Shown here: positions 1-64,000 of the stretch, piece by piece
Position numbering within the stretch: the stretch's first letter is position 1
Layout: every line of letters begins with the position of its first letter
From: Sphingomonas flavalba
Lineage (GTDB): Bacteria > Pseudomonadota > Alphaproteobacteria > Sphingomonadales > Sphingomonadaceae
Assembly: GCF_004796535.1 (NCBI RefSeq)
Contig: NZ_SPHY01000007.1
Location: 62,001 to 126,000 of the forward strand
Reading direction: 5' to 3'
Length of the DNA stretch: 64,000 bases
Translations under genes and position numbers: made by a program
Notes under the pieces: model-generated
Databases searched by the model: none
What the model saw: the letters and a program-made list of their open reading frames with translations, nothing else
What the model was told of the DNA's origin: nothing

Positions 1-1
1 C

Positions 2-544
2 GCGGCGTTCGACCCGACATCGGGCCTGCTGTTCCTCAACACGTCCGACCTGGGGCAGGTCAGCTCTCTGGTCGCGGCCGAGCCGGGCAGTCCGCTGCCC
101 TACAAGCTGGGGCCGCTGAACAGCCGCTTCCAGCAGGGCGAGACCCGGCTGATGTGCCAGAAGCCGCCGTGGGGGCGGCTGAGCGCCGTCGACACCGCGA
201 CCGGCAAGGTCGCCTGGCAGGTCAGCCTGGGGGTCAGCGACACCCTGCCGGAGGGGCTGCGCGACACCGGGCGGCCGAGCGCGGGCGGGGCGATCGCCAC
301 CGCCGGCGGGCTGGTGTTCATCGGCGCGACCGACGACAGCCGCTTCCGCGCCTTTTCGTCGCGGACCGGCGAGGCGTTGTGGACATGGCGGCTGCCCGCG
401 TCGGCGCATGCCACCCCGGTCAGCTATCGCGGCGCCGACGGGCGGCAATATGTCGCCGTCGTCGCCACCGGCGGCAGCCTGCTGTTCAGCGCGATCGACA
501 GCGACGCGATCGTCGCGTTCGCCTTGCCGGCGGACAAGCAATGA
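2..544 (+). CDS. PQQ-dependent quinoprotein dehydrogenase, C-terminal part (cut by window start)
   Basis: The frame is open from the window edge and gives the last 180 residues of a beta-propeller quinoprotein. Propeller blade motifs are visible: AVDTATGKVAWQ near residue 65 of the visible part, GGLVFIGAT at about 102-110, and AFSSRTGEALWTW soon after. The tail (ATPVSY, DGRQYVAVVATGG) matches the C-terminus of membrane-bound glucose/quinate-type PQQ dehydrogenases, which oxidise alcohols or sugars in the periplasm and pass electrons to ubiquinone. The substrate cannot be told from this piece. It ends 25 bases before a Tat-exported isomerase-like gene and probably shares its transcript. Confidence 0.85.
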   Translation, partial: AAFDPTSGLLFLNTSDLGQVSSLVAAEPGSPLPYKLGPLNSRFQQGETRLMCQKPPWGRLSAVDTATGKVAWQVSLGVSDTLPEGLRDTGRPSAGGAIATAGGLVFIGATDDSRFRAFSSRTGEALWTWRLPASAHATPVSYRGADGRQYVAVVATGGSLLFSAIDSDAIVAFALPADKQ

Positions 545-569
545 CCATCTTGGAGAGGAAGGAACGGGC

Positions 570-1643
570 ATGACCGTATCGCGTCGGGATTTCGGGCGCT
601 TCCTGCTGGCGGCGCCGGCGGCCGGGTTGTTGCTGCAGCCGTCTGCGCTGATGGCCGGCGCGGCGCGGCGCGGCGGCAAGGCGAAGGCGCGCAAGCCCAA
701 TTCGAAATGGGCCGGCGTGCAGGTCGGCCTGAACGTGCCTTACAGTTTCGGCACGCGCACCGCGATGAACGCCGAGACCATCCTCGAGCGCTGCGTCGCG
801 CTGGGGGTGAGCGCGGTCGAACTGCGCGGGCAGGCGATCGAGCTGTCGCTTGGCCTGCCGCAGGACCTGGTGCTCGGCCCGGCGCCCACCGACTATACCG
901 CCGTCTACGAGACCGGATCCGGCCTGCCGGAGGCGCCGGGCAACGCGATGGCCGCGAACGCGCCGACGCGCACCCGGCTGACCGAAGCGCAGATCGCCAC
1001 CTATCGCGAGGCGGCGACGCGGCTCAGGGCGTGGCGGATGACGGTGCCGATGGAGCGGGCAGCGGCGATCCGCGCCGAATACGAGAAGGCCGGCGTCCAG
1101 ATCGGCGTCGTCAAGTTCGACGGCATCAGCGAGATGGTGCCGGAGGAATACGACTACATCTTCCGCCTGGCGAAGGCGCTGGGCGCGCGCACCGTATCGG
1201 GCGAATTCTCGATGCGGGCGGCGGAGCAGATGGCGGCGCCGGCCGAAAGGCACGGCATCTGGGCCGGACTGCACAACCACCTGGCGGTGACGCCGGAAAT
1301 CTGGGAGGCGGCCTTCGCCAAGGGGCGCTACATCGGCGCCAATGTCGACATCGGCCATTATTTCGCCGGCAACGGGGAATCGCCGTTGCCGTTCATCGCG
1401 CGCTACCCGGAGCGGATCACCCACCTGCACGTGAAGGACAAGACGCGCGACAACCGCAACGTCCATTTCGGCGAGGGCGACACGCCGGTGAAGGAGATCC
1501 TGCAGGCGATCCGCGACAACAAATGGTTCCATATCCAGGCGACGATCGAATACGAGATCCCGCTGCCGGCGGAGGCCGACCGCGACACCGAATTGCGCCG
1601 GGCCATCGATTACTGCCGGCGCTGCCTGCTGAACGAGGTTTGA
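570..1643 (+). CDS. Tat-exported sugar phosphate isomerase/epimerase-like TIM-barrel protein
   Basis: This 357-residue protein begins with a twin-arginine signal (SRRDFGRFLL at residues 4-13, then a hydrophobic stretch ending near ALMAGA), so export of a folded protein is likely. The rest is an AP-endonuclease-2/xylose-isomerase-like TIM barrel. The barrel carries likely metal-ligand motifs: AGLHNH near 231-236, VDIGHY near 262, THLHVKD near 284, and IEYE near 327. ATG 570 follows a GAGAGGAAGG ribosome site, although the frame stays open upstream into the previous gene. Exported members of this fold are common in Bacteroidetes and sphingomonads beside oxidoreductases, and their substrates are mostly unknown. 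Its neighbour is a quinoprotein, so a role in sugar or polyol handling is an inference. Confidence 0.8.
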   Translation: MTVSRRDFGRFLLAAPAAGLLLQPSALMAGAARRGGKAKARKPNSKWAGVQVGLNVPYSFGTRTAMNAETILERCVALGVSAVELRGQAIELSLGLPQDLVLGPAPTDYTAVYETGSGLPEAPGNAMAANAPTRTRLTEAQIATYREAATRLRAWRMTVPMERAAAIRAEYEKAGVQIGVVKFDGISEMVPEEYDYIFRLAKALGARTVSGEFSMRAAEQMAAPAERHGIWAGLHNHLAVTPEIWEAAFAKGRYIGANVDIGHYFAGNGESPLPFIARYPERITHLHVKDKTRDNRNVHFGEGDTPVKEILQAIRDNKWFHIQATIEYEIPLPAEADRDTELRRAIDYCRRCLLNEV

Positions 1644-1733
1644 GGGCGCGGGGGCGGGCGGCCGGGGCGGCCGCGCGGACCCGACCCTTGAACACGCCGT
1701 GCCGTTTCGCCCGGCGTCATCTGTCCCCATACT

Positions 1734-1766
1734 GGGCGGCTGCCGAAAGGCGGCCGCCCTTCTTTT
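1734..1766 (+). terminator. Rho-independent terminator
   Basis: An 11-bp stem GGGCGGCTGCC / GGCGGCCGCCC (one T-G wobble) closes a GAAA tetraloop and is followed by TTCTTTT. It lies between two convergent genes, the isomerase-like gene (+) and the MarR gene (-), and points to the end of the rightward transcript. Confidence 0.75.
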
Positions 1767-1796
1767 CGTATAGGACGGGAAAAGGTCACGGGGCCG

Positions 1797-2294
1797 TCAG
1801 CGCATCAGGCCGGACGCCAGCTTTTCGAGCAGGCGGTTGAGGGTGGCGATCTCGCTTTTCTTCATGTGGCGGAACGCTTCCTCGTAGAGGCGGTTGGCGG
1901 CGGCCCAGGCCTTGGCCCCGGCGTCCTTGCCGGCGTCGGTCAGCATCACTTCAGTGACGCGGCCGTCGCTTGGCCGCTGACGGCAGACGACCAGCCCGTC
2001 CGCTTGCATCCGCTGGACGATCTTGGTCATCGTCGGCAGCTTGGCGATTGCGTGGTCGGCGATCTCGCTGACGCTGGCGCAATGTTCGAGGTGGAGGACC
2101 ATCAGCACCCGCCAGCGCGGGATGTCGAGGCCGATCGCCTTCAGCGCCTGTTCCATGTTGCCGAGATAGCGGCCGTTGGCCCGCGCCAGCCAGTAGAACG
2201 GCCAGGTCCGGAAGGAGAAGTCGCGGGGCGCCGCCCCCGGCTCCGCTCGTGACCGGCCGGCCGAATCGACCGGGACAGTCGTACTCATGTCCAT
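1797..2294 (-). CDS. iacR: MarR-family regulator, IacR-like
   Basis: This 165-residue winged-helix protein has a MarR core at about residues 58-125: the recognition helix region EIADHAIAKLPTMTKIVQRM and the wing CRQRPSDGRVTEVML. It is divergent from the amidase/hydroxylase operon starting at 2526. The space between them holds a near-perfect inverted repeat (2457-2476) that fits a MarR operator. MarR proteins (IacR and relatives) are the known auxin-responsive repressors of iac and iad clusters, and the target operon here has iac gene content, hence the name. The start could be M1 or M3. The symbol rests on neighbourhood; the MarR assignment is firm. Confidence 0.75.
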   Translation of the reverse strand: MDMSTTVPVDSAGRSRAEPGAAPRDFSFRTWPFYWLARANGRYLGNMEQALKAIGLDIPRWRVLMVLHLEHCASVSEIADHAIAKLPTMTKIVQRMQADGLVVCRQRPSDGRVTEVMLTDAGKDAGAKAWAAANRLYEEAFRHMKKSEIATLNRLLEKLASGLMR

Positions 2295-2456
2295 GGGACT
2301 CCTGCGGAAAATGGCGATCGGTGATAACTGCGGCCGGTTAGGGCCGGCGCCAGTCTAACGGGCGGCGGTAGCGGCCTGTCAAGCCGGAAACGACGGTCAA
2401 ACCGGGGTTTGCATCGCAAGGACGGGCAGGGGCGGTTTCCCGGGGCATCAAGAAAT

Positions 2457-2476
2457 TTACTTGACTAATCACGTAA
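2457..2476. promoter_or_regulatory. Probable MarR operator over the promoter of the iac-like operon
   Basis: TTACTTGA-CTAA-TCACGTAA is an inverted repeat with 7 of 8 arm bases matching. It overlaps a candidate -35 TTGACT (2461-2466). A candidate -10 TGTGAT follows at 2484-2489 after 17 bases. The 20-bp span and the position between marR and its divergent operon are typical of MarR repressor sites. Confidence 0.6.
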
Positions 2477-2525
2477 TGTAGCTTGTGATGGCGCTATCGA
2501 GAGCAAGAGGGTGAGAGGCAGGCAG

Positions 2526-3659
2526 ATGGGCGCGATCCTCGTCGAGGAACTGGCCCTGGGCGCGGGGGAGACGGCGGTCGTGGTCAAGGACTCGATCGCC
2601 GTGGCCGGTTACCCGACTCGCGCCGGCAGCCGCGCCCTAGCCGATGCGCCACCCGCCGCCGCCCACGCCGCCGTCGTCCAGGCGCTGCTCGACGCCGGCT
2701 GCCGGATCACCGGCAAGGCGAACATGCACGAACTGGCTTACGGCGTGACCGGGATCAACGGCTGGACCGGCACGCCGGTCAACCCGCGCTACCCGGACCG
2801 GGTGCCGGGCGGGTCGTCGAGCGGATCGGCGGTCGCGGTCGCGGCGGGGTTGTGCGATTTCGCGCTGGGTACCGACACCGGCGGCTCGATCCGCATCCCG
2901 GCGATCTGCTGCGGCCTGTACGGGCTGAAGCCGACATTCGGCCGGATCGGCCGCGACGGCGTGCTGCCGGCGGAATCGTCGCTGGATTGCGTCGGCCCGT
3001 TCGCGCGCAGCCTGGCGATGATCGAACGGGCGATGGCGCTGCTCGACACTAGTTTCCACGCCGAAGCCGCCGTCGCGCGGCCACGGATCGGCGTCGTCGC
3101 GGTGACGGCGGACGCGCCGGTCGCACAGGCGGTTGCCGCGCGGCTGGCCGCTTCGCCGGTCGAACAGGTGCCTGTCGCCTTGCCCGGCATGGAGGCGGCC
3201 TATGACGCCGGGCTGGCGATCATCGCCGCCGAGAACTGGCGGGCATTCGGCCATCTTGCCCGGTCGCCGCTGCTCGGCGCCGATGTCGGCGAGCGGTTGC
3301 GTGCCGCCGAGGCGGTGACCGCTGAACAACTGGCGCGGGCGGAGACGGTCCGCGCCGCGTTCGCCGCCGAGGTCGATGCGGCGCTCGACCGGGTCGACGC
3401 GCTGGTGCTGCCGACGATGCCGGGCCTGCCGCTGACCCTGGCGGCGGCGGCGGACGCGCGCGCGACGATCGGCTCCACCGCCTTCGTCCGGCCGTTCAAC
3501 CTGTCCGGCCACCCGGCGCTCAGCATGCCGCTGACGACGGCGGACGGCCTGCCGGCCGGTTTGCAGATCATCGGGCGGCGCGGCGGCGACGCCCGGCTGT
3601 GCGCGGTCGCCCGCGCGCTCGACATCGTAACGGAACAATCAGGAGGAGCAGACCAATGA
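2526..3659 (+). CDS. iacH: Amidase-signature enzyme, IacH-like
   Basis: This 377-residue protein is of the amidase signature family. The Ser-cisSer-Lys triad can be seen: Lys21 in VVVKDSI, the cis-Ser in PGGSSSGS (about 97), and nucleophile Ser121 in TDTGGSIRIP. KANMHELAYGVTG is also typical. ATG 2526 is preferred over GTG 2511 because GAGGCAGGCAG precedes it and the conserved part begins soon after. The stop overlaps the next start as ATGA (3656-3659), showing translational coupling. Amidases of this type occur in iac auxin-degradation operons as IacH, whose exact step is not settled; hydrolysis of an amide or lactam intermediate is likely. On its own it would be called a generic amidase. 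Confidence 0.8.
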   Translation: MGAILVEELALGAGETAVVVKDSIAVAGYPTRAGSRALADAPPAAAHAAVVQALLDAGCRITGKANMHELAYGVTGINGWTGTPVNPRYPDRVPGGSSSGSAVAVAAGLCDFALGTDTGGSIRIPAICCGLYGLKPTFGRIGRDGVLPAESSLDCVGPFARSLAMIERAMALLDTSFHAEAAVARPRIGVVAVTADAPVAQAVAARLAASPVEQVPVALPGMEAAYDAGLAIIAAENWRAFGHLARSPLLGADVGERLRAAEAVTAEQLARAETVRAAFAAEVDAALDRVDALVLPTMPGLPLTLAAAADARATIGSTAFVRPFNLSGHPALSMPLTTADGLPAGLQIIGRRGGDARLCAVARALDIVTEQSGGADQ

Positions 3660-4813
3660 ACTATGTGGAGGCCGGGCGGCCGGTTGCCGCCGACGCGGCG
3701 GACCCGTTCGCGCCGCTGCTCGCGGAGATATCCGCCCGCCGGGCGGAGTTCAGCGAGCAGCAGCAGTTGAGCGAGGACGTCGTCGAGAAGCTGCGCGCGG
3801 CCGGGGTGTACCGCGCCCTCGTGCCCCGCATCTTCGGCGGCGACGAGTGCTCGCCCGCCGATTTCCTGCGGATGATCGAGCGCATCTCGATTGCTGACGG
3901 ATCGGCCGGCTGGGTGGCGAGCTTCGGCATATCGGTGCTGTACCTGGCGTCGCTGCCGATGGAGACGCTGAACGAGATCTACGGCAACGGACCGGACGTG
4001 ATCTTCGCCGGCGGGCTGTTCCCGCCGCAGAAGGCCGAGGTCGTCGACGGCGGGCTGAAGGTCACCGGCAAATGGAAGTTCGGCAGCGGATCGACCGGCG
4101 CCGACCTGATCGGCGTCGGTATCAAGGTCGACGGCGGCCAGAATGCCGGCCTGCCGCGCATGGCGGTGATGCCGGCGAAGAAGGTGAAGGTCGTTCCCAA
4201 CTGGGAGGTCAACGGCCTGAAGGGCACCGGCAGCCACGACCTGGTCGTCGAAGGCGTCGTGGTGCCGGAAAGCTGGACCTTCATCCGCGGCGGCAAGGCG
4301 ACGCTGGACGGCCCGCTCTACCGTTATCCGTCGATGGGCTTTGCCGCGCAGGTGCTGGCGGTGGTCGGCCTGGGCGTCGCGCGGGCGGCGCTGGACGAGA
4401 TCACCAGCATCGCCGGCGGGCGCGGATCGATCACCGGCGCGCCGGTGCTGGCCGACCGCGCCTATGTCCAGATCGAGATCGCCAAGGCGGAAGCGGCGCT
4501 GCGTTCGGCCCGCGCCTTCTTCTACGAGGCGACCGAGACGGCCTGGCAGAAGCTGGTTGCCGGAGAGACGCTGCCGATCGAGGACATCAACCTGATCCGC
4601 CTCGCCGCCAGCCATGTCGCGCGCGTCGGCTCCGATGTCGCCGGCATCGCCTACAAGCTGTCGGGCACCACCGGCATCTACACCGCCCACCCGATCGCCC
4701 GGCACCTGCAGGACGCGATGGTGGTTGTGCAGCACGCCTTCCTGTCCGAAGGCACCTGGCAGAGCGCCGGCCGCGTGCTGCTGGGGCTGGAATCCGCCCC
4801 CGGCTTTCCCTGA
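3656..4813 (+). CDS. iacA: Acyl-CoA-dehydrogenase-fold flavin monooxygenase, IacA-like indole-acetate hydroxylase
   Basis: This 385-residue protein has the acyl-CoA dehydrogenase fold of the two-component flavin hydroxylases (HpaB/DszC/IacA type). The N-terminal helical part carries LSEDVVEKLRAAGVYR, the middle beta domain has GLKVTGKWKFGSGS, and the C-terminal helices hold GTTGIYTAHPIARHLQD. In characterised iac systems IacA starts the pathway by oxygenating the indole ring of indole-3-acetic acid with reduced flavin supplied by IacG. No flavin reductase gene is seen here, so the reductase would be elsewhere. It overlaps the amidase stop by 4 bases and is followed 21 bases later by an IacB-like gene. 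Another aromatic hydroxylation role is possible. Confidence 0.75.
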   Translation: MNYVEAGRPVAADAADPFAPLLAEISARRAEFSEQQQLSEDVVEKLRAAGVYRALVPRIFGGDECSPADFLRMIERISIADGSAGWVASFGISVLYLASLPMETLNEIYGNGPDVIFAGGLFPPQKAEVVDGGLKVTGKWKFGSGSTGADLIGVGIKVDGGQNAGLPRMAVMPAKKVKVVPNWEVNGLKGTGSHDLVVEGVVVPESWTFIRGGKATLDGPLYRYPSMGFAAQVLAVVGLGVARAALDEITSIAGGRGSITGAPVLADRAYVQIEIAKAEAALRSARAFFYEATETAWQKLVAGETLPIEDINLIRLAASHVARVGSDVAGIAYKLSGTTGIYTAHPIARHLQDAMVVVQHAFLSEGTWQSAGRVLLGLESAPGFP

Positions 4814-4834
4814 TCGACCTGAGAGAGGACCAAG

Positions 4835-5197
4835 ATGACCGATACTACCCAGAAGCCGATCCGCGCGCTGTTCTGCGCGGCAGTGACCCAGAATTTCTTC
4901 GACCTGCCCGCGTCCGAGATTGGCGCGGTGTGGGCGGCGACCGGCGAGATGCTGAAGGGCATCCGCGCGATTCCCGGCGTGACCATCCTCGGCACGCTCG
5001 ACGATGACGAGACGATGGTCGGCACCTCGCCCAACGGCTGGCCGTGGACCTTCTACATCATGGCCGACGTGGCGGACCGGGCCGCCGCGATCGCGGTGTG
5101 CAACCTGTTCCGCACCACCCCGGTCGGCGAGTACCGGCTGTGGAAATACATGCGGATCGAGGCGCGGCTGGGCCGCGAGCTGGTCATCCCGGCATGA
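4835..5197 (+). CDS. iacB: Small conserved protein of unknown function, IacB-like
   Basis: This 120-residue cytosolic protein has no recognised catalytic motif. Notable stretches are FFDLPASEIGAVW, TILGTLDDDETMVG and GWPWTFYIMADV, which suggest a compact ferredoxin-like alpha/beta fold. It has a good ribosome site (GAGAGGACC) and sits between the hydroxylase and the SDR. This is the position and size expected of IacB, a small protein of unknown role found next to iacA in auxin-catabolic clusters. Its stop overlaps the SDR start (ATGA at 5194-5197). The name comes from context and size. Confidence 0.6.
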   Translation: MTDTTQKPIRALFCAAVTQNFFDLPASEIGAVWAATGEMLKGIRAIPGVTILGTLDDDETMVGTSPNGWPWTFYIMADVADRAAAIAVCNLFRTTPVGEYRLWKYMRIEARLGRELVIPA

Positions 5198-5940
5198 GCG
5201 AGGGCGCGCCACAGGCGGCGCTGGTCACCGGCGGCGCGCAGGGGCTGGGCGCGGAGATTGTCCGCGCCCTGCACCGGGCCGGCTACCGCGTCGCGATCGG
5301 CGATATCGCGGAGGCGGCGGCGCTGGCGGCGGAGCTTGACCCGAGCGGTGCCACCGCCTTCGGCCTTGCCCTCGACGTGCGCGAACAGGCGGGGTTCGAG
5401 GCGGCGCGCGACCGGATGGTCGCCGCCTGGGGCGGGGCGGACATACTGGTCAACAACGCGGTGATGACCGTGGCGCGGCCGGTGCTCGACATTCCGCCGG
5501 AGGAGTTCGACGCGGTGCTGGCGGTCAACCTGCGCGGCACCTTCATCGGCAGCCAGGTGTTCGGCCGGCATTTCCGCGACCGTGGCTATGGCCGGATCGT
5601 CAACATGGCGTCGCTGGCGGCGCAGAACGGCGGATCGGCGACCGGCGCGCATTATGCCGCGTCGAAGGGCGCGATCATCACCCTGACCAAGGTGTTCGCC
5701 CGCGACCTGGCGGCGCACGGCATCACCGTCAACGCGGTGGCGCCGGGGCCGCTCGACCTGCCGTCGGTGCGGGCGATCGTGCCGGCGGACAAGCTGGACG
5801 GGCTGATCGCAGGCATCCCGGCCGGGCGGCTGGGCGACCCGGCGTTCATCGCCGACATCGTCGTCCAACTCGCGTCGCCGGCGGCAGCCTCCGTCACCGG
5901 CGCGACCTGGGACGCCAATGGCGGGCTGTACATGCGCTGA
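5194..5940 (+). CDS. iacE: Short-chain dehydrogenase/reductase, IacE-like
   Basis: This is a classical 248-residue SDR. It has the cofactor loop TGGAQGLGAE near residues 13-22, the NNAV structural motif, the active-site serine in NMASLAAQ and the YAASKG catalytic Tyr/Lys motif. IacE of known iac clusters is an SDR needed to form dioxindole-3-acetate after IacA acts, and the gene order here (amidase, hydroxylase, small protein, SDR) supports that role. The start lies inside the stop of the preceding gene, so the two are translationally coupled. SDR assignment is certain; the substrate is inferred. Confidence 0.75.
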   Translation: MSEGAPQAALVTGGAQGLGAEIVRALHRAGYRVAIGDIAEAAALAAELDPSGATAFGLALDVREQAGFEAARDRMVAAWGGADILVNNAVMTVARPVLDIPPEEFDAVLAVNLRGTFIGSQVFGRHFRDRGYGRIVNMASLAAQNGGSATGAHYAASKGAIITLTKVFARDLAAHGITVNAVAPGPLDLPSVRAIVPADKLDGLIAGIPAGRLGDPAFIADIVVQLASPAAASVTGATWDANGGLYMR

Positions 5941-6034
5941 GCCGGGCGGGGCGGCGCTACGGTTTCAGCCAAACGAATGCTGCACGCCGGGGCGATTATC
6001 TTGCTATGCGGATCGCCCCTCTCAAGGATCGAAT

Positions 6035-7042
6035 ATGGCGCGCATACTGTGTTTCGGTGAAATCCTGCTCCGCCTGGCCGCGACCGGCGGCGACCTGCTG
6101 GTGCAGAGCCGCAGCCTGGCGGTGCATGTCGGCGGGGCGGAGGCCAATGTCGCCGCCGCGCTCGCCCAGCTTGGCCATGACGCGGCGGTGCTGTCGATCC
6201 TGCCGGATTCGCGGCTGGGCGACGCGGCGGTCTCGGCGCTCGGCGCGCGGGGCGTCGATACCCGGCGGATCGCGCGGCGCCCCGGCCGGATGGGGCTGTA
6301 TTTCTTCGAACCCGGCGCCGGGGCGCGGGCGGGCGAGATCGTCTACGACCGCGCCGGATCGGCCTTCGCCGACGGGCTTGGCACGGCGGTGTGGGACGAC
6401 GCGCTGCCCGGCGGCGGCTGGCTGCACCTGTCCGGCATCACCCCGGCGCTGACCGCCGTCGCGGCGAACGCGACGCTGGCGCTGGCCCGCGCCGCGCGCG
6501 CCGCCGGCTTGCGCGTGTCTTTCGACTGCAATTATCGCCCCAGCCTGTGGCAGGCATCGGGCGGCGACGCGCCGACCATCCTCGGCGCGCTGGCGGCGGA
6601 GGCGGACCTGCTGTTCGGCAATTACCGCGACGCGGCGCTGCTGACCGGCGCGGCGTTCGACGGCGACGGGCCGGAGCGGCGGCGCGCGGCGGCCGAGGCG
6701 CTGTTCGCCGCTTTCCCGAACCTGACGACGATCGCATCGACCAGCCGCCATGTCGACGGCGCCGACACCCACCGGCTGTCGGCGCGGATCGATACGCCGG
6801 ACGATGTCGTCCAGCTCGACGAGACGGCGCTGACCGGCATCGTCGACCGGATCGGCGGCGGCGACGCGTTCGCCGCCGGCGTGCTGCACGGGCTGGCGAC
6901 CGGCGGCGACCCGGCCCGCGCCGCCCGGCTGGGGCTGGCCGCCGCCGTCCAGAAGCATTTCATCTCCGGCGACGTGTGGATCGGCGACGCCGCCGGCCTC
7001 GACGCCTTCGTCATCGGCGGCACCGGGGACATCCGCCGGTAA
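6035..7042 (+). CDS. PfkB-family sugar kinase, probably 2-keto-3-deoxygluconate kinase
   Basis: This 335-residue ribokinase/PfkB-fold protein begins ILCFGEILLRL, has the first PfkB signature around VHVGGAEANVAAALAQLG, and ends with the ATP/anion-hole motif GGGDAFAAGVLHG (GAGD variant with the catalytic Asp). Such proteins in proteobacteria commonly phosphorylate 2-keto-3-deoxygluconate before aldol cleavage in the Entner-Doudoroff route. ATG 6035 follows AAGGATCG and gives the usual family length. It is a single gene, 94 bases after the SDR, and ends at a strong bidirectional terminator. KDG is the likely but unproven substrate. Confidence 0.8.
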   Translation: MARILCFGEILLRLAATGGDLLVQSRSLAVHVGGAEANVAAALAQLGHDAAVLSILPDSRLGDAAVSALGARGVDTRRIARRPGRMGLYFFEPGAGARAGEIVYDRAGSAFADGLGTAVWDDALPGGGWLHLSGITPALTAVAANATLALARAARAAGLRVSFDCNYRPSLWQASGGDAPTILGALAAEADLLFGNYRDAALLTGAAFDGDGPERRRAAAEALFAAFPNLTTIASTSRHVDGADTHRLSARIDTPDDVVQLDETALTGIVDRIGGGDAFAAGVLHGLATGGDPARAARLGLAAAVQKHFISGDVWIGDAAGLDAFVIGGTGDIRR

Positions 7043-7052
7043 GTGGACCTGT

Positions 7053-7079
7053 GGGCTCCCGCTTTCGCGGGAGCCCTTT
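7053..7079. terminator. Bidirectional Rho-independent terminator
   Basis: A perfect 10-bp stem GGGCTCCCGC / GCGGGAGCCC encloses a TTTC loop and is followed by TTT on the plus strand. It lies between convergent stops (sugar kinase at 7042, S9 peptidase at 7088) and can serve both. Confidence 0.85.
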
Positions 7080-7087
7080 AGTGCGGG

Positions 7088-9172
7088 CTATTTTCCGGTG
7101 AAGTGGCGGTCGTACCAGGCGATCGAGCGCTGGGTGAAATCGGCGAGGTGCTGGGTTTCGCGCATGCCGTGGCCCTCGCGCGGGTAGCGCAGCATCACCG
7201 CTTCGACGCCGACGTCGTAGAGCGCGGTGAAATACTGCTCGATCTCCGCCGGGTTGACCAGCAGGTCGTTGTCGCCGTGGCTGAGCAGCACCGGCGTCTT
7301 GACCTGATGGACGAAGCGGATCGCCGAGCGGCTCCACAGCATGTCCATGATGCCGCCGGTATGCGGCTTGCCGAAATATTCCTGCTCCAGATAGTCGTGG
7401 TAGACCGACATATAGTTGTGGCTGACCAGGTTGGAGATGCTGGCCCACGGGATCGCCGCCTTGAAGCGCGGCGTCTGGGTGATGACCCAGTTGGTCAACT
7501 GGCCGCCATAGCTGGCGCCTTCGACGCCAAGCCGCTCCGGGTCGATCCACGGGAATTGGGCGAGCGCCGCGTCGACGCCGCGCAGCACGTCCATCGCCTC
7601 GCCGCCATTCTGGTCGCGGGCGATGGCGTTGGCGAAGGCCTGGCCATAGCCGGTCGAGCCGCGGTAGTTGACCATCAGCACCGCATAGCCATGGGCGGCA
7701 TATGCCTGCGCCTTGTGGACGAAATTCGGCCCCTGCTGGCCATGCGGGCCGCCGTGGATGTTGACGATCATCGGGTGGGTACGCGCCGCCGTGCCGGCGC
7801 CGACCCCCGGCGGGATGGTCAGAAACGCCTCGATTTCCCGGTCGTCATAGCTTTTGAAGGTGAAGGCGCGGGTTTCGGCGACCGCCTTGCCGCGCAGCAT
7901 GTCGGCATTCAGGTCGGCAAGCTGGGTCGCCTTGCCGCCGGGGCGCAGCACGTAAAGCTGCGGCAGGTTGGCGGGCGTTGCCATCGCCGCGACGATGCTG
8001 CCGCTGCGTGCGACGGAAAAACCCATGACCGAGCCGCGCGTGCCGGCTTCGGGGCCGATGCGCTCGGCGGTGCCGCCGGCGGCGGGCAGGCGATAGAGGC
8101 CGACGTTGCCGCGCGACTGGACGGTGAAATAAAGGTGGCGACCGTCCGGGGACCATTGCGGGCGGCCCTGGACGTCGTCGATCCCGGCGCCGAGGTCACG
8201 GCGCGCGCCGGTGGCGACGTCCAGCGTCCAGACATGGGGGTTCTCCATGTTGGTTTCGGACGAAGTGACTGGGCGCATCAGGCCGGAAAAGGCGATGGTC
8301 CTGCCGTCCGGCGAGAAGCTGGCGGCATATTCGACGCCGCGCGTCTGGCTGAGCCGCCGGATCGCTTTCGTCCCGACGTCGATCGTGAAGATGTCGAAAT
8401 TGTAAGTGAAGTCCTGGTCCTTTTCCGGGTTCTGCAGGAACAGCAGCGTCCGGCTGTCCGGCGCCCAGTCGATCGAATGCTCGTAGCGGTCGCCGTCGGT
8501 CAACTGGGTGACGGTGCCGCCCGCCACGTCGACGACGAACAGATGCAGGCGCTTGTTGTCATTGAACCGTTCCGGCCAGCCGCGCGCTGGGCGATACCAG
8601 TAGCGGGTGATGATGATCGGGTCCGCTTCCATCGGCGGTTCGGTCGACGGCACGGCGGAGACGAAGGCGATCTTGCTGCCGTCCGGCGACCAGGCGAAAT
8701 CCTTGCTTGCGCGCGGCAGCGGGTGGTTGCTGTCGTCGACTGGGGCGAGCAGCCGGGCGTTGCCGCCGCCGGCGTCGGCGATCATGATGCCGTCACCGCC
8801 GCGCCAGGCGACGCGCTTGCCGTCTGGCGCCCAGCGCGGCGTGCCGCCGGCGACGCCTTCCGCGCTGCCCCAGGGTGCCGCCTTGCCGGTGGCGACGTCG
8901 GCGCTCCAGATCCGGGTGTAGGGCATGCCGACGCGATCGCCGTACTGAACGGCGAACAGCACGGTGCGGCCGTCCGGCGACAATTGCGGGTCGCTGGCCG
9001 ATTTCAGGTAGAACAGGTCGGCGATCTCGATCTTCGGCGAGGCCGTGCGCGGCAGGACGGTACTAATCCCGGTTTTTTGAAGCTCTTGCGCCGTGGAAGG
9101 CAGCGGCAGGGCGAGCAGCGCGACGGCGGCGATGCCGACCATGAAGCGCAGATATCCTGATCGTTCCGGCAT
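7088..9172 (-). CDS. Secreted S9-family prolyl oligopeptidase-like peptidase
   Basis: This 694-residue protein has an N-terminal signal peptide (hydrophobic run to about residue 27, cleavage near STAQE). A TolB/WD-like beta-propeller follows, with repeated SPDG motifs. The C-terminal alpha/beta-hydrolase domain carries nucleophile Ser in EGASYGGQ, Asp in SHGDNDLL and His in REGHGM. It belongs to the acylaminoacyl/dipeptidyl peptidase class, which trims short peptides in the periplasm. It is divergent from the GntR gene at 9377, with 204 AT-rich bases between them. A second S9 enzyme lies just beyond that regulator, so peptide use is the likely theme. Confidence 0.88.
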   Translation of the reverse strand: MPERSGYLRFMVGIAAVALLALPLPSTAQELQKTGISTVLPRTASPKIEIADLFYLKSASDPQLSPDGRTVLFAVQYGDRVGMPYTRIWSADVATGKAAPWGSAEGVAGGTPRWAPDGKRVAWRGGDGIMIADAGGGNARLLAPVDDSNHPLPRASKDFAWSPDGSKIAFVSAVPSTEPPMEADPIIITRYWYRPARGWPERFNDNKRLHLFVVDVAGGTVTQLTDGDRYEHSIDWAPDSRTLLFLQNPEKDQDFTYNFDIFTIDVGTKAIRRLSQTRGVEYAASFSPDGRTIAFSGLMRPVTSSETNMENPHVWTLDVATGARRDLGAGIDDVQGRPQWSPDGRHLYFTVQSRGNVGLYRLPAAGGTAERIGPEAGTRGSVMGFSVARSGSIVAAMATPANLPQLYVLRPGGKATQLADLNADMLRGKAVAETRAFTFKSYDDREIEAFLTIPPGVGAGTAARTHPMIVNIHGGPHGQQGPNFVHKAQAYAAHGYAVLMVNYRGSTGYGQAFANAIARDQNGGEAMDVLRGVDAALAQFPWIDPERLGVEGASYGGQLTNWVITQTPRFKAAIPWASISNLVSHNYMSVYHDYLEQEYFGKPHTGGIMDMLWSRSAIRFVHQVKTPVLLSHGDNDLLVNPAEIEQYFTALYDVGVEAVMLRYPREGHGMRETQHLADFTQRSIAWYDRHFTGK

Positions 9173-9310
9173 ATTGACCTCCCCCTTTTTAAATAGCTAT
9201 GTCAGAAATCTATATTGTGTAATAGAAATTGCCAGCGGAAATGTGCACGACTGCGGGAGGAAGGAGAGAAGGGCGCCGCAGGCCGGGCAGCGCGTAGAGC
9301 GCCGCTATCA

Positions 9311-9338
9311 TTGCCTGTTTATCACAAATTTTATACAG
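9311..9338 (+). promoter_or_regulatory. Candidate promoter of the GntR gene
   Basis: TTGCCT (9311-9316) and TATACA (9333-9338) are spaced by 16 bases in a locally AT-rich stretch 39 bases before the GntR start. The rest of the divergent region 9173-9376 holds no further gene. Confidence 0.4.
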
Positions 9339-9376
9339 AGCCGTCCGCAATCCCCCATTTTCACATTGGTTTTCGC

Positions 9377-10027
9377 ATGAGCCTAGTCGTCCGCAATCTT
9401 TCAGAGCAGCTGGTGGACCTGGTCAGAGACCGTATCCTGTCCGGCGCGGTGCTGCCGAACAGCGCGATCCGCCAGGACGCACTGGCCAGCGAACTGGGCA
9501 TCAGCAAGATCCCGCTGCGCGAGGCGCTGGCCCGGCTCGAGCAGGAAGGGTTGCTAATTTCGCAGGCCAATCGCGGCTTCTTCGTCCGTCCGCTGTCGGC
9601 GGAGGAGGCGGAGGAGGTGTTCGCTTTGCGCCTGAAGCTGGAACCGGACGTAATGGTGCTGAGCGCGGAACGGGCGACCGCCCAGCAGCGCAAGGCGGCG
9701 AAAGACGTGTTTGCTTCGCTGTATCAGGTGACGGAGGCCGGCGGCGCCGGTGTCGCCGCGTTCAACCGCGCCTTTCACATGGCGCTGCTGCGGCCCGCCG
9801 GCCAGCCGATCGTGCTCGGCATATTGCGGCGGCTGCACGTGATGGCCGACCGCTATGTCCGCAAGCATCTGGAGCCGCTGGGCCGCGACGAACGGGCGAA
9901 TGAGGAGCATCGCGAGATACTGGCGATCTGGTTGGCGCGCGACCTGGACAATATCCGCGTGCTGACCGAGCGCCACCTGGAAAAGACCCGCGACGACCTG
10001 CGGCAGCAGCTGACGATCGAGAGTTGA
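9377..10027 (+). CDS. GntR-family (FCD-type) transcriptional regulator
   Basis: This 216-residue protein has an N-terminal winged HTH (SAIRQDALASELGISKIPLR, then EALARLEQEGLL) and a C-terminal all-helical FCD ligand domain beginning at EVFALRLKLEPDVM. FCD regulators usually bind small organic acids. It stands between two secreted S9 peptidases and a CGTATACG palindrome (10052-10059) follows it in front of the next operon, so control of the flanking peptidases is a reasonable inference. Start ATG 9377 is chosen because the HTH begins within 30 residues; the frame is open further upstream. Confidence 0.85.
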   Translation: MSLVVRNLSEQLVDLVRDRILSGAVLPNSAIRQDALASELGISKIPLREALARLEQEGLLISQANRGFFVRPLSAEEAEEVFALRLKLEPDVMVLSAERATAQQRKAAKDVFASLYQVTEAGGAGVAAFNRAFHMALLRPAGQPIVLGILRRLHVMADRYVRKHLEPLGRDERANEEHREILAIWLARDLDNIRVLTERHLEKTRDDLRQQLTIES

Positions 10028-10059
10028 CAAGCTTTTTTGCGACCAGAATACCGTATACG
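10024..10059 (+). promoter_or_regulatory. Candidate promoter and GntR operator before the DPP-IV gene
   Basis: A consensus -35 TTGACA (10024-10029) sits over the GntR stop. At the -10 distance is AATACC, immediately followed by the palindrome CGTATACG (10052-10059). TATAC-centred palindromes are the usual recognition sequence of FCD-GntR proteins. Confidence 0.4.
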
Positions 10060-10079
10060 AAATTGCTCGAGGGGTGGGG

Positions 10080-12350
10080 ATGATGCGACGGCGCTTCGGA
10101 TGGTCGGCGTTGTTCGGGCCGGTATGCGCCGGCGCGATGGCGATGGCGGTGACGACGACCATGGCGGCGGCGCCTGCGCAGGCGGGGCCGTTGACGCTGG
10201 AGGCGATCTACGGCGCTGAGGCGGTACAACTGGAACCGCGGCTGGTCAGCAAATGGCTGGGCCGCGATGCCTATACGGTGATCGAGCCGGCCGCCGGCGG
10301 CGGTGTCGACATCGCGCGCTACGACACAGCGTCGGGCGCCCGTTCCATCCTGATCGCCGCCGCCGCGCTGATCCCGCCAGGCGCGGACAAGCCACTGGCG
10401 GTGTCCGACTATGCCTGGTCGCCGGACGGCCGGCGCGCGCTGCTGTTCGTCCGCAGCGCCGAGGCGCGCCGCAACAATCCCGTCGGCGACTACTGGCTGT
10501 TCGACCTGGACAGCAAGGCGCTGCGCCGGATCGGCGGCACGGCGCCGGCGCTCAGCCTGCTCTATGCCGAATTCTCGCCGGACGGTCGGTCGGTCGCCTA
10601 TGTCCAGGCCAACAATCTGTATGTCGAGACGCTGGCTGACGGGGCGGTGCGCCGGCTGACCACGGACGGCAGCGACCTGCTGCTGAACGGCCGCGCCGAC
10701 GTGGCATATGAGGAGGAGTTCCGGCTCGGCAAGGCCTTTGCCTGGAGCCCGGATTCGCGCCGTATCGCCTATTGGCAGTTCGACACGACCGGCATCGGCA
10801 CCTTCTACATGATCCGCAATACCGGCGGCGTCTATTCGACGGTGATCCCGCAGCAATACCCGAAGCCGGGCACGACATTGTCGGCGGTGCGGGTCGGCAG
10901 CGTCGCGGTCGACGGCGGGGCGACGACCTGGTTCGCCGTCCCCGGCGACCCGCGCCAGACCTATATCCCGCGCATGGACTGGGCGGCGAACGCCGACGAG
11001 GTGCTGATCCAGCACGAGAACCGGCTGCAGAACCGCAACGCCGTGCTGCTCGGCAGCGTCGCGACCGGGGCGGTGCGCGAGATCTTCGTCGATTCCGATG
11101 CGGCGTGGGTCAACGTCAACGACGACCCGCAATGGCTGGCCGGCGGCCGCGCCTTTACCTGGCTCAGCGAGCGCGACGGCTGGCGCCATCTGTATGTCGT
11201 ATCGCGCGACGGCACGCGGGCCGAACTGCGCACGCCGGGCGCCTTCGACGTGGTCAGCGTGCAGAATATCGATCTGGCCGGTGGCCATGTCTATTTCATC
11301 GCGTCGCCCGAAAACGTCACCCAGCGTTACCTGTATCGCGCGACGCTGAGCGGCAAGACGCGGGTCGAGCGGCTGACCCCGGCGGCGGAGCCGGGGTTTC
11401 ACGCCTATGACATCGCCCCTGGCGCGCGCTGGGCGTTCCATACCGTATCCCGTTTCGACAGCCCGCCGGTGACCGACGTCGTCAGCCTGCCGGCGCACCG
11501 GCCGGCGCGGACGCTGTCGATCAATGCGGCGATGCGCGCCTTCGTCGGCGCGGCGGACAAGGGCGCGGCGGAATTCTTCCGGGTCGATATCGGCGGAGGT
11601 GTCGCGCTCGACGCGTGGATGATGAAACCGCCCGGTTTCGACCCGGCCAAGACATATCCGCTGCTGATCTACGTCTATTCCGAACCGGCCGGGCAGACGG
11701 TGCAGGATAGCTGGGGCGGCGACCGCTATCTGTGGCACCTGATGCTGACCCAGCGCGGCTATCTGGTCGCCAGCATCGACAGCCGCGGCGCCAATTCCCC
11801 GCGCGGGCGCGACTGGCGCAAGAGCATCTACCGCCAGATCGGCATCCAGGCATCAGCCGATCAGGCGGCCGCGCTGCGCGCAATGATCGCCAGCCGCCCC
11901 TATATCGACCCGGCGCGGATCGGCGTCTGGGGGCGCAGCGGCGGCGGTGCGATGACGCTGAACGCGATGTTCCGTTACCCGGAACTGTACGCGACCGGCA
12001 TCGCCATCGCCTCGCCGACCGACCAGCGGCTGTACAACGCGATATACCAGGAACGCTATATGGGCCTGCCGGACGACAATGCGAAAGGCTATGCAGACGG
12101 TTCGCCGATCAACTTCGCACAAAATCTGAGGGGTAAGCTGCTGGTCATCCACGGCACGGCGGACGACAATGTCCATTACCAGAATCTGGAGCAATTGGTC
12201 GACCGGTTGATGGCCCACGGCAAGCAGTTCTCGATGATGGCCTATCCGGACCGGACCCACGGCATCAGCGAAAAACCGGGCACGCGGCTGCATCTGCAGA
12301 CGCTGATGACCGATTATCTGAACGACAACCTGCCGCCGGGCGGGCGGTAA
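10080..12350 (+). CDS. Secreted dipeptidyl peptidase IV-like S9 peptidase
   Basis: This 756-residue protein has a signal peptide (about residues 1-34, cleavage near PAQAG), then a DPP-IV beta-propeller. The Glu motif for the substrate amino terminus is visible as VAYEEEF. The C-terminal hydrolase domain holds nucleophile Ser in WGRSGGG, Asp in HGTADDNVHY and His in DRTHGIS. DPP-IV enzymes release X-Pro or X-Ala dipeptides in the periplasm. ATG 10080 is preferred over GTG 10074 because GAGGGGTGGGG precedes it. It is followed 12 bases later by a DUF885 gene in the same operon. The nucleophile motif is GRSGGG where GWSYGG is usual, a conservative variant. Confidence 0.88.
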   Translation: MMRRRFGWSALFGPVCAGAMAMAVTTTMAAAPAQAGPLTLEAIYGAEAVQLEPRLVSKWLGRDAYTVIEPAAGGGVDIARYDTASGARSILIAAAALIPPGADKPLAVSDYAWSPDGRRALLFVRSAEARRNNPVGDYWLFDLDSKALRRIGGTAPALSLLYAEFSPDGRSVAYVQANNLYVETLADGAVRRLTTDGSDLLLNGRADVAYEEEFRLGKAFAWSPDSRRIAYWQFDTTGIGTFYMIRNTGGVYSTVIPQQYPKPGTTLSAVRVGSVAVDGGATTWFAVPGDPRQTYIPRMDWAANADEVLIQHENRLQNRNAVLLGSVATGAVREIFVDSDAAWVNVNDDPQWLAGGRAFTWLSERDGWRHLYVVSRDGTRAELRTPGAFDVVSVQNIDLAGGHVYFIASPENVTQRYLYRATLSGKTRVERLTPAAEPGFHAYDIAPGARWAFHTVSRFDSPPVTDVVSLPAHRPARTLSINAAMRAFVGAADKGAAEFFRVDIGGGVALDAWMMKPPGFDPAKTYPLLIYVYSEPAGQTVQDSWGGDRYLWHLMLTQRGYLVASIDSRGANSPRGRDWRKSIYRQIGIQASADQAAALRAMIASRPYIDPARIGVWGRSGGGAMTLNAMFRYPELYATGIAIASPTDQRLYNAIYQERYMGLPDDNAKGYADGSPINFAQNLRGKLLVIHGTADDNVHYQNLEQLVDRLMAHGKQFSMMAYPDRTHGISEKPGTRLHLQTLMTDYLNDNLPPGGR

Positions 12351-12362
12351 AGGAGACGGGCG

Positions 12363-14066
12363 ATGGCGCGGCGTGACGGGGCGAGGCGGGGCTGGCTGGC
12401 TCGGGCAACACTGGTGGCAGGGATGATGATGGCAGGATTGATCGCGACGCCGGCGCTGGCCGCCTCCACCGGGTATGACGCGCTGGCGAAGCTGTTCGAC
12501 GAATGGCGCACGTTCGAGCGGCCGGCGATGGCGGACGGGGTGGCCGATTACGGCACCGCCGCGATGGCGCGGAAGGCCGCCGGCCTGGCCGCGTTCCAGG
12601 AGAAGCTAGCCGCCATCCCGACCGCCGGCTGGACTGAGGCCGAGCTGGTCGACCACCGGCTGGTCGCGGCGGAGATGAACGGCCTCGATTTCGACCTGCG
12701 GGTGCTGCGGCCGTGGGCGCGCGACCCGGCCTTCTACGTCAGCGTCTGGCCGGAGCGCTCCGACGTGCCGTCGCGCGAAGGGCCGGTCTCCTTCCCGGAG
12801 ATCGAGCTGTATGCCTATAAATTCCCGCTCGCCAAGACCGACCAGGCGGTGCTGACGCGGCGGTTCGCCGCGATCCCCGGTTTCCTGGCGCAGGCGCGCG
12901 CCAACCTGAAGGACAGCACCGCGCGCGACCTGTGGGTCTACGGCACGCAGAGCCTGCGCAACCAGGCGGAGGCGCTGGCCCGGCTGGAGGCGGGGACGCT
13001 GACCGTCACCACGCTGGAGGGGGCGTGGAACGCCAACCTGAACGGCGCCAGCCCGGCGCTCAGCACGGCGGTGGCGAAGGCGCGGGCGGCGACGGAGGAT
13101 TTCGTCCGCTGGCTTGAGGCGGAGGCGCCGGGCAAGACCGGGCCGTCGGGCGTCGGCAAGGAGAATTACGCCTGGTATCTGAACAACGTCCACCTTGTTC
13201 CCTATAGCTGGGACGACGAGGTCGCGTTGCTCCGCCGCGAGCTGGAACGCGCCCATGCGACGCTGAAGCTGGAGGAGCACAACAACCGCGCGCTGCCGCC
13301 GCTGCTCCCCGCCGACGACAAGGCCAGCCTCGACCGGCTGGCGGCCGAGCGGCTCGACCGGTTCGTCGCCTTCCTCGTCGATGACGGCATCATCCCCGAC
13401 AAGCCCTATCTGAAGGAATCGCTGGTCCCGCAGACGGTGCGTTTCGTGCCGCCGGGCGAGCGGCAGTTCTTCGCCCATGTCACCCACCGCGAGCCGATGT
13501 TGCTCTACGCGCACGACTATCACTGGATCGATCTGGCGCGGATGCGCGACGAGCCGCATGCCAGCCCGATCCGCCGCCGGGCGCTCTTGTCCAACATCTG
13601 GGACAGCCGGGCGGAGGGCTTCGCCACCGGCTTCGAGGAGCTGGTGATGCATGCCGGGCTGTACGACGACAATCCCCGTGCCCGCGAACTGGTGTGGATC
13701 ATGCTCGCCAACCGCGCGGCGCGGGGGCTGGCGTCGCTCTACGTCCAGGCCAATCTGTGGACGCTGGAGCAGGCCGGGCTGTTCCAGGCGGAATGGACGC
13801 CGCGCGGCTGGGCAGGGGCGCGGGATTCTCTGACCACGTTCGAGCAGCTATTGTACCTGCGCCAGCCGGGCTACGGCACCAGCTATGTCTCCGGCAAGCT
13901 GCTGTTCGACCGGCTGATGACCCGCTTCGCCCACGCGCAGGACAAGGCCGGCAAGCCGTTCGAGCTGCGCGAGCTGATGCGCCAGTTCAACGACGCCGGG
14001 ATGATCCCGACCACCGCGATCGAGCAGGAACTGGCGCCGCCCGGCACACCAACGCTGGGGGAATAG
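12363..14066 (+). CDS. Secreted DUF885-family protein, putative metal-dependent peptidase
   Basis: This 567-residue protein has a signal peptide (hydrophobic run to about residue 33, ending ATPALAA). It matches the DUF885 family, which occurs widely beside S9 peptidases. The family hallmark near the C-terminus appears as SRAEGFATGFEELVMHAG, corresponding to the EGWALY..E..M motif. VTHREPMLLYAHDYHW is a likely metal or substrate region. No classical HEXXH is present. Co-transcription with the DPP-IV-like gene (12-base gap) suggests a shared role in breaking down peptides, but its reaction is not established. Confidence 0.75.
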   Translation: MARRDGARRGWLARATLVAGMMMAGLIATPALAASTGYDALAKLFDEWRTFERPAMADGVADYGTAAMARKAAGLAAFQEKLAAIPTAGWTEAELVDHRLVAAEMNGLDFDLRVLRPWARDPAFYVSVWPERSDVPSREGPVSFPEIELYAYKFPLAKTDQAVLTRRFAAIPGFLAQARANLKDSTARDLWVYGTQSLRNQAEALARLEAGTLTVTTLEGAWNANLNGASPALSTAVAKARAATEDFVRWLEAEAPGKTGPSGVGKENYAWYLNNVHLVPYSWDDEVALLRRELERAHATLKLEEHNNRALPPLLPADDKASLDRLAAERLDRFVAFLVDDGIIPDKPYLKESLVPQTVRFVPPGERQFFAHVTHREPMLLYAHDYHWIDLARMRDEPHASPIRRRALLSNIWDSRAEGFATGFEELVMHAGLYDDNPRARELVWIMLANRAARGLASLYVQANLWTLEQAGLFQAEWTPRGWAGARDSLTTFEQLLYLRQPGYGTSYVSGKLLFDRLMTRFAHAQDKAGKPFELRELMRQFNDAGMIPTTAIEQELAPPGTPTLGE

Positions 14067-14185
14067 CGGCGGCGCGCCCGATTGCGGGTCGCAATGAAAT
14101 GCGCGCACCCCCATCGTAAAGGCGTGAAGAACCGGGACGGGGCCCAAATAATATTGGGAATTTCCCAATAGCGTCCCGGCGTTTC

Positions 14186-14214
14186 TTGACTTTTGCGCGT
14201 CTGATGCCCATAAA
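14186..14214 (+). promoter_or_regulatory. Candidate promoter of the cold-shock gene
   Basis: TTGACT (14186-14191) and CATAAA (14209-14214) are spaced by 17 bases. This implies a 5' untranslated leader of about 110 bases, in line with the long leaders of cspA-type genes. The rest of 14067-14335 shows no gene. Confidence 0.5.
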
Positions 14215-14335
14215 CAGGACGCTAACGTCGCCTGCGACGGAATTTGACGCTTCAGGCCGATCCTTCCTTTCTCACGCTACAAGCTCCGTCGGTATTTCGC
14301 CGGCGGGTCATCTTCGTGTTTGCGAAGGACACATC

Positions 14336-14545
14336 ATGCCTATTGGTACCGTTAAATTCTTCAACACCGAAAAGGGTTTCGGTTTCATCAAGCCGGACGA
14401 CGGCGGCACGGACAGCTTCGTCCACATCAGCGCCGTCGAGCGAGCCGGCATGACCACGCTTCGGCAGGACCAGCGGGTCACCTACGAGATCGAGACCGAC
14501 CAGCGCGGCCGGTCTTCGGCGGTGAACCTGGAGGCCGCCGGCTGA
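14336..14545 (+). CDS. cspA: Cold-shock domain protein
   Basis: This 69-residue protein is a single cold-shock domain, MPIGTVKFFN at the start, with RNP1 KGFGFI and RNP2 FVHIS both intact. It binds single-stranded RNA and DNA and acts as an RNA chaperone. ATG 14336 follows GAAGGACAC. The gene is monocistronic with a long leader, as is usual when translation is controlled by temperature. Confidence 0.93.
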   Translation: MPIGTVKFFNTEKGFGFIKPDDGGTDSFVHISAVERAGMTTLRQDQRVTYEIETDQRGRSSAVNLEAAG

Positions 14546-14695
14546 CCTGTCGGCCGTGACGACTGCCGGCCCCTGGGCAGAGCGCGGGGCTTTCCCGGCG
14601 CGCCTGCACAGGGGCCGGGTTGCTACCTCGACCTCGACCGTGGCCGGGGTTTTCATCCACCCATGCGCGCCAGACGGCCGTATTTTAGGGATATC

Positions 14696-14851
14696 ATGCG
14701 TTTTCCAATTCGTTTTTCACCTCACACACACGAACCGAGGCCGGCGGCAAGGCCGCCGCATCGCCTCAGCATTCATCGGAAACCAGCCGTTTCCGGCACC
14801 ACTCTGTCCCGCCGCGCCCTGCGCCGGGCGGTGGCCGAAATGATCGACTGA
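14696..14851 (+). CDS. Small arginine-rich hypothetical protein
   Basis: This is a possible 51-residue protein starting at ATG 14696 behind AGGGATATC. It is basic, with no membrane segment, and ends in TTLSRRALRRAVAEMID, which looks like a short amphipathic helix rather than random translation. It stops 25 bases before another small gene with a strong ribosome site. A longer start at 14663 exists. Evidence is weak: no family is recognised with certainty. The space from 14546 to 14695 holds nothing else recognisable. Confidence 0.4.
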   Translation: MRFPIRFSPHTHEPRPAARPPHRLSIHRKPAVSGTTLSRRALRRAVAEMID

Positions 14852-14876
14852 TTCCTCCAATCAGGAGAAACGCGCC

Positions 14877-15077
14877 GTGTCCGTCACCAGCAGCTTCTAT
14901 CTCGCCCGCGCCATAGATTGCGCCCGCGAGGCCAGCGCCACCGACCTCGCCAATGTGCGCGAGCGTTGTCTGCGTTCAGAGGCGGCGTGGCGGGCGATGG
15001 CGGAACGCGTGCTGCGTACCGAGGCGAGCCGCTCTAAGCGCGAGGCCGAAAGGGCACGGGATACCGCCGGCGGCTGA
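14877..15077 (+). CDS. Small sphingomonad-type conserved hypothetical protein
   Basis: This 66-residue protein has GTG start 14877 preceded by AGGAGAAACG. It is helical, charged and rich in Ala, Arg and Glu, with NVRERCLRSEAAWRAMAER at its centre. Small proteins of this pattern (…ARAxxCAR…NVRxRxLRSEAAWRAMA…) are frequent in sphingomonads, and their role is unknown. The 240 bases that follow, to the OmpA-domain gene, show no gene. Confidence 0.65.
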   Translation: MSVTSSFYLARAIDCAREASATDLANVRERCLRSEAAWRAMAERVLRTEASRSKREAERARDTAGG

Positions 15078-15319
15078 TCGCCGCGTCCGCGATCGAATTC
15101 CGAACGGCAGGCAGGGGCGCAGGCCCGGCAGACTCGGTTTGCCGCACGATCCTCTCCGATCGGCGGCAAACCGGTTCGCTGTCGAAACCGTTCATCCACG
15201 AGACAGTTTGGCCGGAACAGTCAGCGTATTCCGGTTGCCGAACCCGCCGAGGCGGGCGGCAGCCGGGCAGTATTCGCGCATCCGCGCAACCAGCTATCGT
15301 GTCTTGAAGGAAGAACGCA

Positions 15320-16204
15320 ATGGGTATCGCCGTCACAAGGCCAACATCTCTCGTCATGTCCGCACTGTTCGTGCTGGCGGCGCCGGGCGCCGCGCTGGCG
15401 CAGGAGGCCGTCCAGGCCGACAGCGCCGAACAAATCAACGTCTACGGATCGCCGCCGGCGGACCTGACCGGGCTGCCGGAAGGGCCGGCGATCGAAGGCA
15501 TCATTTCCGCGCGCAGCGGCGGAAGGATGCAGGTTACCGGTGCCGATGAGACGAACACGACGGTCGCGCTCAGCGAGGGCACCGAAATCCGCGGGCGTGG
15601 CGGCTTCCTCGGCATGAAGCGGACGCCGCTCGCCGCCGACGCGCTGCTCAACGGCCTGCCAGTCACCGTCGAGACGGTGCAGTGGGGCGGGGGGCTGCTG
15701 GCCAGCCGGATCCGGCTGAAGGACGCCGATCTGAAGACCGCGGCGATGATCCGCAGCGGCACCGCCCAGGGCTTTGCCGAGCAGAGTGCGGCGACCGAGG
15801 CGCTGCGCGGCCGGATGGGCGATATCGACCAGTATAACGTGAAACGGACGACCAACGTCTATTTCGACACCGGCAAGTGGCAGTTGTCGTCGGCGGCGGC
15901 GAGCGAGCTTTGCGCCACGGTGCGCGAGGCGGAGGCGACGAACAACGCGCTGCTGCTCGTCGTCGGCTACACCGATTCGGTCGGCAACGAGGATTACAAC
16001 CAGGTGCTGAGCGAACGCCGCGCCGGCCGCGTCGTCAACTACCTGCAGCAGCAGTGCCGCTGGGCACCCTACCGGATGCTGACGCCGACCGGCATGGCGG
16101 AGGCCGACCCGCTGGCCGACAACGAAACCCCCGAAGGCCGCGCGCAGAACCGCCGGGTTTCGGTCAACATCCTGGTCAGCAAGGCGGTCGACGGCCTGCA
16201 GTAA
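15320..16204 (+). CDS. OmpA-family C-terminal domain protein
   Basis: This 294-residue protein has a signal peptide cleaved near ALAQE (about residue 28). A middle beta-rich domain of about 100 residues (IEGIISARSGGRMQV to ASRIRLKD) resembles DUF5666-type OB folds. The C-terminal OmpA-like peptidoglycan-binding domain starts at NVYFDTGKWQL and holds GYTDSVGNEDYNQVLSERRA and NRRVSV. It should sit in the periplasm or outer membrane and tether it to peptidoglycan. ATG 15320 follows GAAGGAAGAACGCA. Confidence 0.85.
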   Translation: MGIAVTRPTSLVMSALFVLAAPGAALAQEAVQADSAEQINVYGSPPADLTGLPEGPAIEGIISARSGGRMQVTGADETNTTVALSEGTEIRGRGGFLGMKRTPLAADALLNGLPVTVETVQWGGGLLASRIRLKDADLKTAAMIRSGTAQGFAEQSAATEALRGRMGDIDQYNVKRTTNVYFDTGKWQLSSAAASELCATVREAEATNNALLLVVGYTDSVGNEDYNQVLSERRAGRVVNYLQQQCRWAPYRMLTPTGMAEADPLADNETPEGRAQNRRVSVNILVSKAVDGLQ

Positions 16205-16254
16205 GCCGGACGGGGCGGGCGGTGCCTGGCCCCCGGACGCCCTTCGTTTTCGGT

Positions 16255-17832
16255 TCAGCCGATCGCCTGGGCGACCAGATGGCCGGATACGCCGCCCAAC
16301 CCGGGTCCGGGGTGGGTGGAGGCGCCGATCTGGTAGAGGTGCCTGATCGGTGTCGCATGGCCGCGCGCGGCGGCGAATGGGCGCAGCAGGTGGAACTGGT
16401 CGACCGAGCAGACGCCTGAATAGGGGTCGCCGCCGACGAGGTTGATGTTGTGCGCCTCAAGCGTATGCGGGCCGAGCACCGTCATGCCCAGCATCGCCGT
16501 GTCGAGGTTGGCGATGTGGGCGCCGAGCCGGGCGACGATCCGCCGCGCATAGGCTTCGGCGATCGCGTCGGTCCAGCGGCCGTCCGCCGGCGCCGCGATC
16601 TCGCCGGCCGCGTCGCCGCGAATGACGCGGGGCAGTTCCTGCAACTGGATCCACAGCAGCGAAGCGCCGGGCGGGCAGCGGGACGGGTCGGCATCGGCGG
16701 GCTGGCCGACGACGATCGTCGCCTCCGCCGGCAGCAGGCCGCGTTCCGCCTCGTTCACCGCGCGCGATACGCCGTCCAGCCCCGGCGTCAGGTGGAGCAG
16801 GCCGACCCGGCCCAGTTCCGGGTCCGCCCAGCGCGGCGGCTCCGACAGAGCGATGTGGATCTGCATGCAGCCCCGGCCGTAGCGATAGGCGGCGGCCTGC
16901 CGGCGGATGTCCGGCGCGACCGGCTGGCCGGCCAGCAGCCGCTCGTAAAGCTGGGTCGGCGTGACGTTGCAGACGACGGCGCGGGACGCGGCGAAGCGGC
17001 GGCCGTCGGCGGTGACGACGCCGCGCGCTCTGCCGCCCACGACGGTGATGCCGGTGACGTCGGCGTCGGTCAGCACGGCGCCGCCGCCCGCCTCGATGAT
17101 GCGGCGGAAGGCGGTGACGATGTTGGCGCTGCCGCCTTCGACGAACGGAATGCCGACCATTTCCAGCGTGAACATCACCACCTTGGCCATCAGCGCCGAA
17201 AAACTGCTTTCCGGGCCCAGCCCGACATGCAGCACCCACGGCGCGATCAGCGCGCGGACAAGATCGGAGCCGAAGGATTGTTCCAGCCAGTCGCGCACCG
17301 GCAGCAACCCGCCGGCACCGAACCCGGCCATGCCGTCGACCCCGCGCCGGAACAACTGCCCGCCGAGGAGCTTCAACGTTGCGGCGGAGCGCGGTTCCTG
17401 CCCCAGCAGGCCGAAGATCAGCGGCGCATCGCGCTCGATCTGTGCCATCGCGGCGGCATGGGCGGCGCCGTCGCCCCGGTGGAGCGTGTCGAACGCGGCG
17501 ACGTTCTCCGCCCGGGCCTGGCGCAGCAGCAGCGACCGGCCGTCGGGCAGCAGCACGCCGGTCGGCACAGCCGCCGGTACCATCCGCACCCCTTCCGCCG
17601 CCAGCCGGGGCTTCAGCGCCGGGTAGAAAGGGGTGGTGACGAACAGCGGATAGGACATGGAAAACAGGTCGTGGCGATAGCCGGGCAGCGTCACCTCCCC
17701 GGTGCGGATGCAGCCGCCGGCGACGGCCGCCCGTTCCAGCACCAGCACGCGCCGGCCCCTGCCGGTCAGTTCGGCGGCGCAGACCAGCGAATTGATGCCG
17801 CTGCCGACGATCACCACGTCATAATCGCTCAT
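16255..17832 (-). CDS. CrtI/phytoene-desaturase-like FAD-dependent oxidoreductase
   Basis: This 525-residue protein has a Rossmann dinucleotide motif VIVGSGINSLVCAAEL at residues 7-22 followed by VLVLERA, and the C-terminal FAD signature HPGPGLGGVSGH typical of the phytoene-dehydrogenase superfamily. It is the last gene of a tightly overlapping operon with a Rieske dioxygenase, and its start overlaps the SDR stop (17829-17832). No other carotenoid gene is present, so it more likely oxidises or isomerises an intermediate of the operon's pathway. The substrate is unknown. Confidence 0.75.
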   Translation of the reverse strand: MSDYDVVIVGSGINSLVCAAELTGRGRRVLVLERAAVAGGCIRTGEVTLPGYRHDLFSMSYPLFVTTPFYPALKPRLAAEGVRMVPAAVPTGVLLPDGRSLLLRQARAENVAAFDTLHRGDGAAHAAAMAQIERDAPLIFGLLGQEPRSAATLKLLGGQLFRRGVDGMAGFGAGGLLPVRDWLEQSFGSDLVRALIAPWVLHVGLGPESSFSALMAKVVMFTLEMVGIPFVEGGSANIVTAFRRIIEAGGGAVLTDADVTGITVVGGRARGVVTADGRRFAASRAVVCNVTPTQLYERLLAGQPVAPDIRRQAAAYRYGRGCMQIHIALSEPPRWADPELGRVGLLHLTPGLDGVSRAVNEAERGLLPAEATIVVGQPADADPSRCPPGASLLWIQLQELPRVIRGDAAGEIAAPADGRWTDAIAEAYARRIVARLGAHIANLDTAMLGMTVLGPHTLEAHNINLVGGDPYSGVCSVDQFHLLRPFAAARGHATPIRHLYQIGASTHPGPGLGGVSGHLVAQAIG

Positions 17833-18635
17833 TCGCCCGCCTCCTCGAACCCGGTCTCCTCAAACCACGCCGCCGGCGACCGGCCCTGGTCCGGCCCCAG
17901 CATGGTGAAGCCGCCGTCGACGGCAATGTCGGTGCCGGTGATGAACCCCGCCATGTCCGAACAGGCGAACACCACTGCGTCGGCCACGTCGCCGCCGCGT
18001 CCGGCCCGGCCGAGCGGGTGGAGCCGCGCCGCGACGCGGTCGGCACGGGCTTCGTTGCCGGCGCGCGCCGCCAGCGCGGGCGACCATGTCCAGGCCGGGG
18101 TCACGGAGAGCACGCGAATGCCGCGCGGCGCCAGCGTCGCGGCGGCGTTGCGGGTGAACTGGGCGAGCGCCGCCTTCGATGCCGGGTAGAGCGCCCGTCC
18201 GGCCGCGCCATAGCGTCCGCCGACGCTGGTGATGTTGACGATGACGCCGCGCCCGTCGGGCAGATGGGCCATCGCCGCACGGGTCAGCATCGCCGCGCCG
18301 ACAAGGTTGACGTTCAGCGTTGCCAGCCATTGCTCGCGGGTCGAATCCAGCCCGGCATCGGCGTAGATGCAGGCGTTGTTGATCAGCGTGTCGACATGGC
18401 CGAAGCGGGCGATCGCGGCGGCGACGGCGGCGGCGATATCGGCATCGCTGGTCAGGTCCGTCCGCACGAACAGCGCGCCTTCGCCCAGTTCCGCCGCGAC
18501 CGCCTCGCCCTCCGCCACGCCGCGGCCGAGCAGGACGACGCTGGCACCGGCGCCGTGCAGCCGCCGGGCGATATCGGCGCCCAGCCCCTGCGTCGCGCCG
18601 CTGACGATCGCGACGCGGCCGGCGAGGGCGATCAT
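17829..18635 (-). CDS. Short-chain dehydrogenase/reductase
   Basis: This is a classical 268-residue SDR. It has cofactor loop SGATQGLGAD near residues 13-22, an NNAC structural motif, ITSVGGRYG with the catalytic Ser, and YPASKAA. Its start overlaps the preceding gene's stop by 4 bases and its stop overlaps the next start. It is part of the Rieske dioxygenase operon and could act on a cis-diol or hydroxy intermediate. In this operon it competes with the SDR at 5194 for the IacE role. Confidence 0.8.
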   Translation of the reverse strand: MIALAGRVAIVSGATQGLGADIARRLHGAGASVVLLGRGVAEGEAVAAELGEGALFVRTDLTSDADIAAAVAAAIARFGHVDTLINNACIYADAGLDSTREQWLATLNVNLVGAAMLTRAAMAHLPDGRGVIVNITSVGGRYGAAGRALYPASKAALAQFTRNAAATLAPRGIRVLSVTPAWTWSPALAARAGNEARADRVAARLHPLGRAGRGGDVADAVVFACSDMAGFITGTDIAVDGGFTMLGPDQGRSPAAWFEETGFEEAGE

Positions 18636-19225
18636 GCCGCCTCCGGGGGGAACAGGCTGTCCACCGACGCAACATCGCCGATCAGGGCGATGTTGAACAG
18701 CGCCGCGTCGTGGACCTCCGGCCGGGCGGCGGAGCAGGCGTCGGCGGCGACGACGACTTCGTAGCCCATGTCGGCGGCGTGACGGGCGCTGTGCTCGACC
18801 ACCGAATTGGTGGCGACCCCGGCCATCGCCAGCCGGGTCGCGCCGAGATCGCTCAGCACCGCTTCCAGCGGGGAATCATAGAAGGCGTTGACCCGGCCGT
18901 GGGTGACGACCGCCTCGCCGGCCAGCGGCTCCAGCCCGGCATGCCAGTCGACGCCCCAGCTGCCTTCCTCCATCGCCCCGGCGGCAACGACGTTGCGGAA
19001 AATCGGCGCGTTGGTCCGCACGCCCGCGTGCCCGGCGGGAAAGGCGATGCGGACATGGACGATCGGCACGCCGGCCCGCCGGGCGCCGGCCAGCAGCCGC
19101 GCCGCCGCCGCGACTACCGCGTCGCGCCGGTCGCTGCCCTCGGCGACGCCCAGCCGGATGCGCCCGTCCGGGTGCAGCACCTCATTCTGGTAATGCAGCG
19201 CCAGCAACACGGTGCCGCTGGTCAC
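18632..19225 (-). CDS. Isochorismatase-fold protein with degenerate catalytic triad
   Basis: This 197-residue protein has the isochorismatase/cysteine-hydrolase fold: the first strand TVLLALHYQNEVLHPDG, the second-region motif THGRVNAFYDSPL, and GVATNSVVEHSARHA. The family's Asp-Lys-Cys triad is replaced at all three positions: His11 where VVDMQN has Asp, His109 where TKxxxSAF has Lys, and Val142 where GxxTNxC has Cys. It cannot work by the usual cysteine chemistry. It is translationally coupled to the Rieske beta subunit upstream and the SDR downstream. It could be a binding protein, a His-dependent enzyme or a structural partner. Confidence 0.75.
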   Translation of the reverse strand: MTSGTVLLALHYQNEVLHPDGRIRLGVAEGSDRRDAVVAAAARLLAGARRAGVPIVHVRIAFPAGHAGVRTNAPIFRNVVAAGAMEEGSWGVDWHAGLEPLAGEAVVTHGRVNAFYDSPLEAVLSDLGATRLAMAGVATNSVVEHSARHAADMGYEVVVAADACSAARPEVHDAALFNIALIGDVASVDSLFPPEAA

Positions 19226-19725
19226 AGGAACGCTTCCAGCGTCGCGTGCACCTCCTCGCTGTCGATCAGATCGATCCGCTTCTCGACGATGGCGAAGCCG
19301 TCGCCGCGCGGCAGCAGGCGGTGGGTGTAGAAGCCGGAGAGCAGCCGCTGCGGCAGCGACAGCCGGCTTTCGGCCATCAGAAAGGTGGAATGGACGACGG
19401 TTTCGCCCGGCACCGTCGCGGTGCCGAGGCGGATATTGCCGACGATCCGGGCGGCGTGGACTTGTGGCTGCTGCGACCAGGCGCGCTTTTCCTCCAGCCG
19501 GCGGGCGCGGACCTCGCGCATCATCGCGTCCTCGTAGAACAGCGAGACGTGGTTGATCGGATCCGGCTGGTCGGGGCGGAGCGGGGCCCAGTACATGCCG
19601 TCGGGGGTGAACAGCTCCAGCCAGTCGAACCAGCGCCGCTGGTCGAGCAGCGCTGCTTCCTCGAACAGGAAGGCAGTGACGGCGGCGAGGATGTCGGCCG
19701 GGGACATGGTTGCGGTCGCGCTCAT
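19222..19725 (-). CDS. Aromatic-ring-hydroxylating dioxygenase beta subunit, IacD candidate
   Basis: This 167-residue protein has the cystatin-like fold of ring-hydroxylating dioxygenase small subunits: AVTAFLFEEAALLDQRRW near the N-terminus, LFTPDGMYWAPLRP, then SLFYEDAMMREVRARRLEE and a C-terminal sheet with RIDLIDSEE. Beta subunits assemble with alpha as alpha3beta3 and are structural. It starts one base after the alpha stop and overlaps the next gene by 4 bases. Assignment to the family is firm; identity with IacD is a hypothesis from the window's gene content. Confidence 0.85.
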   Translation of the reverse strand: MSATATMSPADILAAVTAFLFEEAALLDQRRWFDWLELFTPDGMYWAPLRPDQPDPINHVSLFYEDAMMREVRARRLEEKRAWSQQPQVHAARIVGNIRLGTATVPGETVVHSTFLMAESRLSLPQRLLSGFYTHRLLPRGDGFAIVEKRIDLIDSEEVHATLEAFL

Positions 19726-19726
19726 C

Positions 19727-21031
19727 TCAGGCCTCCTCGCCCATATATTCGGCCCAGGCGCGAAACTGGTTGCGCATCGGCAGCTCGCTCAGCCCGCCGC
19801 CGGTGTAGCGGCCGTTGCCGTCGCCCTGCTCGCGCCCCGCCTCGCGGTGCAGGCTGACCCAGTCGCCGCCGTCGGTCGCCAGCCCTTCCTGCACGCGGGC
19901 ATAGACCTCGATGTCGTCGGGCATCACGTTGGACGACGGCGAGTTGACGATGTTGGCGTAGGTGATCGAACGCTGGAAATAATCCTCCGGCGCGCCCTTC
20001 AGGCGGAAGGTGTAGATCTCGACCAGCGTCCGGTCGACCGCGATCGGCCGGATCACGCGCAACTGCTGGAACGAGGTGTGCGGCGCGCAGCTTGGGTAGA
20101 TGATCGAGTTATGGCGTTGGACGGACAGGATTTCGTGCGCCTTTTCCGGCCCGTGCACCGCCTCCAGCGCCGCCTGGTGGCCGAGCGACACCGGGTCGGT
20201 CGGCGGGGTGAAGATCGCGCCCATGTAGCTGTGGCCGCGGTCGTAGGCGACCATCTCCAGCGCCCCCCAGAAATCATAAGGCTCGCCATTGCCTTCGATG
20301 ATGTGGAGCTGGAACGGCATCTGCCCGCCGTCGCCGCGATGCTGATACTCGGCGCGGGCGGCGTTGACCGCGCTTTCGTGGGTGACCATCGGGTGCGACG
20401 TATCATTCAGATTTTCGAAGAAAATCTTCCAGTTCGACCGTTGCCAGACGCGGAACACGCCCCCGGCGACCTCGACCTCCCCCTCCGGCGCGCGGTCGCA
20501 GAAATTGTCCAGCGTCAGCCGGATGCCGCCCAGGAACTCCTCCAGCGACGGCCCGTCCTCCGCCAGGCTGGCGAAGACGAAGCCGCGATAGCTTTGCTGG
20601 CGGGGCACTCGCCGCACGGAGAATGCCGGGTCGCGCAGGTCGAAGCGCGTATCCTCATACCCCTCCCGCGCCGGCACCGACAGCAGCCGGCCGTCGCAGC
20701 GGAAGTTCCAGCCGTGGAACGGGCAGCGCAGGAAGCGCCCGGCATTGCCGCACGGCTGGGCGAGCAGCTTGGCGCCCTTGTGCGGGCAGCGGTTGAACAG
20801 GACATGCGGCTTGCCGTCGTCGCCGCGCACCATCACCACCGCCTCGCGGCCGATCAGCGCCTGATGATAGTCGCCGACGTTGGGGATCTGGCTTTCATGG
20901 CCGACATAGATCCAGGCCCGGCCGAAGATGCGGTCCATCTCCAGCTCGAACAGGCCGGGGTCGACATAGACCGACTTGTGGACGCGGTCCGGTTCGACCA
21001 GCGTATCGATGGCGGGCAGTTGGCGGGTCAT
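19727..21031 (-). CDS. Rieske aromatic-ring-hydroxylating dioxygenase alpha subunit, IacC candidate
   Basis: This 434-residue protein has a Rieske [2Fe-2S] site at Cys82/His84 (RCPHKG) and Cys103/His106 (CPFHGW). The mononuclear iron site lies in NLNDTSHPMVTH with Asp210, His213 and His218. It adds dioxygen across an aromatic ring using electrons from the reductase encoded next to it. GTG/ATG choices upstream exist (MPDIL at 21058), but ATG 21031 has GGAGGAT at the right distance. Rieske oxygenases of this kind (IacC, anthranilate or benzoate dioxygenase types) deliver catechol from anthranilate-like or oxindole intermediates. With iac-like genes 14 kb away, IacC is a good candidate, but anthranilate dioxygenase cannot be ruled out. 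Confidence 0.85.
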   Translation of the reverse strand: MTRQLPAIDTLVEPDRVHKSVYVDPGLFELEMDRIFGRAWIYVGHESQIPNVGDYHQALIGREAVVMVRGDDGKPHVLFNRCPHKGAKLLAQPCGNAGRFLRCPFHGWNFRCDGRLLSVPAREGYEDTRFDLRDPAFSVRRVPRQQSYRGFVFASLAEDGPSLEEFLGGIRLTLDNFCDRAPEGEVEVAGGVFRVWQRSNWKIFFENLNDTSHPMVTHESAVNAARAEYQHRGDGGQMPFQLHIIEGNGEPYDFWGALEMVAYDRGHSYMGAIFTPPTDPVSLGHQAALEAVHGPEKAHEILSVQRHNSIIYPSCAPHTSFQQLRVIRPIAVDRTLVEIYTFRLKGAPEDYFQRSITYANIVNSPSSNVMPDDIEVYARVQEGLATDGGDWVSLHREAGREQGDGNGRYTGGGLSELPMRNQFRAWAEYMGEEA

Positions 21032-21050
21032 CCTATCCTCCAGCAGAATA

Positions 21051-22055
21051 TCAGGCATCGAGCACCAGCCGCTCGCCCCTGGCGCGCGACACACAGGTGC
21101 AGATCAGTTTTCCGGCGCGTTTCTCGCGCTCGCTCAGGTTCATGTCGCGATGGTCCGGCTCGCCATCGATCACGTCGGTGACGCAGATGCCGCATTCGCC
21201 GCGCCGGCAGTCGAACAGCGGATCCAGGCCGATCTCCTCCATCACCTCCAATATCGTGCGGCCGACCGGCACTTCCGCCGTCTTGCCGCTGCGCGCGAAG
21301 ACGGCGGTGAACGGGCGGTCGCCGGCCCGCGGATCGTCGGCGCCGAACAGCTCGAAATGCAGGCGCGCATCCGGCCAGCCGGCCGCCTTCGCCGCCGCCA
21401 GCGTCGCCGCGATCAGCGGGCGCGGCCCGCAGACATACAGGTGCCGGCCCTCGCGCGGCCCGGCGACCAGCGCGTTCAGGTCAAGCCCCTTCGCCGGGTC
21501 GCCGCCGTCGCACACCAGCCGCGCGCCGGGCATCGCCGCCACCTCGTCGGCATAGGCCATCGCCGCGCGGTGGCGGCCGGCATAATGGATCTCGGCGCCG
21601 CGCCCGCCCAGCGCGCGGGCCATCGCCAGGATCGGCGTGATGCCGATGCCGCCGGCGATCAGCAGGGTCTCCGTCGCCGTCGTGACCAGCGGAAAGTCGT
21701 TGCGCGGGCTGCCGACGCGGATCGGGTCGCCGGCGCCGAGGCTGTGCATGAAGCGTGATCCGCCCCGCCCATCGCCGCTCAGCGCCACCGCGATCCGGTA
21801 GACGCCGGTCTCTCCCGGCGCATTGACCAGCGAATAGGCGCGCATGCCGGATCGGCCGTTAGGCAGGCGCACCTCGCATTCGACATGCGCGCCGGCTGAA
21901 AAACCGTCGAGGCGTTGCCCGTCGGCCGGGGCCAGCGCGAATTCCCGCACCGCCTCCGCCCGCTGGGCCGCCTCAACCACTCGCATCGGCCTCAACACGC
22001 ACGGCACCTCTGTCGTCGGGCGGGGACGCCCGTGATCTGCTGCTGTCGACATCAT
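21051..22055 (-). CDS. PDR/VanB-family oxidoreductase with C-terminal [2Fe-2S] ferredoxin domain
   Basis: This 334-residue electron-transfer flavoprotein has an N-terminal FMN-binding beta barrel (RAYSLVNAPGE with the flavin motif), then the NAD(P)H domain (LLIAGGIGITPILAMARAL and YVCGPRPLI). The C-terminal plant-type ferredoxin carries cluster cysteines in CRRGECGIC and a distal Cys in ICTCVSR. This single-chain architecture supplies Rieske oxygenases such as vanillate demethylase and IacC (as IacF). It is the first gene of the six-gene minus-strand operon. The start is uncertain: an internal ATG at 21986 would match VanB-type N-termini better. Confidence 0.85.
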   Translation of the reverse strand: MMSTAADHGRPRPTTEVPCVLRPMRVVEAAQRAEAVREFALAPADGQRLDGFSAGAHVECEVRLPNGRSGMRAYSLVNAPGETGVYRIAVALSGDGRGGSRFMHSLGAGDPIRVGSPRNDFPLVTTATETLLIAGGIGITPILAMARALGGRGAEIHYAGRHRAAMAYADEVAAMPGARLVCDGGDPAKGLDLNALVAGPREGRHLYVCGPRPLIAATLAAAKAAGWPDARLHFELFGADDPRAGDRPFTAVFARSGKTAEVPVGRTILEVMEEIGLDPLFDCRRGECGICVTDVIDGEPDHRDMNLSEREKRAGKLICTCVSRARGERLVLDA

Positions 22056-22150
22056 GGCGGCCGGGCGGCGGCGGACAACGCCGCCGGCTGGTCAGTTCGC
22101 GCAGGGTCTGTCCGAAAACGGAAGCAATCCGACGGCGGCGGTGTCCGGCC

Positions 22151-23236
22151 TCAGGCGGGCAGGGTGCGCCGTGCGCGATCCAGCGTCGCGTGGGGCGGTT
22201 CGCCGAAGCGGTCGCGGTAGAGGCTGGAGAAGCGGCCAGGGTGGCGGAAGCCGACGCAGGCGGCGACATGGGCGACGGTGGCGGCGCGCCCGCTCGCCAG
22301 CCGCATCCGGGCTTCGTCGAGCCGGGTCTGGCGCAGCCATTCGATCGGGCTGCTCGCCCGGAAGCGCCGGAATGCGGTGTGGAGGGTGCGCGCGCTGACG
22401 CCGGCGGCCGCCGCGATACCCTCCATGTCGATATCGTCGCCCAGATGGCGGCGCATGAAATCCTCCGCCCGGCGCAGATGATAGGGCACCGCTGCCCCAA
22501 CGGGCGCGGTGGCCGTGTCGTCCGCATGGTTGAGCAGCAGGTGGTGCGCCAGCATCTCCATGGCCAGCGCGCCGGTGGCATCGTGGGCGGAGGAGCCGGC
22601 GGCCGGGTGGGCGATCAGGTAGCGGGCGAGCGCGATCATCGACAGGCCGGTGCTGCTGTCCAGCGCGAAAGTCGTGTCGAACGCGAAGCGCGCCGGCGCG
22701 GGCCGGCCGGTCAGCGCCTCCGCCGCGCGGATCAGCGTCGCCCGCTGGATCGGGATGATCAGTTGCTCGCAGTCCGCCGACCAGCGCAGGCTGCGCTGAT
22801 CGAGCGATTCCAGAATCAGCCCGTGGTCCGCCGGGCAGGTCGTGATGCCGCCGGCATGCTCGACCTGGATCCAGCCGGACAGCACCAGTTGCAGCATGAC
22901 GAAGCCGGAGGACGGCTCCGGCCTGACCGCGACTTCCGACCCGTAGCGCAGCTTGACCAGCGACAGCCCGCCGACCGGCATGCGGCTGAGGCTGGCGTCG
23001 CAGCGGCGGCCGGGAGCGGCCAGTTCCATCTCGTGCGGGCACAGCACGCTGGCGACGCCGGAGCATATCGCGCTGGGCGTGTGGCCGGCGAACACCTGGA
23101 AGGCGTCGAGCCGGCCCGCATCCAGGCGCAATGCCGCCAGCGCCGCCGTCATGGGCAGCCTCGCCGTCGGCATGGGTTGGAAAGCGGCATCCTCATCCTC
23201 TCGCGCGGCGCAATCCGCCGTTGGCCGGCCGTGCAT
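22151..23236 (-). CDS. AraC-family regulator with AraC-binding-2-type sensor domain
   Basis: This 361-residue protein has a C-terminal AraC DNA-binding domain with two HTHs (first MEGIAAAAGVSARTLHTAFRRF, second VAHVAACVGFRHPGRFSSLYRDRFG). The N-terminal sensor region of about 200 residues resembles the domain found in regulators of aromatic dioxygenases and amine oxidases (AntR, FeaR). It lies 95 bases upstream of the reductase gene on the same strand, so it is the likely activator of the Rieske operon. The N-terminus could be shorter (M22 or M29). Confidence 0.8.
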   Translation of the reverse strand: MHGRPTADCAAREDEDAAFQPMPTARLPMTAALAALRLDAGRLDAFQVFAGHTPSAICSGVASVLCPHEMELAAPGRRCDASLSRMPVGGLSLVKLRYGSEVAVRPEPSSGFVMLQLVLSGWIQVEHAGGITTCPADHGLILESLDQRSLRWSADCEQLIIPIQRATLIRAAEALTGRPAPARFAFDTTFALDSSTGLSMIALARYLIAHPAAGSSAHDATGALAMEMLAHHLLLNHADDTATAPVGAAVPYHLRRAEDFMRRHLGDDIDMEGIAAAAGVSARTLHTAFRRFRASSPIEWLRQTRLDEARMRLASGRAATVAHVAACVGFRHPGRFSSLYRDRFGEPPHATLDRARRTLPA

Positions 23237-23282
23237 TAGGCGGGCAGGGCGGGCTGCCTGTCAAGCCGCCACGGCCTGCGCC

Positions 23283-24200
23283 TCAGCGCCGCAGGGTGCT
23301 GGGCGGGACGCCGAACCGGCGCTTGAACAGCCGGGTGAAATGGCTGCTGTCGTTGAAGCCGGCGGCGTAGGCGATCTGGCCGATCGAGCGGTAATCCCCG
23401 CTGGCGGCGAGCCAGCGCCGCGCCTGATCCAGTCGCAGGTCGCACAGCCAATGGCCCGGGGTGGTGCCGGCTTCCGCGAACAGGCGATAGAGGCTGCGGC
23501 GCGACAGGCCGAAATGCCCGGCGATCGCCTCTACATCCAGCTCCGGATCGCCGACCCGCGTTTCCACCCAGTCGCGCATGCGGGCGATGGCGGCGTCAGC
23601 GCGCGCGCGCGACAGGCTCCTGTCGGCCGGGCGGTCCTCCAGGGCGCGATCGAGCATCGCCATGGTGACCGACAGGGTGACGGCACTGTCGCGCGCGTCG
23701 CAGGCGTCGCCGCCGTTGGTGAAGGTGCGGATCATGCCCGACAACATCCGCCCGACGCCCTGCTGGCCGGAAATCGGCACGGCGTAGAGCCGGTCGGCGT
23801 CGGCGCGCAGTTGCGTGACCATCTCGCGCGGCGCGCCCAGCACGACGGAACGGTTGCGGGCCGGTGCGTCGATGATGCACGGCGCGCGCGAATCCATCAG
23901 CACCATGTCGCCACCGGCCAGCGCGACCTTGCGGTCGTAATGGTCGACGACCAGCTCGCCGATGAGCGGCATGAGGATGAACGCACGGGCGGACCATTGC
24001 TCGGCAAGGGCGGGGCGGATGCTCCTGACCGCGCGTGCGCGGATCAGGAAGCCGTCGAACGGGCCGAGCGCGACGGGGGCCAGCGCGCCGGCGGCCTGCC
24101 CGTCGGTGGAGGTCGGTTCGGTCTCGAACGCGCCGTATACTGCCTTCAGCGAACGGGCGAAGCCGGCGAGGCCCGTTGCTTGTGACCTGGATTCCATCAT
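23283..24200 (-). CDS. AraC-family transcriptional regulator
   Basis: This 305-residue protein has a C-terminal double HTH (VEAIAGHFGLSRRSLYRLFAEAG, then IGQIAYAAGFNDSSHFTRLFKRRFG) and a cupin-like N-terminal sensor (HYDRKVALAGGDMVLMDSRAP). It is of the same general class as its neighbour but clearly distinct in sequence. It is divergent from the TonB receptor at 24482, with 281 bases between them, and so probably controls that receptor and the deacetylase behind it. The intergenic stretch 24201-24481 holds no other gene. Confidence 0.82.
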   Translation of the reverse strand: MMESRSQATGLAGFARSLKAVYGAFETEPTSTDGQAAGALAPVALGPFDGFLIRARAVRSIRPALAEQWSARAFILMPLIGELVVDHYDRKVALAGGDMVLMDSRAPCIIDAPARNRSVVLGAPREMVTQLRADADRLYAVPISGQQGVGRMLSGMIRTFTNGGDACDARDSAVTLSVTMAMLDRALEDRPADRSLSRARADAAIARMRDWVETRVGDPELDVEAIAGHFGLSRRSLYRLFAEAGTTPGHWLCDLRLDQARRWLAASGDYRSIGQIAYAAGFNDSSHFTRLFKRRFGVPPSTLRR

Positions 24201-24481
24201 CCACTCCGCCTTTGAAGAGAGGCAAAGGCCGTCATCGACCGGGCGAACAGCGCGGCATTGTTCGGATGAATCGGATCGATTTCAAGTAAATTCGGCGAGG
24301 GGCCAGGCGGGGCGCCGGGCTGGCACCCAGAGACCGGAGATTGGCACGGACGGACGGGACAGCGCGTCCGGCACCGTGGCACAGCGCGGGGGCAGCCGGC
24401 CGTGCGAAACAGGCCGGAACGATAACAGACCGAAGGGCGGCGGCGGACCGCCAGGCCCTTCAGGTAAAGAGGGGATGGCAT

Positions 24482-26734
24482 GTGAGGACCCGTTACGCCC
24501 TGATTCTATGCAGCGGCCTGACCGTGCTGGCTGCGCCGGCGCTGGCCCAGGAGGCCGCCGATACGGATTCGACGGATATCGTCGTCACCGCGCAGAAGCG
24601 CGCGCAGTCGGTGCAGGACATCGGCATCAGCATCACCGCGATCGGCGAGGACGAACTGCGGCGAAGCCAGGCGACCGACATCGGCACGCTGGCCAACCAG
24701 ATATCGAACGTCGTCGCGACGACCAGCTCGAACCTGCCCGCCTTCACCGTGCGCGGCATCGGCCTCAACGAATTCGCGTCGAACTTCGACTCCCCGGTCG
24801 CCGTCCATGTCGACGAGGTGTACAAGAGCAAGCCCTACATGGCGACGGTGCCGTTCTACGACATTCAGCGGGTCGAGGCGCTGAAAGGGCCGCAGGGGAC
24901 GCTGTTCGGCCGCAACACCACCGGCGGGTCGGTCAACTACTACACCGTCGAGCCGCAGTTCGATTCCTCCGGCGGGATGAACCTGTCGATCGACAATCAC
25001 GGCCGCGGGCGGATCGACGGCTTCGTCAACACGATGCTTGGCGAGCAGGCGGCGGTGCGCGGCTCCTACTTCGTCTCGCAGGGCCATGGCGGGCCGTACC
25101 GCAACCTGCTGACCGACAGCCGCTGGGGCAGCCCCAACCAACTGGCCGGGCGGCTGCAGCTGAAATGGCAGGGGGAGGGCACCACAATCCGCCTGATGGG
25201 CTACGGCTTTCGCGACAAGAGCGAACTGGCGCCCTACAAAAGCCCGGGCCTGTTCAACCCGGACGGGACGCTGTGCCCGCAGGTATTCACCGGCGAAATC
25301 CAGCGGCGGCGCGACTCATGTCTGAAATTCGGCCCGTTCGTGCCGGGGCCGAGCCCCCTCGGCCTGAGGGAATCGCAGAGCATCCGCACCTTCGCCGCCG
25401 ATACGCCGTGGAAGGCCGACAACAGCGCCTATGGCGGCTATGCCCGGGTCGAGCAGGAAGCCGGGCCGCTGACCCTGACGTCGATCACCGCGTTTGACTA
25501 TTTCAAACGCGATCAGGTCGACGACCCGGACGACACGCCTTACGTCACCACCAACCAGAACCTCTACAGCCGGATCAAGCAGTTCTCGCAGGAATTGCGG
25601 GCGACCGGCACGTTCGGGCGGTTGAACGTCTTGGTCGGCGGTTTCTACGAACATGACTCGATCCGCGACGTGGCGAGTGCCAATGTCGGGGAGAACCCGC
25701 TGGTCGGCCTGCCGCCCTTCGCGCCGCGCCTCGCCGCCGCCTTCACCCAGAAGGTGCGCTCGCTGGCGGTGTTCACCAATAACGAACTGGCGCTGACTGA
25801 CACGCTGTCGATCGTCGCCGGCCTGCGCTACACCAACGACAAGACCTCGCTCGACGCGAGCAGCTATCTGGGCGCCGACGATCCGACCGGGCCGACGCAT
25901 ATCGTCTCGCCGGCGATCCCAGTGTCCGACCTTGTCGACAGCCGGACGGACGGCACGACGTCCTTCCGCCTCGGCCTCAACTGGAAGGCGTCGCCGGACC
26001 AGCTATTCTACGCGTCGATCTCCCGCGGCTTCCGCAGCGGCGGCTACAGCGTGCCGTTCGGCGGCGTGATCACCAGCTTCGATCCCGAAAAGCTGACCGC
26101 CTACGAGATCGGGTCGAAATCGCGGCTGGCCGGGCGAACGCTGGACCTGAACCTGTCGGCCTTCTTCTACGACTACAAGGACCTGCAGACCAACGTCGAC
26201 GATCCGCTGTCGCCGCTGGTGCCGATCACCCGCAACATCGGCGGATCGCGGACCTACGGTGCCGAGGCGGACCTGACGTGGCGGCCGACGCCGACGACGC
26301 TGCTGCGCGTCGGCGGCAGCTATCTCGACGCGAAATACCGCAACACGGACGCGGTCATCACCACTTATGCCGGGCCGATCGCGCTTGACGGCAAGCGGCC
26401 GGTCAACACGCCGAAATGGTCGGCGCAGGGCCTGTTGCAGCAGAGCGTACCGGTCGGGCCGGACCTGGACCTGATCGGCAGCACCGATTTCAAGTATATC
26501 GGCGCGCGCTTCCTGGAATCGACCGGCCAGATCTTCGATCGCGCGCCGGCCTATTGGGTGCAGAATGCCCGGTTGGCGCTGTCGAGCCGGACCGGCGGCT
26601 GGGAAGTGGCGCTGTGGGGCAAGAACATCTTCAACAAGGAATATCTGACCTACATCAACAATGTCAGCTTCTTCCGTATCGAAATCTACGGCGAGCCGGT
26701 GTCCTACGGGCTTTCCGCGTCGTTCAAATTCTGA
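24482..26734 (+). CDS. TonB-dependent outer-membrane receptor
   Basis: This 750-residue protein begins at GTG 24482, chosen because AGAGGGGATGG precedes it and a signal peptide follows at once (RTRYALILCSG to ALAQEA). The TonB-box-like region is TDIVVTAQKR, the plug domain includes PQGTLFGRNTTGGSVNYYT, and the 22-strand barrel ends in SYGLSASFKF with a terminal Phe. It imports a bulky or scarce ligand with energy from TonB. It lies 22 bases upstream of an HDAC-like amidohydrolase, suggesting its ligand is an acylated amine or amide. It lacks an N-terminal signalling extension, so it is not a FecA-type transducer. Confidence 0.9.
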   Translation: MRTRYALILCSGLTVLAAPALAQEAADTDSTDIVVTAQKRAQSVQDIGISITAIGEDELRRSQATDIGTLANQISNVVATTSSNLPAFTVRGIGLNEFASNFDSPVAVHVDEVYKSKPYMATVPFYDIQRVEALKGPQGTLFGRNTTGGSVNYYTVEPQFDSSGGMNLSIDNHGRGRIDGFVNTMLGEQAAVRGSYFVSQGHGGPYRNLLTDSRWGSPNQLAGRLQLKWQGEGTTIRLMGYGFRDKSELAPYKSPGLFNPDGTLCPQVFTGEIQRRRDSCLKFGPFVPGPSPLGLRESQSIRTFAADTPWKADNSAYGGYARVEQEAGPLTLTSITAFDYFKRDQVDDPDDTPYVTTNQNLYSRIKQFSQELRATGTFGRLNVLVGGFYEHDSIRDVASANVGENPLVGLPPFAPRLAAAFTQKVRSLAVFTNNELALTDTLSIVAGLRYTNDKTSLDASSYLGADDPTGPTHIVSPAIPVSDLVDSRTDGTTSFRLGLNWKASPDQLFYASISRGFRSGGYSVPFGGVITSFDPEKLTAYEIGSKSRLAGRTLDLNLSAFFYDYKDLQTNVDDPLSPLVPITRNIGGSRTYGAEADLTWRPTPTTLLRVGGSYLDAKYRNTDAVITTYAGPIALDGKRPVNTPKWSAQGLLQQSVPVGPDLDLIGSTDFKYIGARFLESTGQIFDRAPAYWVQNARLALSSRTGGWEVALWGKNIFNKEYLTYINNVSFFRIEIYGEPVSYGLSASFKF

Positions 26735-26756
26735 TGCCGGCAGGGAGCCAAGCCGC

Positions 26757-27881
26757 ATGACCACCGGTTTCTACACCAGCGAGCGGACGTTCTGGCACTG
26801 TGTCGGCATGCAGGCGCTGTTCCTGCCGATCGGCGGCTGGGTGCAGCCGCCGTCCGGGGTGGCGGGGGCGGACACGCCGGATTCCAAGCGCCGGCTGCTG
26901 TCGCTGATCCAGGCGAGCGGGCTGATCGACCAGTTGAAGGTCGGCGGACCGGCACCGATCGGCGACGCCGACCTGCTGCGCGTTCATACCGCCCGCTATA
27001 TCGAGGAATTCAAGGCGGTCAGCGCCGCGGGCGGCGGCGACATCGGCGATTTCGCGCCGTTCAGCGCCGGCGGGTTCGACATTGCCTGCCTGTCCGCCGG
27101 GCTGGCCGTCGCGGCGGTCGACGACGTGCTGTCGGGCCGGGTCGACAATGCCTATGCGCTGTGCCGCCCGGCCGGGCACCATTGCCTTGCCGACCGATCG
27201 ATGGGCTTCTGCGTCCTCGCCAACATCCCGATCGCGCTGGAGGCCGCGCGGGCGCGGCATGGGGCACTGCGCGCGGCGGTCATCGACTGGGACGTGCACC
27301 ACGGCAACGGCACCCAGGCGATCTACTACGACCGGGCCGACACGCTGACCATCTCGCTCCACCAGGAGAATTGCTTCCCGCCCGGCTATAGCGGCGCCGA
27401 CGATCGCGGCAGCGGCGCGGGCAAGGGGTGCAACCTGAACATCCCGCTCGCGGCCGGCGGCGGGGACGACGCCTATCGCTACGCGTTGGAAACGCTGGTC
27501 GTGCCCGCCGTCGAGCAGTTCCGGCCCGATTTGATCGTGATCGCCAGCGGCCTCGACGCCGGTGCGGCCGACCCGATGGCGCGGATGCTGGCGCATAGCG
27601 AGACGTTCCGCGCGATGACCGAAGCCGTGCTCTCGCTGGCGGCGCGGCTGTGCGGCGGGCGGGTCGCCGTCGTCCATGAGGGCGGCTATTCCGAAGCGCT
27701 GGTCCCGTTCCTCGGCCTGGCGATCGTCGAGGCGCTGAGCGGATGCCGAACGACTGTTACCGATCCGACACTCCCCATCTGCATTCCGCAGCAGCCGGGG
27801 CCGACGGCGAGCGCATTCCACCGCGCGGTTATCGACGGGATTGCGCGGAACTGGCGGGAATGGAGCGAGAATAAAGGATGA
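26757..27881 (+). CDS. Histone-deacetylase-family amidohydrolase (acetylpolyamine amidohydrolase-like)
   Basis: This 374-residue cytosolic zinc hydrolase of the arginase/deacetylase fold keeps its active-site residues: His141-His142 in AGHHCLADRSMGFC, zinc ligands Asp179 and His181 in DWDVHHGNGT, the third ligand Asp267 in IASGLDAG, and the EGGYSE loop. It removes acetyl or related acyl groups from amines. The ATG at 26757 has CAGGGAGCC before it. Being coupled to a TonB receptor and followed by an amine dehydrogenase operon, it may release a free amine from an N-acylated compound. Polyamine, N-acetyltryptamine-like and amide substrates all remain possible. Confidence 0.85.
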   Translation: MTTGFYTSERTFWHCVGMQALFLPIGGWVQPPSGVAGADTPDSKRRLLSLIQASGLIDQLKVGGPAPIGDADLLRVHTARYIEEFKAVSAAGGGDIGDFAPFSAGGFDIACLSAGLAVAAVDDVLSGRVDNAYALCRPAGHHCLADRSMGFCVLANIPIALEAARARHGALRAAVIDWDVHHGNGTQAIYYDRADTLTISLHQENCFPPGYSGADDRGSGAGKGCNLNIPLAAGGGDDAYRYALETLVVPAVEQFRPDLIVIASGLDAGAADPMARMLAHSETFRAMTEAVLSLAARLCGGRVAVVHEGGYSEALVPFLGLAIVEALSGCRTTVTDPTLPICIPQQPGPTASAFHRAVIDGIARNWREWSENKG

Positions 27882-27921
27882 TTGCGCGGATCCGGATTGC
27901 GGGCAGCGAGCGGCTAATAGT

Positions 27922-27962
27922 TGAATATTCATGTTGACAGCGGAAGCGATTCTCCGACACAC
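27922..27962 (+). promoter_or_regulatory. Candidate promoter of the receptor/amine dehydrogenase operon
   Basis: The 120-base gap before the second TonB receptor holds a consensus -35 TTGACA (27934-27939) but only a weak -10 (GACACA). A 10-bp palindrome TGAATATTCA (27922-27931) lies just upstream and might bind a regulator. Support is modest. Confidence 0.3.
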
Positions 27963-28001
27963 TCTCCCCAACACGGCAAACGTGACAACAAGGGGAGATG
28001 G

Positions 28002-30212
28002 ATGATGCGAGCGAGCAAGGCGGCTATCAGCCTGCGTGTCCTGGCGGTGGCGGGGCTTTTCCAGTTTGCGAATCCGGCGCTGGCGCAGAGCGCGACCGCG
28101 CCTGCCGCGAGCAGCGGCGAGGGCGACATCGTCGTCACCGCGCAGAAGCGCGAGCAGAGCATCCAGTCGGTCGGTCTCGCGATCAGCGCGATGGGGCAGC
28201 AGAGCCTGGCCGAGATGGGGCGGCAGGACATGTCCGCCCTGGCGGCCAAGGTGCCGAGCCTGCAGGTGCTCGCCTACAGCCCGACCCTGACCGTGTTCAA
28301 CATCCGCGGCGTGTCGCAGAACGACTTCGCGGATTCGCAGGAGGCGCCGATCGCCTTCTACAATGACGAGGTCTACATCAGCGCGCTCGGCGCGATCGCC
28401 GGCCAGACCTATGACCTGGAGCGGGTGGAGATGCTGCGCGGCCCGCAGGGCACGCTGTTCGGCCGCAATGCCACCGGCGGCCTGGTCCAGATTGTTTCGG
28501 CCAAGCCGACCCGCGAACTGGACGGGTTCGTGACGCTGACCGGCGGCAGCTACGGCCAGTTCGCGACGGAGGGGGCGATCAGCGGGCCGCTGAGCGACCG
28601 GCTGCGCGCGCGCCTGTCCTTCACCAGCGACCATCACGGCGGCTATATCGACAATACCGCCGGCAAGGACATCGGCAATTCGAAGTTCTACGCCGGGCGC
28701 ATCCAGTTGGCCGGCGACGTCGGCGACGGTGGCGAATTCACGCTGAAGCTGCAGGGGCTGCGCAACAATGACGAGCGCAGCGGCGGCCTCTACAGCCACC
28801 GCACCGCCATTCCCAATGCCGACGGACTGGGCGAATATGTCGCGCGGACCGACGACCCATACGGCACCTGCACCGGCTGTGACCTGTTCGGCTATGTCCA
28901 GCCGGGGGATGACATCTTCAAGGTCGGGTTCAACGGCCCCAATTACTTCAACCGCAGCTACTGGAGCGCGACGCTGCGCTACGTGCAGGATCTGGGCGGC
29001 GTCACCCTGACGTCGATCTCCGACTACCAGCACCTGAAGAAGCGTTATGCCGAGGACGCCGACATGTCGCCGGCGCCGATCTTCCAGTACTATACCGCGC
29101 AGAACCTGGATCAGTACTCGCAGGAGTTGCGCCTGTCGGGCAGCAACGACCAGGTGAACTGGGTGGTCGGCGGCTATGCGATCAAGATCAAGAGCCGCAA
29201 CGAGTATAATACCGACCTGTCCAGCATCGGCCTGGGCGAGATTTACGGCGGTACGCTGGACACCGTGTCCTTCGCCGGCTTCGGCCAGATCGAGTATGCG
29301 CTGACCGATCAGGTCAGCCTGATCGGCGGCATCCGTTATTCCGCCGACCGCAAGACCTACGACTTCACCCACGCCGAGAACGGGGTGACCGATTTCACCT
29401 TCAACCGGGCCAGCGTCGGCAAGCTGGCGCGCCAGCATTTCAAGGATTATTCGGGCAAGGTCGGCGTCAATTTCAAGCCGAGCGAGGATGCGCTGCTCTA
29501 TCTGAGCGTTAATCGCGGCATCAAGGGCGGCGGTTTCGGCACGCCGGCCTTCCACCCCGGCGACCTGTCGACGATCCCGTTCAAGGAAGAGGTGCTGACC
29601 GACTATGAAGGCGGCGTGAAGCTGACGCTTGGCGGCACGTCCCACCTGAACCTGTCCGCCTTCTATTACGACTACAAGGACTATCAGGCGTTCGAGCTGG
29701 TCGGCATCTCGCTGGCGATCCGCAACAAGGACGCGACGATCAAGGGGCTTGAGTTCGAGTTCAACACCCGCCCGGTGCCGGGGCTGTTCCTCCAGACCTT
29801 CGCGACCCTGCTTGACAGCAAGGTGAAGGGCGTCGTCCTGCCATCCGGCCGGGTCGCCGACACGCGGATGCCGCAGGCGCCGAAGCTAAGCATCGGCGCG
29901 CTCGGGCGCTACGAGTTCGATCTCGGCACCGGCAAGCTGGCGCTGCAGACCGACTGGAAATACGACAGCGCGCTCTATTTCTCGACGTTCAACGCGCCGG
30001 TCGACCGCCAGCCCGGCCGCGTCGTCGGCAATGTCCGCGCATCCTACGCGTTCAACGACCGGTGGGAGGTCGCGCTGTTCGCCAACAACGTGACCGACAA
30101 GGCCTATCGCCTCTACAATCTCGATCTGTCCGGGCCGTTCGGCTTTACCCAGCAATCCTATGCGCGGCCGCGCTGGATTGGCGGGAGCCTGACCTATCGT
30201 CTAGGTAGCTAG
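28002..30212 (+). CDS. TonB-dependent outer-membrane receptor, first gene of the amine dehydrogenase operon
   Basis: This 736-residue receptor has a signal peptide (MRASKAAISLRV to ALAQSA), TonB box region DIVVTAQKREQ, plug motif PQGTLFGRNATGGLVQI, and a barrel ending GGSLTYRLGS. ATG 28002 follows AAGGGGAGATGG; a longer frame starting 27921 lacks a ribosome site and would hide the signal peptide. Only 39 bases separate it from the cytochrome gene, so it is probably co-transcribed with the TTQ amine dehydrogenase. That makes an amine, or a compound yielding one, its likely ligand. Amine dehydrogenase operons usually do not carry a receptor. Confidence 0.9.
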   Translation: MMRASKAAISLRVLAVAGLFQFANPALAQSATAPAASSGEGDIVVTAQKREQSIQSVGLAISAMGQQSLAEMGRQDMSALAAKVPSLQVLAYSPTLTVFNIRGVSQNDFADSQEAPIAFYNDEVYISALGAIAGQTYDLERVEMLRGPQGTLFGRNATGGLVQIVSAKPTRELDGFVTLTGGSYGQFATEGAISGPLSDRLRARLSFTSDHHGGYIDNTAGKDIGNSKFYAGRIQLAGDVGDGGEFTLKLQGLRNNDERSGGLYSHRTAIPNADGLGEYVARTDDPYGTCTGCDLFGYVQPGDDIFKVGFNGPNYFNRSYWSATLRYVQDLGGVTLTSISDYQHLKKRYAEDADMSPAPIFQYYTAQNLDQYSQELRLSGSNDQVNWVVGGYAIKIKSRNEYNTDLSSIGLGEIYGGTLDTVSFAGFGQIEYALTDQVSLIGGIRYSADRKTYDFTHAENGVTDFTFNRASVGKLARQHFKDYSGKVGVNFKPSEDALLYLSVNRGIKGGGFGTPAFHPGDLSTIPFKEEVLTDYEGGVKLTLGGTSHLNLSAFYYDYKDYQAFELVGISLAIRNKDATIKGLEFEFNTRPVPGLFLQTFATLLDSKVKGVVLPSGRVADTRMPQAPKLSIGALGRYEFDLGTGKLALQTDWKYDSALYFSTFNAPVDRQPGRVVGNVRASYAFNDRWEVALFANNVTDKAYRLYNLDLSGPFGFTQQSYARPRWIGGSLTYRLGS

Positions 30213-30251
30213 GGGCAGGGTGACTGTGGCTGTATGGCAGGGAGTGGGAGA

Positions 30252-30647
30252 ATGGTGATGACGGCAGGGCGTATCTTTCCTGTCATCCGGTTGGCGGCGG
30301 GCATTGCGGCGCTGTGCAGCGTGGCGCCGGCCGCGGCGCAACAGGCGGCAGCGGGGGCGACCTTGTTCAAGCGCTGTGCGATCTGCCATTCCGTCACGCC
30401 GGGCAAGGGCGTGACGCTGGGCCCCAATCTCGCCGGTATCGTCGGGCGCAAGGCGGGCGCGCAGACGGGCTTCACCTATTCCAAGGCGATGGCCGGCGCG
30501 CCGTTCAAATGGGATCAGGCGAAGCTCGATGCGTTCCTGGCGCGGCCGCAGGCTGTGGTGCCCGGCAATCGCATGGCCTTTGCCGGCATGTCCAACACGG
30601 CGGAGCGGGCGCAGCTTATCGCCTATTTGAAAACATTGGGCAAATGA
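30252..30647 (+). CDS. Class I c-type cytochrome
   Basis: This 131-residue protein has a signal peptide (to about residue 30, VAPAAAQ) and a haem-binding CAICH at residues 42-46. The axial Met lies in GNRMAFAGM. Around it are GPNLAGIVGRKAG and FTYSKAMAGAPFKWD, the classic mitochondrial-type cytochrome c2 layout. It lies directly before the amine dehydrogenase heavy chain and so is the likely electron acceptor of the TTQ enzyme, replacing the azurin or amicyanin used in other bacteria. ATG 30252 follows GGAGTGGGAGA; ATG 30258 is an alternative. Confidence 0.88.
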   Translation: MVMTAGRIFPVIRLAAGIAALCSVAPAAAQQAAAGATLFKRCAICHSVTPGKGVTLGPNLAGIVGRKAGAQTGFTYSKAMAGAPFKWDQAKLDAFLARPQAVVPGNRMAFAGMSNTAERAQLIAYLKTLGK

Positions 30648-30678
30648 ACGGCCGCCCGGCGGCCACGGGAGGAGCGTG

Positions 30679-31839
30679 ATGAACATCTGGCGCATTGCAG
30701 CTTCCGCGGCCCTGGCCGCCGCCATCGTGCCGGCGGCGGCGCTGGCGCAGACCGAAGAGCTGAAAAGCGAGGAGATGTACCAGGTCGAACTGGCCGACCA
30801 GATGCGCCCGCATTGGGTGTGGGTGAACGACGTGTCCTTCACCCGCCCGCTCGACGGCCGCGCCTATCTGCTCGACGCCGACAGCGGGCAGTTCCTCGGC
30901 ATGGTCAGCGGCGGCTATGCGCAGGGGCCGTTGCAGATCACCCGCGACGGCAAGCGCTTCTCGATGGTTTCGACCTATTATTCGCGCGGGACTCGTGGCG
31001 AGCGCACTGATGTTGCTACGTTCTATGACATCAAGACGCTGGACCAGACTGGCGAGGTGGTGATCCCGCCCAAGCATTTCATCAGCCTGCCGATCCTGTC
31101 GACCGCGCGGCTGAGCGACGACGACCGGTTCCTGCTGGTTTACAATTTCACCCCCGAACAATCGGTGTCGGTCGTCGACGTCGCCGCCGGCAAGCTGATC
31201 GGCGAAACCGCGACGCCGGGCTGCGCGCTGGTCTACCCGGTCGCGCCGCGCCGGTTCTTCATGCAGTGCAGCGACAGCGCGCTGCAGGCGGTGTCGATAT
31301 CCGAGGCCGGTGCGCTTTCGCTCGATGCGACGACGACCAAGCTGTTTTCCGACGACGACCCGGCCAACGAAAAGCCGGTGCGGATCACCCCGGCCGAGTG
31401 GCTGTTCATCACCCGCGACAGCGAGGTGCGGATCGTCGACGGGTCCGGCGCGGTGCCGAAGGTCAAGGCGAAGTGGAGCCTGCTCGACAAGGATACCGCC
31501 GAATGGCGGATCGGCGGGCTGCAGCCGTCCGCCTATCATGCCCGCTCGGGGCGCCTCTACACGCTGATGCATGTGGGGGATCGCGATACCCACAAGGACC
31601 CCGGCACGGAGGTGTGGGTCTATGACGTCGCCGCCGGCAAGCGGGTGCAGCGGATCAAGCTGGACGGGCCGGCAACGGCGCTGGCGGTCAGCGAGGATGC
31701 GGAGCCGCTGCTCTACACGGTGATGTTCGGGGTCGACGAGCTGGCGGTCTACGATGCCCGCGACGGGACCAAGCGGCGCGGGATCACCGGCCTCGGCAAT
31801 TCGCTGAGCGTGATCCAGCCGGCGCCGGTCGCGCCGTGA
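30679..31839 (+). CDS. aauB: TTQ amine dehydrogenase heavy (beta-propeller) subunit
   Basis: This 386-residue periplasmic protein has a signal peptide (to ALAQT, about residue 24) and a seven-bladed propeller as in MauB/AauB. Recognisable pieces are HWVWVNDVSF, RAYLLDADSGQFLGM, TFYDIKTLDQTGEV, FMQCSDSALQ and THKDPGTEVWVYD. The heavy subunit forms the alpha2beta2 enzyme and shapes the substrate pocket over the TTQ cofactor of the light chain. ATG 30679 has GGGAGGAG five bases before it. The gene order B-E-D-A matches both mau and aau clusters. The light chain (DYWRYCAIDGFLCSCCGG) is closest in feel to aromatic amine dehydrogenase, hence aau. Confidence 0.85.
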   Translation: MNIWRIAASAALAAAIVPAAALAQTEELKSEEMYQVELADQMRPHWVWVNDVSFTRPLDGRAYLLDADSGQFLGMVSGGYAQGPLQITRDGKRFSMVSTYYSRGTRGERTDVATFYDIKTLDQTGEVVIPPKHFISLPILSTARLSDDDRFLLVYNFTPEQSVSVVDVAAGKLIGETATPGCALVYPVAPRRFFMQCSDSALQAVSISEAGALSLDATTTKLFSDDDPANEKPVRITPAEWLFITRDSEVRIVDGSGAVPKVKAKWSLLDKDTAEWRIGGLQPSAYHARSGRLYTLMHVGDRDTHKDPGTEVWVYDVAAGKRVQRIKLDGPATALAVSEDAEPLLYTVMFGVDELAVYDARDGTKRRGITGLGNSLSVIQPAPVAP

Positions 31840-31846
31840 GCGGGTG

Positions 31847-32383
31847 ATGCTCGACCCCTTCCTTCTGCTCCTCGCGCGGGCGGCGCTGGGCGGGCTGATG
31901 CTGGCGGCGGCGCTGCACAAGCTGAGTGAGCCGGCGCGCTTCGCCGACGCGGTCGACGGCTATCGGCTGGTGCCGGCGCCGCTGATCCGGCCGACGGCGT
32001 GGGCGATCATGCTGGCCGAACTGGCGGCGGCGCTGGCCGTGCTCTGGCCGGTCGGCGAGGCGTGGCGGGCGGGGCTGGGCGGTGTCGCCGGGCTGATGCT
32101 GGCCTATGCCGCTGCGATGGCGATCAACCTGCTGCGCGGGCGCAGCAATGTCGACTGCGGCTGCCTGGGCTTCGGCGCGGCCAAGCGGATTCGCTGGGCG
32201 ATGGTCGGGCGCGGCGGGGCGCTGGCGGCGGTGTCCGCGCTGGTCGCCCTGGCGCCGGCGGCGGTGCGGCCGCTGCTGTGGATCGACTGGTTCGGCGTGG
32301 GCGTCGGCCTGCTGTGCGTGCTGTTGCTCTACATTGCGTTTGACGCGATCATCGGGGCGCCGTTGCGGGAGAAGGCCCGGTGA
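31847..32383 (+). CDS. aauE: Amine dehydrogenase accessory membrane protein MauE/AauE
   Basis: This 178-residue inner-membrane protein has four or five hydrophobic segments (LLLLARAALGGLMLAAAL, AIMLAELAAALAVLWPV, a third near GLMLAYAAAMAINLL, and two near the C-terminus). A DCGCLGFG cysteine pair is exposed after the third segment. MauE-type proteins belong to the DoxX/VKOR-like electron carriers and work with MauD in forming the many disulfides of the light chain. It starts 8 bases after the heavy chain and overlaps MauD by one base. Confidence 0.85.
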   Translation: MLDPFLLLLARAALGGLMLAAALHKLSEPARFADAVDGYRLVPAPLIRPTAWAIMLAELAAALAVLWPVGEAWRAGLGGVAGLMLAYAAAMAINLLRGRSNVDCGCLGFGAAKRIRWAMVGRGGALAAVSALVALAPAAVRPLLWIDWFGVGVGLLCVLLLYIAFDAIIGAPLREKAR

Positions 32384-33012
32384 TGACTGCCCTTGTCATT
32401 GCGGTATGCGTCCAGTGGGTGCTGATTGCCGTGCTGTGCGTCGGGCTGGTGGTGCTGCTGCGCCAGGTTGGGATGCTGCACGAGCGGCTCGGCCCGGTCG
32501 GCGCGCTGACCCTGCCGGGCGGGCCGAAGGCGGGCGATGCCGCGCCGCGGATGGCGCTGCGCGCGATGGATGGCCGGACGGTGACCGTCGGCGGCGCCCA
32601 TGCCGCCGGCCGGTCGACCCTGCTGTTTTTCCTGTCGCCGACCTGTTCGGTCTGCAAGACGCTGCTCCCGGTGGTGAAAGGCATTGCGCAGGAGGAGCGG
32701 AAGGCGCTGGACCTGGTGCTGGCCAGCGACGGCGACGAGCCGTTGCAGCGGCGGATGGTCGCGGATCACGGGCTGGAGGCATTTCCGCTGCTGCTGTCGA
32801 CCGACCTTGGCCTGGCCTATCAGGTATCGAAGCTGCCCCATGCGGTGCTGATCGCGCCGGACGGCACGGTCGCGGCCAAGGGGCTGGTCAACAACCGTGA
32901 GCATCTGGAAAGCCTGTTCGAGGCGCGCCGGCAGGGCGTCGCGTCGCTGCAGCAATATCTCAATCGTGAACGGGCCATCCCCGAGGGGATCGAAACGAGG
33001 ACGGTAACATGA
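32383..33012 (+). CDS. aauD: Amine dehydrogenase accessory thioredoxin-like protein MauD/AauD
   Basis: This 209-residue protein has an N-terminal membrane anchor (residues 4-26) and a periplasmic thioredoxin-like domain with active site CSVC at Cys88 and Cys91. It is expected to form or rearrange disulfides in the cysteine-rich light chain, and loss of MauD in methylotrophs prevents light-chain accumulation. The start overlaps the MauE stop as TGATG and the stop overlaps the light-chain start by 4 bases, so the three are tightly coupled. Confidence 0.87.
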   Translation: MTALVIAVCVQWVLIAVLCVGLVVLLRQVGMLHERLGPVGALTLPGGPKAGDAAPRMALRAMDGRTVTVGGAHAAGRSTLLFFLSPTCSVCKTLLPVVKGIAQEERKALDLVLASDGDEPLQRRMVADHGLEAFPLLLSTDLGLAYQVSKLPHAVLIAPDGTVAAKGLVNNREHLESLFEARRQGVASLQQYLNRERAIPEGIETRTVT

Positions 33013-33527
33013 ACAGACTGGACCGGATCACCGAAGCGCTCGCCCGATCGGCGGCGCGGCGCCTGTCGCGGCGCAGTTTCTTCGGGCGGCTGGGCGCGGC
33101 GATGACGGTGGCGACGGTGCCGCTGCTCCCGGTCAGCCGCGCCGCCGCCGAGCGTGGGCCGCAACCGCCCCAGCCGCAGGAAAAGGGCGATCCGGCCAAT
33201 TGCGACTATTGGCGCTATTGCGCGATCGACGGCTTCCTCTGTTCGTGCTGCGGCGGATCGATGTCGTCCTGCCCGCCGGGGACGGAGCCATCGCCGATCA
33301 CCTGGGTCGGCACCTGCCGCAACCCGGTCGACAACAAGGACTATGTGATCTCGTACAACGATTGCTGCGGCAAGAGCGCGTGCGGCCGCTGCGAGTGCAA
33401 CCGCAACGAACGCGATACGCCGGTCTATCAGCCCGCCGGATCGAACGACATCAACTGGTGCCTCGGCACGCAGAGCGGCGTCGTCTACAACTGCTCGACC
33501 GCCGTCGTGCTCGGCGCCGCCAGCTAG
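33009..33527 (+). CDS. aauA: TTQ amine dehydrogenase light (catalytic) subunit
   Basis: This 172-residue precursor has a long twin-arginine leader (SRRSFFGRLG at 20-29, cleavage near SRAAAE). The mature part keeps 14 cysteines from residue 65 on, as in MauA and AauA. The two tryptophans that form the TTQ cofactor are Trp99 (TWVGTC) and Trp150 (NDINWC), 51 residues apart, the same spacing as Trp57 and Trp108 of the methylamine enzyme. The catalytic base is Asp118 (SYNDCCG), equivalent to Asp76. All essential residues are present, so an active enzyme is expected. It deaminates primary amines to aldehydes. Aromatic amines such as tryptamine, tyramine and phenylethylamine are likely, and methylamine is less so. 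Confidence 0.92.
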   Translation: MNRLDRITEALARSAARRLSRRSFFGRLGAAMTVATVPLLPVSRAAAERGPQPPQPQEKGDPANCDYWRYCAIDGFLCSCCGGSMSSCPPGTEPSPITWVGTCRNPVDNKDYVISYNDCCGKSACGRCECNRNERDTPVYQPAGSNDINWCLGTQSGVVYNCSTAVVLGAAS

Positions 33528-33532
33528 CGCCG

Positions 33533-33976
33533 ATGCGCGGGCGCTCCGCCGTGCCGTGGGTCGCCGCCCCGCTGCTGGCGGTGGCGGGTGCGGTGCTGGT
33601 GACCGGCGCGACCGCGCCGCAGGACCGATCGCCGCGAACCAATTACGCGCTGCATTGTCAGGGGTGTCACCTGCCGGATGGAAGCGGCAAGCCCGGCGCG
33701 GTGCCTGACATGCGCGGCGAACTGGGGCGGCTGGCCGCCATTCCGGGCGGACGGGAGTTCATCGTCCAGGTGCCGGGTACCGCCAGCGCCAAGCTCGACG
33801 ACGCCCAGGTAACCGCGCTGCTCAACTGGCTGGTCCCGGCGATGGGGCCGCCGGTGCCGGGCGGGTTCAGGCCGTATAGCGTCGAGGAGGTCGGCCGGCT
33901 GCGGCGCCAGCGGCTGAAGCAGGTCGAGCCGCTAAGGTCCGAACTGGGCCGGGCGATCGCCGCGCAGCGGCGGTAG
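33533..33976 (+). CDS. Small monohaem cytochrome c
   Basis: This 147-residue exported protein has an N-terminal hydrophobic segment (residues 8-27) and one haem site CQGCH at residues 42-46. Possible axial methionines are in PDMRGE or PAMGPP. It ends with a charged helix rich in Arg and Glu. It starts 5 bases after the light chain and closes the operon. A small cytochrome gene after the light chain is also known in aromatic amine dehydrogenase clusters. It could take electrons from the enzyme or take part in TTQ maturation; the sequence does not decide. Confidence 0.82.
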   Translation: MRGRSAVPWVAAPLLAVAGAVLVTGATAPQDRSPRTNYALHCQGCHLPDGSGKPGAVPDMRGELGRLAAIPGGREFIVQVPGTASAKLDDAQVTALLNWLVPAMGPPVPGGFRPYSVEEVGRLRRQRLKQVEPLRSELGRAIAAQRR

Positions 33977-33978
33977 GG

Positions 33979-34782
33979 CTATTTTTCGACGATCTTGTCG
34001 AAGAAGGTCATGCCGACATTGGCGATCAGCGAGCCGCCGTCGACCGCCAGGATGGCGCCGTTGACGAAGGAGGCGGCGGGGCTGAGCAGCCAGGCGATCG
34101 CCTCCGCCGCCTCGTCGGCATGGCCGGCACGGCGTTGCGGAACATGTTCGCTGACCTTGGCGTAGGCGCCTTCCAGATCGTCGGCGATGTTCATCGTCGC
34201 CATTTCCTCGTCGCCCATTTCGGTGCGGATCCAGCCGGGCGCGACGATATTGGCGCGCAGCCCGTCACGGGCATGTTCGTAGGCGATCGCCTGGGTCATC
34301 AGGGTCAGGCCCGCTTTTGATGCGGAATAGGCGGCAAGCCCCGGCCCGGTCTGCACCGCGCCGACCGAGGTGATCGAGACGATCGCGCCCTTGACCGCCA
34401 GCAGGTGCGGCAGCGCCGCCTGGGCGAGAACGAATGGCCCGGTCAGATTGATCGCCAACTGCGCGTCCCAGTCCTCCAACCGCATCTCGGCGAACGGGAC
34501 GGTGATGATGATGCCGGCGTTCAGCACCAATCCGTCGAGCCGGCCGTAATGGGCGACGACATCGGCGATCAGCTTGCGCGCCGCTTCCGGGTTGCCGATG
34601 TCGGCGACGAACGGGGTGATGCCGCCGGCCGCCGCTACCGCCTCCAGCGCGGCAAGCCGCCGCCCGCAGATGGCGACGCGGTAATCGCGGGCCAGTCGCC
34701 GCGCGGTGGCGGCGCCGATGCCGCTGCCGCCGCCGGTCACCAGGACGACCGGCTTGTCCCGATCGGCGCCATGTTGGCTCAT
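33979..34782 (-). CDS. Short-chain dehydrogenase/reductase
   Basis: This is a 267-residue SDR with VTGGGSGIGAATARRL near the N-terminus, an NAGI motif, SITSVGAV with the active Ser, and YSASKAG. It is convergent with the amine dehydrogenase operon (2-base gap) and divergent from an MFS gene. ATTCGAG elements lie in the shared upstream region, so it is probably co-regulated with the transporter. It could reduce or oxidise an aldehyde or alcohol made from the amine, but no substrate can be read from sequence. Confidence 0.82.
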   Translation of the reverse strand: MSQHGADRDKPVVLVTGGGSGIGAATARRLARDYRVAICGRRLAALEAVAAAGGITPFVADIGNPEAARKLIADVVAHYGRLDGLVLNAGIIITVPFAEMRLEDWDAQLAINLTGPFVLAQAALPHLLAVKGAIVSITSVGAVQTGPGLAAYSASKAGLTLMTQAIAYEHARDGLRANIVAPGWIRTEMGDEEMATMNIADDLEGAYAKVSEHVPQRRAGHADEAAEAIAWLLSPAASFVNGAILAVDGGSLIANVGMTFFDKIVEK

Positions 34783-34810
34783 CTTCGCCTCTCCCTGCTT
34801 ATGAATAGGA

Positions 34811-34827
34811 ACGTATTCGAGTTACGT
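34811..34827. promoter_or_regulatory. Candidate operator, site 1 (SDR side)
   Basis: ACGTA-TTCGAGT-TACGT has perfect 5-bp outer arms and contains ATTCGAG. It lies 29 bases upstream of the SDR start on the minus strand. The same 7-mer recurs twice in site 2. Confidence 0.45.
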
Positions 34828-34877
34828 GGATGTGTCGAGCGCAATTCTGTGGACAGGCTTTCTATCCTTCGATAAAA

Positions 34878-34893
34878 CTCGAATCTATTCGAG
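34878..34893. promoter_or_regulatory. Candidate operator, site 2 (MFS side)
   Basis: CTCGAAT-CT-ATTCGAG is a perfect 16-base inverted repeat 21 bases before the MFS start, next to a GATAAT -10-like sequence. Together with site 1 it fits a dimeric repressor such as the TetR protein encoded at 39724, but the partner is not proven. Confidence 0.55.
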
Positions 34894-34914
34894 ATAATAA
34901 TGGGCGGGAGGGGT

Positions 34915-36051
34915 ATGCGCGCGGGAGATATCGCGCCGCTGATCGGCGGCACCTTCCTGGCCATGTATCCTATGATGGCGACGCCGATCCTGGTCGGCGG
35001 GCTGGTCGATTGGGCGGGGCTGTCCGGCGAGCAGGCCGGGTGGATCGGCACGATCTCGATCGGCGCGGTGGCGCTGGCGTCGATGCTGCTGCCGCGCCTG
35101 CTGCACCGCCACCCCGGCCGGGCGCTGCCCTTCCTGTTCGCGACGATGCTGGCGCTTGGCTATGCCGGCTATTCGTTCGCCGCCGGTTTCCCGGCCTTCG
35201 TGGCGTTGGCGCTGGTCACCGGTATCGGCTCCGGCGGGCTGCTGGCGGCGATGGCGATGCGGATCGCCAAGACCGCGCAGCCCGACCGCGTCTACGGCAT
35301 CATCTATGCGACCGCGTCGATCGTGTTCGCGGCGCTGCTGTTCGCGCTGCCGCCGCTCGGCGAAGCCTGGGGTATCCCGGCGGAGTTCCGGCTGCTGGCG
35401 CTGGTCGCCGTCGCGGTGATGCCGCTGCTCGCGCGGCTGAAGGCCGATGTGGCGCCTGTGGGCGTGGAAGGCGGCGGCGCGACACGGCGACCGTGGGCGA
35501 TGATCTGGACGGTGGTACTGGTGATGACCATCGCCTTTCCGCTTTACGGCGGTGTCTATGCCTTTTCGGAGCGGCGCGCGGTCGACATCGGCCTTGGCGC
35601 GGCGGCGATCGGCGGGGCGCTGGCGGCGGCGACGGTGATGACCGTCGTCGGCGCGCTGCTTGTCGCCTGGGTCGGCACCCGCCCCGGCCGCACGCTGCCG
35701 ACGATGGCGACGATGGCGGTGGCGACACTGTCCTACGGCCTGGTGCTGGGGGCCGCCACGCCGCCATTGTTCCTGGCCGGGATGCTGGCGTTCGGGCTGA
35801 TGCAGATGGCGCTCAATTCCTATTTCTTCGGTCTCGCCTCGACGCTTGACCGCGAGGGGCATGTCGCGGCGGCGCTGCAGGGCTATTCCCTGATCCCCTA
35901 CGCGCTGGGCGCCGGGCTGTTCGGCAGCCTGGCGGGGGACGGGAATATGCGCCTGCTGGCCTGGCCGGCGGTGGCGATCAGCGTCTTCGCGGCGCTGATC
36001 CTGCTGCCGATGCTGATCCGGCTCGACCGGCAGGGCGAGGCGGCGGCGTGA
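34915..36051 (+). CDS. MFS transporter
   Basis: This 378-residue integral membrane protein has about 12 hydrophobic helices and MFS features (LVDWAGLSGEQAGWIG in the first loop, RIAKTAQPDRVYG in the cytoplasmic loop). ATG 34915 is preferred over ATG 34900 because GGGCGGGAGGGG precedes it. It overlaps the APC permease start by 4 bases and heads the operon MFS-APC-aminotransferase-kinase. The substrate is unknown; by context an amine, amino alcohol or organic acid is likely. Confidence 0.82.
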   Translation: MRAGDIAPLIGGTFLAMYPMMATPILVGGLVDWAGLSGEQAGWIGTISIGAVALASMLLPRLLHRHPGRALPFLFATMLALGYAGYSFAAGFPAFVALALVTGIGSGGLLAAMAMRIAKTAQPDRVYGIIYATASIVFAALLFALPPLGEAWGIPAEFRLLALVAVAVMPLLARLKADVAPVGVEGGGATRRPWAMIWTVVLVMTIAFPLYGGVYAFSERRAVDIGLGAAAIGGALAAATVMTVVGALLVAWVGTRPGRTLPTMATMAVATLSYGLVLGAATPPLFLAGMLAFGLMQMALNSYFFGLASTLDREGHVAAALQGYSLIPYALGAGLFGSLAGDGNMRLLAWPAVAISVFAALILLPMLIRLDRQGEAAA

Positions 36052-37388
36052 GCGGGGAACTCGCCCGCGCGGCGATCGGCTGGCGGCAGATCGCCGGCCT
36101 CGGCGTCGCGCTGGTCGTCGCCGGCCAGTTCACCGGCTGGAACTACGGGCTGGCGGCGGGCGGCTGGGCCAACATGGTGGCGGCGACGCTGCTGATGGCG
36201 GTGCTGTGCTTCGGCCTGGCGCTGTGCGTCGCCGAGCTGTCCGCCGCCCGGCCGAGCGCCGGCGGACTCTATGTCTATTGCGAGGCGGCGTTCGGCCCGT
36301 TCGCCGGCTATGCCGTCGGCTTCGCGGTGTTCGCGGCGCTGTCGATCAGCACCGGCGCGGCGGTGCAGTTCGTTTCCGCTTATTGCGAGCACGCCTTCGG
36401 CTTTGGCGGCTGGCCGCTGAAGCTGGCGCTGTTCGCCGCGATCATCGCGCTCCACGCCCGTGGGGTGGGGGAGGCGATGCGCTGGATGGTCGGCGCCGGC
36501 GTGCTGGCGGTCGTCGCGATCGGGCTGTTCGACATGACGATGCTGCCCTATTTCGATCCGGCCAAGCTGACCGTCGACGGCCGCCCGCCTGCCGTCGACC
36601 TGGCAGGGGTGATCGCCTGCATCCCGTTCGCGATCTGGCTGTTCATCTCGGTCGAGCAGACCGCCGCCGCGTCGGAGGAAGTACGCGACCCGGCCCGTGC
36701 GATGCCGCGCGGGATCATCGCCGCGATCGTCATCCTGCTGCTGTCGGCGCTGAGCGTGCTGCTGCTGGCGGCCGGAGGCGGCGGTGTCGCCCAGGTCGGC
36801 GCCGCCGACGACCCGATGCTGGCGGCGATGACCAGCCCGCTGGCGCAGGGCGGGCCGGGGCCGATGGTCATGATCGTCGGCGCGGGCGGAATGCTGGGGC
36901 TGGTCGCGACATTGTTCTCGCTGATCTACTCCGCATCGCGCCAGTTGTTCGCGCTCGCCCGCGACGGCCACCTGCCGGCGGTGCTGGCGCGGACCAATCG
37001 GCGCGGTGCGCCCCATGTCGCGCTGCTGCTGGTCGGCGCGATCGGCGTCGCGATGGCGTCGGTCCGCCCCGAAAGCATCCTGCTCGCCGTCGTGCTGCTG
37101 CTCAGTGCCTCCTACGTCGTGCTGCTCGCCGCGTTCATCCGCCTGCGCCGCCGCCAGGGCGATCTGCACCGCCCGTTCCGCGCATGGGGCGGGCAGGTGA
37201 CCGCCGCGCTTTGCCTGTGCCTGGCGCTGCTGGTCTGCGTCGCCTGCTTCCAGGTGGAGGTGCCGGTGCTGGTTGGGCTGGCACTGCTGCTGGGCGCCGC
37301 CGGGCTTTGCTATCTGTGGAGCCGCCGTCACCGGGCGCCGGCTTCTCCCGCCTTTGTTTCGCCGATGGAAAGGTCGTCCGATGTCTGA
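36048..37388 (+). CDS. APC-family amine/amino acid permease (ethanolamine-permease-like)
   Basis: This 446-residue permease has 12 hydrophobic helices. Its N-terminus GWRQIAGLGVALVVAGQF and the ARPSAGGLYVYCEAAFGPFAG stretch match the ethanolamine/amino acid group of the APC superfamily, and the cytoplasmic motif EEVRDPARAMPRGI is present. The GTG start at 36048 overlaps the MFS stop, and its stop overlaps the aminotransferase start by 8 bases. The following two genes look like a kinase and phospho-lyase for an amino alcohol, so this permease probably brings in that substrate. Confidence 0.82.
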   Translation: MSGELARAAIGWRQIAGLGVALVVAGQFTGWNYGLAAGGWANMVAATLLMAVLCFGLALCVAELSAARPSAGGLYVYCEAAFGPFAGYAVGFAVFAALSISTGAAVQFVSAYCEHAFGFGGWPLKLALFAAIIALHARGVGEAMRWMVGAGVLAVVAIGLFDMTMLPYFDPAKLTVDGRPPAVDLAGVIACIPFAIWLFISVEQTAAASEEVRDPARAMPRGIIAAIVILLLSALSVLLLAAGGGGVAQVGAADDPMLAAMTSPLAQGGPGPMVMIVGAGGMLGLVATLFSLIYSASRQLFALARDGHLPAVLARTNRRGAPHVALLLVGAIGVAMASVRPESILLAVVLLLSASYVVLLAAFIRLRRRQGDLHRPFRAWGGQVTAALCLCLALLVCVACFQVEVPVLVGLALLLGAAGLCYLWSRRHRAPASPAFVSPMERSSDV

Positions 37389-38664
37389 TGATGCTGTGCT
37401 GCTGGAGCGGCGCTTTCGGGTTATGGGCCGCAACGCGCCGCTGTTCTACGACCGGCCGGTGCATCTGGTGCGCGGCAGCGGCGTATGGGTGGAGGATGCC
37501 GACGGCCGGCGCTATCTGGACGTCTACAACAACGTGCCCCATGTCGGCCATTGCCACCCGCATGTCGTGGAAGCGATCGCCCGGCAGGCGGCGACGCTGA
37601 ACCTGCACACCCGCTATCTGCACGAAACCGTCGTCGCCTATGCCGAGCGGCTGACCGCGACCTTCGCCGAGCCGCTGGACGCGGCGATCTTCACCTGTTC
37701 GGGCACCGAATCCAACGAACTTGCGCTGCGGCTGGCGCGCTATCGCAGCGGCGGGCGCGGCATCATCGTCAGCGATTTCAGCTATCACGGCAATTCGGAG
37801 ACGCTGGCGGCGGTGACCACCTGCTTCCCGGTGCCGGAGCCATTCCCCGCCTTTGCCCGCAAGGTGCCGGTGCCCGACCCCTATCGCGACCGGCAGGGGC
37901 GGGACGACGCGGCGCTGGGCGACCTGTTCGCGGCGAAGATCGCCGAGGCGGTCCGCTCGCTGAAGGCGGAAGGGATCCCGCTCGCCGCGCTGCTGATCGA
38001 CACGCTATTCGCCAATGAGGGGCTACCGGAGCCGGTGCCCGGCTATGTCGCCAAGGCGGTCGCCATCGTCCGTGAGGCGGGCGGCCAGTTCATCTGCGAC
38101 GAGGTTCAGGCCGGCTTTGGCCGCACCGGCGACGCGATGTGGGGCCACCAGTTGAGCGGCGTCACGCCGGATATCGTCACGCTCGGCAAGCCGATGGGCA
38201 ATGGCCACCCAATTGCCGGGGTGATCGCGCCGGCCGAACTGATCGATTCCTTCGGCAAGGCGGCGACCTATTTCAACACCTTCGGCGGCAATCCGGTGTC
38301 GGCCGCCGCCGGCATGGCGGTGCTCGACGTGATCGAGGATGAAGGGCTGCTGGAGAACGGCCGCCGGGTTGGCGCCCATGTCCGCGCCGGGCTGGAGCGG
38401 CTGAGGACGCGTTATCCGATCATCGGCAACGTCCGGGGCAGGGGGCTGTTCTTCGGCATCGAGATCATCGCCGACGCGGCCGAGAAGACGCCGGATCCGG
38501 CGCGGACCAAGCGGCTGGTCAACATGATGCGCGACCGGGGCGTGCTGCTCAGCCGTATCGGGCGGTACGACAATATCCTGAAGATGCGGCCGCCGATGGT
38601 GTTCACCACGGACGATGCCGATCTGCTGCTGGCGACGCTCGACGACGCGTTCGCGGCGCTGTGA
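37381..38664 (+). CDS. Class-III PLP enzyme, amino-alcohol-phosphate phospho-lyase-like
   Basis: This 427-residue protein has a class-III aminotransferase fold with PLP lysine Lys270 in VTLGKPMGNGHP and the DEVQAGFGRTG motif. The N-terminal part (YLDVYNNVPHVGHCHPHVV, then NLHTRYLHETVVAYAERL) resembles the AGXT2L subgroup, which does not transaminate but removes phosphate and ammonia from phosphoethanolamine or phosphohydroxylysine to give an aldehyde. An APH-fold kinase gene adjoins it, just as hydroxylysine kinase pairs with its lyase. A normal aminotransferase cannot be excluded. The start overlaps the permease end by 8 bases. Confidence 0.78.
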   Translation: MSDDAVLLERRFRVMGRNAPLFYDRPVHLVRGSGVWVEDADGRRYLDVYNNVPHVGHCHPHVVEAIARQAATLNLHTRYLHETVVAYAERLTATFAEPLDAAIFTCSGTESNELALRLARYRSGGRGIIVSDFSYHGNSETLAAVTTCFPVPEPFPAFARKVPVPDPYRDRQGRDDAALGDLFAAKIAEAVRSLKAEGIPLAALLIDTLFANEGLPEPVPGYVAKAVAIVREAGGQFICDEVQAGFGRTGDAMWGHQLSGVTPDIVTLGKPMGNGHPIAGVIAPAELIDSFGKAATYFNTFGGNPVSAAAGMAVLDVIEDEGLLENGRRVGAHVRAGLERLRTRYPIIGNVRGRGLFFGIEIIADAAEKTPDPARTKRLVNMMRDRGVLLSRIGRYDNILKMRPPMVFTTDDADLLLATLDDAFAAL

Positions 38665-38675
38665 AAGGCCCGGTG

Positions 38676-39713
38676 ATGCCTGATTTCTACGCATTGCCGG
38701 ACGCGGAGCAGGCGGCGCTGCTGACCGGCCTCGCCCGCCATGCGCTGGCGCGGTGGGATGGCGCTTTCGACACACCGGAACTGGTCAAATATCGCGAAAA
38801 TGCCGTGTTCTCCGTCCGCCATGCGGACGGTGGGCGGGTGGCGTTGCGCGTCCACCGCCACGGTTACCATTCCGACGCGGCGCTCCATTCGGAACTGCAC
38901 TGGATGCAGGCGCTGGGTGCGCGCGGCGTCGCGGTCCCGCCGATCGTGCCGGCGGCGTGCGGCAGCATGTTCGTCACCGTCACTGCGCCCGACATTCCCG
39001 AACCGCGCCAGGTCGACATGCTCGGCTGGATGGCGGGGACGCCGGTCGGCTCCGCCGAGGATGGGCTGGTGCTTGATCCGGCGGCGGCGGAGCGGCTGTA
39101 TTTCGACGCCGGGGCATTGGCTGCGACGGTGCACCGGGAAACCCGGGCGATGCGGTTGCCGGACGGCTTCGTGCGCCATGCCTGGGACGAGGCCGGGCTG
39201 ATCGGCGCGCAGCCGCTGTGGGGGCGGTTCTGGGACCTGGCGATGCTGACCGAGGCCGACCGAGCGCTGCTGGCCGAGGCGCGGGCGCGGGCGGCACGGG
39301 ACCTGAGCGCCTTTGGCCGGACGGCGGAGAATTACGGGCTGATCCATGCCGATTTCGTGCCGGAGAATTTGCTCAGCGAGGCAGGGCGGCTGAAGCTGAT
39401 CGATTTCGACGATTCCGGCTTTGGTTGGCACATGTTCGAGCTGGCGACCGCGCTCTATTTCAACATCGACGAGCCGTTCTACCCTGCGATCGAGCGGGCG
39501 CTGTTCGCCGGCTATCGTTCGGTCCGGCCGCTGCCGGCGGCGGAGGAGACGCTGCTGCCGCTGTTCCTGTTCCTGCGCGGCACGACCTATCTGGGGTGGA
39601 TCCAGACCCGGCCGGAAACCCAGACGGCGCGTGAGCTTGGCCCGATGCTGATCGCGCGGATCCGGCAGGTGGCGCGCGCCTATCTTGCCTCGCCCCCGCC
39701 CGCGCCGGCATAG
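38676..39713 (+). CDS. Aminoglycoside-phosphotransferase-fold small-molecule kinase
   Basis: This 345-residue kinase of the APH/choline-kinase fold has N-lobe ENAVFSVRHADGGRVALRVH, catalytic loop HADFVPENLL (Asp and Asn present) and metal-binding IDFDDSGFG. Homologues include homoserine and hydroxylysine kinases. It adjoins a phospho-lyase-like gene, which fits a two-step route in which a hydroxy-amine is phosphorylated and then cleaved. GTG 38661 would overlap the previous stop; ATG 38676 with GAAAGG upstream is preferred. It is not a resistance gene by context. Confidence 0.8.
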   Translation: MPDFYALPDAEQAALLTGLARHALARWDGAFDTPELVKYRENAVFSVRHADGGRVALRVHRHGYHSDAALHSELHWMQALGARGVAVPPIVPAACGSMFVTVTAPDIPEPRQVDMLGWMAGTPVGSAEDGLVLDPAAAERLYFDAGALAATVHRETRAMRLPDGFVRHAWDEAGLIGAQPLWGRFWDLAMLTEADRALLAEARARAARDLSAFGRTAENYGLIHADFVPENLLSEAGRLKLIDFDDSGFGWHMFELATALYFNIDEPFYPAIERALFAGYRSVRPLPAAEETLLPLFLFLRGTTYLGWIQTRPETQTARELGPMLIARIRQVARAYLASPPPAPA

Positions 39714-39723
39714 GGCGGGCGCA

Positions 39724-40341
39724 ATGAACGCGGGACGGCCAGCAAACACTCAGGCGCGCGGGCGCAAGCGGCGGGACGCGCTGCTCGGCGCGGCGCGGCA
39801 ACTGCTGGCCGAGCGCGAGAGTGACCAGATCACCCTGGTCGACGTCGCCGCGCGCGCCGGCATCCCGAAAAGCTCCGCCTATCATTTCTACGCCGACGTG
39901 CTGGAACTCTACAACGAACTGGTCACCGTGCTCGACGCGGAACTCCAGCAGGCGATCGTCCGCCCGATCGGCCCGGTCGAGGGGTGGGAGGCGCTGATCG
40001 GCGTCGTCTTCGACCGCGCCGCGCTGTTCTTCGCCGAACACCCGGCCGCGCAGCAACTGATGCTCGCCTCGCAGACGCCGCCGGCGGTCAAGCGCTCCAG
40101 CCGCCGCGCCGACATCAAGACCAGCGGCCTGATCGAGCAGCATATCGATGCGCAGTTCGTGATGCCCGACATCCCCGACCGCAGCCGCATATTCTTTCAC
40201 GCGGTCGAGGCGGCGGACCTGATGTTCGGCCTGTCGCTGTTCCAGTACGGCGCGCTGAAACCGGTGATGGTCGAGGAGGCGAAGAAAATGTCCTGCGCCT
40301 ATCTCGGCCTATACATCCCGCGTTTCCTGCCGCGGCGGTAG
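39724..40341 (+). CDS. TetR-family transcriptional regulator
   Basis: This 205-residue protein has an N-terminal HTH (ALLGAARQLLAERESDQITLVDVAARAGIPKSSAYHFY) and a helical ligand domain. It follows the kinase by 10 bases on the same strand and is the only regulator at this end of the amine island. It is therefore the best candidate for the ATTCGAG operators near 34.8 kb. The C-terminal FFHAVEAADLMFGLSLFQYG region may form the ligand pocket. Confidence 0.85.
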   Translation: MNAGRPANTQARGRKRRDALLGAARQLLAERESDQITLVDVAARAGIPKSSAYHFYADVLELYNELVTVLDAELQQAIVRPIGPVEGWEALIGVVFDRAALFFAEHPAAQQLMLASQTPPAVKRSSRRADIKTSGLIEQHIDAQFVMPDIPDRSRIFFHAVEAADLMFGLSLFQYGALKPVMVEEAKKMSCAYLGLYIPRFLPRR

Positions 40342-40353
40342 AGCGGCGCGCGG

Positions 40354-40968
40354 TCAGCCGCGGGCGAGGATGCGCCGGGCCTGATCCTCGTCGACGACCT
40401 CGGCATATTTGGCCTGAAGATCGAACAGATTGGCGTCGTGCTGGGCGGCGCCGCGATCGGCGCAGCCGTCGCGTACCACGAACGGCGCGAAGCCGTTCTG
40501 CAACGCGTCGAGCGCGCTCGCGCGGACGCAGCCGGAGGTCGAGAATCCGGTGATCAGCAGCGTATCGATGCCAAGCGTGGTCAGCATCGGCGTGAGCGCG
40601 GTGCCGAAGAAGGCGGAGGCATATTGCTTGGTGACGACGATGTCGCCGGCCGCCGGGGTCAGCGCCGGCGGAAAGGCGCCGAGTGGCGACCCCGCCTGGA
40701 ATTGGGCGAGCGCCGGCACCTTGCGGTAGAACAGCCCGCCGTCGACGCCGCCGGGCGCATAGACGACGCGGGTGAAGATGACGGGTGCGGCGGCGGCGCG
40801 TGCTGCTGCTGCCAGCCGCGCGGTTGCCGCCACCGCCGCTTCGCCGTCCAGGAACAGCGACGAGGCGGGGTCGAGATAGGCCATGACCATGTCGACGACC
40901 AGCAGCGCCGGGTGCGCGCCGGGGGCGAGCGTGCCGCTGAACGGATCGACGGAGCCGGGGGGCGCCAT
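40354..40968 (-). CDS. Isochorismatase-family cysteine hydrolase, N-carbamoylsarcosine-amidase-like
   Basis: This 204-residue protein has an intact Asp-Lys-Cys triad: Asp26 in LVVDMVMAY, Lys114 in VVTKQYASAF and Cys147 in STSGCVRASALDALQNGF. The last stretch is strongly reminiscent of N-carbamoylsarcosine amidase, which splits N-carbamoyl amino acids into amine, CO2 and ammonia. Two bases separate it from the CaiB gene, and hydantoinase-type A/B genes lie in the same operon. Together these suggest ring opening of a hydantoin or lactam and then removal of the carbamoyl group. A ureidoacrylate or maleamate hydrolase role is possible. Confidence 0.82.
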   Translation of the reverse strand: MAPPGSVDPFSGTLAPGAHPALLVVDMVMAYLDPASSLFLDGEAAVAATARLAAAARAAAAPVIFTRVVYAPGGVDGGLFYRKVPALAQFQAGSPLGAFPPALTPAAGDIVVTKQYASAFFGTALTPMLTTLGIDTLLITGFSTSGCVRASALDALQNGFAPFVVRDGCADRGAAQHDANLFDLQAKYAEVVDEDQARRILARG

Positions 40969-40970
40969 CG

Positions 40971-42167
40971 TCAGATCGCGCCCTGCGCCTCAAGGGCGGC
41001 GAGCGCGGCGGCGTCCAGCCCGAGGAGCCTGCCGTATACCTCCGCATTGTCCTGCCCGACGCGCTCCGGCGCGGGGGTGCGGACGCCGCCCGGCGTTTCG
41101 GAGAATTTGGGGAAGCTGTTCTGCATCGTCACCTTGCCCCAGCGCGGCGTGTCGACCTCGACCAGCGCCTCGCGCGCGGCGAAATGCGGGTCGGCGATCA
41201 TCTCCGGCGCGCGATAGATGCGGCCGGCGGGGATGCTGTGGGCGATCATCGCCGCTTCGACCTCGTCGACGCTGCGGGCGCTCGTCCATGCCTCGATCAG
41301 CGCATCAAGCTCCGTCTGGTGACGGCCGCGCGAGACGTGATCGACATAGCGCGGGTCGGTCGCCAGTTCGGGACGGCCCATCGCCTGGCACAGCCGGGCG
41401 AATACCGCGTCCTGATTGGCGCCGATCAGATAATCGCCGTCGCCGCACTTGTAGACGTTGGACGGTGCGATGCCGGGCAGCACCGAGCCGGACCGTTCGC
41501 GGATGTAGCCGGATTTCTGGTATTCGGGGACCAGGCTTTCCATCACCTGCAGCACCGCCTCGTACAGCGCGGAATCGATCACCTGCCCACGGCCGGTGCG
41601 TTCGCGCGCGTGAAGGGCCGCGAGCGCGCCCATGCAGCCGTAGGTTGCCGCCAGGCTGTCGCCGATCGACACGCCCATGCGCGACGGCGGCCGGTCCGGG
41701 TCGCCGACGATATGGCGCCAGCCGCCCATCGCCTCGCCGATGCCGCCGAAGCCGGCGCGCCCGGAATAGGGGCCGGACTGGCCATAGCCGGAGACGCGCA
41801 CGATGATCAGCCGCGGGTTGAGCGCATGGAGCACGTCAGGGCCGAGCCCCCATTTTTCCATGGTGCCGGGCTTGAAATTCTCGATCAGGATGTCGGCGGT
41901 CGCCGCCAGCTTGCGCGCTAGTTCCTGCCCCTCCGGCATGCGCAGATTGGCCGACACCGCCTTTTTGTTGCGGGACACGACTTCCCACCACAGCTTTTGT
42001 TCGCCACGGCCCCAGTTGCGCATCGGATCGCCGGCGCCCGGCGGCTCGATCTTGATCACCTCCGCGCCCATATCGCCTAGCAACTGGCCGCAGAACGGCC
42101 CGGCGATCAACTGGCCGAGCTCGACCACGCGAATGCCGTGCAGCGCCCCCTGCTGTTCCTCCATCAT
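40971..42167 (-). CDS. CaiB/BaiF-family (family III) CoA-transferase
   Basis: This 398-residue protein has the typical N-terminus (GIRVVELGQLIAGPFCGQLLGDMGAEVIKIEPP) and SIGDSLAATYGCMGALAALHARERTGRGQ, which holds the likely catalytic Asp. Family III enzymes move CoA from one organic acid to another. Start 42167 is placed behind AGGAGAAAGG, although the frame runs on upstream through the preceding gene. In this operon it may activate an acid product for cleavage by the HMG-CoA-lyase-family enzyme. Confidence 0.87.
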   Translation of the reverse strand: MMEEQQGALHGIRVVELGQLIAGPFCGQLLGDMGAEVIKIEPPGAGDPMRNWGRGEQKLWWEVVSRNKKAVSANLRMPEGQELARKLAATADILIENFKPGTMEKWGLGPDVLHALNPRLIIVRVSGYGQSGPYSGRAGFGGIGEAMGGWRHIVGDPDRPPSRMGVSIGDSLAATYGCMGALAALHARERTGRGQVIDSALYEAVLQVMESLVPEYQKSGYIRERSGSVLPGIAPSNVYKCGDGDYLIGANQDAVFARLCQAMGRPELATDPRYVDHVSRGRHQTELDALIEAWTSARSVDEVEAAMIAHSIPAGRIYRAPEMIADPHFAAREALVEVDTPRWGKVTMQNSFPKFSETPGGVRTPAPERVGQDNAEVYGRLLGLDAAALAALEAQGAI

Positions 42168-42175
42168 CCTTTCTC

Positions 42176-44053
42176 CTAACCCGCCGTCGCCGGTTGCGGC
42201 CGCCATGCCGGCTGCCGTGGCGCGGGGAGGCCGGTTTCCGCCTCGCACCGGGCGCGCAGCGTGTCGATGTCGGGGCCGAAATCGAATATCGGCAGCGGGC
42301 CGCCGCGCCCGGCGCGCATTTCGGCACGCAAGGCGTCGGTCCCGGCCTCGTCCACCGCACCGTCGGCGAGCACGACGCCGTAGCGCCGCGCGCCGTCCGC
42401 TGTCACCAGCCCCTGATGCCATTCGCGCGCGACCAGCGCCGGGTCGCGCTCCAGCGGGTCGCCCCAGCCGCCGCCGCCCCAGGTGATGTAGTGCAACTGG
42501 TCGCCGGCCTCGACCTGAAGCTGTTCCAGCTTGTTGCCGACGATGGTCTGCGTGCCGTCCGCTTTCTCCAGTATCTTGCGGGCGCGGGCGCCGGGGGCGC
42601 CGCCGTTGACGCCCCAGGGCGGCACGAACCAGCGGTCGTCGTGGATCGCGATCACCCCCGGCTCCAGGAAGCGATAGGTCATGTGGATGCCGTTGCCGCC
42701 GCGGTGCAGCCCGGCGCCGCCCGAGTCCGGCGCGGTTTCGTACCGCTCGATCCGTAGCGGGAAATAGCGTTCCAGGAACTCGTTGGGCACGTTGGTGAAG
42801 CCGGGCCACAGCGAATGGCCGTCCGGCCCGTCGCCCAGCGGCCGGCCCGGAATGCCGCCGAAGCCGATCTGGAACAACTGGAACCACTGCCCGCCGGCAT
42901 CGACGCCGGAATAGAACAGGTGGGGGCTGGACGAAAAACCGGCGGCGTTCAGGAATTCAGGCGTCTTCTGCCCCAGCAGGCCGCCCAGTATGTCGAAGAT
43001 GCGGCCGAGCGCATGGGTCCGCCCCGACAGCGCCGCCGGGAAGCGTGGTTTCAGCAGCGAGCCTTCCGGGATGCGGACCTCGATCAGATCGTAGAAGCCG
43101 TCGTTGAACAGGATCTGCGGATCGAACACCATGATCATGTAGATGCCGAAGAACATCTTGAACATGTTCTCGTTCAGATAGAAGTTGATCGAGGCATCCG
43201 ATTGCGGGTCGGTCCCGTCGAAATCGAGGATCACCCGGTCGCCTTCGCGCCGCATCGTGCATTTGATTCGGTACGGGCCGTAACCCATGCCGTCGTCGCA
43301 GATGTAATCCTCGAAGCTGGCCGGTTCCTCGCTGATCGAGCTGGCGATCAACTGCTTCATCGCGCGGTGGTTGCGCTGCAGAAGCTCCTGCGTCGCCGAC
43401 ACGTACAGATCCTCGCCGAACCGGTCGCTCAGCTCCAGCAGCCGCCGTGCCGCGACCCGGCACGATGCGATCAGCGCGTTCAGGTCGGCCATGCACCAGT
43501 CCGGCTTGCGCGTCTGATGCATGACCAGCCGGACGAGGTCGGCATTGTATTCGCCCTTGCGCCAGATCTTCACCGGCGGGATGCGCACGCCTTCCTCGAA
43601 GATCGAATGCGCGTCGATCGGCATCGACCCGGCGACCTTGCCGCCAATGTCCGATTGATGGCCGAACATCGCGGTATAGGCGAGCAGGCGGCCGTTCTTG
43701 AACACCGGCAGCAATACCAGCCAGTCGTTGGAATGGCTGATCGCGCCTTCGACCGAATAGGGGTCGGACAGCAGGAACAGGTCGCCGTCCTCGACCGTGC
43801 CGTCATAGCCGGCGAGGAAGCCGCCGATGAACGAGCCGAACTGGCCGACGATCATCCGCCCCTGATGGTCGGCGATCAGCGGGAAAGCGTCGCCCTGTTC
43901 GCGGATGCCGGGCGACATCGCGGTGCGGACGAGGGTGGCGTCCATTTCGATCCGCGCGTTGCGGAGCGCGTTCTCGATGATGTCGAGGGTGACCGGGTCG
44001 ATCTCGACGCCGACGAAAGGGGTAGGGTTCGACTGGACGATGGTAGCGGGCAT
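42176..44053 (-). CDS. Hydantoinase B / oxoprolinase-family subunit
   Basis: This 625-residue protein has the HyuB fold. It opens with PVTLDIIENALRNARIEMD, has IREQGDAFPLIADHQGRM, and ends in the GGGGWGDPLERDP motif shared by N-methylhydantoinase B, acetophenone carboxylase and acetone carboxylase subunits. With subunit A it forms an ATP-dependent enzyme that opens cyclic amides or carboxylates ketones. Its stop lies 8 bases before the CaiB start. Which of the known reactions it performs is undecided. Context with a carbamoyl-amidase-like protein leans toward ring opening. Confidence 0.87.
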   Translation of the reverse strand: MPATIVQSNPTPFVGVEIDPVTLDIIENALRNARIEMDATLVRTAMSPGIREQGDAFPLIADHQGRMIVGQFGSFIGGFLAGYDGTVEDGDLFLLSDPYSVEGAISHSNDWLVLLPVFKNGRLLAYTAMFGHQSDIGGKVAGSMPIDAHSIFEEGVRIPPVKIWRKGEYNADLVRLVMHQTRKPDWCMADLNALIASCRVAARRLLELSDRFGEDLYVSATQELLQRNHRAMKQLIASSISEEPASFEDYICDDGMGYGPYRIKCTMRREGDRVILDFDGTDPQSDASINFYLNENMFKMFFGIYMIMVFDPQILFNDGFYDLIEVRIPEGSLLKPRFPAALSGRTHALGRIFDILGGLLGQKTPEFLNAAGFSSSPHLFYSGVDAGGQWFQLFQIGFGGIPGRPLGDGPDGHSLWPGFTNVPNEFLERYFPLRIERYETAPDSGGAGLHRGGNGIHMTYRFLEPGVIAIHDDRWFVPPWGVNGGAPGARARKILEKADGTQTIVGNKLEQLQVEAGDQLHYITWGGGGWGDPLERDPALVAREWHQGLVTADGARRYGVVLADGAVDEAGTDALRAEMRAGRGGPLPIFDFGPDIDTLRARCEAETGLPAPRQPAWRPQPATAG

Positions 44054-44066
44054 GGTCGCGCTCCCT

Positions 44067-46115
44067 TCAGGCCGGGTTGATCAGGATGTTGCCGACATGG
44101 TCGACCCGGCCGGCGTGACCGGTTTCGATCAGCGTCGTCGAATCCAACTCGACGATGATCGCGGGGCCGGGGATCACGTCTCCGGCGCGCAGCCTGGCGC
44201 GGTCGTAGATCACCGCCGGCTGGGCGCGGCCGTCCATCCACAATTCGTGGTCGCGCAGCTTCGCGGCCGAAGGATTGCCGTCGCCTGCCGGAATTTCCGG
44301 CGCCGGCAGGGCGAGGGGCGGACCCATCGCCACCGCGCGCAGGTTCACCAGTTCATGCGCGGTATCCATGTTGAAGGTGAACAACCGGCGGTGTTCCTCG
44401 TCGAACCGGCGGGTGATGCCGGCAAGCCCGTCGCGCCGCAGCGTGTCGGCATCGATCGCCAGCGGCACCTCGAACGCCTGTCCCTCATAGCGAACATCGA
44501 TTTCGAACAGGCTGGTGACCGCGGCGTCGTCGATGCCCTCGGCGGTCAGTTCGGCGCGGGTCTGCGCCGCCATCTCGTCGAGCAGGGCGAGCACCTCCGC
44601 CTCTTGCGTGTCGGCGAAGCGGCGGGAGAAGCTGCGCGCGGTTTCGGTCCGCATCCGCGTCGTCGCGTCGCCGAGCGCGCACAGCACGCCGGGCGACACC
44701 GGCGCGACCGCCGGCCAGCTGCCCATCAGCCGCGCGACGGCATTGACGTGGAGCGGCCCGGCGCCGCCAAAGCCCATCAGCGCGAAATCGCGCGGGTCAT
44801 AGCCCTGCTGGACGGAGATCATCCGCAGCGCGCCGAACATGTTCTCGTTGACGATGTCGATGATGCCGCGCGCCGCTTCGAACAGGCCGATGCCGAGCGC
44901 GTCGGCGATCGTCTGCACGGCGGCGCGGGCGCCGTCGCGGTCAAGCTTGAACGTGCCGCCCAGCAGCGCTTCGGGCAGGTAGCCGAGCACGACGTTGGCG
45001 TCGGTGACCGTCGGCAGCGTGCCGCCCCGGCCATAGGCGACCGGGCCGGGCGCCGCGCCGGCCGATTGCGGACCGACGCGCAGCGCGCCGGTCAGTTCCG
45101 GCACATAGGCGATCGATCCGCCACCGGCGCCGACCGTCTTGACGTCGAGCGACGAGGCGCGGACCGATAGGTGGCCGACCTCCGTCGTCCGCACCCGGCG
45201 CGGTTCCAGATTCTCGATCAGCGCCACGTCGGTCGAGGTGCCGCCGACGTCGAGGGTCAGGATGTTGTTCAGCCCGGCGTGGCGGCCGACCCACAGCGCG
45301 CCGGTGACGCCGCCGGCCGGGCCGGACATCAGCAGCGAGACCGGGTGCTCCTCCGCCTTCTCCGACGACATCAGGCCGCCGTCGGAACGGAGCAGGGACA
45401 GGGTGCCGGCAACCCCGGCGTCGCGCAGCCGCCCGCGCAGGTTGTGGACGTAGCGGCCGACGACCGGGCGCACCGCCGCGTTGGCGACAGTGGTCAGCGT
45501 GCGTTCGTATTCCTGCATCTCGGGCAGGACCTCGTGGCTGAGCGAGATCGGGATGTCGGGCATCACCTCTCGCGCTATCTCCGCCACGCGGCGTTCGTGG
45601 GCGCCGTTCAGATAGGCGTTGATCAGCGACACGGTGAGCGCTGTCACGCCCTGCGCCTTCAGCTTCTCGAGGCCGGCGCGGATGTCGGTATCGTCGACCG
45701 GGCGGACCTCGTCGCCCTGCGCGTCCATCCGGCCCCTGACCTCGACCGTGTCCTCCAGCGCGGCGAGCGGTTCCGGCTTCGGCCAGACGATCCACCCCGC
45801 CAGGCCGCCGGGCACGTAGCTGCGCGCGATCTGCAGGATCTGGCGATAGCCTTCCGTCGTCACAAGTCCGACGCGGGCGCCCTTGCCCTCCAGCATCGCG
45901 TTGGTGGCGACGGTGGTGCCGTGCAGGAATGTCCGCACCGCGCCGGGCGCGATGCCGGCGGTGGCGCAGACCGCCTCGACGCCGGTCAATATGCCTTCCG
46001 AGCTGTCGTGCGGCGTCGACAGGGTCTTGTGCCGCCAGAACGCGCCGCTCTGTTCGTCGAGCAGTAGCAGATCGGTGAACGTCCCGCCGACATCGACGCC
46101 TAGACGATAGGCCAT
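44067..46115 (-). CDS. Hydantoinase A / oxoprolinase-family ATP-binding subunit
   Basis: This 682-residue protein has an actin-like ATPase fold, with GVDVGGTFTDLLLLDEQSG at the N-terminus, LTLDVGGTSTDVALIE in the second half-domain, and GAGGGSIAYV. It couples ATP hydrolysis to the reaction on subunit B. ATG 46115 is chosen because it has GGAGGGG nine bases upstream; ATG 46124 would sit directly on that sequence. It follows the HMG-CoA-lyase gene by 17 bases and precedes subunit B by 13. Confidence 0.87.
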   Translation of the reverse strand: MAYRLGVDVGGTFTDLLLLDEQSGAFWRHKTLSTPHDSSEGILTGVEAVCATAGIAPGAVRTFLHGTTVATNAMLEGKGARVGLVTTEGYRQILQIARSYVPGGLAGWIVWPKPEPLAALEDTVEVRGRMDAQGDEVRPVDDTDIRAGLEKLKAQGVTALTVSLINAYLNGAHERRVAEIAREVMPDIPISLSHEVLPEMQEYERTLTTVANAAVRPVVGRYVHNLRGRLRDAGVAGTLSLLRSDGGLMSSEKAEEHPVSLLMSGPAGGVTGALWVGRHAGLNNILTLDVGGTSTDVALIENLEPRRVRTTEVGHLSVRASSLDVKTVGAGGGSIAYVPELTGALRVGPQSAGAAPGPVAYGRGGTLPTVTDANVVLGYLPEALLGGTFKLDRDGARAAVQTIADALGIGLFEAARGIIDIVNENMFGALRMISVQQGYDPRDFALMGFGGAGPLHVNAVARLMGSWPAVAPVSPGVLCALGDATTRMRTETARSFSRRFADTQEAEVLALLDEMAAQTRAELTAEGIDDAAVTSLFEIDVRYEGQAFEVPLAIDADTLRRDGLAGITRRFDEEHRRLFTFNMDTAHELVNLRAVAMGPPLALPAPEIPAGDGNPSAAKLRDHELWMDGRAQPAVIYDRARLRAGDVIPGPAIIVELDSTTLIETGHAGRVDHVGNILINPA

Positions 46116-46132
46116 GGACTCCATCCCCTCCG

Positions 46133-47059
46133 TTATATGGTGGCGGGGCGTGGGAACGCCCCGGCCTTGCCGACCATGCCCGGCAATGGCTTGCCGATCA
46201 CGCCGGTGAACCAGTCGGCCGTGCCGATCAGGCTGTCGAGCGTCAGTCCGGTGGAAACGCCCGAGCGTTCAAGCATGTAGACGACATCCTCGGTCGCGAC
46301 GTTGCCGGCCGCACCGGGGGCGAAGGGGCAGCCGCCCAGCCCGCCGAGCGAGGCGTCGACGATGCGCGCGCCCGCATTCACCGCCGCCCAGACATTGGCG
46401 ATGCCGGTGTTGCGGGTGTTGTGGAAATGGACGCGCACCGGCACCGGCGCGATCGCGCGCACCACGCGATCGACCAGCCGCGCGACGGCATCGGGCACCG
46501 CGACGCCGATCGTGTCGGCCAGCGCCACTTCCCGTGGGCCGGCGCTCGCGGCCTGCTCGGCCATCGCGACGACATGGTCCTCGGCGACCTCGCCTTCGAA
46601 TGGGCAGCCGAACGCCGCGCCGATGGTGATCTGCCCGGACCGCCCCCCCGCCTGCGCTGCCGCGACGATCCGCATCGCGACATCGAGCGATTCGGCGCTG
46701 GTCTGGCCCTGGTTGCGCAGCGCGAAGGCGTCGGTAGAGACGCAGACCGCACCCAGTTCGTCGATACGGGTGGCGAGCGCCCGCTCGGCGCCACGCATGT
46801 TGAGGACAAGGCCGATATAGGTGACGTCGGGGCGCTCGGGCAGCGCCGCCGCGACCGCCTCGGCATCGGCCATCTGCGGCACCCGGCGCGGGTTTACGAA
46901 GCTCGCCACCTCTATGCGCCGCCCCCCGGCCGCCAGCATTCGTTCGATCAGCGCGACCTTGTCGGCGGTTTCGACCAGCGCTGCCTCATTCTGCAGGCCG
47001 TCGCGCGGGCCGACCTCGACGATCTCGACTGCGGCGGGGGGCTGGGGCGCACTGGGCAT
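46133..47059 (-). CDS. HMG-CoA lyase-family (DRE-TIM) enzyme
   Basis: This 308-residue TIM-barrel lyase has EVGPRDGLQNE (the DRE-type metal and catalytic region), HFHNTRNTGIANV with metal-binding His residues, and the signature GLGGCPFAPGAAGNVATED with the catalytic Cys. Enzymes of this family split hydroxymethylglutaryl-CoA or related 3-hydroxyacyl-CoA esters. A start at 47092 would lie two bases after a 12-base palindrome with no ribosome site, so 47059 is preferred with moderate certainty. It leads the five-gene operon ending at 40354. Paired with a CoA-transferase, it probably cleaves a pathway-specific branched acyl-CoA. Confidence 0.83.
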   Translation of the reverse strand: MPSAPQPPAAVEIVEVGPRDGLQNEAALVETADKVALIERMLAAGGRRIEVASFVNPRRVPQMADAEAVAAALPERPDVTYIGLVLNMRGAERALATRIDELGAVCVSTDAFALRNQGQTSAESLDVAMRIVAAAQAGGRSGQITIGAAFGCPFEGEVAEDHVVAMAEQAASAGPREVALADTIGVAVPDAVARLVDRVVRAIAPVPVRVHFHNTRNTGIANVWAAVNAGARIVDASLGGLGGCPFAPGAAGNVATEDVVYMLERSGVSTGLTLDSLIGTADWFTGVIGKPLPGMVGKAGAFPRPATI

Positions 47060-47094
47060 TCGGCGGGTCTGGTCCACGATTGAGTGTTGCATTG

Positions 47095-47106
47095 TTTGTA
47101 TACAAA
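47095..47106. promoter_or_regulatory. GntR operator, site 1
   Basis: TTTGTATACAAA is a perfect 12-base palindrome just upstream of the HMG-CoA-lyase operon. TNGTATACNA is the usual recognition sequence of FCD-type GntR proteins, and a matching site stands before the GntR gene itself. Confidence 0.7.
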
Positions 47107-47146
47107 TCGCCGATGCGGCGGGTCAAGCTTCCACCGGGGCCGGTGC

Positions 47147-47803
47147 TCAGCGCTTGCCCGGCCGCTGGTGGAAGGCGTCGTGATAGGCGTGGAAGGCGCG
47201 GCGGATGTGCGAGGTCATCACCGCGCGCGCCCAGTCCGGATCGCGGCGGCGGAAGGCGACGATCAGTTCGTCATGCTCGGCGCGCGATTGCTGTATCTGG
47301 CCACGGTCGTATTGCCGCGCGGTGCGGGTAACCACCGGCTGCTCGACGATGCCGGCGAGCAGGTCGGCCAGGCGTTCCGAGCTGGCGCCTTCGAGGACGA
47401 TCGCGTGGAAGGCGCGATTGTGATCGAGGAAAGCGGACACATCGGGCGGGTCCGCCTGCGCCGCGGCATCGATCGCGCGGTTGTGGGTGCAGAGCTGCTC
47501 GATCGCCGAGTCGCTGATGCGGAGGGCGGCGCGCGCCGCAGCATAGCCTTCCAGCATGCTGCGCAGCACGAATCCTTCCTCGATCTCGTCCAGAGACCAT
47601 TCGGCGACGAATGTTCGCTGCGATTCGTTGCGGCGGACGTAATGCTCGCCCTCAAGCCGCCGCAGCGCGTCGCGAACCGGCGTTCGCGACACGCCGCAGG
47701 CGGCGGCGAGCTGTTCCTCGCGCAACTGGGCGCCGGGAACCAGCGACCCGTCGAGGATCGCGCCGCGTATATGTTGATAGGCCCGGTCGGACGCCTTCGT
47801 CAT
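47147..47803 (-). CDS. GntR-family (FCD-type) transcriptional regulator
   Basis: This 218-residue protein has an N-terminal winged HTH (QLREEQLAAACGVSRTPVRDALRRLEGEHYV) and a C-terminal FCD ligand domain with metal-binding His residues likely in LCTHNRAID and DHNRAFHAIV. ATG 47803 follows GGAGGGCAGC and is preferred over the ATG at 47815. Palindromes TTGTATACAA lie both before this gene and before the operon downstream, so autoregulation and local repression of the hydantoinase/CoA-transferase operon are likely. Confidence 0.88.
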   Translation of the reverse strand: MTKASDRAYQHIRGAILDGSLVPGAQLREEQLAAACGVSRTPVRDALRRLEGEHYVRRNESQRTFVAEWSLDEIEEGFVLRSMLEGYAAARAALRISDSAIEQLCTHNRAIDAAAQADPPDVSAFLDHNRAFHAIVLEGASSERLADLLAGIVEQPVVTRTARQYDRGQIQQSRAEHDELIVAFRRRDPDWARAVMTSHIRRAFHAYHDAFHQRPGKR

Positions 47804-47858
47804 GCTGCCCTCCACGCTCCCCCATGCGTCGCCATCACGGACGCTTGACGATGGTTAT

Positions 47859-47868
47859 TTGTATACAA
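47859..47868. promoter_or_regulatory. GntR operator, site 2
   Basis: TTGTATACAA, a perfect palindrome, lies 56 bases upstream of the GntR start and also 82 bases upstream of the divergent TonB receptor at 47950. It shares its 10-base core with site 1, so both directions may be controlled by the same GntR protein. Confidence 0.65.
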
Positions 47869-47949
47869 TAATGTCCTGCCTGACAGACGCAAGGCTGTGG
47901 AGCACGCGCGCACCCCGGCGTTCATGCCGGGATCATCGGAGGGGGAGGC

Positions 47950-50445
47950 ATGATGCCGATCAAAGGACCTGGTTTCTTTCTTGCCGGAGTTTCGCTGCTT
48001 GCTGCCGCCGGCCCGGCGCTGGCGCAGGGAGAGTCGCCGGCGGCCGGCGACAGCGGCGAGATCGTCGTCACCGCCCGCCGCGTATCCGAAACCCTGTCGC
48101 AGGTGCCGGCGTCGATCACGGTGCTGACCACCGACACGCTGACCCGCGCCAACATCCAGAAGGGCGAGGATTTCGTGAAGCTGACCCCCGGCGTCACGAT
48201 CGTCACCAACACCGCCGACGCCGGCGACACCCAGATTAACATTCGCGGCATCAACGGCGCGCGTGACGCGGAAAGTTCCGTCGCGCTGGTCGTCGACGGC
48301 GTGCTCAAGACCAACACCGCACAGCTCAACCAGAACCAGGGTACGCTGCGCCAGGTCGAGATATTGAAGGGGCCGCAGGGCGCGCTCTATGGCCGCAATG
48401 CCGCGGCCGGCGCGATCGTCATCCAGACGGTCAGGCCGACCGACCAGTTCAGCGGCGCCTTCCAGGCCAGCTACGCGAACGAAAAGACGGTCAGCGCCAG
48501 CGGGCATGTCGCCGGCCCGCTTGGCTCCGGCATCGGCTTCGTCCTGTCGGGCGACTACCGGACCACCGACGGATTCTACCGTAACCTGTTCCTCGACCGG
48601 AAGGTGGTGGACGACCAGGAAGCCTGGAATGTCGACGGCCGGATACTGGCTGAAGTCGGCGATGCGACGACGATCGACCTGAAGGCGCGGTACGGCGAGC
48701 TTCACGGCGCGTCGATCAACTTCAATTCGTCCTTCCACATCCCCGCGCTGGGCGGGGCCTTCTATGAAGATGTCAACGCCCATCCGTTCCGCTTCTATTC
48801 GAACATCCGCCCGACCAACAACCAGAAGACGGTCGAGGCGTCGATCAAGCTCGATCACGATTTCGGGCCGATGACGCTGACCGCCTGGGCGCTGTACAGC
48901 GACATCAAGAACAACCTGACCGCCGACGGCACATCGGCCGACTTCGCCCGTTATATCGCCGCGGCGAGCGCGGACGGCGCGGCGGTGGTCGACAGTTGCT
49001 TCGCGTCGACCGCGGCGCTGACCGGCTTTCCGGTCAACCCGCCGGGCATGATCGGCCAGATCCCGGTGCCGTTCATCTTCGCGCCGGCGGATGGGTCTGT
49101 GTTCGGCGCCTATTCGCCGACGACCTGCGACGGCACCCAGTATCAGCAGCGCGACCAGCGCGACATCAGCGCCGAGATCCGCCTGGCGTCGAACGGCGAC
49201 AACCGGTTCAACTGGCAACTGGGCGGTTATTACCTGCATATCGACCGGACCACCGCCGTCAGCCTGGGCGGCGACACCGGGCAGGGGATGATCCCCGGCT
49301 TCTACAACCCGCCGGGCTCGGTCAATCCGACCTCGCAGCTTTTTGCCGACAAGTTCCGCACCAACGTCTACGCCGCCTTCGCCTCCGGCCAGTTCAAGTT
49401 CACCGACACCGCCGACCTCGGCGTCGCGCTGCGTTACGATGTCGAGCAGCGCCGTGCCCGCAACCTGGTGCCGATGGCGCTCGATCCGTTCACCGGCGGG
49501 CCGATCAACCCGGGGCAGGCGAACGGACCGATCGGCCCGAAGAGCGCGACCTTCAAGCAACTGGAACCGAAGATCACCTTCCGCTGGGCAATGGCGCCGC
49601 AGGCGAATTTCTTCGCCAACTGGGGCGTCGGCTTCAAGTCGGGCGGTTTCAACAACCAGGGGTCGGCGGCGATCGTCGACCAGAATTTCAACGTCGCGCC
49701 GATCGACGCCGGCGTGTTGATCAACGACCAGTTCCGCAAGGAACGCTCAAGCGCGTTCGAGGCCGGCTTCAAGGGGCGGATCGGCCCGGTCAACTACAAC
49801 CTGGCCGGTTATTACACCCGCGTCCGCGACATGCAGTTCTTCGAGTTCTTCGTCGGCAGCTTCGGCCTGCTCCGCGTCGTGTCGAATATCGACCGGGTCG
49901 ACATCAAGGGCGCCGAACTGAACGTCGATGCGAAACTGGTCGACGGCTGGACGGTGTTCGGCGCGTTCAACGTCACCGATTCCGAGATCAAGAAGAACCA
50001 GTCGCGGCCCGACACCGTCGGCAACAAGTCGCCCTATACGTCGAACTACACGATCAACCTCGGCACCCAGATGATCGCGCCGCTGCACGACGATCTCGAC
50101 CTGGTGTTCCGCGCCGATTACCGGATCACCGGCCCGACCTGGTTCCACACCGTGCAGAACCAGGAGAAGGCGACGATCTTCAGCGCGCTGCTGCCGATTT
50201 CCGCGCTGCAATTGCCGGCGGCGGTCGGCAATGCGGTGTACGACGTCAACCGGCGCGCGGCGTTCGGCGTGCTCGACCTGCGCTTCGGGCTGGAAGGCCG
50301 CAACTGGCGCGCGACGGTGTTCGCCAACAACTTCCTCGACCGCAAATATCTGAACGAGGTCATCCCGGCGATCGAGTTTGGCGGGTCGTTCATCTCGCCC
50401 GGGTCGCGCCGGCTGTGGGGGCTCGAGGTCGGGTATAAATTCTGA
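47950..50445 (+). CDS. TonB-dependent outer-membrane receptor
   Basis: This 831-residue receptor has a signal peptide (GPGFFLAGVSLLAAAG to ALAQGE), TonB box region EIVVTARRVSE, plug motifs DTQINIRGINGARD and PQGALYGRNAAAGAIVIQT, and a barrel ending GLEVGYKF with the terminal Phe. ATG 47950 follows GGAGGGGGAGGC. It is divergent from the GntR gene across a GntR operator and so is probably the uptake gene for the hydantoinase/CoA-transferase operon's substrate. It is about 90 residues longer than the other two receptors here, mostly in extracellular loops. Confidence 0.9.
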   Translation: MMPIKGPGFFLAGVSLLAAAGPALAQGESPAAGDSGEIVVTARRVSETLSQVPASITVLTTDTLTRANIQKGEDFVKLTPGVTIVTNTADAGDTQINIRGINGARDAESSVALVVDGVLKTNTAQLNQNQGTLRQVEILKGPQGALYGRNAAAGAIVIQTVRPTDQFSGAFQASYANEKTVSASGHVAGPLGSGIGFVLSGDYRTTDGFYRNLFLDRKVVDDQEAWNVDGRILAEVGDATTIDLKARYGELHGASINFNSSFHIPALGGAFYEDVNAHPFRFYSNIRPTNNQKTVEASIKLDHDFGPMTLTAWALYSDIKNNLTADGTSADFARYIAAASADGAAVVDSCFASTAALTGFPVNPPGMIGQIPVPFIFAPADGSVFGAYSPTTCDGTQYQQRDQRDISAEIRLASNGDNRFNWQLGGYYLHIDRTTAVSLGGDTGQGMIPGFYNPPGSVNPTSQLFADKFRTNVYAAFASGQFKFTDTADLGVALRYDVEQRRARNLVPMALDPFTGGPINPGQANGPIGPKSATFKQLEPKITFRWAMAPQANFFANWGVGFKSGGFNNQGSAAIVDQNFNVAPIDAGVLINDQFRKERSSAFEAGFKGRIGPVNYNLAGYYTRVRDMQFFEFFVGSFGLLRVVSNIDRVDIKGAELNVDAKLVDGWTVFGAFNVTDSEIKKNQSRPDTVGNKSPYTSNYTINLGTQMIAPLHDDLDLVFRADYRITGPTWFHTVQNQEKATIFSALLPISALQLPAAVGNAVYDVNRRAAFGVLDLRFGLEGRNWRATVFANNFLDRKYLNEVIPAIEFGGSFISPGSRRLWGLEVGYKF

Positions 50446-50455
50446 ATTCCGGGGG

Positions 50456-50478
50456 GCGGCGCCGGGTTCCGGCGCCGC
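50456..50478. terminator. Possible terminator hairpin
   Basis: A perfect 10-bp stem GCGGCGCCGG / CCGGCGCCGC with a GTT loop follows the receptor stop by 10 bases. There is no T-tract, so termination may need Rho or the hairpin may only protect the 3' end. Confidence 0.4.
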
Positions 50479-50543
50479 TAGAGTCTGTCCGCTCTAGGTG
50501 GCACCAGCGGGCCGATGCCGTTTCCGCTTCAAACAGGCAAACT

Positions 50544-52433
50544 CTAACGTCCCTGCATCCCGGTGCAGACCGCCGCCATCGAGCGGGTGTAGTTGGCCTC
50601 CGGCCCCAGCGTCTCGCCCAGGATCCGCATTCCGGCCGCGCAGTCGGTGCGCGCCTCCGCATGGCGCCCGGCGCGATTAAGGATCGTCGCGCGGTTGACC
50701 AGCAGGTCGCCGTGGTTGGCGTGAAGCTTGCCGTAGCTGACGTCGTAATTGTGCCGGGCGTCGTCGAGGATGCGGAGCGCCTCTTCGGTGCGTCCGCGTT
50801 CGGATTCGACCAGCGCCAGATACACCTCGGCGATGCCGATCAGATAGTGCGGGCGGCCGAAGGCGCGGCGGTAGATCGCGATCGCCTGATCCAGCGACTG
50901 CCGCGCTTCGGCCAGCCGCTTCTGCCCGTGGAAGATCTGCCCCTGCATCGACAGCGCGTCGGCGATCGTCCGGTTGTCCGGATCGAGGACGGCGCGTTCT
51001 ATCGCGAGGGCGTTGGTGATGTAGCGGCCGGCGTCGTCCAGCTTGCCGGCCATGAACGCGTTCTGTGCCAGGGTGAACCAGCTTTGTCCGGTCGCCAGAT
51101 GGCGGGGGCCGAGCGCGCGCTGGTTGATCGCCAGCGCGGCGCGCAGCGAGCGTTCGGCGGCAGCGAACTGGCCGTCGTCGGAAAGCAGCAGCCCCCGGTT
51201 CTGCAAGGTCGTCGAGATCTTGGCCGGCGGCGTGTCCGGCGTGGCGCGGTAGAGGGCGAGCGCCTGGTCGAAGGCAGCGACGCCGCGCCGGGTGTCGCCG
51301 CCCGCGGTGTGGATCATTCCTTCGATCACCGCGGCACGGGCGGCCTGATCCGCATCGCGCGCCGGGGCGTGGGCCAGCGCGGCCTTCGCCGCCGCGACCG
51401 TCGCCAGCGCTGCGTCCAGCCGGCCGAGCTGGAGATAGGTGGTCGCCAGCGTCAGCCGTGCGCTGGCGCCGTCGGCGCCCGCCCGCTGGATCGCCGGCAT
51501 CGACCGCTGGATTGTTCCGCGCGCCTCGTCGAACAGGCCGAGATTGTTGTAGGCCTGCCCCAGCGTCGACACCAGCCGCGCCTGAACCACCGGCTGGCCG
51601 GCGAGTTCGCGCCGCGCCCGCGCCGCGCCGCGATCGAGGATGGTGAGGGCGGATATGGTGCGCGGGTTCTCGGTCGCCGGGTTCGACAGGGTGAAGGTAT
51701 CGATCAGATAGTCGGATGCGGCCCGGGCGGTCGCCGTCTCCCGTTCCGCCACCAGCCGCTGTTCGTTCGCTTCGATCCGGCGGTCGTTGGCATAGAGCGC
51801 AAGGGCGGATGTCAGCAGCATTCCAGTGCTGGCTGCGCCGACGGCGATCATCAGCCGCCGCATCCGCCGCTGGGTTTCGCGCTGGACAAGATCGTCGAGA
51901 GACAGGCCGGTCAGCCCGGCGACCAGCTTGAGCGCGGCCAGTCGCTTGCCGTCCGCCTCGGCGCGCAGGTCGGCGGCGATCGGCTCGGCCGGCTGATCGG
52001 ATACCGCGCCGTCGATGAGCTTGAAGCGCAGGGCCGGTGGAAAACATTCCTGCCCGGCGGTTTCCGGTGTGGCGGACGCATAGGGTTCGCCGCCGGTGAT
52101 CAGTGCCAGCACACGCTGCTCGCCATGCATGCGCTTGAAGGTCGCGATCTCCTCGTTGACCCACGGAGAGCGCGCCGAAGCCGGCGAGCAGACGACGATC
52201 AAAAACAGCGATTCGGCTAGCGCGGAAGTGATCGCTTCGCCCAGATCCGCCGCCGCCGACAATTCGTCGCGGTCACGGAAGATCGGCGTCAGCCGCGCCG
52301 GGACCGGGCCGAATGCCGTTGGCCGGCCGACCAGCTTTGATGGGACGCGATAGGTCTCAAGCGTGCGGTGAAGCCAGGCCGCAACGCGCTTGTCGCGATG
52401 GCTGTAGCTCAGGAACGCGCGGTAACGCGGCAC
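50544..52433 (-). CDS. TIR-domain membrane protein with TPR repeats
   Basis: This 629-residue protein has an N-terminal TIR domain at about residues 3-140 (FLSYSHRDKRVAAWL, IFRDRDELSAAADL). A WVNEE stretch at 91-95 corresponds to the WxxxE position of the catalytic glutamate in NAD-cleaving TIR proteins. A transmembrane helix follows at about 194-214 and then about 400 residues of TPR-like repeats (QAYNNLGLFDEARGTI, LLSDDGQFAAAERSL). The TIR part is thus cytosolic and the repeats periplasmic. It may be a stress or defence sensor, or an adaptor. It stands alone between a receptor and a PEP-CTERM gene, and no partner effector is adjacent. Confidence 0.8.
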   Translation of the reverse strand: MPRYRAFLSYSHRDKRVAAWLHRTLETYRVPSKLVGRPTAFGPVPARLTPIFRDRDELSAAADLGEAITSALAESLFLIVVCSPASARSPWVNEEIATFKRMHGEQRVLALITGGEPYASATPETAGQECFPPALRFKLIDGAVSDQPAEPIAADLRAEADGKRLAALKLVAGLTGLSLDDLVQRETQRRMRRLMIAVGAASTGMLLTSALALYANDRRIEANEQRLVAERETATARAASDYLIDTFTLSNPATENPRTISALTILDRGAARARRELAGQPVVQARLVSTLGQAYNNLGLFDEARGTIQRSMPAIQRAGADGASARLTLATTYLQLGRLDAALATVAAAKAALAHAPARDADQAARAAVIEGMIHTAGGDTRRGVAAFDQALALYRATPDTPPAKISTTLQNRGLLLSDDGQFAAAERSLRAALAINQRALGPRHLATGQSWFTLAQNAFMAGKLDDAGRYITNALAIERAVLDPDNRTIADALSMQGQIFHGQKRLAEARQSLDQAIAIYRRAFGRPHYLIGIAEVYLALVESERGRTEEALRILDDARHNYDVSYGKLHANHGDLLVNRATILNRAGRHAEARTDCAAGMRILGETLGPEANYTRSMAAVCTGMQGR

Positions 52434-52442
52434 CGCGGGCGA

Positions 52443-53561
52443 TCAGGTGGCGAGGGCCGCGCGCCGTCTACGCATGGCGCCGACCAGGCCGAAGCCGGCG
52501 ATCAGCATCGCCCAGGTGGCCGGCTCCGGCACGCCGGTTGCCAGTTGATAGGACAGCACACCGTTCTTGAAGCTGGGTAGCTGGAAGGTGAAGCTGTCGA
52601 AGGCGAGCGAGCCGTCGGTGGCGGCGTCGAGCGTACCGAAACCGCGCAGCAGCGCCGGATTGGTGCCGCCGCCCCGGCCGATCGGGTCGCCGAACGAGCT
52701 GTAGGCGATGATGCAAGCGGCGGTCAGTTGCTCGTAGCATTGCGAGCGGGAGAAGCTGGCCACTTCTGTCTCGTAGGTGAAAGTGGAGGACTGGCCGGGC
52801 TGGAGCAGCACGCTGTCGGGGAAAGCGACGAGAATGTCCGTCGTGTCCCAGGCGAAGCCGAAGCTGTTGTCGCTGCCCGGCGTCGAGGTCATCTGAAAGC
52901 CGCTCAACGCCAGCGCGGCAGCATCGAGGTCGCTGACCAGGATATTGGTGCCGGAGGCGGCATCGTGGACGAGCGCGACGCTGCCGGTCAGTTTGTAAAT
53001 GGTGCTGCCGCCGCCGGTGATCCGGAAGGAGAAGGACGCGCCGGCCAGCACGTCGCCGACCGGGTCGCGCCCGTCGACGCTGAAGTCCTGAAACATGCGG
53101 AAATCGCCGGGGAAGCTAAATCCCGGGCCGCAGCTGTTCAGGTCCTGCAGGCAGCCGGCGCCGACGTACAGACCCAGCCCGGCCGGCGTGATCGTCGAGT
53201 GCAACTCCGGCCGCACGGCGATGCTGCCGTCGTTGGTGAAGCTGACGTCGATGACGGTGCGCGACGTTGCGTAAGTATAGGCCCCGCCCGCCGCGTTGCC
53301 ATTCTGGAACTCGACGACGCCGACGCCGACATTGGCGGTCGAGGCGAAGCTGGCGCCGGACCCGAAGCCGAGATCGCCGCTCTGCTCGCCGATCTTGTGG
53401 CCGGTATATTGGCGAATGTCCGGATCGCCGTTGACATTCGGGCGGAATTGCAAGGTTGCGCTGGCTTCGGTGACCACGCCGGTGACTTGTGCGGACAGTG
53501 GCGCCGGCACGGCGATTCCGCCGAACAGACAAGACGCAACGATAACCGTCGACGCGCGCAT
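52443..53561 (-). CDS. PEP-CTERM sorting-domain protein
   Basis: This 372-residue exported protein has an N-terminal signal (STVIVASCLFGGIAVPAPLSA) and a C-terminal PEP-CTERM tag: VPEPATW, a hydrophobic helix MLIAGFGLVGAM and a basic RRRR tail. The tag marks it for exosortase-type processing and surface or matrix delivery. The middle is beta-rich, Gly/Ser/Thr-rich and without known catalytic motifs. ATG 53561 follows AGGGGGACATCGTT; the open frame continues upstream without a start signal. No exosortase gene is in the window. Confidence 0.85.
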   Translation of the reverse strand: MRASTVIVASCLFGGIAVPAPLSAQVTGVVTEASATLQFRPNVNGDPDIRQYTGHKIGEQSGDLGFGSGASFASTANVGVGVVEFQNGNAAGGAYTYATSRTVIDVSFTNDGSIAVRPELHSTITPAGLGLYVGAGCLQDLNSCGPGFSFPGDFRMFQDFSVDGRDPVGDVLAGASFSFRITGGGSTIYKLTGSVALVHDAASGTNILVSDLDAAALALSGFQMTSTPGSDNSFGFAWDTTDILVAFPDSVLLQPGQSSTFTYETEVASFSRSQCYEQLTAACIIAYSSFGDPIGRGGGTNPALLRGFGTLDAATDGSLAFDSFTFQLPSFKNGVLSYQLATGVPEPATWAMLIAGFGLVGAMRRRRAALAT

Positions 53562-53686
53562 AACGATGTCCCCCTGAGCGGGGAAGAGTATAGGAAACGG
53601 CTTGTTAATCAAGGTACGAATGCCGGTCGCCAACAGGCCGTTTTCCCGCTGGGGGACAGATCGCCCCGCGCGCCGGTCGCGACGGA

Positions 53687-54061
53687 TCAGGCCGGCAAGT
53701 CCGCGTCGCCTTCTTTGCGGGTGCCGGCGGCTTCCGCCGCGGCCTGTTCCTCCCGGTCGCGGTAGAGGGCGGCGCGGGCGAGCAGCATCAGCGTGACCGG
53801 CGTCGTCGCGGTGACGAACAGCGCGATCAGTATCTCGTGCAGCACCGGGCGCGCCTGGAGCACCGAGAAGCACAGGGCGGAGGCGACAAGGATGCAGGCG
53901 ACGCCGGCGGTGGTGCCCAGGGTGGGCGCATGGGCGCGCTGGTAGAAGGAGCCCAGGCGCAGCAGGCCGACCGAGCCGATCAGCGTGACCGCGGCGCCGA
54001 GAAGGACGAGGAAGGCGACGATGATCGCCGCCCAGGCGGGCAGATCCGGTGCCTGGATCAT
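53687..54061 (-). CDS. mnhG: Mrp Na+/H+ antiporter subunit G
   Basis: This 124-residue protein has three transmembrane helices and the MnhG/PhaG layout ([34 protein letters not shown]). It carries a charged C-terminal tail of about 25 residues. It is the last gene of the operon and its start overlaps the subunit F stop by 4 bases. It is needed for assembly of the multi-subunit antiporter that expels Na+ (or K+) in exchange for protons at the inner membrane. Confidence 0.88.
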
Positions 54062-54339
54062 TCGATAACCTCCCCGCGCATCAGGAATTTCGCCAGCGCC
54101 ACCGTGCTGGCGAAGCCGAGCAGCGCGATCACCAGCGCCGCTTCGAAATAGAGGGTGCGGCCGGTCTGGATGCCGAAGGACAGCAGCAGCAGCATCGCGT
54201 TGACGTAGAGCGCGTCCAGCCCGAGCACCCGGTCCTGCGCGCGCGGCCCCCGCGCCAGCCGCCAAGCGGCGCAGGCCATGGCCAGGCCGAGCAGCACCTG
54301 CGCGGTGGTGATGGCAAGGGCGAGGAGCAGGGTGGTCAT
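54058..54339 (-). CDS. mnhF: Mrp Na+/H+ antiporter subunit F
   Basis: This 93-residue protein has three transmembrane helices and matches MnhF/PhaF, with [23 protein letters not shown] in the first cytoplasmic loop. It overlaps both neighbours by 4 bases (E upstream, G downstream), so translation is coupled. Confidence 0.88.
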
Positions 54340-54824
54340 TCGAAAATGTCCATCAGCAGGCGTTCGTAACGGGTCTTGATCAACGCGATCAGCGCCTCTT
54401 CGTCGATCAGGTCCAGGACATGGATCAGCACCGTGCGCCGGGCCGGATCATGGCGCATCCACAGCGTGCCGGGCGTCGCGGTGATGATGATCGCCAGCAT
54501 CGCCAGCCCGTAGCGGCTGCGCATGTCGATCGGCAGATTGACGAAGCCCGATGCGCGCGGCCGGGTGGCCGGGAACAGGATGATCCGCGCGACGGCGAGG
54601 TTGGAGCGGACGATATCGGCGAACACGGCGATCGCCAGGCGCGGGATGGCGCGGGACAGCCTGATCCGCAGCGGCAGCGGGCGCAGCGCCGCCAGCCCCT
54701 TGGCGGCGATCAGCGCGACCAGCGTGCCGAGCAGAAGATGGCCGGGCGACAGCGACTCGTTGAGCAGCAGCCACAGCAGAACGAGGGCGGCGATCAGCCA
54801 GGGATTGGGCAGCCGGCGGCTCAT
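54336..54824 (-). CDS. mnhE: Mrp Na+/H+ antiporter subunit E
   Basis: This 162-residue protein of the MnhE/PhaE family has N-terminal membrane helices ([25 protein letters not shown]), then a soluble region with [16 protein letters not shown] and ITATPGTLW, and ends with a cytosolic tail ([20 protein letters not shown]). It overlaps D upstream and F downstream by 4 bases. Confidence 0.88.
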
Positions 54825-56440
54825 GGCAGAACCGCCCCGCCGTTCGCGCCCGGGGCATCCAGCACCGCGCTGGTGTAGAGCGCCGCGTCGCCCAGCGTGC
54901 GGGCGGCGCGTTCGATATACTCCATCACCGCGCCGGCCTGGACCATCAGCGCCAGGCAGAGGGCGAGCAGGATACCGATCGGGATCGCCTCGACGATGCT
55001 GAGCTGCAGCTGCGGCCGCTCCGTCGGGGTCCATATCAGGTCGATACCGGCACGGGTCATCGCCACCACCGTCGCCAGCCCGGACAGGATGATCAGCGTG
55101 ATCAGCGCCCAGACCGCCGCCGGCACGCTGCCGTCGCCCTTGAGCAGGCCGTCGATGATCGTGAATTTGGCGATGAAGCCGGACAGAGGCGGCAGGCCCG
55201 ACAGCAGCAGGGCGCAGAAGATGAAGCCGCCGCCGAGCACCGCGATCGTCGCGGGAATGGCGATGCCGATCTCGTCCTCTTCCTCCTCCAGCGCGCCGAT
55301 ATATTCGTCCTCGAAAACCGGCTCGGCGATGGCCTGGACGGCTTCGTCCTCGCCGCCGCGCCCGATCGGCTCGATGATCAGGTAGAAGGCGCTGACCGCA
55401 AGCGTCGAACTGACGAGGTAGAACAGCGCCGCCGCTACCACCGTCGGCCGCCCCGTGCCGAGCGCGGCGAGCAGGATGCCGGTCGAGATCAGCACGTAAT
55501 GGCCGGCCAGCCGGACCAGCGTCTGTGACGACAGCACGCCGAGCGTGCCGTAGAGGATCGTCGCCAGCCCGCCGAACAGCATCCACTCGTCGGCGAAATC
55601 CGCCGCCCGCCCGGCGCCGTCGCCGAACAGCAGCGTCGTCAGCCGCAGGATCACGTAGATGCCGACCTTGCTCAGGATGGAGAACATCGCCGCGACCGGC
55701 GGCGCGGCGGCGGCGTAGGTGCTGGGCAGCCAGAAGCACAGCGGCCACATCCCCGCCTTGACCAGGAAGGCGGTCCCGAGGATGGCGGCGCCGCCTTCGA
55801 GCAGCATCAGATCCTCTCGCGGCACCAGCGGGACACGGGCGGCGAGATCGGCCATGTTGAGCGTGCCGGTGACGCTGTAGATCAGGCTGACGCCGATCAG
55901 GAACAGCAGCGAGGTGGCGACGTTGATCGCCACATAGTGCAGCCCGGCCTTGGCGCGGGTGGTGCCGGACCCATGCAGGACAAGGCCGTAGGACGCGGCC
56001 AGCAGCACTTCGAAGAACACGAACAGGTTGAAGATGTCGCCGGTCAGGAACGCGCCGTTGACCCCCATCAGCAGCAGCAGGAACAGCGCATGGAAGCGCG
56101 GGCCGGCGCGGTCCCAGCGGGCCAGCGCATAGAAGAGCGAGGTGAAGCCCAATATGCTGGTCAGCAGCAGCATCAGCGCCGACAGCCGGTCGACGACGAG
56201 CACGATGCCGAACGGGGCGGCCCAGTCGCCGAGCCGGTAGACCAGCGGCGCCGCCGCGACGCCATAGGGATCCGTGGCGCGCAGCAGCGCGATCGCGATG
56301 GCGAGCAGCGCGCCGGTCGTCGCGAAGCTCATCCAGCGTTTCAGCTTGCGGCGGCGCTCGTCGAACAGCAGCGTCGCCGCGCTGACCACCAGCGGCAGCA
56401 GGATCGGCGCGATCGCCAGATGGGCGGCCCAGCCGCTCAC
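54821..56440 (-). CDS. mnhD: Mrp Na+/H+ antiporter subunit D
   Basis: This 539-residue polytopic protein is homologous to complex I proton-pumping subunits (NuoM/N). It has about 14 helices, YVAINVATSLLFLIGVSLIY and the conserved Lys-bearing segment TAFLVKAGMWPLCFWLPSTYAAA. An acidic insert (FEDEYIGALEEEEDE) near residue 380 is unusual but lies in a loop. It overlaps C upstream and E downstream by 4 bases. Confidence 0.92.
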   Translation of the reverse strand: MSGWAAHLAIAPILLPLVVSAATLLFDERRRKLKRWMSFATTGALLAIAIALLRATDPYGVAAAPLVYRLGDWAAPFGIVLVVDRLSALMLLLTSILGFTSLFYALARWDRAGPRFHALFLLLLMGVNGAFLTGDIFNLFVFFEVLLAASYGLVLHGSGTTRAKAGLHYVAINVATSLLFLIGVSLIYSVTGTLNMADLAARVPLVPREDLMLLEGGAAILGTAFLVKAGMWPLCFWLPSTYAAAAPPVAAMFSILSKVGIYVILRLTTLLFGDGAGRAADFADEWMLFGGLATILYGTLGVLSSQTLVRLAGHYVLISTGILLAALGTGRPTVVAAALFYLVSSTLAVSAFYLIIEPIGRGGEDEAVQAIAEPVFEDEYIGALEEEEDEIGIAIPATIAVLGGGFIFCALLLSGLPPLSGFIAKFTIIDGLLKGDGSVPAAVWALITLIILSGLATVVAMTRAGIDLIWTPTERPQLQLSIVEAIPIGILLALCLALMVQAGAVMEYIERAARTLGDAALYTSAVLDAPGANGGAVLP

Positions 56441-56781
56441 TGATCCCGATCCTCGCCGTCGACATGGTCGGTGCCGGTCAGCCCGCGCGAGATCAGCAGC
56501 ATGACCAGCAGCAGCGCGGTCGTCGCGAAGGCGATGACGATCGCGGTCAGGACCAGCGCCTGTGGCAGCGGATCGGCGTAGAGGCTGGCGTCGACGGTGT
56601 CGCCGCGCGCGATGATCGGCGGCGCGTCGGTGCGCAGGCGGCCGGAGATGAGGATGAACAGATTAACCGCATAGGATAGGAATGATAGGCCAAGAATGAC
56701 CTGAAACGTCCTCGGCCGCAGCAGCAGCCATACCCCGGACGCAGTCAGTATGCCGATGGCAAGGGCGAGGACGACCTCCAT
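56437..56781 (-). CDS. mnhC: Mrp Na+/H+ antiporter subunit C
   Basis: This 114-residue NuoK-like protein has three helices: VVLALAIGILTASGVWLLL, VILGLSFLSYAVNLFILISG and QALVLTAIVIAFATTALLLVM, with the conserved acidic/His pattern partly replaced as in other Mrp C subunits. Its start shares one base with the stop of the fused A subunit and its stop overlaps D by 4 bases. Confidence 0.9.
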   Translation of the reverse strand: MEVVLALAIGILTASGVWLLLRPRTFQVILGLSFLSYAVNLFILISGRLRTDAPPIIARGDTVDASLYADPLPQALVLTAIVIAFATTALLLVMLLISRGLTGTDHVDGEDRDQ

Positions 56782-59693
56782 CAGGCGTCATCCTCCGTTT
56801 CCGCCGCCGGGTGGGCGGGGCGGGGGACGCGGATCGACTGGTGGGCGAGTGCGATCAGCACCACCACGGTTGCGCCGACGACCAGCGCGAACACGCCGAT
56901 GTCGAACAGCAGCGCGCTGGCGACCGGGACGGTGCCGAACAGCGGCAAGTCGACATAGCGGAAATAGGAGGAGAGGAACGGGTGGCCGAACAGCCATGCG
57001 CCGGCGCCGGTCAGCGTCGCCAGCAGCAGACCGATGCCGATCCAGCGCAGTGGACGGATGATCAGTTGCGATTCCACCTGACGGGTGCCCTTCGCCATGT
57101 ACTGGATCAGGATCGCGATCGACATCGCGATGCCGGCGGCGAAGCCGCCGCCCGGGGCGTCATGGCCGCGCAGCAGGATGTAGATGGCGAAGACGATGAT
57201 GATGGGGAAGGAAATCTCCATCATGATGCGCGGGATCGCCAGATAGTCCGCCACCGTGTCGCCGATCTTGCGGTCGGCGTGGGCGTCGTCAAAGGCGTTC
57301 TGCACCCGTTGCTGGACCGGCGCCTTGACGCTTTCCGGCGCCGGACGGAAGCGGCGCAGCAATGAGAAGACGGTCAGCGCGACGATGCAAAGAACGGTGA
57401 TCTCGCCCAGCGTGTCGAAGCCGCGGAAATCGACGAGGATAACGTTGACGACATTGGTGCCGCCGCCTTCGACATAGGCGCGTTCGAGGAAATAGCGGGC
57501 GATGCTGTCGGGCGCCGGCCGCGTCATGATCGCGTAGGCGACAGCCGCCATGCTGAGGCCAGCGGCGATCGCGATCGCCAGGTCGGTGGACCGGCGCAGC
57601 AGCACGCTTGGCGGCCAGCGGTTGCCGGACCACATTTCCGGTAGCCGCTTCGGCAGCCAGCGCAGGCCGAGCAGCAGCAGCACGGTGGTGACGATCTCGA
57701 CCAGCAACTGGGTGATGCCGAGGTCGGGCGCCGACAGCCAGAAGAAGCTGATGCAGGTTGCGAGGCCGGCGCCGCCCATCAGGATCAGCGCGGCCAGCCG
57801 GTGGTATTTCGCCTGCCACGCCGCGCCGATCGCGCAGGCGCCGCCGATCAGCCAGATCAGCGCGAAGGCTGGGTCGATCAGTGTTCCCGGCGCCTCCCCC
57901 AGGCTGTAGCCGAAATGGACGAAAGGCAGGCCGCCGGCGACCAGCGCGATGCACAGCAGCAGGCGCAGTTGCGGCTGCAGGCGCACCGTGCCGACGACCG
58001 CCTCGCAGGCCCGCGCGCCGGCGACGATCGCGCTCATCACCGCTTCGAACGTCTTGCGGCCCTTCAGCCGGCCGACGACCGGCGAGGATTTGGCCTCGTT
58101 CAGCGGCGTGCGGTAGATCAGATAGAGGACGGTGCCGCCGATCAGCGCGACGAGGCTCATCATCAGCGGCTGGCTGAAGCCGTGCCAGATCGCCAGGCTG
58201 TAGGCCGGGGTCTGCTCGCCGAGGATCGAGCGGACCGCGGTGGCGAGGTACGGGCCGATGGTCAGCGCAGGCAGCACGCCGACGACGAGGCAGGCGAGGA
58301 CCAGGATCTCGACCGGCAGCCGCATCCACGGCGGCGCTTCGCCCGGCACGCGCGGCAGATCGGTCGGCGGCGGGCCGAAAAAGGTCTGGTGGATGAAGCG
58401 CAGCGAGTAGAGAACCGCGAAGGCGCTTGCCACCGTCGCCAGATAGGGCAGCGCCTCGTCGATATAGGTGCCGCTGTGTTCGGCCAGCGCCTCTGCCAGG
58501 AACATCTCCTTCGACAGGAAGCCGTTCAGCAGCGGCACCCCGGCCATCGCCGCCGCCGCGACCATCGCCAGCGTCGCGGTGATCGGCATCGCGCGGTAGA
58601 GGCCGCTCAGCCGGCGCAGGTCGCGGGTGCCGGTTTCGTGATCGATGATTCCGGCCGCCATGAACAGCGACGCCTTGAACGTCGCGTGGTTGACGGTGTG
58701 GAAGATCGCGGCGACCAGCGCGAGCGGACTGCCCAAACCTAGCAGCAAGGTTATCAGGCCAAGATGACTGATCGTCGAATAGGCGAGCAGCCCTTTCAGG
58801 TCCTGTTGGAAAATCGCCGACCAGGCGCCGAGCAGCAGCGTGGCGAGGCCGGTGGTGGTGACGAACAGATACCATTCGTCGGTGCCGGACAGCACCGGCC
58901 ACAGCCGCATCAGCACGAAGACGCCGGCTTTCACCATCGTCGCGGAATGGAGGTAGGCGGATACCGGCGTCGGCGCCGCCATTGCGTGCGGCAGCCAGAA
59001 ATGGAACGGCACCTGCGCGCTCTTGGTGAAGGCGCCGATCAGGATCAGGATCAGCGCCGGCGTGTAGAGGCCGCTGGCTCGAACCCGGTCGCCCGACGCG
59101 AGGATCGTGTCGAGGTCGTAACTGCCGACGATCCGCCCGAGCAGCAGCGCGCCGACCAACAGGCAGACGCCGCCGGCGGCGGTGACGACGAGGGCGATGC
59201 GGGCGCCGTCGCGCGCGCTCTGGTTATGGTGCCAATAGCCGATCAGCAGGAAGGAGAAGAGGCTGGTCAGTTCCCAGAAGAAGATCAGCTGGATGATGTT
59301 GCCCGACAGGACGACGCCGAGCATCGACCCCATGAAGGCGAGCAGGAAGGAAAAGAAGCGCGGCACCGGGTCCGCCGACGACATGTAGTAGCGGGCGTAG
59401 AGGACGACGAGCGCGCCGATGCCGAGGACGAGGAAGGCGAAAAGCCAGGCCAGCCCGTCCAGCCGGATCTGCAGGTTCAGCCCCAGCGACGGCAGCCACT
59501 GGATCTGTTCGTGCACCACGCCGTTGCCGGACAGCGATGGGTAGAGCGCTATCAGGATCACCAGGCCGACCAGCGCGATCGTCCCCGCCAGCGCCGCCGC
59601 GGCGTTGCGGGCCCAGGTCGGCAGGAAGGCAGCGGCCAGACTGCCCAGAAACGGTAGAACGAACAGGATGAAGAGCGGCCATTCTTCGAGCAT
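56781..59693 (-). CDS. mnhA: Mrp Na+/H+ antiporter fused subunits A and B
   Basis: This 970-residue protein is the first gene of the operon. The N-terminal two thirds are NuoL-like, with about 20 helices, the quinone-antiporter signature GAFTKSAQVPFHFWLPHAMAAPTPVSAYLHSATMVKAG and MAAGIIDHETGTRDLRRL. The C-terminal third (from about residue 800) is the MnhB domain, with RGHDAPGGGFAAGI. Fusion of A and B is the group-2 (Pha-type) arrangement usual in alphaproteobacteria. The complex maintains Na+ and pH balance and alkali tolerance. All six polypeptides needed are present in the order AB-C-D-E-F-G. Confidence 0.93.
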   Translation of the reverse strand: MLEEWPLFILFVLPFLGSLAAAFLPTWARNAAAALAGTIALVGLVILIALYPSLSGNGVVHEQIQWLPSLGLNLQIRLDGLAWLFAFLVLGIGALVVLYARYYMSSADPVPRFFSFLLAFMGSMLGVVLSGNIIQLIFFWELTSLFSFLLIGYWHHNQSARDGARIALVVTAAGGVCLLVGALLLGRIVGSYDLDTILASGDRVRASGLYTPALILILIGAFTKSAQVPFHFWLPHAMAAPTPVSAYLHSATMVKAGVFVLMRLWPVLSGTDEWYLFVTTTGLATLLLGAWSAIFQQDLKGLLAYSTISHLGLITLLLGLGSPLALVAAIFHTVNHATFKASLFMAAGIIDHETGTRDLRRLSGLYRAMPITATLAMVAAAAMAGVPLLNGFLSKEMFLAEALAEHSGTYIDEALPYLATVASAFAVLYSLRFIHQTFFGPPPTDLPRVPGEAPPWMRLPVEILVLACLVVGVLPALTIGPYLATAVRSILGEQTPAYSLAIWHGFSQPLMMSLVALIGGTVLYLIYRTPLNEAKSSPVVGRLKGRKTFEAVMSAIVAGARACEAVVGTVRLQPQLRLLLCIALVAGGLPFVHFGYSLGEAPGTLIDPAFALIWLIGGACAIGAAWQAKYHRLAALILMGGAGLATCISFFWLSAPDLGITQLLVEIVTTVLLLLGLRWLPKRLPEMWSGNRWPPSVLLRRSTDLAIAIAAGLSMAAVAYAIMTRPAPDSIARYFLERAYVEGGGTNVVNVILVDFRGFDTLGEITVLCIVALTVFSLLRRFRPAPESVKAPVQQRVQNAFDDAHADRKIGDTVADYLAIPRIMMEISFPIIIVFAIYILLRGHDAPGGGFAAGIAMSIAILIQYMAKGTRQVESQLIIRPLRWIGIGLLLATLTGAGAWLFGHPFLSSYFRYVDLPLFGTVPVASALLFDIGVFALVVGATVVVLIALAHQSIRVPRPAHPAAETEDDA

Positions 59694-59729
59694 GGGCTAT
59701 GGCTGCGCTTCGAGGTGCATCGTCGACCT

Positions 59730-59757
59730 TTGACTCTTGCTGGATTCCGGCCATTAT
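59730..59757 (+). promoter_or_regulatory. Candidate promoter of the small HTH gene
   Basis: TTGACT (59730-59735) and CATTAT (59752-59757) are spaced by 16 bases in the divergent region between the antiporter operon and the HTH gene. Confidence 0.4.
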
Positions 59758-59792
59758 GGTTGACTTTGCTGTCCCGAGGCAAGAGGCCAATC

Positions 59793-60062
59793 ATGATATT
59801 GTTGCCTGAGCAATGTCGCGCCGCGCGCGGGTTGCTCAACTGGACGCAAGCGGAGCTGGCCTGTTCGGCCGGCATTTCCCGCAGCACGGTACGCGATTTC
59901 GAAGGCGAGCGGCACGAACTCCACCGTGCGACCGAGGACCGGCTGATCCGCGCGCTGGAGGCGGCGGGCGTCGCGCTGTTGCCGCCGGGGTTCGAGGGGC
60001 CGGGTGTGCGGCTGCGCTGTGGCGGCGCCGCGCCGGCGGCGCCGCAGCGGCTGCACGGCTGA
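59793..60062 (+). CDS. Small XRE-type helix-turn-helix protein
   Basis: This 89-residue protein is little more than a lambda-repressor-like HTH (QCRAARGLLNWTQAELACSAGISRSTVRDFE), followed by a short tail ending in a Gly/Ala-rich segment. ATG 59793 follows AAGAGGCC; the frame is open upstream but without a ribosome site. It is divergent from the antiporter operon and could regulate it or itself. No toxin partner is adjacent. Confidence 0.78.
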   Translation: MILLPEQCRAARGLLNWTQAELACSAGISRSTVRDFEGERHELHRATEDRLIRALEAAGVALLPPGFEGPGVRLRCGGAAPAAPQRLHG

Positions 60063-60084
60063 GCCGTCGCGCCGGCCGGCCGGC

Positions 60085-62478
60085 CTATCGCTCCAGCGTT
60101 TTCGGCCAATCGGCGCGGCGCGGGCCACCGTCGCAATAGCGCGCGACGAGCCCGGTGACCTTGGGCAGGCTGGTCGCGCGGTCATAGCCGCTGAGCTGAC
60201 CGGTTTCGGCGGAGCCACCGTAGATCGTGCGGGCTTCCCGCCAGTTGCGGCACGCGCCAGCCAGGTCGCCACCGTTGTAATGGTTGACGCCGAGCGTTTC
60301 CAGCGTCGCCGCCATGCTGCGCCGGGCGCCGGGGGCGTCGCCGGCGCGGGCGACGAGCGCGCGGTGTGCGGCCATCGCCTCCGCCTCCACCGCATAGCTT
60401 TCGGCAAAGCGGCCGGTGTCGGCGAGGACCTGCGCGTAGACTTCGCCGCACAGCGCGACGAGTTGCGCGCCGCCGGCGTCGCCGGGATCGCGCGCCGCCG
60501 TGGCGCGGGCGAGCCGCATCGCCTCGCCGATCGCGGCCAGTGCCTCCGCATCGCGCTGGCTGGTGCGGTGAACGACGGCGCTGTACCAGAGCGAAATCGC
60601 CAGCTTCCGCCGCAGGGACGGGTCGTCGGGGTGGCGTTCCAGCATCCGGCGGTTGAGCGCGACGGCACGTTCGAGCGCGGCGCGCGCCTCGTCGCTCCGC
60701 CCCGTCCGGTGCAGATTCTCGCCGAGCAGGCGCAGGTTGGCGGACAAGGACGCCAGCACGTTCTTGTCCGCCTGCAGCGCTGCCGGCAGCGCGCGGATAA
60801 ACGTCTCTACCTGCTGATGGCCGGCCGCGGCCGCTGCGAAGTCGTTGTCCCAGTTGTAGCTTTCCGCCTCCGCCTGCAGCGCGACCGCGAGCTGTCGCGC
60901 CGTTTCCACATCGGGCGGCCGGATCGTCTCCAGCAGGCGGCGGGCGGTGACCGCCTGCCTGCGCGCGGCGGCGATCGCGTTGTTGTTATAGAGGTTCACC
61001 CCCGCCTGCTCGACCAGCAGCATGGCGTAGGCGCGTCGCGCGCCGGGGTCGCCCGGGTTCGCTTCGTGGAGCGGCTTCAGGATCGATTCGGCGCGGGCGA
61101 GCAGCGCGTTGGCGTCCTGATAGCGGCCGAGCTGCCCGGCCTGTCCGCTGCCCGTCACCTGGGCGAGACGCAGGAAGCCAAGCCCCGCTTCCTGGCGGAC
61201 GTCGGCGGGCGCGTGCGGCATTGCCGCCAGCGCCTCCAGATAGGCGAGGCTCGACTGGGCCAGCGTCTGGCGCGCCTGCGTCGTGCCGCTGACCGCGCTG
61301 ACCTGATCGAAGGCGTCGAACAGCATCGTCCGGGCAATCGCCCGGGTCTGGGCGAAGCGCCGGTCGGCCTCGGCGCGGGCCGCCTGCGCGCGGATGTTGG
61401 CGAGCACGATCATCGTGACTGCGCCGATGACCAGCAGTACGGCCAGCGCCGCCGCCGCGACGCCGATCGGGTGGCGGGCGGCGAATTTGCGCGCGGTATA
61501 GGGCCAGCCGGCGTCCATCGCCGCGACCGGGCGGTTGCCGCGCCAGGCGGCGACGTCGGCGCGCAGCGCTTCCGCCGTCGGGTAGCGGGCGGACGGCGCG
61601 TCGGCGGTGGCGCGCGCGACGATCGCCCGGCGTTCCGGCGTGTCGCCCTCCACCAGCCTGTCGAGCAGCCGGCCGAGGGAAAAGATGTCCGCCGCGGTCG
61701 TCGTCTCGCCGCCGGCCAGCCGCTCCGGGGCGGCGAAACCCGGGGTCAGGCTGAGGCTGCCGACCGGGCTGCCGAACGGGCGTTCGACGTCGCCCTCGAT
61801 GACCTGTGGGCGGGCGATGCCGAAATCGATCAGCTTCACCGTCCCGTCGCGGGTGACTAGCACGTTGGACGGTGTGATGTCCCGGTGGACGATCAGGTTG
61901 TGATGGGCGAAGGCGACCGCGCCGCAAACGTCCTCGAACAGGCCGAGGCGGGCATCGCGGTCGAGCGCGTTGTCGTGGCAATAGGCAAGGATCGGCTCGC
62001 CGTCGACCAGCTCCATGATGATGTAGGGGGCGCCGTCCTCCGTCGCGCCGCCGTCGTAGAGCCGGGCGATATTGGGGTGTTCCAGCCCGGCGAGCGTCTG
62101 GCGCTCTCGCTCGAACCGCTCGATCAGCCGGTCTGACAGCAGGCCGGGCTTGATCAGCTTGATCGCCGCCTGATGGGCGAAGTCGCCCCGGTCGCGCTCG
62201 CCGCGATAGACGGCGCCCATGCCGCCGCGCCCGATCCGCTCGACGATGCGGTAGCTGCCGACCCGTTCGGGCAACCGCTCATCCTCCATCGCATCGACCG
62301 CACCGCCGGTCTGCAGCGCGGCCATCTGTTCGGCCGCGAGCGTCGCCTTGACCCGGCGCAGCACGGTTTCCGGTTCGTGGGTCTGTGCTTCGATCCAGCG
62401 GTCGCGCTCACGCGCGGGCACGTCGGCCAGTGCCTCCAGCAGGCGAAGGACCCGGCGCTCCGTGCCCGGATCAGTCAC
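60085..62478 (-). CDS. Membrane Ser/Thr protein kinase with TPR-like periplasmic domain
   Basis: This 797-residue Hanks-type kinase has a glycine loop RIGRGGMGAV (81-90), Lys107 in AIKLIK, catalytic HRD at 198-200 with TPSNVL, and DFG at 218-220. A transmembrane helix follows at about 338-360, then about 430 residues of helical TPR-like repeats. All catalytic residues are present. It starts 8 bases before the end of the ECF sigma gene and is surely co-expressed with it. Such ECF-kinase pairs are frequent in Proteobacteria with this architecture; the kinase is thought to control the sigma factor by phosphorylation. Confidence 0.9.
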   Translation of the reverse strand: MTDPGTERRVLRLLEALADVPARERDRWIEAQTHEPETVLRRVKATLAAEQMAALQTGGAVDAMEDERLPERVGSYRIVERIGRGGMGAVYRGERDRGDFAHQAAIKLIKPGLLSDRLIERFERERQTLAGLEHPNIARLYDGGATEDGAPYIIMELVDGEPILAYCHDNALDRDARLGLFEDVCGAVAFAHHNLIVHRDITPSNVLVTRDGTVKLIDFGIARPQVIEGDVERPFGSPVGSLSLTPGFAAPERLAGGETTTAADIFSLGRLLDRLVEGDTPERRAIVARATADAPSARYPTAEALRADVAAWRGNRPVAAMDAGWPYTARKFAARHPIGVAAAALAVLLVIGAVTMIVLANIRAQAARAEADRRFAQTRAIARTMLFDAFDQVSAVSGTTQARQTLAQSSLAYLEALAAMPHAPADVRQEAGLGFLRLAQVTGSGQAGQLGRYQDANALLARAESILKPLHEANPGDPGARRAYAMLLVEQAGVNLYNNNAIAAARRQAVTARRLLETIRPPDVETARQLAVALQAEAESYNWDNDFAAAAAGHQQVETFIRALPAALQADKNVLASLSANLRLLGENLHRTGRSDEARAALERAVALNRRMLERHPDDPSLRRKLAISLWYSAVVHRTSQRDAEALAAIGEAMRLARATAARDPGDAGGAQLVALCGEVYAQVLADTGRFAESYAVEAEAMAAHRALVARAGDAPGARRSMAATLETLGVNHYNGGDLAGACRNWREARTIYGGSAETGQLSGYDRATSLPKVTGLVARYCDGGPRRADWPKTLER

Positions 62479-63034
62479 CGAACGCCGGGTTGATCAACGC
62501 GTCCGCCAGCCAGGCGCGCGCGGCGAACCAGCGGCGTTTGACCGTCGCCTCCGACACGCCGTAGACGGCGGCGATGTCGGCAAGGGTCATGCCGCCGAAA
62601 TACCGCATCTCCACCAGTTCAGCGAGCTTCATGTCATAGGTCCCCAGACGCTTAAGCGCATCTTCGAGGGCAATCAGGTCATGCCGCTGTTCGCCTTCGA
62701 CGCGGGTGGTCAGCTCGACCTTGAAATGCCGGCGCTTGCCGGCCCGCTTCGCGCGGGCATGATCGATCAGGATGTTGCGCATCAGCCGTGAGGCGAGGGC
62801 GAGGAAATGGGCGCGGTCGTTGATGCCGATATTGCCCTGGCGGACCATCCGCAGCACCGCGTCGTTGACCAGATCGCCGGTCGACAGCGACGCGTTCTGC
62901 TCGCCGCGCAGTTGGGCGGCGGCGATCTGCGACAGGGCGGGGTGGAGCAGCGCGACGAGCTGATCCCGCGCGGCGTCGTCGCCCTGGCGCCACGCCGCGA
63001 GCAACCGGTGGGAACTTTCCGTGTCGGCCATCAT
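62471..63034 (-). CDS. ECF-type RNA polymerase sigma factor (kinase-linked group)
   Basis: This 187-residue sigma factor has region 2 (LSTGDLVNDAVLRMVRQGN, then FLALASRLMRNILIDHARAKRAGKRR) and region 4 HTH (MTLADIAAVYGVSEATVKRRWFAARAWL). The LIDHARAKRAGKRR pattern is typical of the group with TIGR02999-like members found next to Ser/Thr kinases. No anti-sigma gene is seen; the adjacent kinase takes that place. Three possible starts (63037 GTG, 63034, 63031) lie behind AGGGGG. Confidence 0.88.
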   Translation of the reverse strand: MMADTESSHRLLAAWRQGDDAARDQLVALLHPALSQIAAAQLRGEQNASLSTGDLVNDAVLRMVRQGNIGINDRAHFLALASRLMRNILIDHARAKRAGKRRHFKVELTTRVEGEQRHDLIALEDALKRLGTYDMKLAELVEMRYFGGMTLADIAAVYGVSEATVKRRWFAARAWLADALINPAFGD

Positions 63035-63230
63035 CACCCCCTGGTCGGCTGGGCAGAGCTATGAAAGCCGAACGGATTCGGCAAGCGGGAAGCACCCTGC
63101 CGTAGCCGCCGTGCCGTTTCGGGACCGACCGCGCAAACCGGTCATATGCCGCAGTCAGGGGATTGAAATCGCGGCCGCATCCGGCCGGTGGAGGGATGAC
63201 AGGCCGGCCGGTTTGTCATACGAATGAGCC

Positions 63231-64000
63231 GTGGATTACGCGATCATCCCGCGCGAGCGGCGCGACCTGCTCGGAGAAGGGCCGCTATGGTGCGCGGGGC
63301 GCGGCATGCTGCTGTGGGTCGACATATTGGCGCCGGCGCTTCACCAGCTCGACCTTGCCGGCGGCGAAACGCGGACGTTCGCGTTCGACGAGCCGATCGG
63401 CTGGGTCGCGGAGCGGGCCGGCCGCGCCGATTTCGTCGTCGGCCTGCAAAGCGGCTTCGCGGAATTGTCGCTCGACCCGTTCCGGATAGAGCCGATCGGC
63501 GACCCGGAGCCCGACCGGCCGGGCAACCGCTTCAACGACGCCAAGGTCGATCGCTGGGGGCGGATCTGGGCCGGGACCAAGGACGACAGCGGTGCCGGCA
63601 ATCCGGGGGCGCTGTACCGCCTCGATCACGACAAGCGCTGGGCGCGCTGCGACGACGGTTACGGCGTCACCAACGGCCCGGCCTTCTCGCGCGACGGCCG
63701 CATCCTGTTCCACACTGATAGCGACCGGCGGACGATATACGCGTTCGACATGGGCGATGACGGGAGCATCGCCAATAAGCGCGAACACATCCGCTTCGCC
63801 GACGACTGGGGTTACCCGGACGGGATGACCGGCGACACCGACGGGTGCCTGTGGGTCGCCCATTGGGACGGCGGGCGGATCAGTCGCTTCGATCCCGAAG
63901 GGCAACTGGAGCGGTCGATCGCGCTGCCGGCGTCGCGGATCACCAGTTGCTGCTTCGGCGGACCTGGCCTCGACCGGCTGTTCGTCACCTCGGCGGCGCT
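63231..64000 (+). CDS. SMP-30/gluconolactonase-family protein (cut by window end)
   Basis: The frame is open to the window edge and gives the first 256 residues of a six-bladed SMP-30 propeller. Visible are GEGPLW (metal-ligand Glu), GNRFNDAKVDRWGRIW (Asn and Asp ligands), NGPAFSRDGRILFHTDS and DGMTGDTDGCLWVAHWDGG. Such enzymes hydrolyse sugar lactones to acids. GTG 63231 is the start because an in-frame stop (TGA 63225) precedes it. With the PQQ dehydrogenase at the other end and the KDG-type kinase, it hints at an oxidative sugar-acid route, but the genes are far apart. Confidence 0.85.
   Translation, partial: MDYAIIPRERRDLLGEGPLWCAGRGMLLWVDILAPALHQLDLAGGETRTFAFDEPIGWVAERAGRADFVVGLQSGFAELSLDPFRIEPIGDPEPDRPGNRFNDAKVDRWGRIWAGTKDDSGAGNPGALYRLDHDKRWARCDDGYGVTNGPAFSRDGRILFHTDSDRRTIYAFDMGDDGSIANKREHIRFADDWGYPDGMTGDTDGCLWVAHWDGGRISRFDPEGQLERSIALPASRITSCCFGGPGLDRLFVTSAA

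Follow-up and report, generated by a model that had tools for sequence, protein, structure and literature searches.

A reduced iac operon in Sphingomonas flavalba and its possible connection to iad-type lower genes of auxin catabolism

Results

The Locus Carries Intact Orthologues of iacR, iacH, iacA, iacB and iacE

The window analyzed here is a stretch of 64,000 nucleotides of the Sphingomonas flavalba genome, in which five uninterrupted open reading frames correspond to iacR, iacH, iacA, iacB and iacE and are followed by a kinase gene, a Rieske oxygenase module and an amine dehydrogenase cluster (Table 1).

Table 1. Positions of the genes and features of the window.
Feature	Position	Strand	Basis or remark
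iacR, MarR-family regulator	1797..2294	-	best PDB match 7KUA
operator-like element TTACTTGACTAATCACGTAA	2457..2476	+	iacR-iacH intergenic region, promoter
iacH, amidase-signature protein	2526..3659	+	alternative GTG start 2511
iacA, acyl-CoA-dehydrogenase-like flavin monooxygenase (predicted IAA 2-hydroxylase)	3656..4813	+	orthology
iacB, 120-aa protein	4835..5197	+	orthology
iacE, short-chain dehydrogenase, predicted maker of dioxindole-3-acetate	5194..5940	+	orthology
PfkB-type sugar kinase (2-keto-3-deoxygluconate kinase-like)	6035..7042	+	last gene of iac block
FAD oxidoreductase, Rieske module	16255-17832	-	gene-block comparison
SDR, Rieske module	17829-18635	-	gene-block comparison
isochorismatase-like hydrolase, Rieske module	18632-19225	-	gene-block comparison
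Rieske oxygenase beta subunit, IadE-like	19222..19725	-	best PDB match IadE 7YLS/9O71
Rieske oxygenase alpha subunit, IadD family	19727..21031	-	PDB match and tree
IadC-like PDR/VanB reductase	21051..21980	-	46% to Sulfitobacter IadC vs 34-36% to IacF
amine dehydrogenase (mau-type) cluster	30291..33976	+	Me-amine-dh_H, MauE and L-chain Pfam matches

In a PDB search, the top solved relative of the regulator was 7KUA (131 bits), which is the IacR of Pseudomonas putida (PMC9613470), and the second structure deposited by the same study, 7L19, scored 117 bits, versus 34 bits for the Variovorax regulator MarR_73 (7KFO), placing the protein in the IacR group. It is 48% identical to the iac MarR regulator of Novosphingobium EMRT-2 and 37% to the Klebsiella IacR. 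IacH shares 65% identity with IacH of Novosphingobium EMRT-2 and 47-49% with those of Acinetobacter and Klebsiella, matches the Pfam Amidase family with 256 bits and keeps the amidase motifs (Lys, GGSSSG, GTDTGGS); its ATG start at 2526 was preferred over the upstream GTG because it aligns with the start of the relatives. IacA and IacE are 51-68% and 50-67% identical, respectively, to their counterparts in Klebsiella, Acinetobacter and Novosphingobium; the sister of IacA in the tree is the IacA of the family member G276 (79% identity), and IacE has its SDR motifs intact (NNA, Ser, YxxxK). The 120-aa protein, whose reading as IacB hung on its homology to IacB, is indeed 54-75% identical to its counterparts in Klebsiella, Acinetobacter and Novosphingobium, and has matches among genes annotated 'IacB protein'. 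Its AlphaFold model has a ferredoxin-like alpha+beta fold (pLDDT 88.5), for which a fold search returned weak matches alone (TM about 0.5), to chlorite-dismutase-like, ABM and SnoaB folds.

A preliminary description of this DNA proposed aligning each product with its iac counterpart. The best matches to the products of Acinetobacter, Klebsiella and Novosphingobium ran along the whole iacH-A-B-E set, far beyond chance, and pN/pS was well below 1 for all four genes. The amidase triad and the tight gene coupling reported there were found again, with ATGA overlaps at iacH/iacA (3656/3659) and iacB/iacE (5194/5197) and a 21-bp gap between iacA and iacB. The gene identities given in that description are borne out by the 7KUA match and the identities along the whole set, and its link to auxin by the orthology to iac products. 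At the level of sequence comparison, the five genes are confirmed as intact orthologues of genes for indole-3-acetate (IAA) catabolism, and the marker genes iacA and iacB of the published definition of an iac-like locus (PMC9613470) are both present.

With up to 5 mismatches allowed, the operator-like element TTACTTGACTAATCACGTAA recurs in several dozen iac loci, Pseudomonas included; in most cases it directly precedes iacH or iacA, and three shuffles gave 0 matches per 64 kb. It is probably an IacR site lying over the promoter, with binding predicted from the sequence; a sigma-70 scan of the iacR-iacH promoter returned no consensus match. A TCAC-N12-GTGA operator was also considered and dropped, as it was present in the window alone.

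IacC and IacI Are Missing From the Assembly

An alignment-based search of the whole assembly detected neither IacC, for which the best match was an IadD-type protein of 158 bits, nor IacI, with a best match of 28.7 bits; in family genomes with a full-length IacC, the IacC matches score 710-890 bits. A Ring_hydroxyl_A Pfam search of the genome gave no IacC either. Neither an IacD nor a linked IacG was found, the sole IacF-like gene is IadC-like, and the flavin reductase closest to IacG (46%) sits with an HpaB-like oxygenase. Both the adjacent iacC and iacD that serve as the anchor of an iac locus in PMC9613470 and the iacI marker are thus lacking. Among the family genomes, 17 have an unambiguous IacB, and 16 of these carry IacC (truncated in one of them); S. 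flavalba is the exception. The assembly is a draft of 35 contigs with completeness given as 100, in which an iacCD island could be missed. Bradyrhizobium jicamae has an A-E-G gene set without IacC. The only intradiol-dioxygenase-domain match in the genome is a 215-aa frame of 65 bits, with no obvious CatA, and catechol ortho-cleavage was rejected as a sink on this ground.

The kinase closing the block is 61% identical to the one that G276 has after iacG in its full operon, an identity which indicates operon homology and marks the sites of gene loss. The block from 1797 to 7042 is best explained, judging from gene content and order, as an iac operon under IacR control, reduced to iacH-A-B-E and the kinase, that arose when a full sphingomonad operon (H-A-B-I-C-D-E-G-kinase) lost I-C-D as well as G.

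The Rieske Genes of the Window Group With IadCDE

The Rieske alpha subunit matches the Variovorax IadD structure 9O71 with 400 bits, the next PDB family reaching 158 bits; it is 42-48% identical to IadD and 29-31% to IacC, and a 100/100 split separates the two in the tree. The idea that the genes at 19222-21980 are IacCD was therefore rejected. They appear to belong to the IadCDE family, as a separate subgroup of their own. The earlier view of H-A-B-E as an iac operon whose Rieske genes have moved away is not sustained, given this grouping and the missing IacC, IacI, IacD and linked IacG. The adjoining gene block (16255..19225) also occurs in Sphingomonas Root720 and in the genome G243, with a related block in Agrobacterium Q15/94 and on pCAR1. 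The mau-type cluster, which adjoins or sits within four other iac loci, could form IAA from tryptamine, as an accessory and uncertain element.

iad-Type Lower Genes Lie on Two Other Contigs

With Sulfitobacter W002 as the iad sequence reference, counterparts of IadF, IadG, IadH and IadI were found in the genome, the G, H and I enzymes being 49-64% identical to those of Sulfitobacter and the ligase belonging to another clade. The gene groups are split over three contigs (C33, C3 and C1) and do not form one operon. Contig C3 carries, at 66.1-70.9 kb, IadG (64%), IadH (49%), an isatin-hydrolase-like cyclase (best PDB match 5NMP, 382 bits) and a CoA ligase that is about 33% identical to classical IadF and 57% to a Neorhizobium ligase; contig C1 carries a second isatin-hydrolase-like cyclase, IorA (74%), IorB (60%) and a PRK08255 (salicylyl-CoA-5-hydroxylase-family) hydroxylase. 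The best match to IadJ within the stretches of the genome examined was 33% or less, and its step could be carried out by IacE instead. Each lower cluster has a regulator of its own (AraC at C3, MarR at C1), and no IacR-like operator with up to 5 mismatches was found within about 18 kb around these clusters. Co-regulation with the iac block is unsupported, because the contigs differ and no such operator lies there. Orthologues of IadG occur in 6 of the 17 IacB-positive family genomes versus 3 of 380 others.

Discussion

A Possible Hybrid Route and Its Alternatives

In E. coli, IacA and IacE yield dioxindole-3-acetate (DOAA) without IacB or IacG (PMC7225977). By analogy, the genes present in S. 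flavalba would suffice only for the conversion of IAA to DOAA, and the genome has no iac route onward from DOAA to catechol, since iacC, I, D, F and G were not found in the assembly. Further breakdown would take other genes, probably those of the iad-type lower pathway on the two other contigs.

We favor, with some confidence, a hybrid route in which an IacA/IacE front end feeds an iad-type lower pathway leading via isatin towards anthranilate. IacA, with reduced flavin from another cellular reductase, would convert IAA to 2-hydroxy-IAA/oxindole-3-acetate, which IacE would oxidize to DOAA, the compound at which the iac upper steps end and the iad lower steps begin. The side chain would be removed by the CoA ligase, the IadG thiolase and IadH, isatin hydrolase would turn isatin into isatinate, and the IorAB-type 2-oxoacid oxidoreductase and the PRK08255-family hydroxylase would lead via anthranilate or anthraniloyl-CoA to central metabolism. 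In Variovorax, IadFGHI act downstream of an intermediate C10H9NO4 (PMC12633357), which is the formula of DOAA. The chemistry assigned to IacA/IacE and IadFGHI is modeled on published work on relatives; that these genes act together in S. flavalba, and that the IorAB and anthraniloyl-CoA steps take place, we infer.

The enrichment of IadG among IacB-positive genomes and the Neorhizobium plasmid locus speak for the hybrid route. Against it stand the spread of the genes over different contigs, the missing IacR-like operator around the lower clusters, the low identity of the ligase to classical IadF and the draft state of the assembly. In addition, IacC is retained in most of the family genomes that combine IacB with IadG, and the lower iad genes may for this reason serve another indole substrate. 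The main rival reading, unlikely in our judgment, is that the remnant operon converts IAA to DOAA and no further, which would abolish the hormone signal or serve detoxification, with excretion of the product and with the iad-type genes devoted to isatin, indole or other compounds. It would fit an H-A-B-E set sufficient for DOAA only (PMC7225977), the absence of C, D and I, the separate AraC and MarR regulators without an IacR-type element, and the occurrence of IadG in three family genomes without IacB. The strong enrichment of IadG in IacB-positive genomes, the Neorhizobium locus in which both halves are joined and the place of IadFGHI after an intermediate with the DOAA formula argue against it.

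We consider it rather improbable that the IadCDE-like Rieske module (16255-21980), 13 kb away, takes the place of IacCD and acts directly on DOAA or IAA, as a second front end or bypass. Although it belongs to the family of the oxidizer of IAA in Variovorax and adjoins an isatin-hydrolase-like cyclase and IorAB in Root720 and G243, its identity to IadD is low (42-48%, on a separate branch), its partner genes are unlike iadF-J, pCAR1 and Agrobacterium Q15/94 have it with no iac gene seen nearby, and Root720 and G243 possess a complete iac set in addition to it. That a functional iac pathway leads to catechol, with Rieske genes elsewhere, is very improbable: five true iac genes are present, and A-B-E and H-I-C-D form separate groups in several sphingomonads, but IacC and IacI are nowhere in the assembly, which largely refutes this reading, and there is no obvious CatA.

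The hybrid route, if it operates, could represent a third way of organizing aerobic auxin catabolism, an idea we hold at slightly below even confidence, in which an iac front (IacA/IacE) and an iad back (ligase, IadG, IadH, isatin hydrolase, IorAB) are joined at DOAA and the iacCD branch has disappeared; such a layout would have at least two origins, in S. flavalba and in Neorhizobium, and be invisible to censuses of adjacent iacC-iacD. The choice between iac and iad matters in planta, as the strains that reversed auxin interference in complex communities were all of the iad type (PMC9613470). If DOAA is a modular hand-over point, iac and iad systems can be mixed and matched and are not strict alternatives; surveys anchored on the iacC-iacD pair would then undercount auxin degraders, and naming a strain an IAA mineralizer from iacA, iacB and iacE alone would be unsafe. 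With iacCD lost beside retained, operator-controlled A, B and E genes, the functions of IacB and of the Rieske step can be tested directly.

Comparison With Known iac and iad Systems

The five genes are orthologous to those of the iac operons of P. putida 1290, Acinetobacter, Enterobacter soli and Caballeronia glathei and of the sphingomonad forms (Novosphingobium, Sphingomonas Root720), with the same promoter element and the order of the Acinetobacter R-HAB..E.. frame, whereas no iacC, I, D, F or G was found here. With the iad operon of Variovorax CL14 and Bradyrhizobium japonicum, the genome shares IadG, IadH, an IadI/isatin-hydrolase-like cyclase, an IadF-class ligase and IorAB, and the window an IadCDE-family Rieske module; however, these genes lie on three contigs, the Rieske subgroup differs and the ligase is of a clade other than classical IadF. 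'Fragmentary iad-like' clusters have been described in Sphingomonas Root720, Root50 and Root1294 and in Sphingopyxis Root154 (PMC11630574); Root720 has the same Rieske module and cyclase-IorA-IorB genes, but a complete iac set with iacCD.

The closest full operon is that of G276 (H-A-B-I-C-D-E-G-kinase), with 79% identity for IacA, 81% for IacE and 61-63% for the kinase, which follows the iac genes in both; it differs in retaining I, C, D and G, and its B|I junction reads ...GGCATGAGC, like the B|E junction of the window. The plasmid locus of Neorhizobium sp. SOG26 resembles the S. flavalba genes in having IacR, IacB, IacA and IacE with no IacC on the sequence record of the plasmid, and differs in that IacG is present and the ligase, cyclase, IadH and IadG directly adjoin the iac genes.

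Gene content of the iac locus

The window (contig C33:62001-126000) belongs to a 3.07-Mb draft genome whose iac-bearing relatives are sphingomonads. All five genes named in the preliminary description (iacR, iacH, iacA, iacB and iacE) were found uninterrupted, and in alignment to iac products, IacH, IacA, IacB and IacE matched over their whole length (Acinetobacter, Klebsiella and two Novosphingobium plasmids). The solved structures closest to IacR are 7KUA and 7L19, both deposited with PMC9613470, where 7KUA is named P. putida IacR; Variovorax MarR_73 is distant. The element TTACTTGACTAATCACGTAA, allowing up to five mismatches, is present in several dozen iac loci, Pseudomonas included, mostly directly 5′ of iacH or iacA, and did not occur in three shuffles of the window. 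The IacB model adopts a ferredoxin-like alpha+beta fold (pLDDT 88.5) and bears a weak resemblance to chlorite-dismutase-like, YgiN and SnoaB folds.

Features of the window and of two other contigs (C3, C1) of the same genome
Feature	Location	Remarks
iacR	1797-2294 (-)	
TTACTTGACTAATCACGTAA element	2457-2476	intergenic
iacH	2526-3659 (+)	
iacA	3656-4813 (+)	
iacB	4835-5197 (+)	
iacE	5194-5940 (+)	
kinase gene	6035-7042	after iacE; 61% identity to G276 kinase
Rieske cluster	16255-21980	reductase, alpha, beta, isochorismatase-like hydrolase, SDR, FAD oxidoreductase
histone-deacetylase-family protein	26757-27881	acetylpolyamine amidohydrolase type; amine region, flanked by two TonB receptors
mau-type amine dehydrogenase cluster	30291-33976, with 36048-39713	
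IadG	C3	64% identity
IadH	C3	49% identity
cyclase	C3	best PDB match isatin hydrolase, 382 bits
CoA ligase	C3	57% to Neorhizobium ligase
second isatin-hydrolase-like cyclase	C1	368 bits
MarR, IorA, IorB, salicylyl-CoA-5-hydroxylase-family protein, acyl-CoA dehydrogenase	C1	

The claim of an iac operon with its Rieske genes elsewhere had to be abandoned: IacC and IacI are absent from the genome assembly, where the best match to IacC is an IadD-type Rieske protein of only 158 bits, and the Rieske cluster of the window is, judged by sequence, of the IadCDE family. Its alpha subunit scores 400 bits to Variovorax IadD (9O71; PMC12633357) and 158 bits to the next PDB family, is 42-48% identical to IadD versus 29-31% to IacC, and groups with IadD across a 100/100 split; the reductase and beta-subunit candidates are IadC- and IadE-like. 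The cluster shares a subgroup with those of Root720, the family genome G243, pCAR1 and Agrobacterium Q15/94. In Root720 and G243 an isatin-hydrolase-family cyclase and IorA/IorB adjoin it, and these groups probably correspond to the 'fragmentary iad-like' clusters described in PMC11630574.

No IacG was found at the iac locus. Among 80 named IacA loci, nearly all with A, B, E and enough flank have C and D within reach. A clear IacB occurs in 17 of 397 family genomes, of which 16 have an IacC orthologue (710-890 bits; a truncated copy in G280, 339 bits), the genome studied here being the sole exception. From the assembly, it is practically certain that the window carries a reduced iac operon.

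Bradyrhizobium jicamae SZCCT0349 (L067) has R-A-E-G without B, and IacC is absent genome-wide (best 170 bits); this is possibly another reduced set. A lone iacA, with no further iac gene within about 10 kb, was seen at seven Bradyrhizobium loci (L078, L091, L103, L105, L107, L109 and L115).

Origin of the reduced operon

The closest full operon, that of family genome G276, reads H-A-B-I-C-D-E-G-kinase, and the two IacA proteins are sisters (SH-aLRT 93). Gene order, kinase identity and this relation together indicate the loss of two stretches: I-C-D, which had separated B from E, and G, which had separated E from the kinase gene. GGCATGAGC occurs both where B meets I in G276 and where B meets E in the window, and the D|E junction of G276 is GTGAGC; if short TGAGC repeats bounded the deletion, translational coupling would be preserved. 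For H, A, B and E, pairwise pN/pS against G276 lies well under 1, which fits continued constraint, the value also spanning time before the gene loss. In both genomes a 2-keto-3-deoxygluconate-kinase-like gene ends the iac block (L224:9636-10625 in G276), and an upstream sugar-acid dehydratase-like gene (L025:5500-6618) shares 76% identity with one close to the G276 operon.

Amine dehydrogenase cluster

The mau-type cluster occurs in 10/17 IacB-positive versus 30/380 other family genomes and adjoins iac genes in N. aromaticivorans, N. hassiacum, N. jiangmenense and Croceicoccus sediminis. As a lead only, it could convert tryptamine to indole-acetaldehyde as an upstream supply. Together with downstream permease, aminotransferase and kinase-like genes, it also lies beside or inside iac loci L016, L051, L059 and L073.

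A proposed iac/iad route

In E. coli, IacA and IacE convert indole-3-acetate to dioxindole-3-acetate (DOAA) with neither IacB nor IacG present (PMC7225977), and the Variovorax enzymes IadF, IadG, IadH and IadI work downstream of a C10H9NO4 intermediate, leading to anthranilate (PMC12633357). Since DOAA has this same formula, the two pathways meet at DOAA. IacA/IacE may thus supply DOAA to the iad-type genes of the genome as the probable lower pathway, where IorAB, from its 2-oxoacid oxidoreductase family, would turn isatinate into anthraniloyl-CoA. We regard this hybrid route, with moderate confidence, as the best-supported explanation.

IadG orthologues occur in 6 of the 17 IacB-positive family genomes versus 3/380 others (Fisher 2e-7, or 3e-6 without the genome studied here, phylogeny and genome size being ignored). 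Of 28 IacB-bearing plasmid records, 26 include IacC as well, and a single one has a close IadG. This is the Neorhizobium SOG26 plasmid, where IacR, B, A, E and G adjoin genes for ligase, cyclase, IadH and IadG, and whose record lacks IacC. Against the hybrid route count the location of the C33, C3 and C1 groups on different contigs with different local regulators (AraC, TonB and StyD-like aldehyde dehydrogenase genes follow the C3 group), and the lack of an operator common to the iac locus and the lower clusters at up to five mismatches. In G280 the IacC-like gene is truncated to 294 aa (L242:2560-3444), with IadG and ligase 8-10 kb off on the same contig; iacC is possibly decaying there beside iad-type genes.

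N. hassiacum and family genome G142 have IadFGHI and IorAB clusters, with no IadCDE or IadJ in the cluster stretches read. These genomes have IacA/IacE but also retain IacC. The iac/iad combination is thus recurrent, whereas we propose dependence on it solely for genomes that have lost iacC. Isatin, isatinate and anthranilate are reportedly also formed by Pseudomonas LY1, which has a full iac-type cluster (PMC8383072), so these products are not exclusive to iad strains. From a limited literature search, we know of no earlier description of an iac front end that lacks iacCD and is joined to an iad back end; the hybrid clusters defined in PMC9613470 are confined to loci where iacC and iacD homologues lie side by side.

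Follow-up and report, generated by a model that had tools for sequence, protein, structure and literature searches.

A monohaem cytochrome c paired with the light chain of aromatic amine dehydrogenase is a candidate replacement for MauG

A seven-gene operon of Sphingomonas flavalba (contig NZ_SPHY01000007.1) belongs, on sequence grounds, to the aromatic amine dehydrogenase (aau) side of the TTQ family and not to the methylamine (mau) side, and its last gene encodes a small monohaem cytochrome c, cytc2, that is an obligate partner of the aau light chain. The operon lies in a stretch of 64,000 nucleotides, hereafter the window. MauG, which carries two haems, completes TTQ in methylamine dehydrogenase. 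Because MauG has been studied in that enzyme, TTQ synthesis in the aromatic amine dehydrogenase branch is, to our knowledge, not settled. From sequence comparisons and a structural model, we lean towards the view that cytc2 replaces MauG in TTQ maturation.

The gene set was complete, and every gene named in the first-pass annotation, which had proposed a TTQ amine dehydrogenase operon with a TonB receptor at its head, was confirmed (Table 1). Open reading frames and Pfam matches placed all seven genes on the + strand, in one direction as had been claimed, and the gaps were small, none exceeding 39 nt. In gene order, the gaps were 21 or 39, 31, 7, -1, -4 and 5 nt, where the choice of start codon sets the first value, between the receptor and cytc1. 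The only sigma-70-like site that a promoter scan found near this junction was located inside the receptor gene and was a weak 9/12 match. On plasmid pNL2 of Novosphingobium aromaticivorans the frames of the receptor and the cytochrome overlap by 4 nt, which supports a single transcript. The same annotation had described two cytochromes bracketing the operon. Both are present, but they are not a matched pair, as cytc1 resembles an ordinary His/Met carrier, whereas no sixth ligand is conserved in the family of cytc2.

Table 1. Features of the aau-type operon, in positions of the window
Feature	Coordinates	Strand	Evidence
Likely promoter region, 120-nt gap before the receptor	27882..28001	+	sequence; the promoter scan scored no consensus site in this gap
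TonB-dependent receptor (TBDR2), probably the operon's first gene	28002..30212	+	PF00593 1.5e-30, PF07715 3.7e-10; orthologues (58-60%) at the corresponding position in Rhizorhabdus, Sandarakinorhabdus and Niveispirillum
cytc1, class I cytochrome c of c-550 type, likely electron acceptor	30234..30647	+	PF00034 6e-11; NF043008 4.7e-24, below cut-off; sequence
Amine dehydrogenase heavy chain (aauB/mauB-like)	30679..31839	+	PF06433 1e-44; best PDB match aromatic amine dehydrogenase, 4e-45
MauE-like membrane protein	31847..32383	+	PF07291 4e-23
MauD-like thioredoxin-fold accessory protein	32383..33012	+	TIGR02661 191.3 bits, above cut-off 188.6
TTQ light chain (aauA-like), twin-arginine leader, W99/W150 (TTQ), D118, 14 Cys	33009..33527	+	PF02975 4e-53; PDB 2agl 1.1e-47; conservation; clade
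cytc2, monohaem cytochrome c without conserved sixth ligand, candidate MauG replacement	33533..33976	+	alignment A1, genome co-occurrence, plasmids, fold

The placement on the aau side draws on the PF06433 heavy chain, the PF02975 light chain, the Trp/Asp/14-Cys pattern of TTQ enzymes and the position in the light-chain tree. The first-pass reading of the light chain, with W99, W150, D118 and exactly 14 cysteines, was upheld by the sequence. When 121 aau-type and 5 mau-type light chains were aligned, both tryptophans and the catalytic D118 proved invariant (121/121 and 5/5), and 12 of the cysteines were common to methylamine dehydrogenase. The remaining pair, C81/C125, was found in 114/121 aau-type vs 1/5 mau-type chains. 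Aromatic amine dehydrogenase was the top PDB match of the light chain (2agl, 1.1e-47), with methylamine dehydrogenase weaker, and it also led for the heavy chain (4e-45), there by a narrow margin. Neither subunit reached the NCBIfam equivalog cut-off for methylamine dehydrogenase: the light chain scored 166.5 bits vs 196.85 (TIGR02659) and the heavy chain 167.2 vs 454.45. The tree put the window and Alcaligenes faecalis light chains in one aau group, with the A. faecalis enzyme nested inside it and a support of 100/100 for the aau/mau split. The window enzyme would thus be expected to form TTQ and, given its family and the catabolic genes around it, aromatic amines are its likely substrates. 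A kinase/phospho-lyase pair was considered as a clue to octopamine-type substrates and dropped after a literature search yielded nothing useful.

The window locus lacks mauG, mauF and an amicyanin gene, and the genome it comes from (35 contigs, reported completeness 100%) gave no match to PF03150 (CCP_MauG) or TIGR03791 at E<=1e-3. The curated cut-off of TIGR03791 was rejected as a test for MauG: the MauG of Paracoccus denitrificans itself scores 94.6 bits against a cut-off of 443.85, so the E-value threshold was used alone. With this threshold the search recovered MauG beside mauA in 5/5 mau plasmid records, P. denitrificans included, and gave no match in seven aau plasmid records. A match to MauG or a diheme peroxidase was likewise missing from 14 of 50 genomes of aau-carrying relatives and from 24 of 69 aau genomes in a family that is probably Burkholderiaceae (f44), and the genomes without a match include single-contig assemblies. 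At the level of loci, neither mauG nor mauF was present within 9 kb of the light chain in any of 84 well-flanked aau loci (0/84 for each), which were drawn from the best 80 of >500 matches; both were present in 5/5 mau loci. Many aau genomes do carry diheme peroxidases that are unlinked to the light chain. The absence of MauG, like the special character of cytc2, went beyond what the earlier reading of this DNA had observed.

The gene that was present in its stead was cytc2. Among 399 genomes of f44, it occurred in exactly the 69 with a full light chain and in 0/330 others (Fisher p 3e-79, uncorrected for the relatedness of the genomes, owing to which the counts are not independent events). 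Copy number matched as well, and each of the 10 genomes with a second light chain also had a second cytc2. Across a phylum-wide sample of 399 genomes, 13/13 full-length light chains (11 genomes) had cytc2 close by; the exceptions were one partial match standing alone and two fragmentary light-chain matches without it. On plasmids, cytc2 accompanied 15/15 aau-type and 0/15 mau-type light chains, and it was found at 82/84 well-flanked aau loci, from the best 80 of >500 matches, vs 0/5 mau loci. The orthologue on pNL2 of N. aromaticivorans DSM 12444 is SARO_RS19985, which carries the annotation hypothetical protein; the cytc1 gene of that strain is SARO_RS19960. Eight of the first 80 loci, again the best of >500 matches, had no full cytc2 in the stretch examined; in four, the sequence stops within 1.1 kb of the light-chain start, and 7 of the 8 genomes have cytc2 elsewhere or nearby. 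At the loci examined, cytc2 was mutually exclusive with MauG and MauF.

Cytc2 has 147 residues and a single haem motif. Alignment A1 (44 sequences) showed an invariant CxGCH motif together with invariant Pro58, Gly73, Pro81-Gly82, Asn98 and Arg124. Past the haem motif, the family has no conserved Met, His, Lys or Cys column; the commonest Met column held Met in 39/74 sequences and Leu in 28/74. The conserved Met sixth ligand of class I electron-transfer cytochromes is therefore absent, and with one CxxCH-type motif and no CCP_MauG fold the protein is not a MauG or diheme peroxidase. Its nearest relative by both sequence and fold was cytochrome c552 of Thermus thermophilus (1c52), which a haem-free model matched with a Foldseek E-value of 4e-4 to 7e-4, a TM score of 0.56-0.64 and 32% identity. 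The two are alike in fold but differ in the Met69 loop: the segment of about 18 residues that carries this ligand in the Thermus protein is shrunk to a short VPG turn in cytc2. With the Met-ligand loop lost, the haem should have an open site. The sequences and the model thus suggest a sixth site that is open or weakly closed, and the haem may be five-coordinate. When cytochrome c is deprived of its Met ligand, its peroxidase activity increases (PMC8398203).

Given a TTQ enzyme, the lack of MauG and a one-haem partner that is universal and whose haem site appears open, completion of TTQ by cytc2 is the simplest explanation. In the scheme we propose, the receptor, with the amine as its presumed cargo, would carry the substrate across the outer membrane, and the periplasmic enzyme would oxidise it through TTQ built from W99 and W150. 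Electrons would then pass to cytc1 and on to the respiratory chain, MauE and MauD would see to the light-chain disulphides, and TTQ would be completed without MauG. For the last, oxidative step cytc2 is the strongest candidate; it would act on the light chain, its open haem site reacting with peroxide or oxygen. The main rival explanation is that cytc2 is a dedicated electron acceptor in the role of amicyanin or azurin, and that an unrelated factor or autocatalysis completes TTQ. This would explain why cytc2 and the light chain pair one to one, and a dedicated acceptor should be no less obligate a partner than a maturase. Split operons, with mauE and mauD apart from the structural genes, were rejected as a discriminator; cytc2 remains next to the light chain and the structural genes there, as an acceptor should, but this fits a maturase too. 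Against the acceptor role, cytc2 has no conserved ligand at the sixth haem position, which an electron carrier is expected to retain; this assessment draws on sequence and on a model built without haem. In addition, the ordinary acceptor candidates vary between loci, with cytc1 in the window, another tandem cytochrome elsewhere and none in some, whereas cytc2 is constant. With its CAICH haem motif and NRMAFAGM Met-ligand motif, cytc1 resembles a standard His/Met electron carrier, and the latter motif makes it a better acceptor candidate than cytc2. We consider the acceptor role possible but less probable than maturation by cytc2.

It is quite unlikely, in our judgement, that TTQ is instead completed by an enzyme encoded elsewhere, either a flavoprotein or an unlinked diheme peroxidase, with cytc2 in some other accessory role. 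Such a route has a precedent in CTQ, which is made by way of the flavoproteins QhpG, LodB and GoxB (PMC7876137), so that MauG-free routes to a tryptophylquinone exist in principle, which favours the cytc2 reading as well. The diheme peroxidases that many aau genomes carry at other sites could also give MauG-like help. However, the genome of the window and 38 others had no diheme peroxidase match, and among the neighbours tested at the aau loci (from the best 80 of >500 matches) cytc2 alone was near-universal. That cytc2 has one haem where MauG has two counts against maturation by cytc2. Whether the aau branch as a whole has a second, MauG-independent TTQ route, in which the universally paired open-site monohaem cytochrome would be newly assigned as a protein-modifying haem enzyme, is a proposal that we hold in even balance.

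The receptor, whose plug (PF07715) and beta-barrel (PF00593) domains were confirmed, is not an odd part of the operon but an optional one that recurs in bacteria rich in such receptors. The first-pass statement that aau operons normally lack a TonB receptor was not supported, since one lay within 9 kb in 34 of the 84 well-flanked aau-type loci (from the best 80 of >500 matches), often directly upstream. The receptor-bearing loci in this set came from sphingomonads and marine gammaproteobacteria; in f44, 0/15 aau loci inspected had one. Rhizorhabdus, Sandarakinorhabdus and Niveispirillum share the arrangement of the window, with a receptor orthologue (58-60%) upstream, and in Novosphingobium sp. 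EMRT-2 the receptor is followed by the heavy chain. The receptors that adjoin aau loci fell into several minor clades and one main clade, the latter from Alpha- and Gammaproteobacteria. An aau-specific receptor clade was rejected, as an unbiased plasmid search returned closer relatives (47% and 38%) outside aau loci. The same annotation had argued that a receptor in the transcript points to a natural substrate that does not diffuse freely, that is, a large or bound amine unable to pass porins. The place of the receptor as the apparent first gene, conserved in several sphingomonads, is in keeping with this idea, but it is absent within 9 kb from 50 of the 84 loci (best 80 of >500 matches), and its nearest plasmid relatives sit in records without the enzyme. 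Moreover, Sphingobium SYK-6, itself a sphingomonad, appears to take up aromatics through TonB receptors instead of porins, DdvT and other such receptors being linked with the breakdown of aromatics (PMC6874591), so the receptor is no proof of a non-diffusing amine. The argument is not supported, and a large or bound substrate seems unlikely.

With a strict exchange of MauG for a monohaem cytochrome across Alpha-, Beta- and Gammaproteobacteria, the question of how aau enzymes acquire TTQ would become testable. If the proposed role is true, a very small haem protein would join the short list of those known to alter amino acids in other proteins, and cytc2 could be the missing gene for producing aau enzymes in other hosts. 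Among the papers searched, none was found that describes the aau gene cluster. The amine dehydrogenase listed in the top-down periplasmic proteome of N. aromaticivorans is Saro_1685, and tryptophylquinone is not mentioned there.

The closest known system is the aromatic amine dehydrogenase of A. faecalis (aauBEDA; PDB 2agl/2agy), in which TTQ is known from crystal structures. Its light chain is 56% identical to that of the window over 113 residues, with 14/14 cysteines, the TTQ tryptophan pair and D118 aligned; it also provides the best PDB match of the heavy chain and falls in the same tree group. In contrast to A. faecalis, the window operon includes a receptor and cytc1 and has no azurin gene. 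The A. faecalis cluster presumably has unassigned reading frames behind aauA, and the tree position of its light chain predicts that this species has a cytc2; in a search for an Alcaligenes genome, the best match to the A. faecalis light chain was 65%. The mau cluster of P. denitrificans shares the B-E-D-A gene order and the TTQ residues with the window, which differs from it in lacking mauF, amicyanin and mauG and in a light chain below the TIGR02659 cut-off; mau loci, in turn, have no cytc2. MauG and cytc2 are alike in their proposed job only, the completion of TTQ, since cytc2 is a protein of about 147 residues with a single haem motif and is related in fold to Thermus c552.

In some genomes the monohaem cytochrome c gene cytc2, a candidate MauG replacement paired with the aau light chain, was separated from the light-chain gene. 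At loci L229 and L230 (near 7.5-7.9 kb), the sequence retrieved contained cytc2 but no further aau genes. In both genomes the light chain was encoded elsewhere; the pairing is thus kept even where the genes are unlinked. At locus L010, a heavy and light chain pair (around 8864-10519) had no mauE, mauD or cytc2 alongside, and the cytc2 of this genome was located on a different contig. At L025, L029-L031, L074, L131 and other loci, an extra tandem cytochrome c was observed between the light chain and cytc2. This protein, which matched cytc2 as a weak paralogue at about 42-77 bits, was limited to part of the loci.

With TIGR03791, the NCBIfam model used to look for MauG, Paracoccus denitrificans MauG scored only 94.6 bits compared to the model cut-off of 443.85 bits and was excluded. 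Annotation based on this model thus overlooks true MauG proteins.

Gene runs around the aau operon (window coordinates)
Genes	Position	Strand	Remark
Rieske ring-hydroxylating dioxygenase (alpha, beta, reductase), isochorismatase-like hydrolase, SDR, flavin amine oxidase-like gene, two AraC regulators	16255-22055	-	adjoins aau operon
Second TonB receptor, histone-deacetylase-like amidohydrolase (PF00850)	24482-27881	+	hydrolase 22 nt after receptor
MFS and amino-acid-type permeases, class III aminotransferase-like protein, aminoglycoside-phosphotransferase-like kinase	34915-39713	+	
Isochorismatase, CoA-transferase III, hydantoinase B and A, HMG-lyase-like genes	40354-47059	-	single run

The PF00850 amidohydrolase might release amines from N-acyl forms, and relatives were encoded close to 9 of 84 other aau loci, with sphingomonads and marine gammaproteobacteria as hosts. 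The aminotransferase-like protein had its best match in the C-terminal region of PRK06148, a large family; relatives of this protein and of the kinase were found again near five to seven other aau loci. The aau operon on plasmid pNL2 of Novosphingobium aromaticivorans is likewise adjoined by a ring-hydroxylating dioxygenase.
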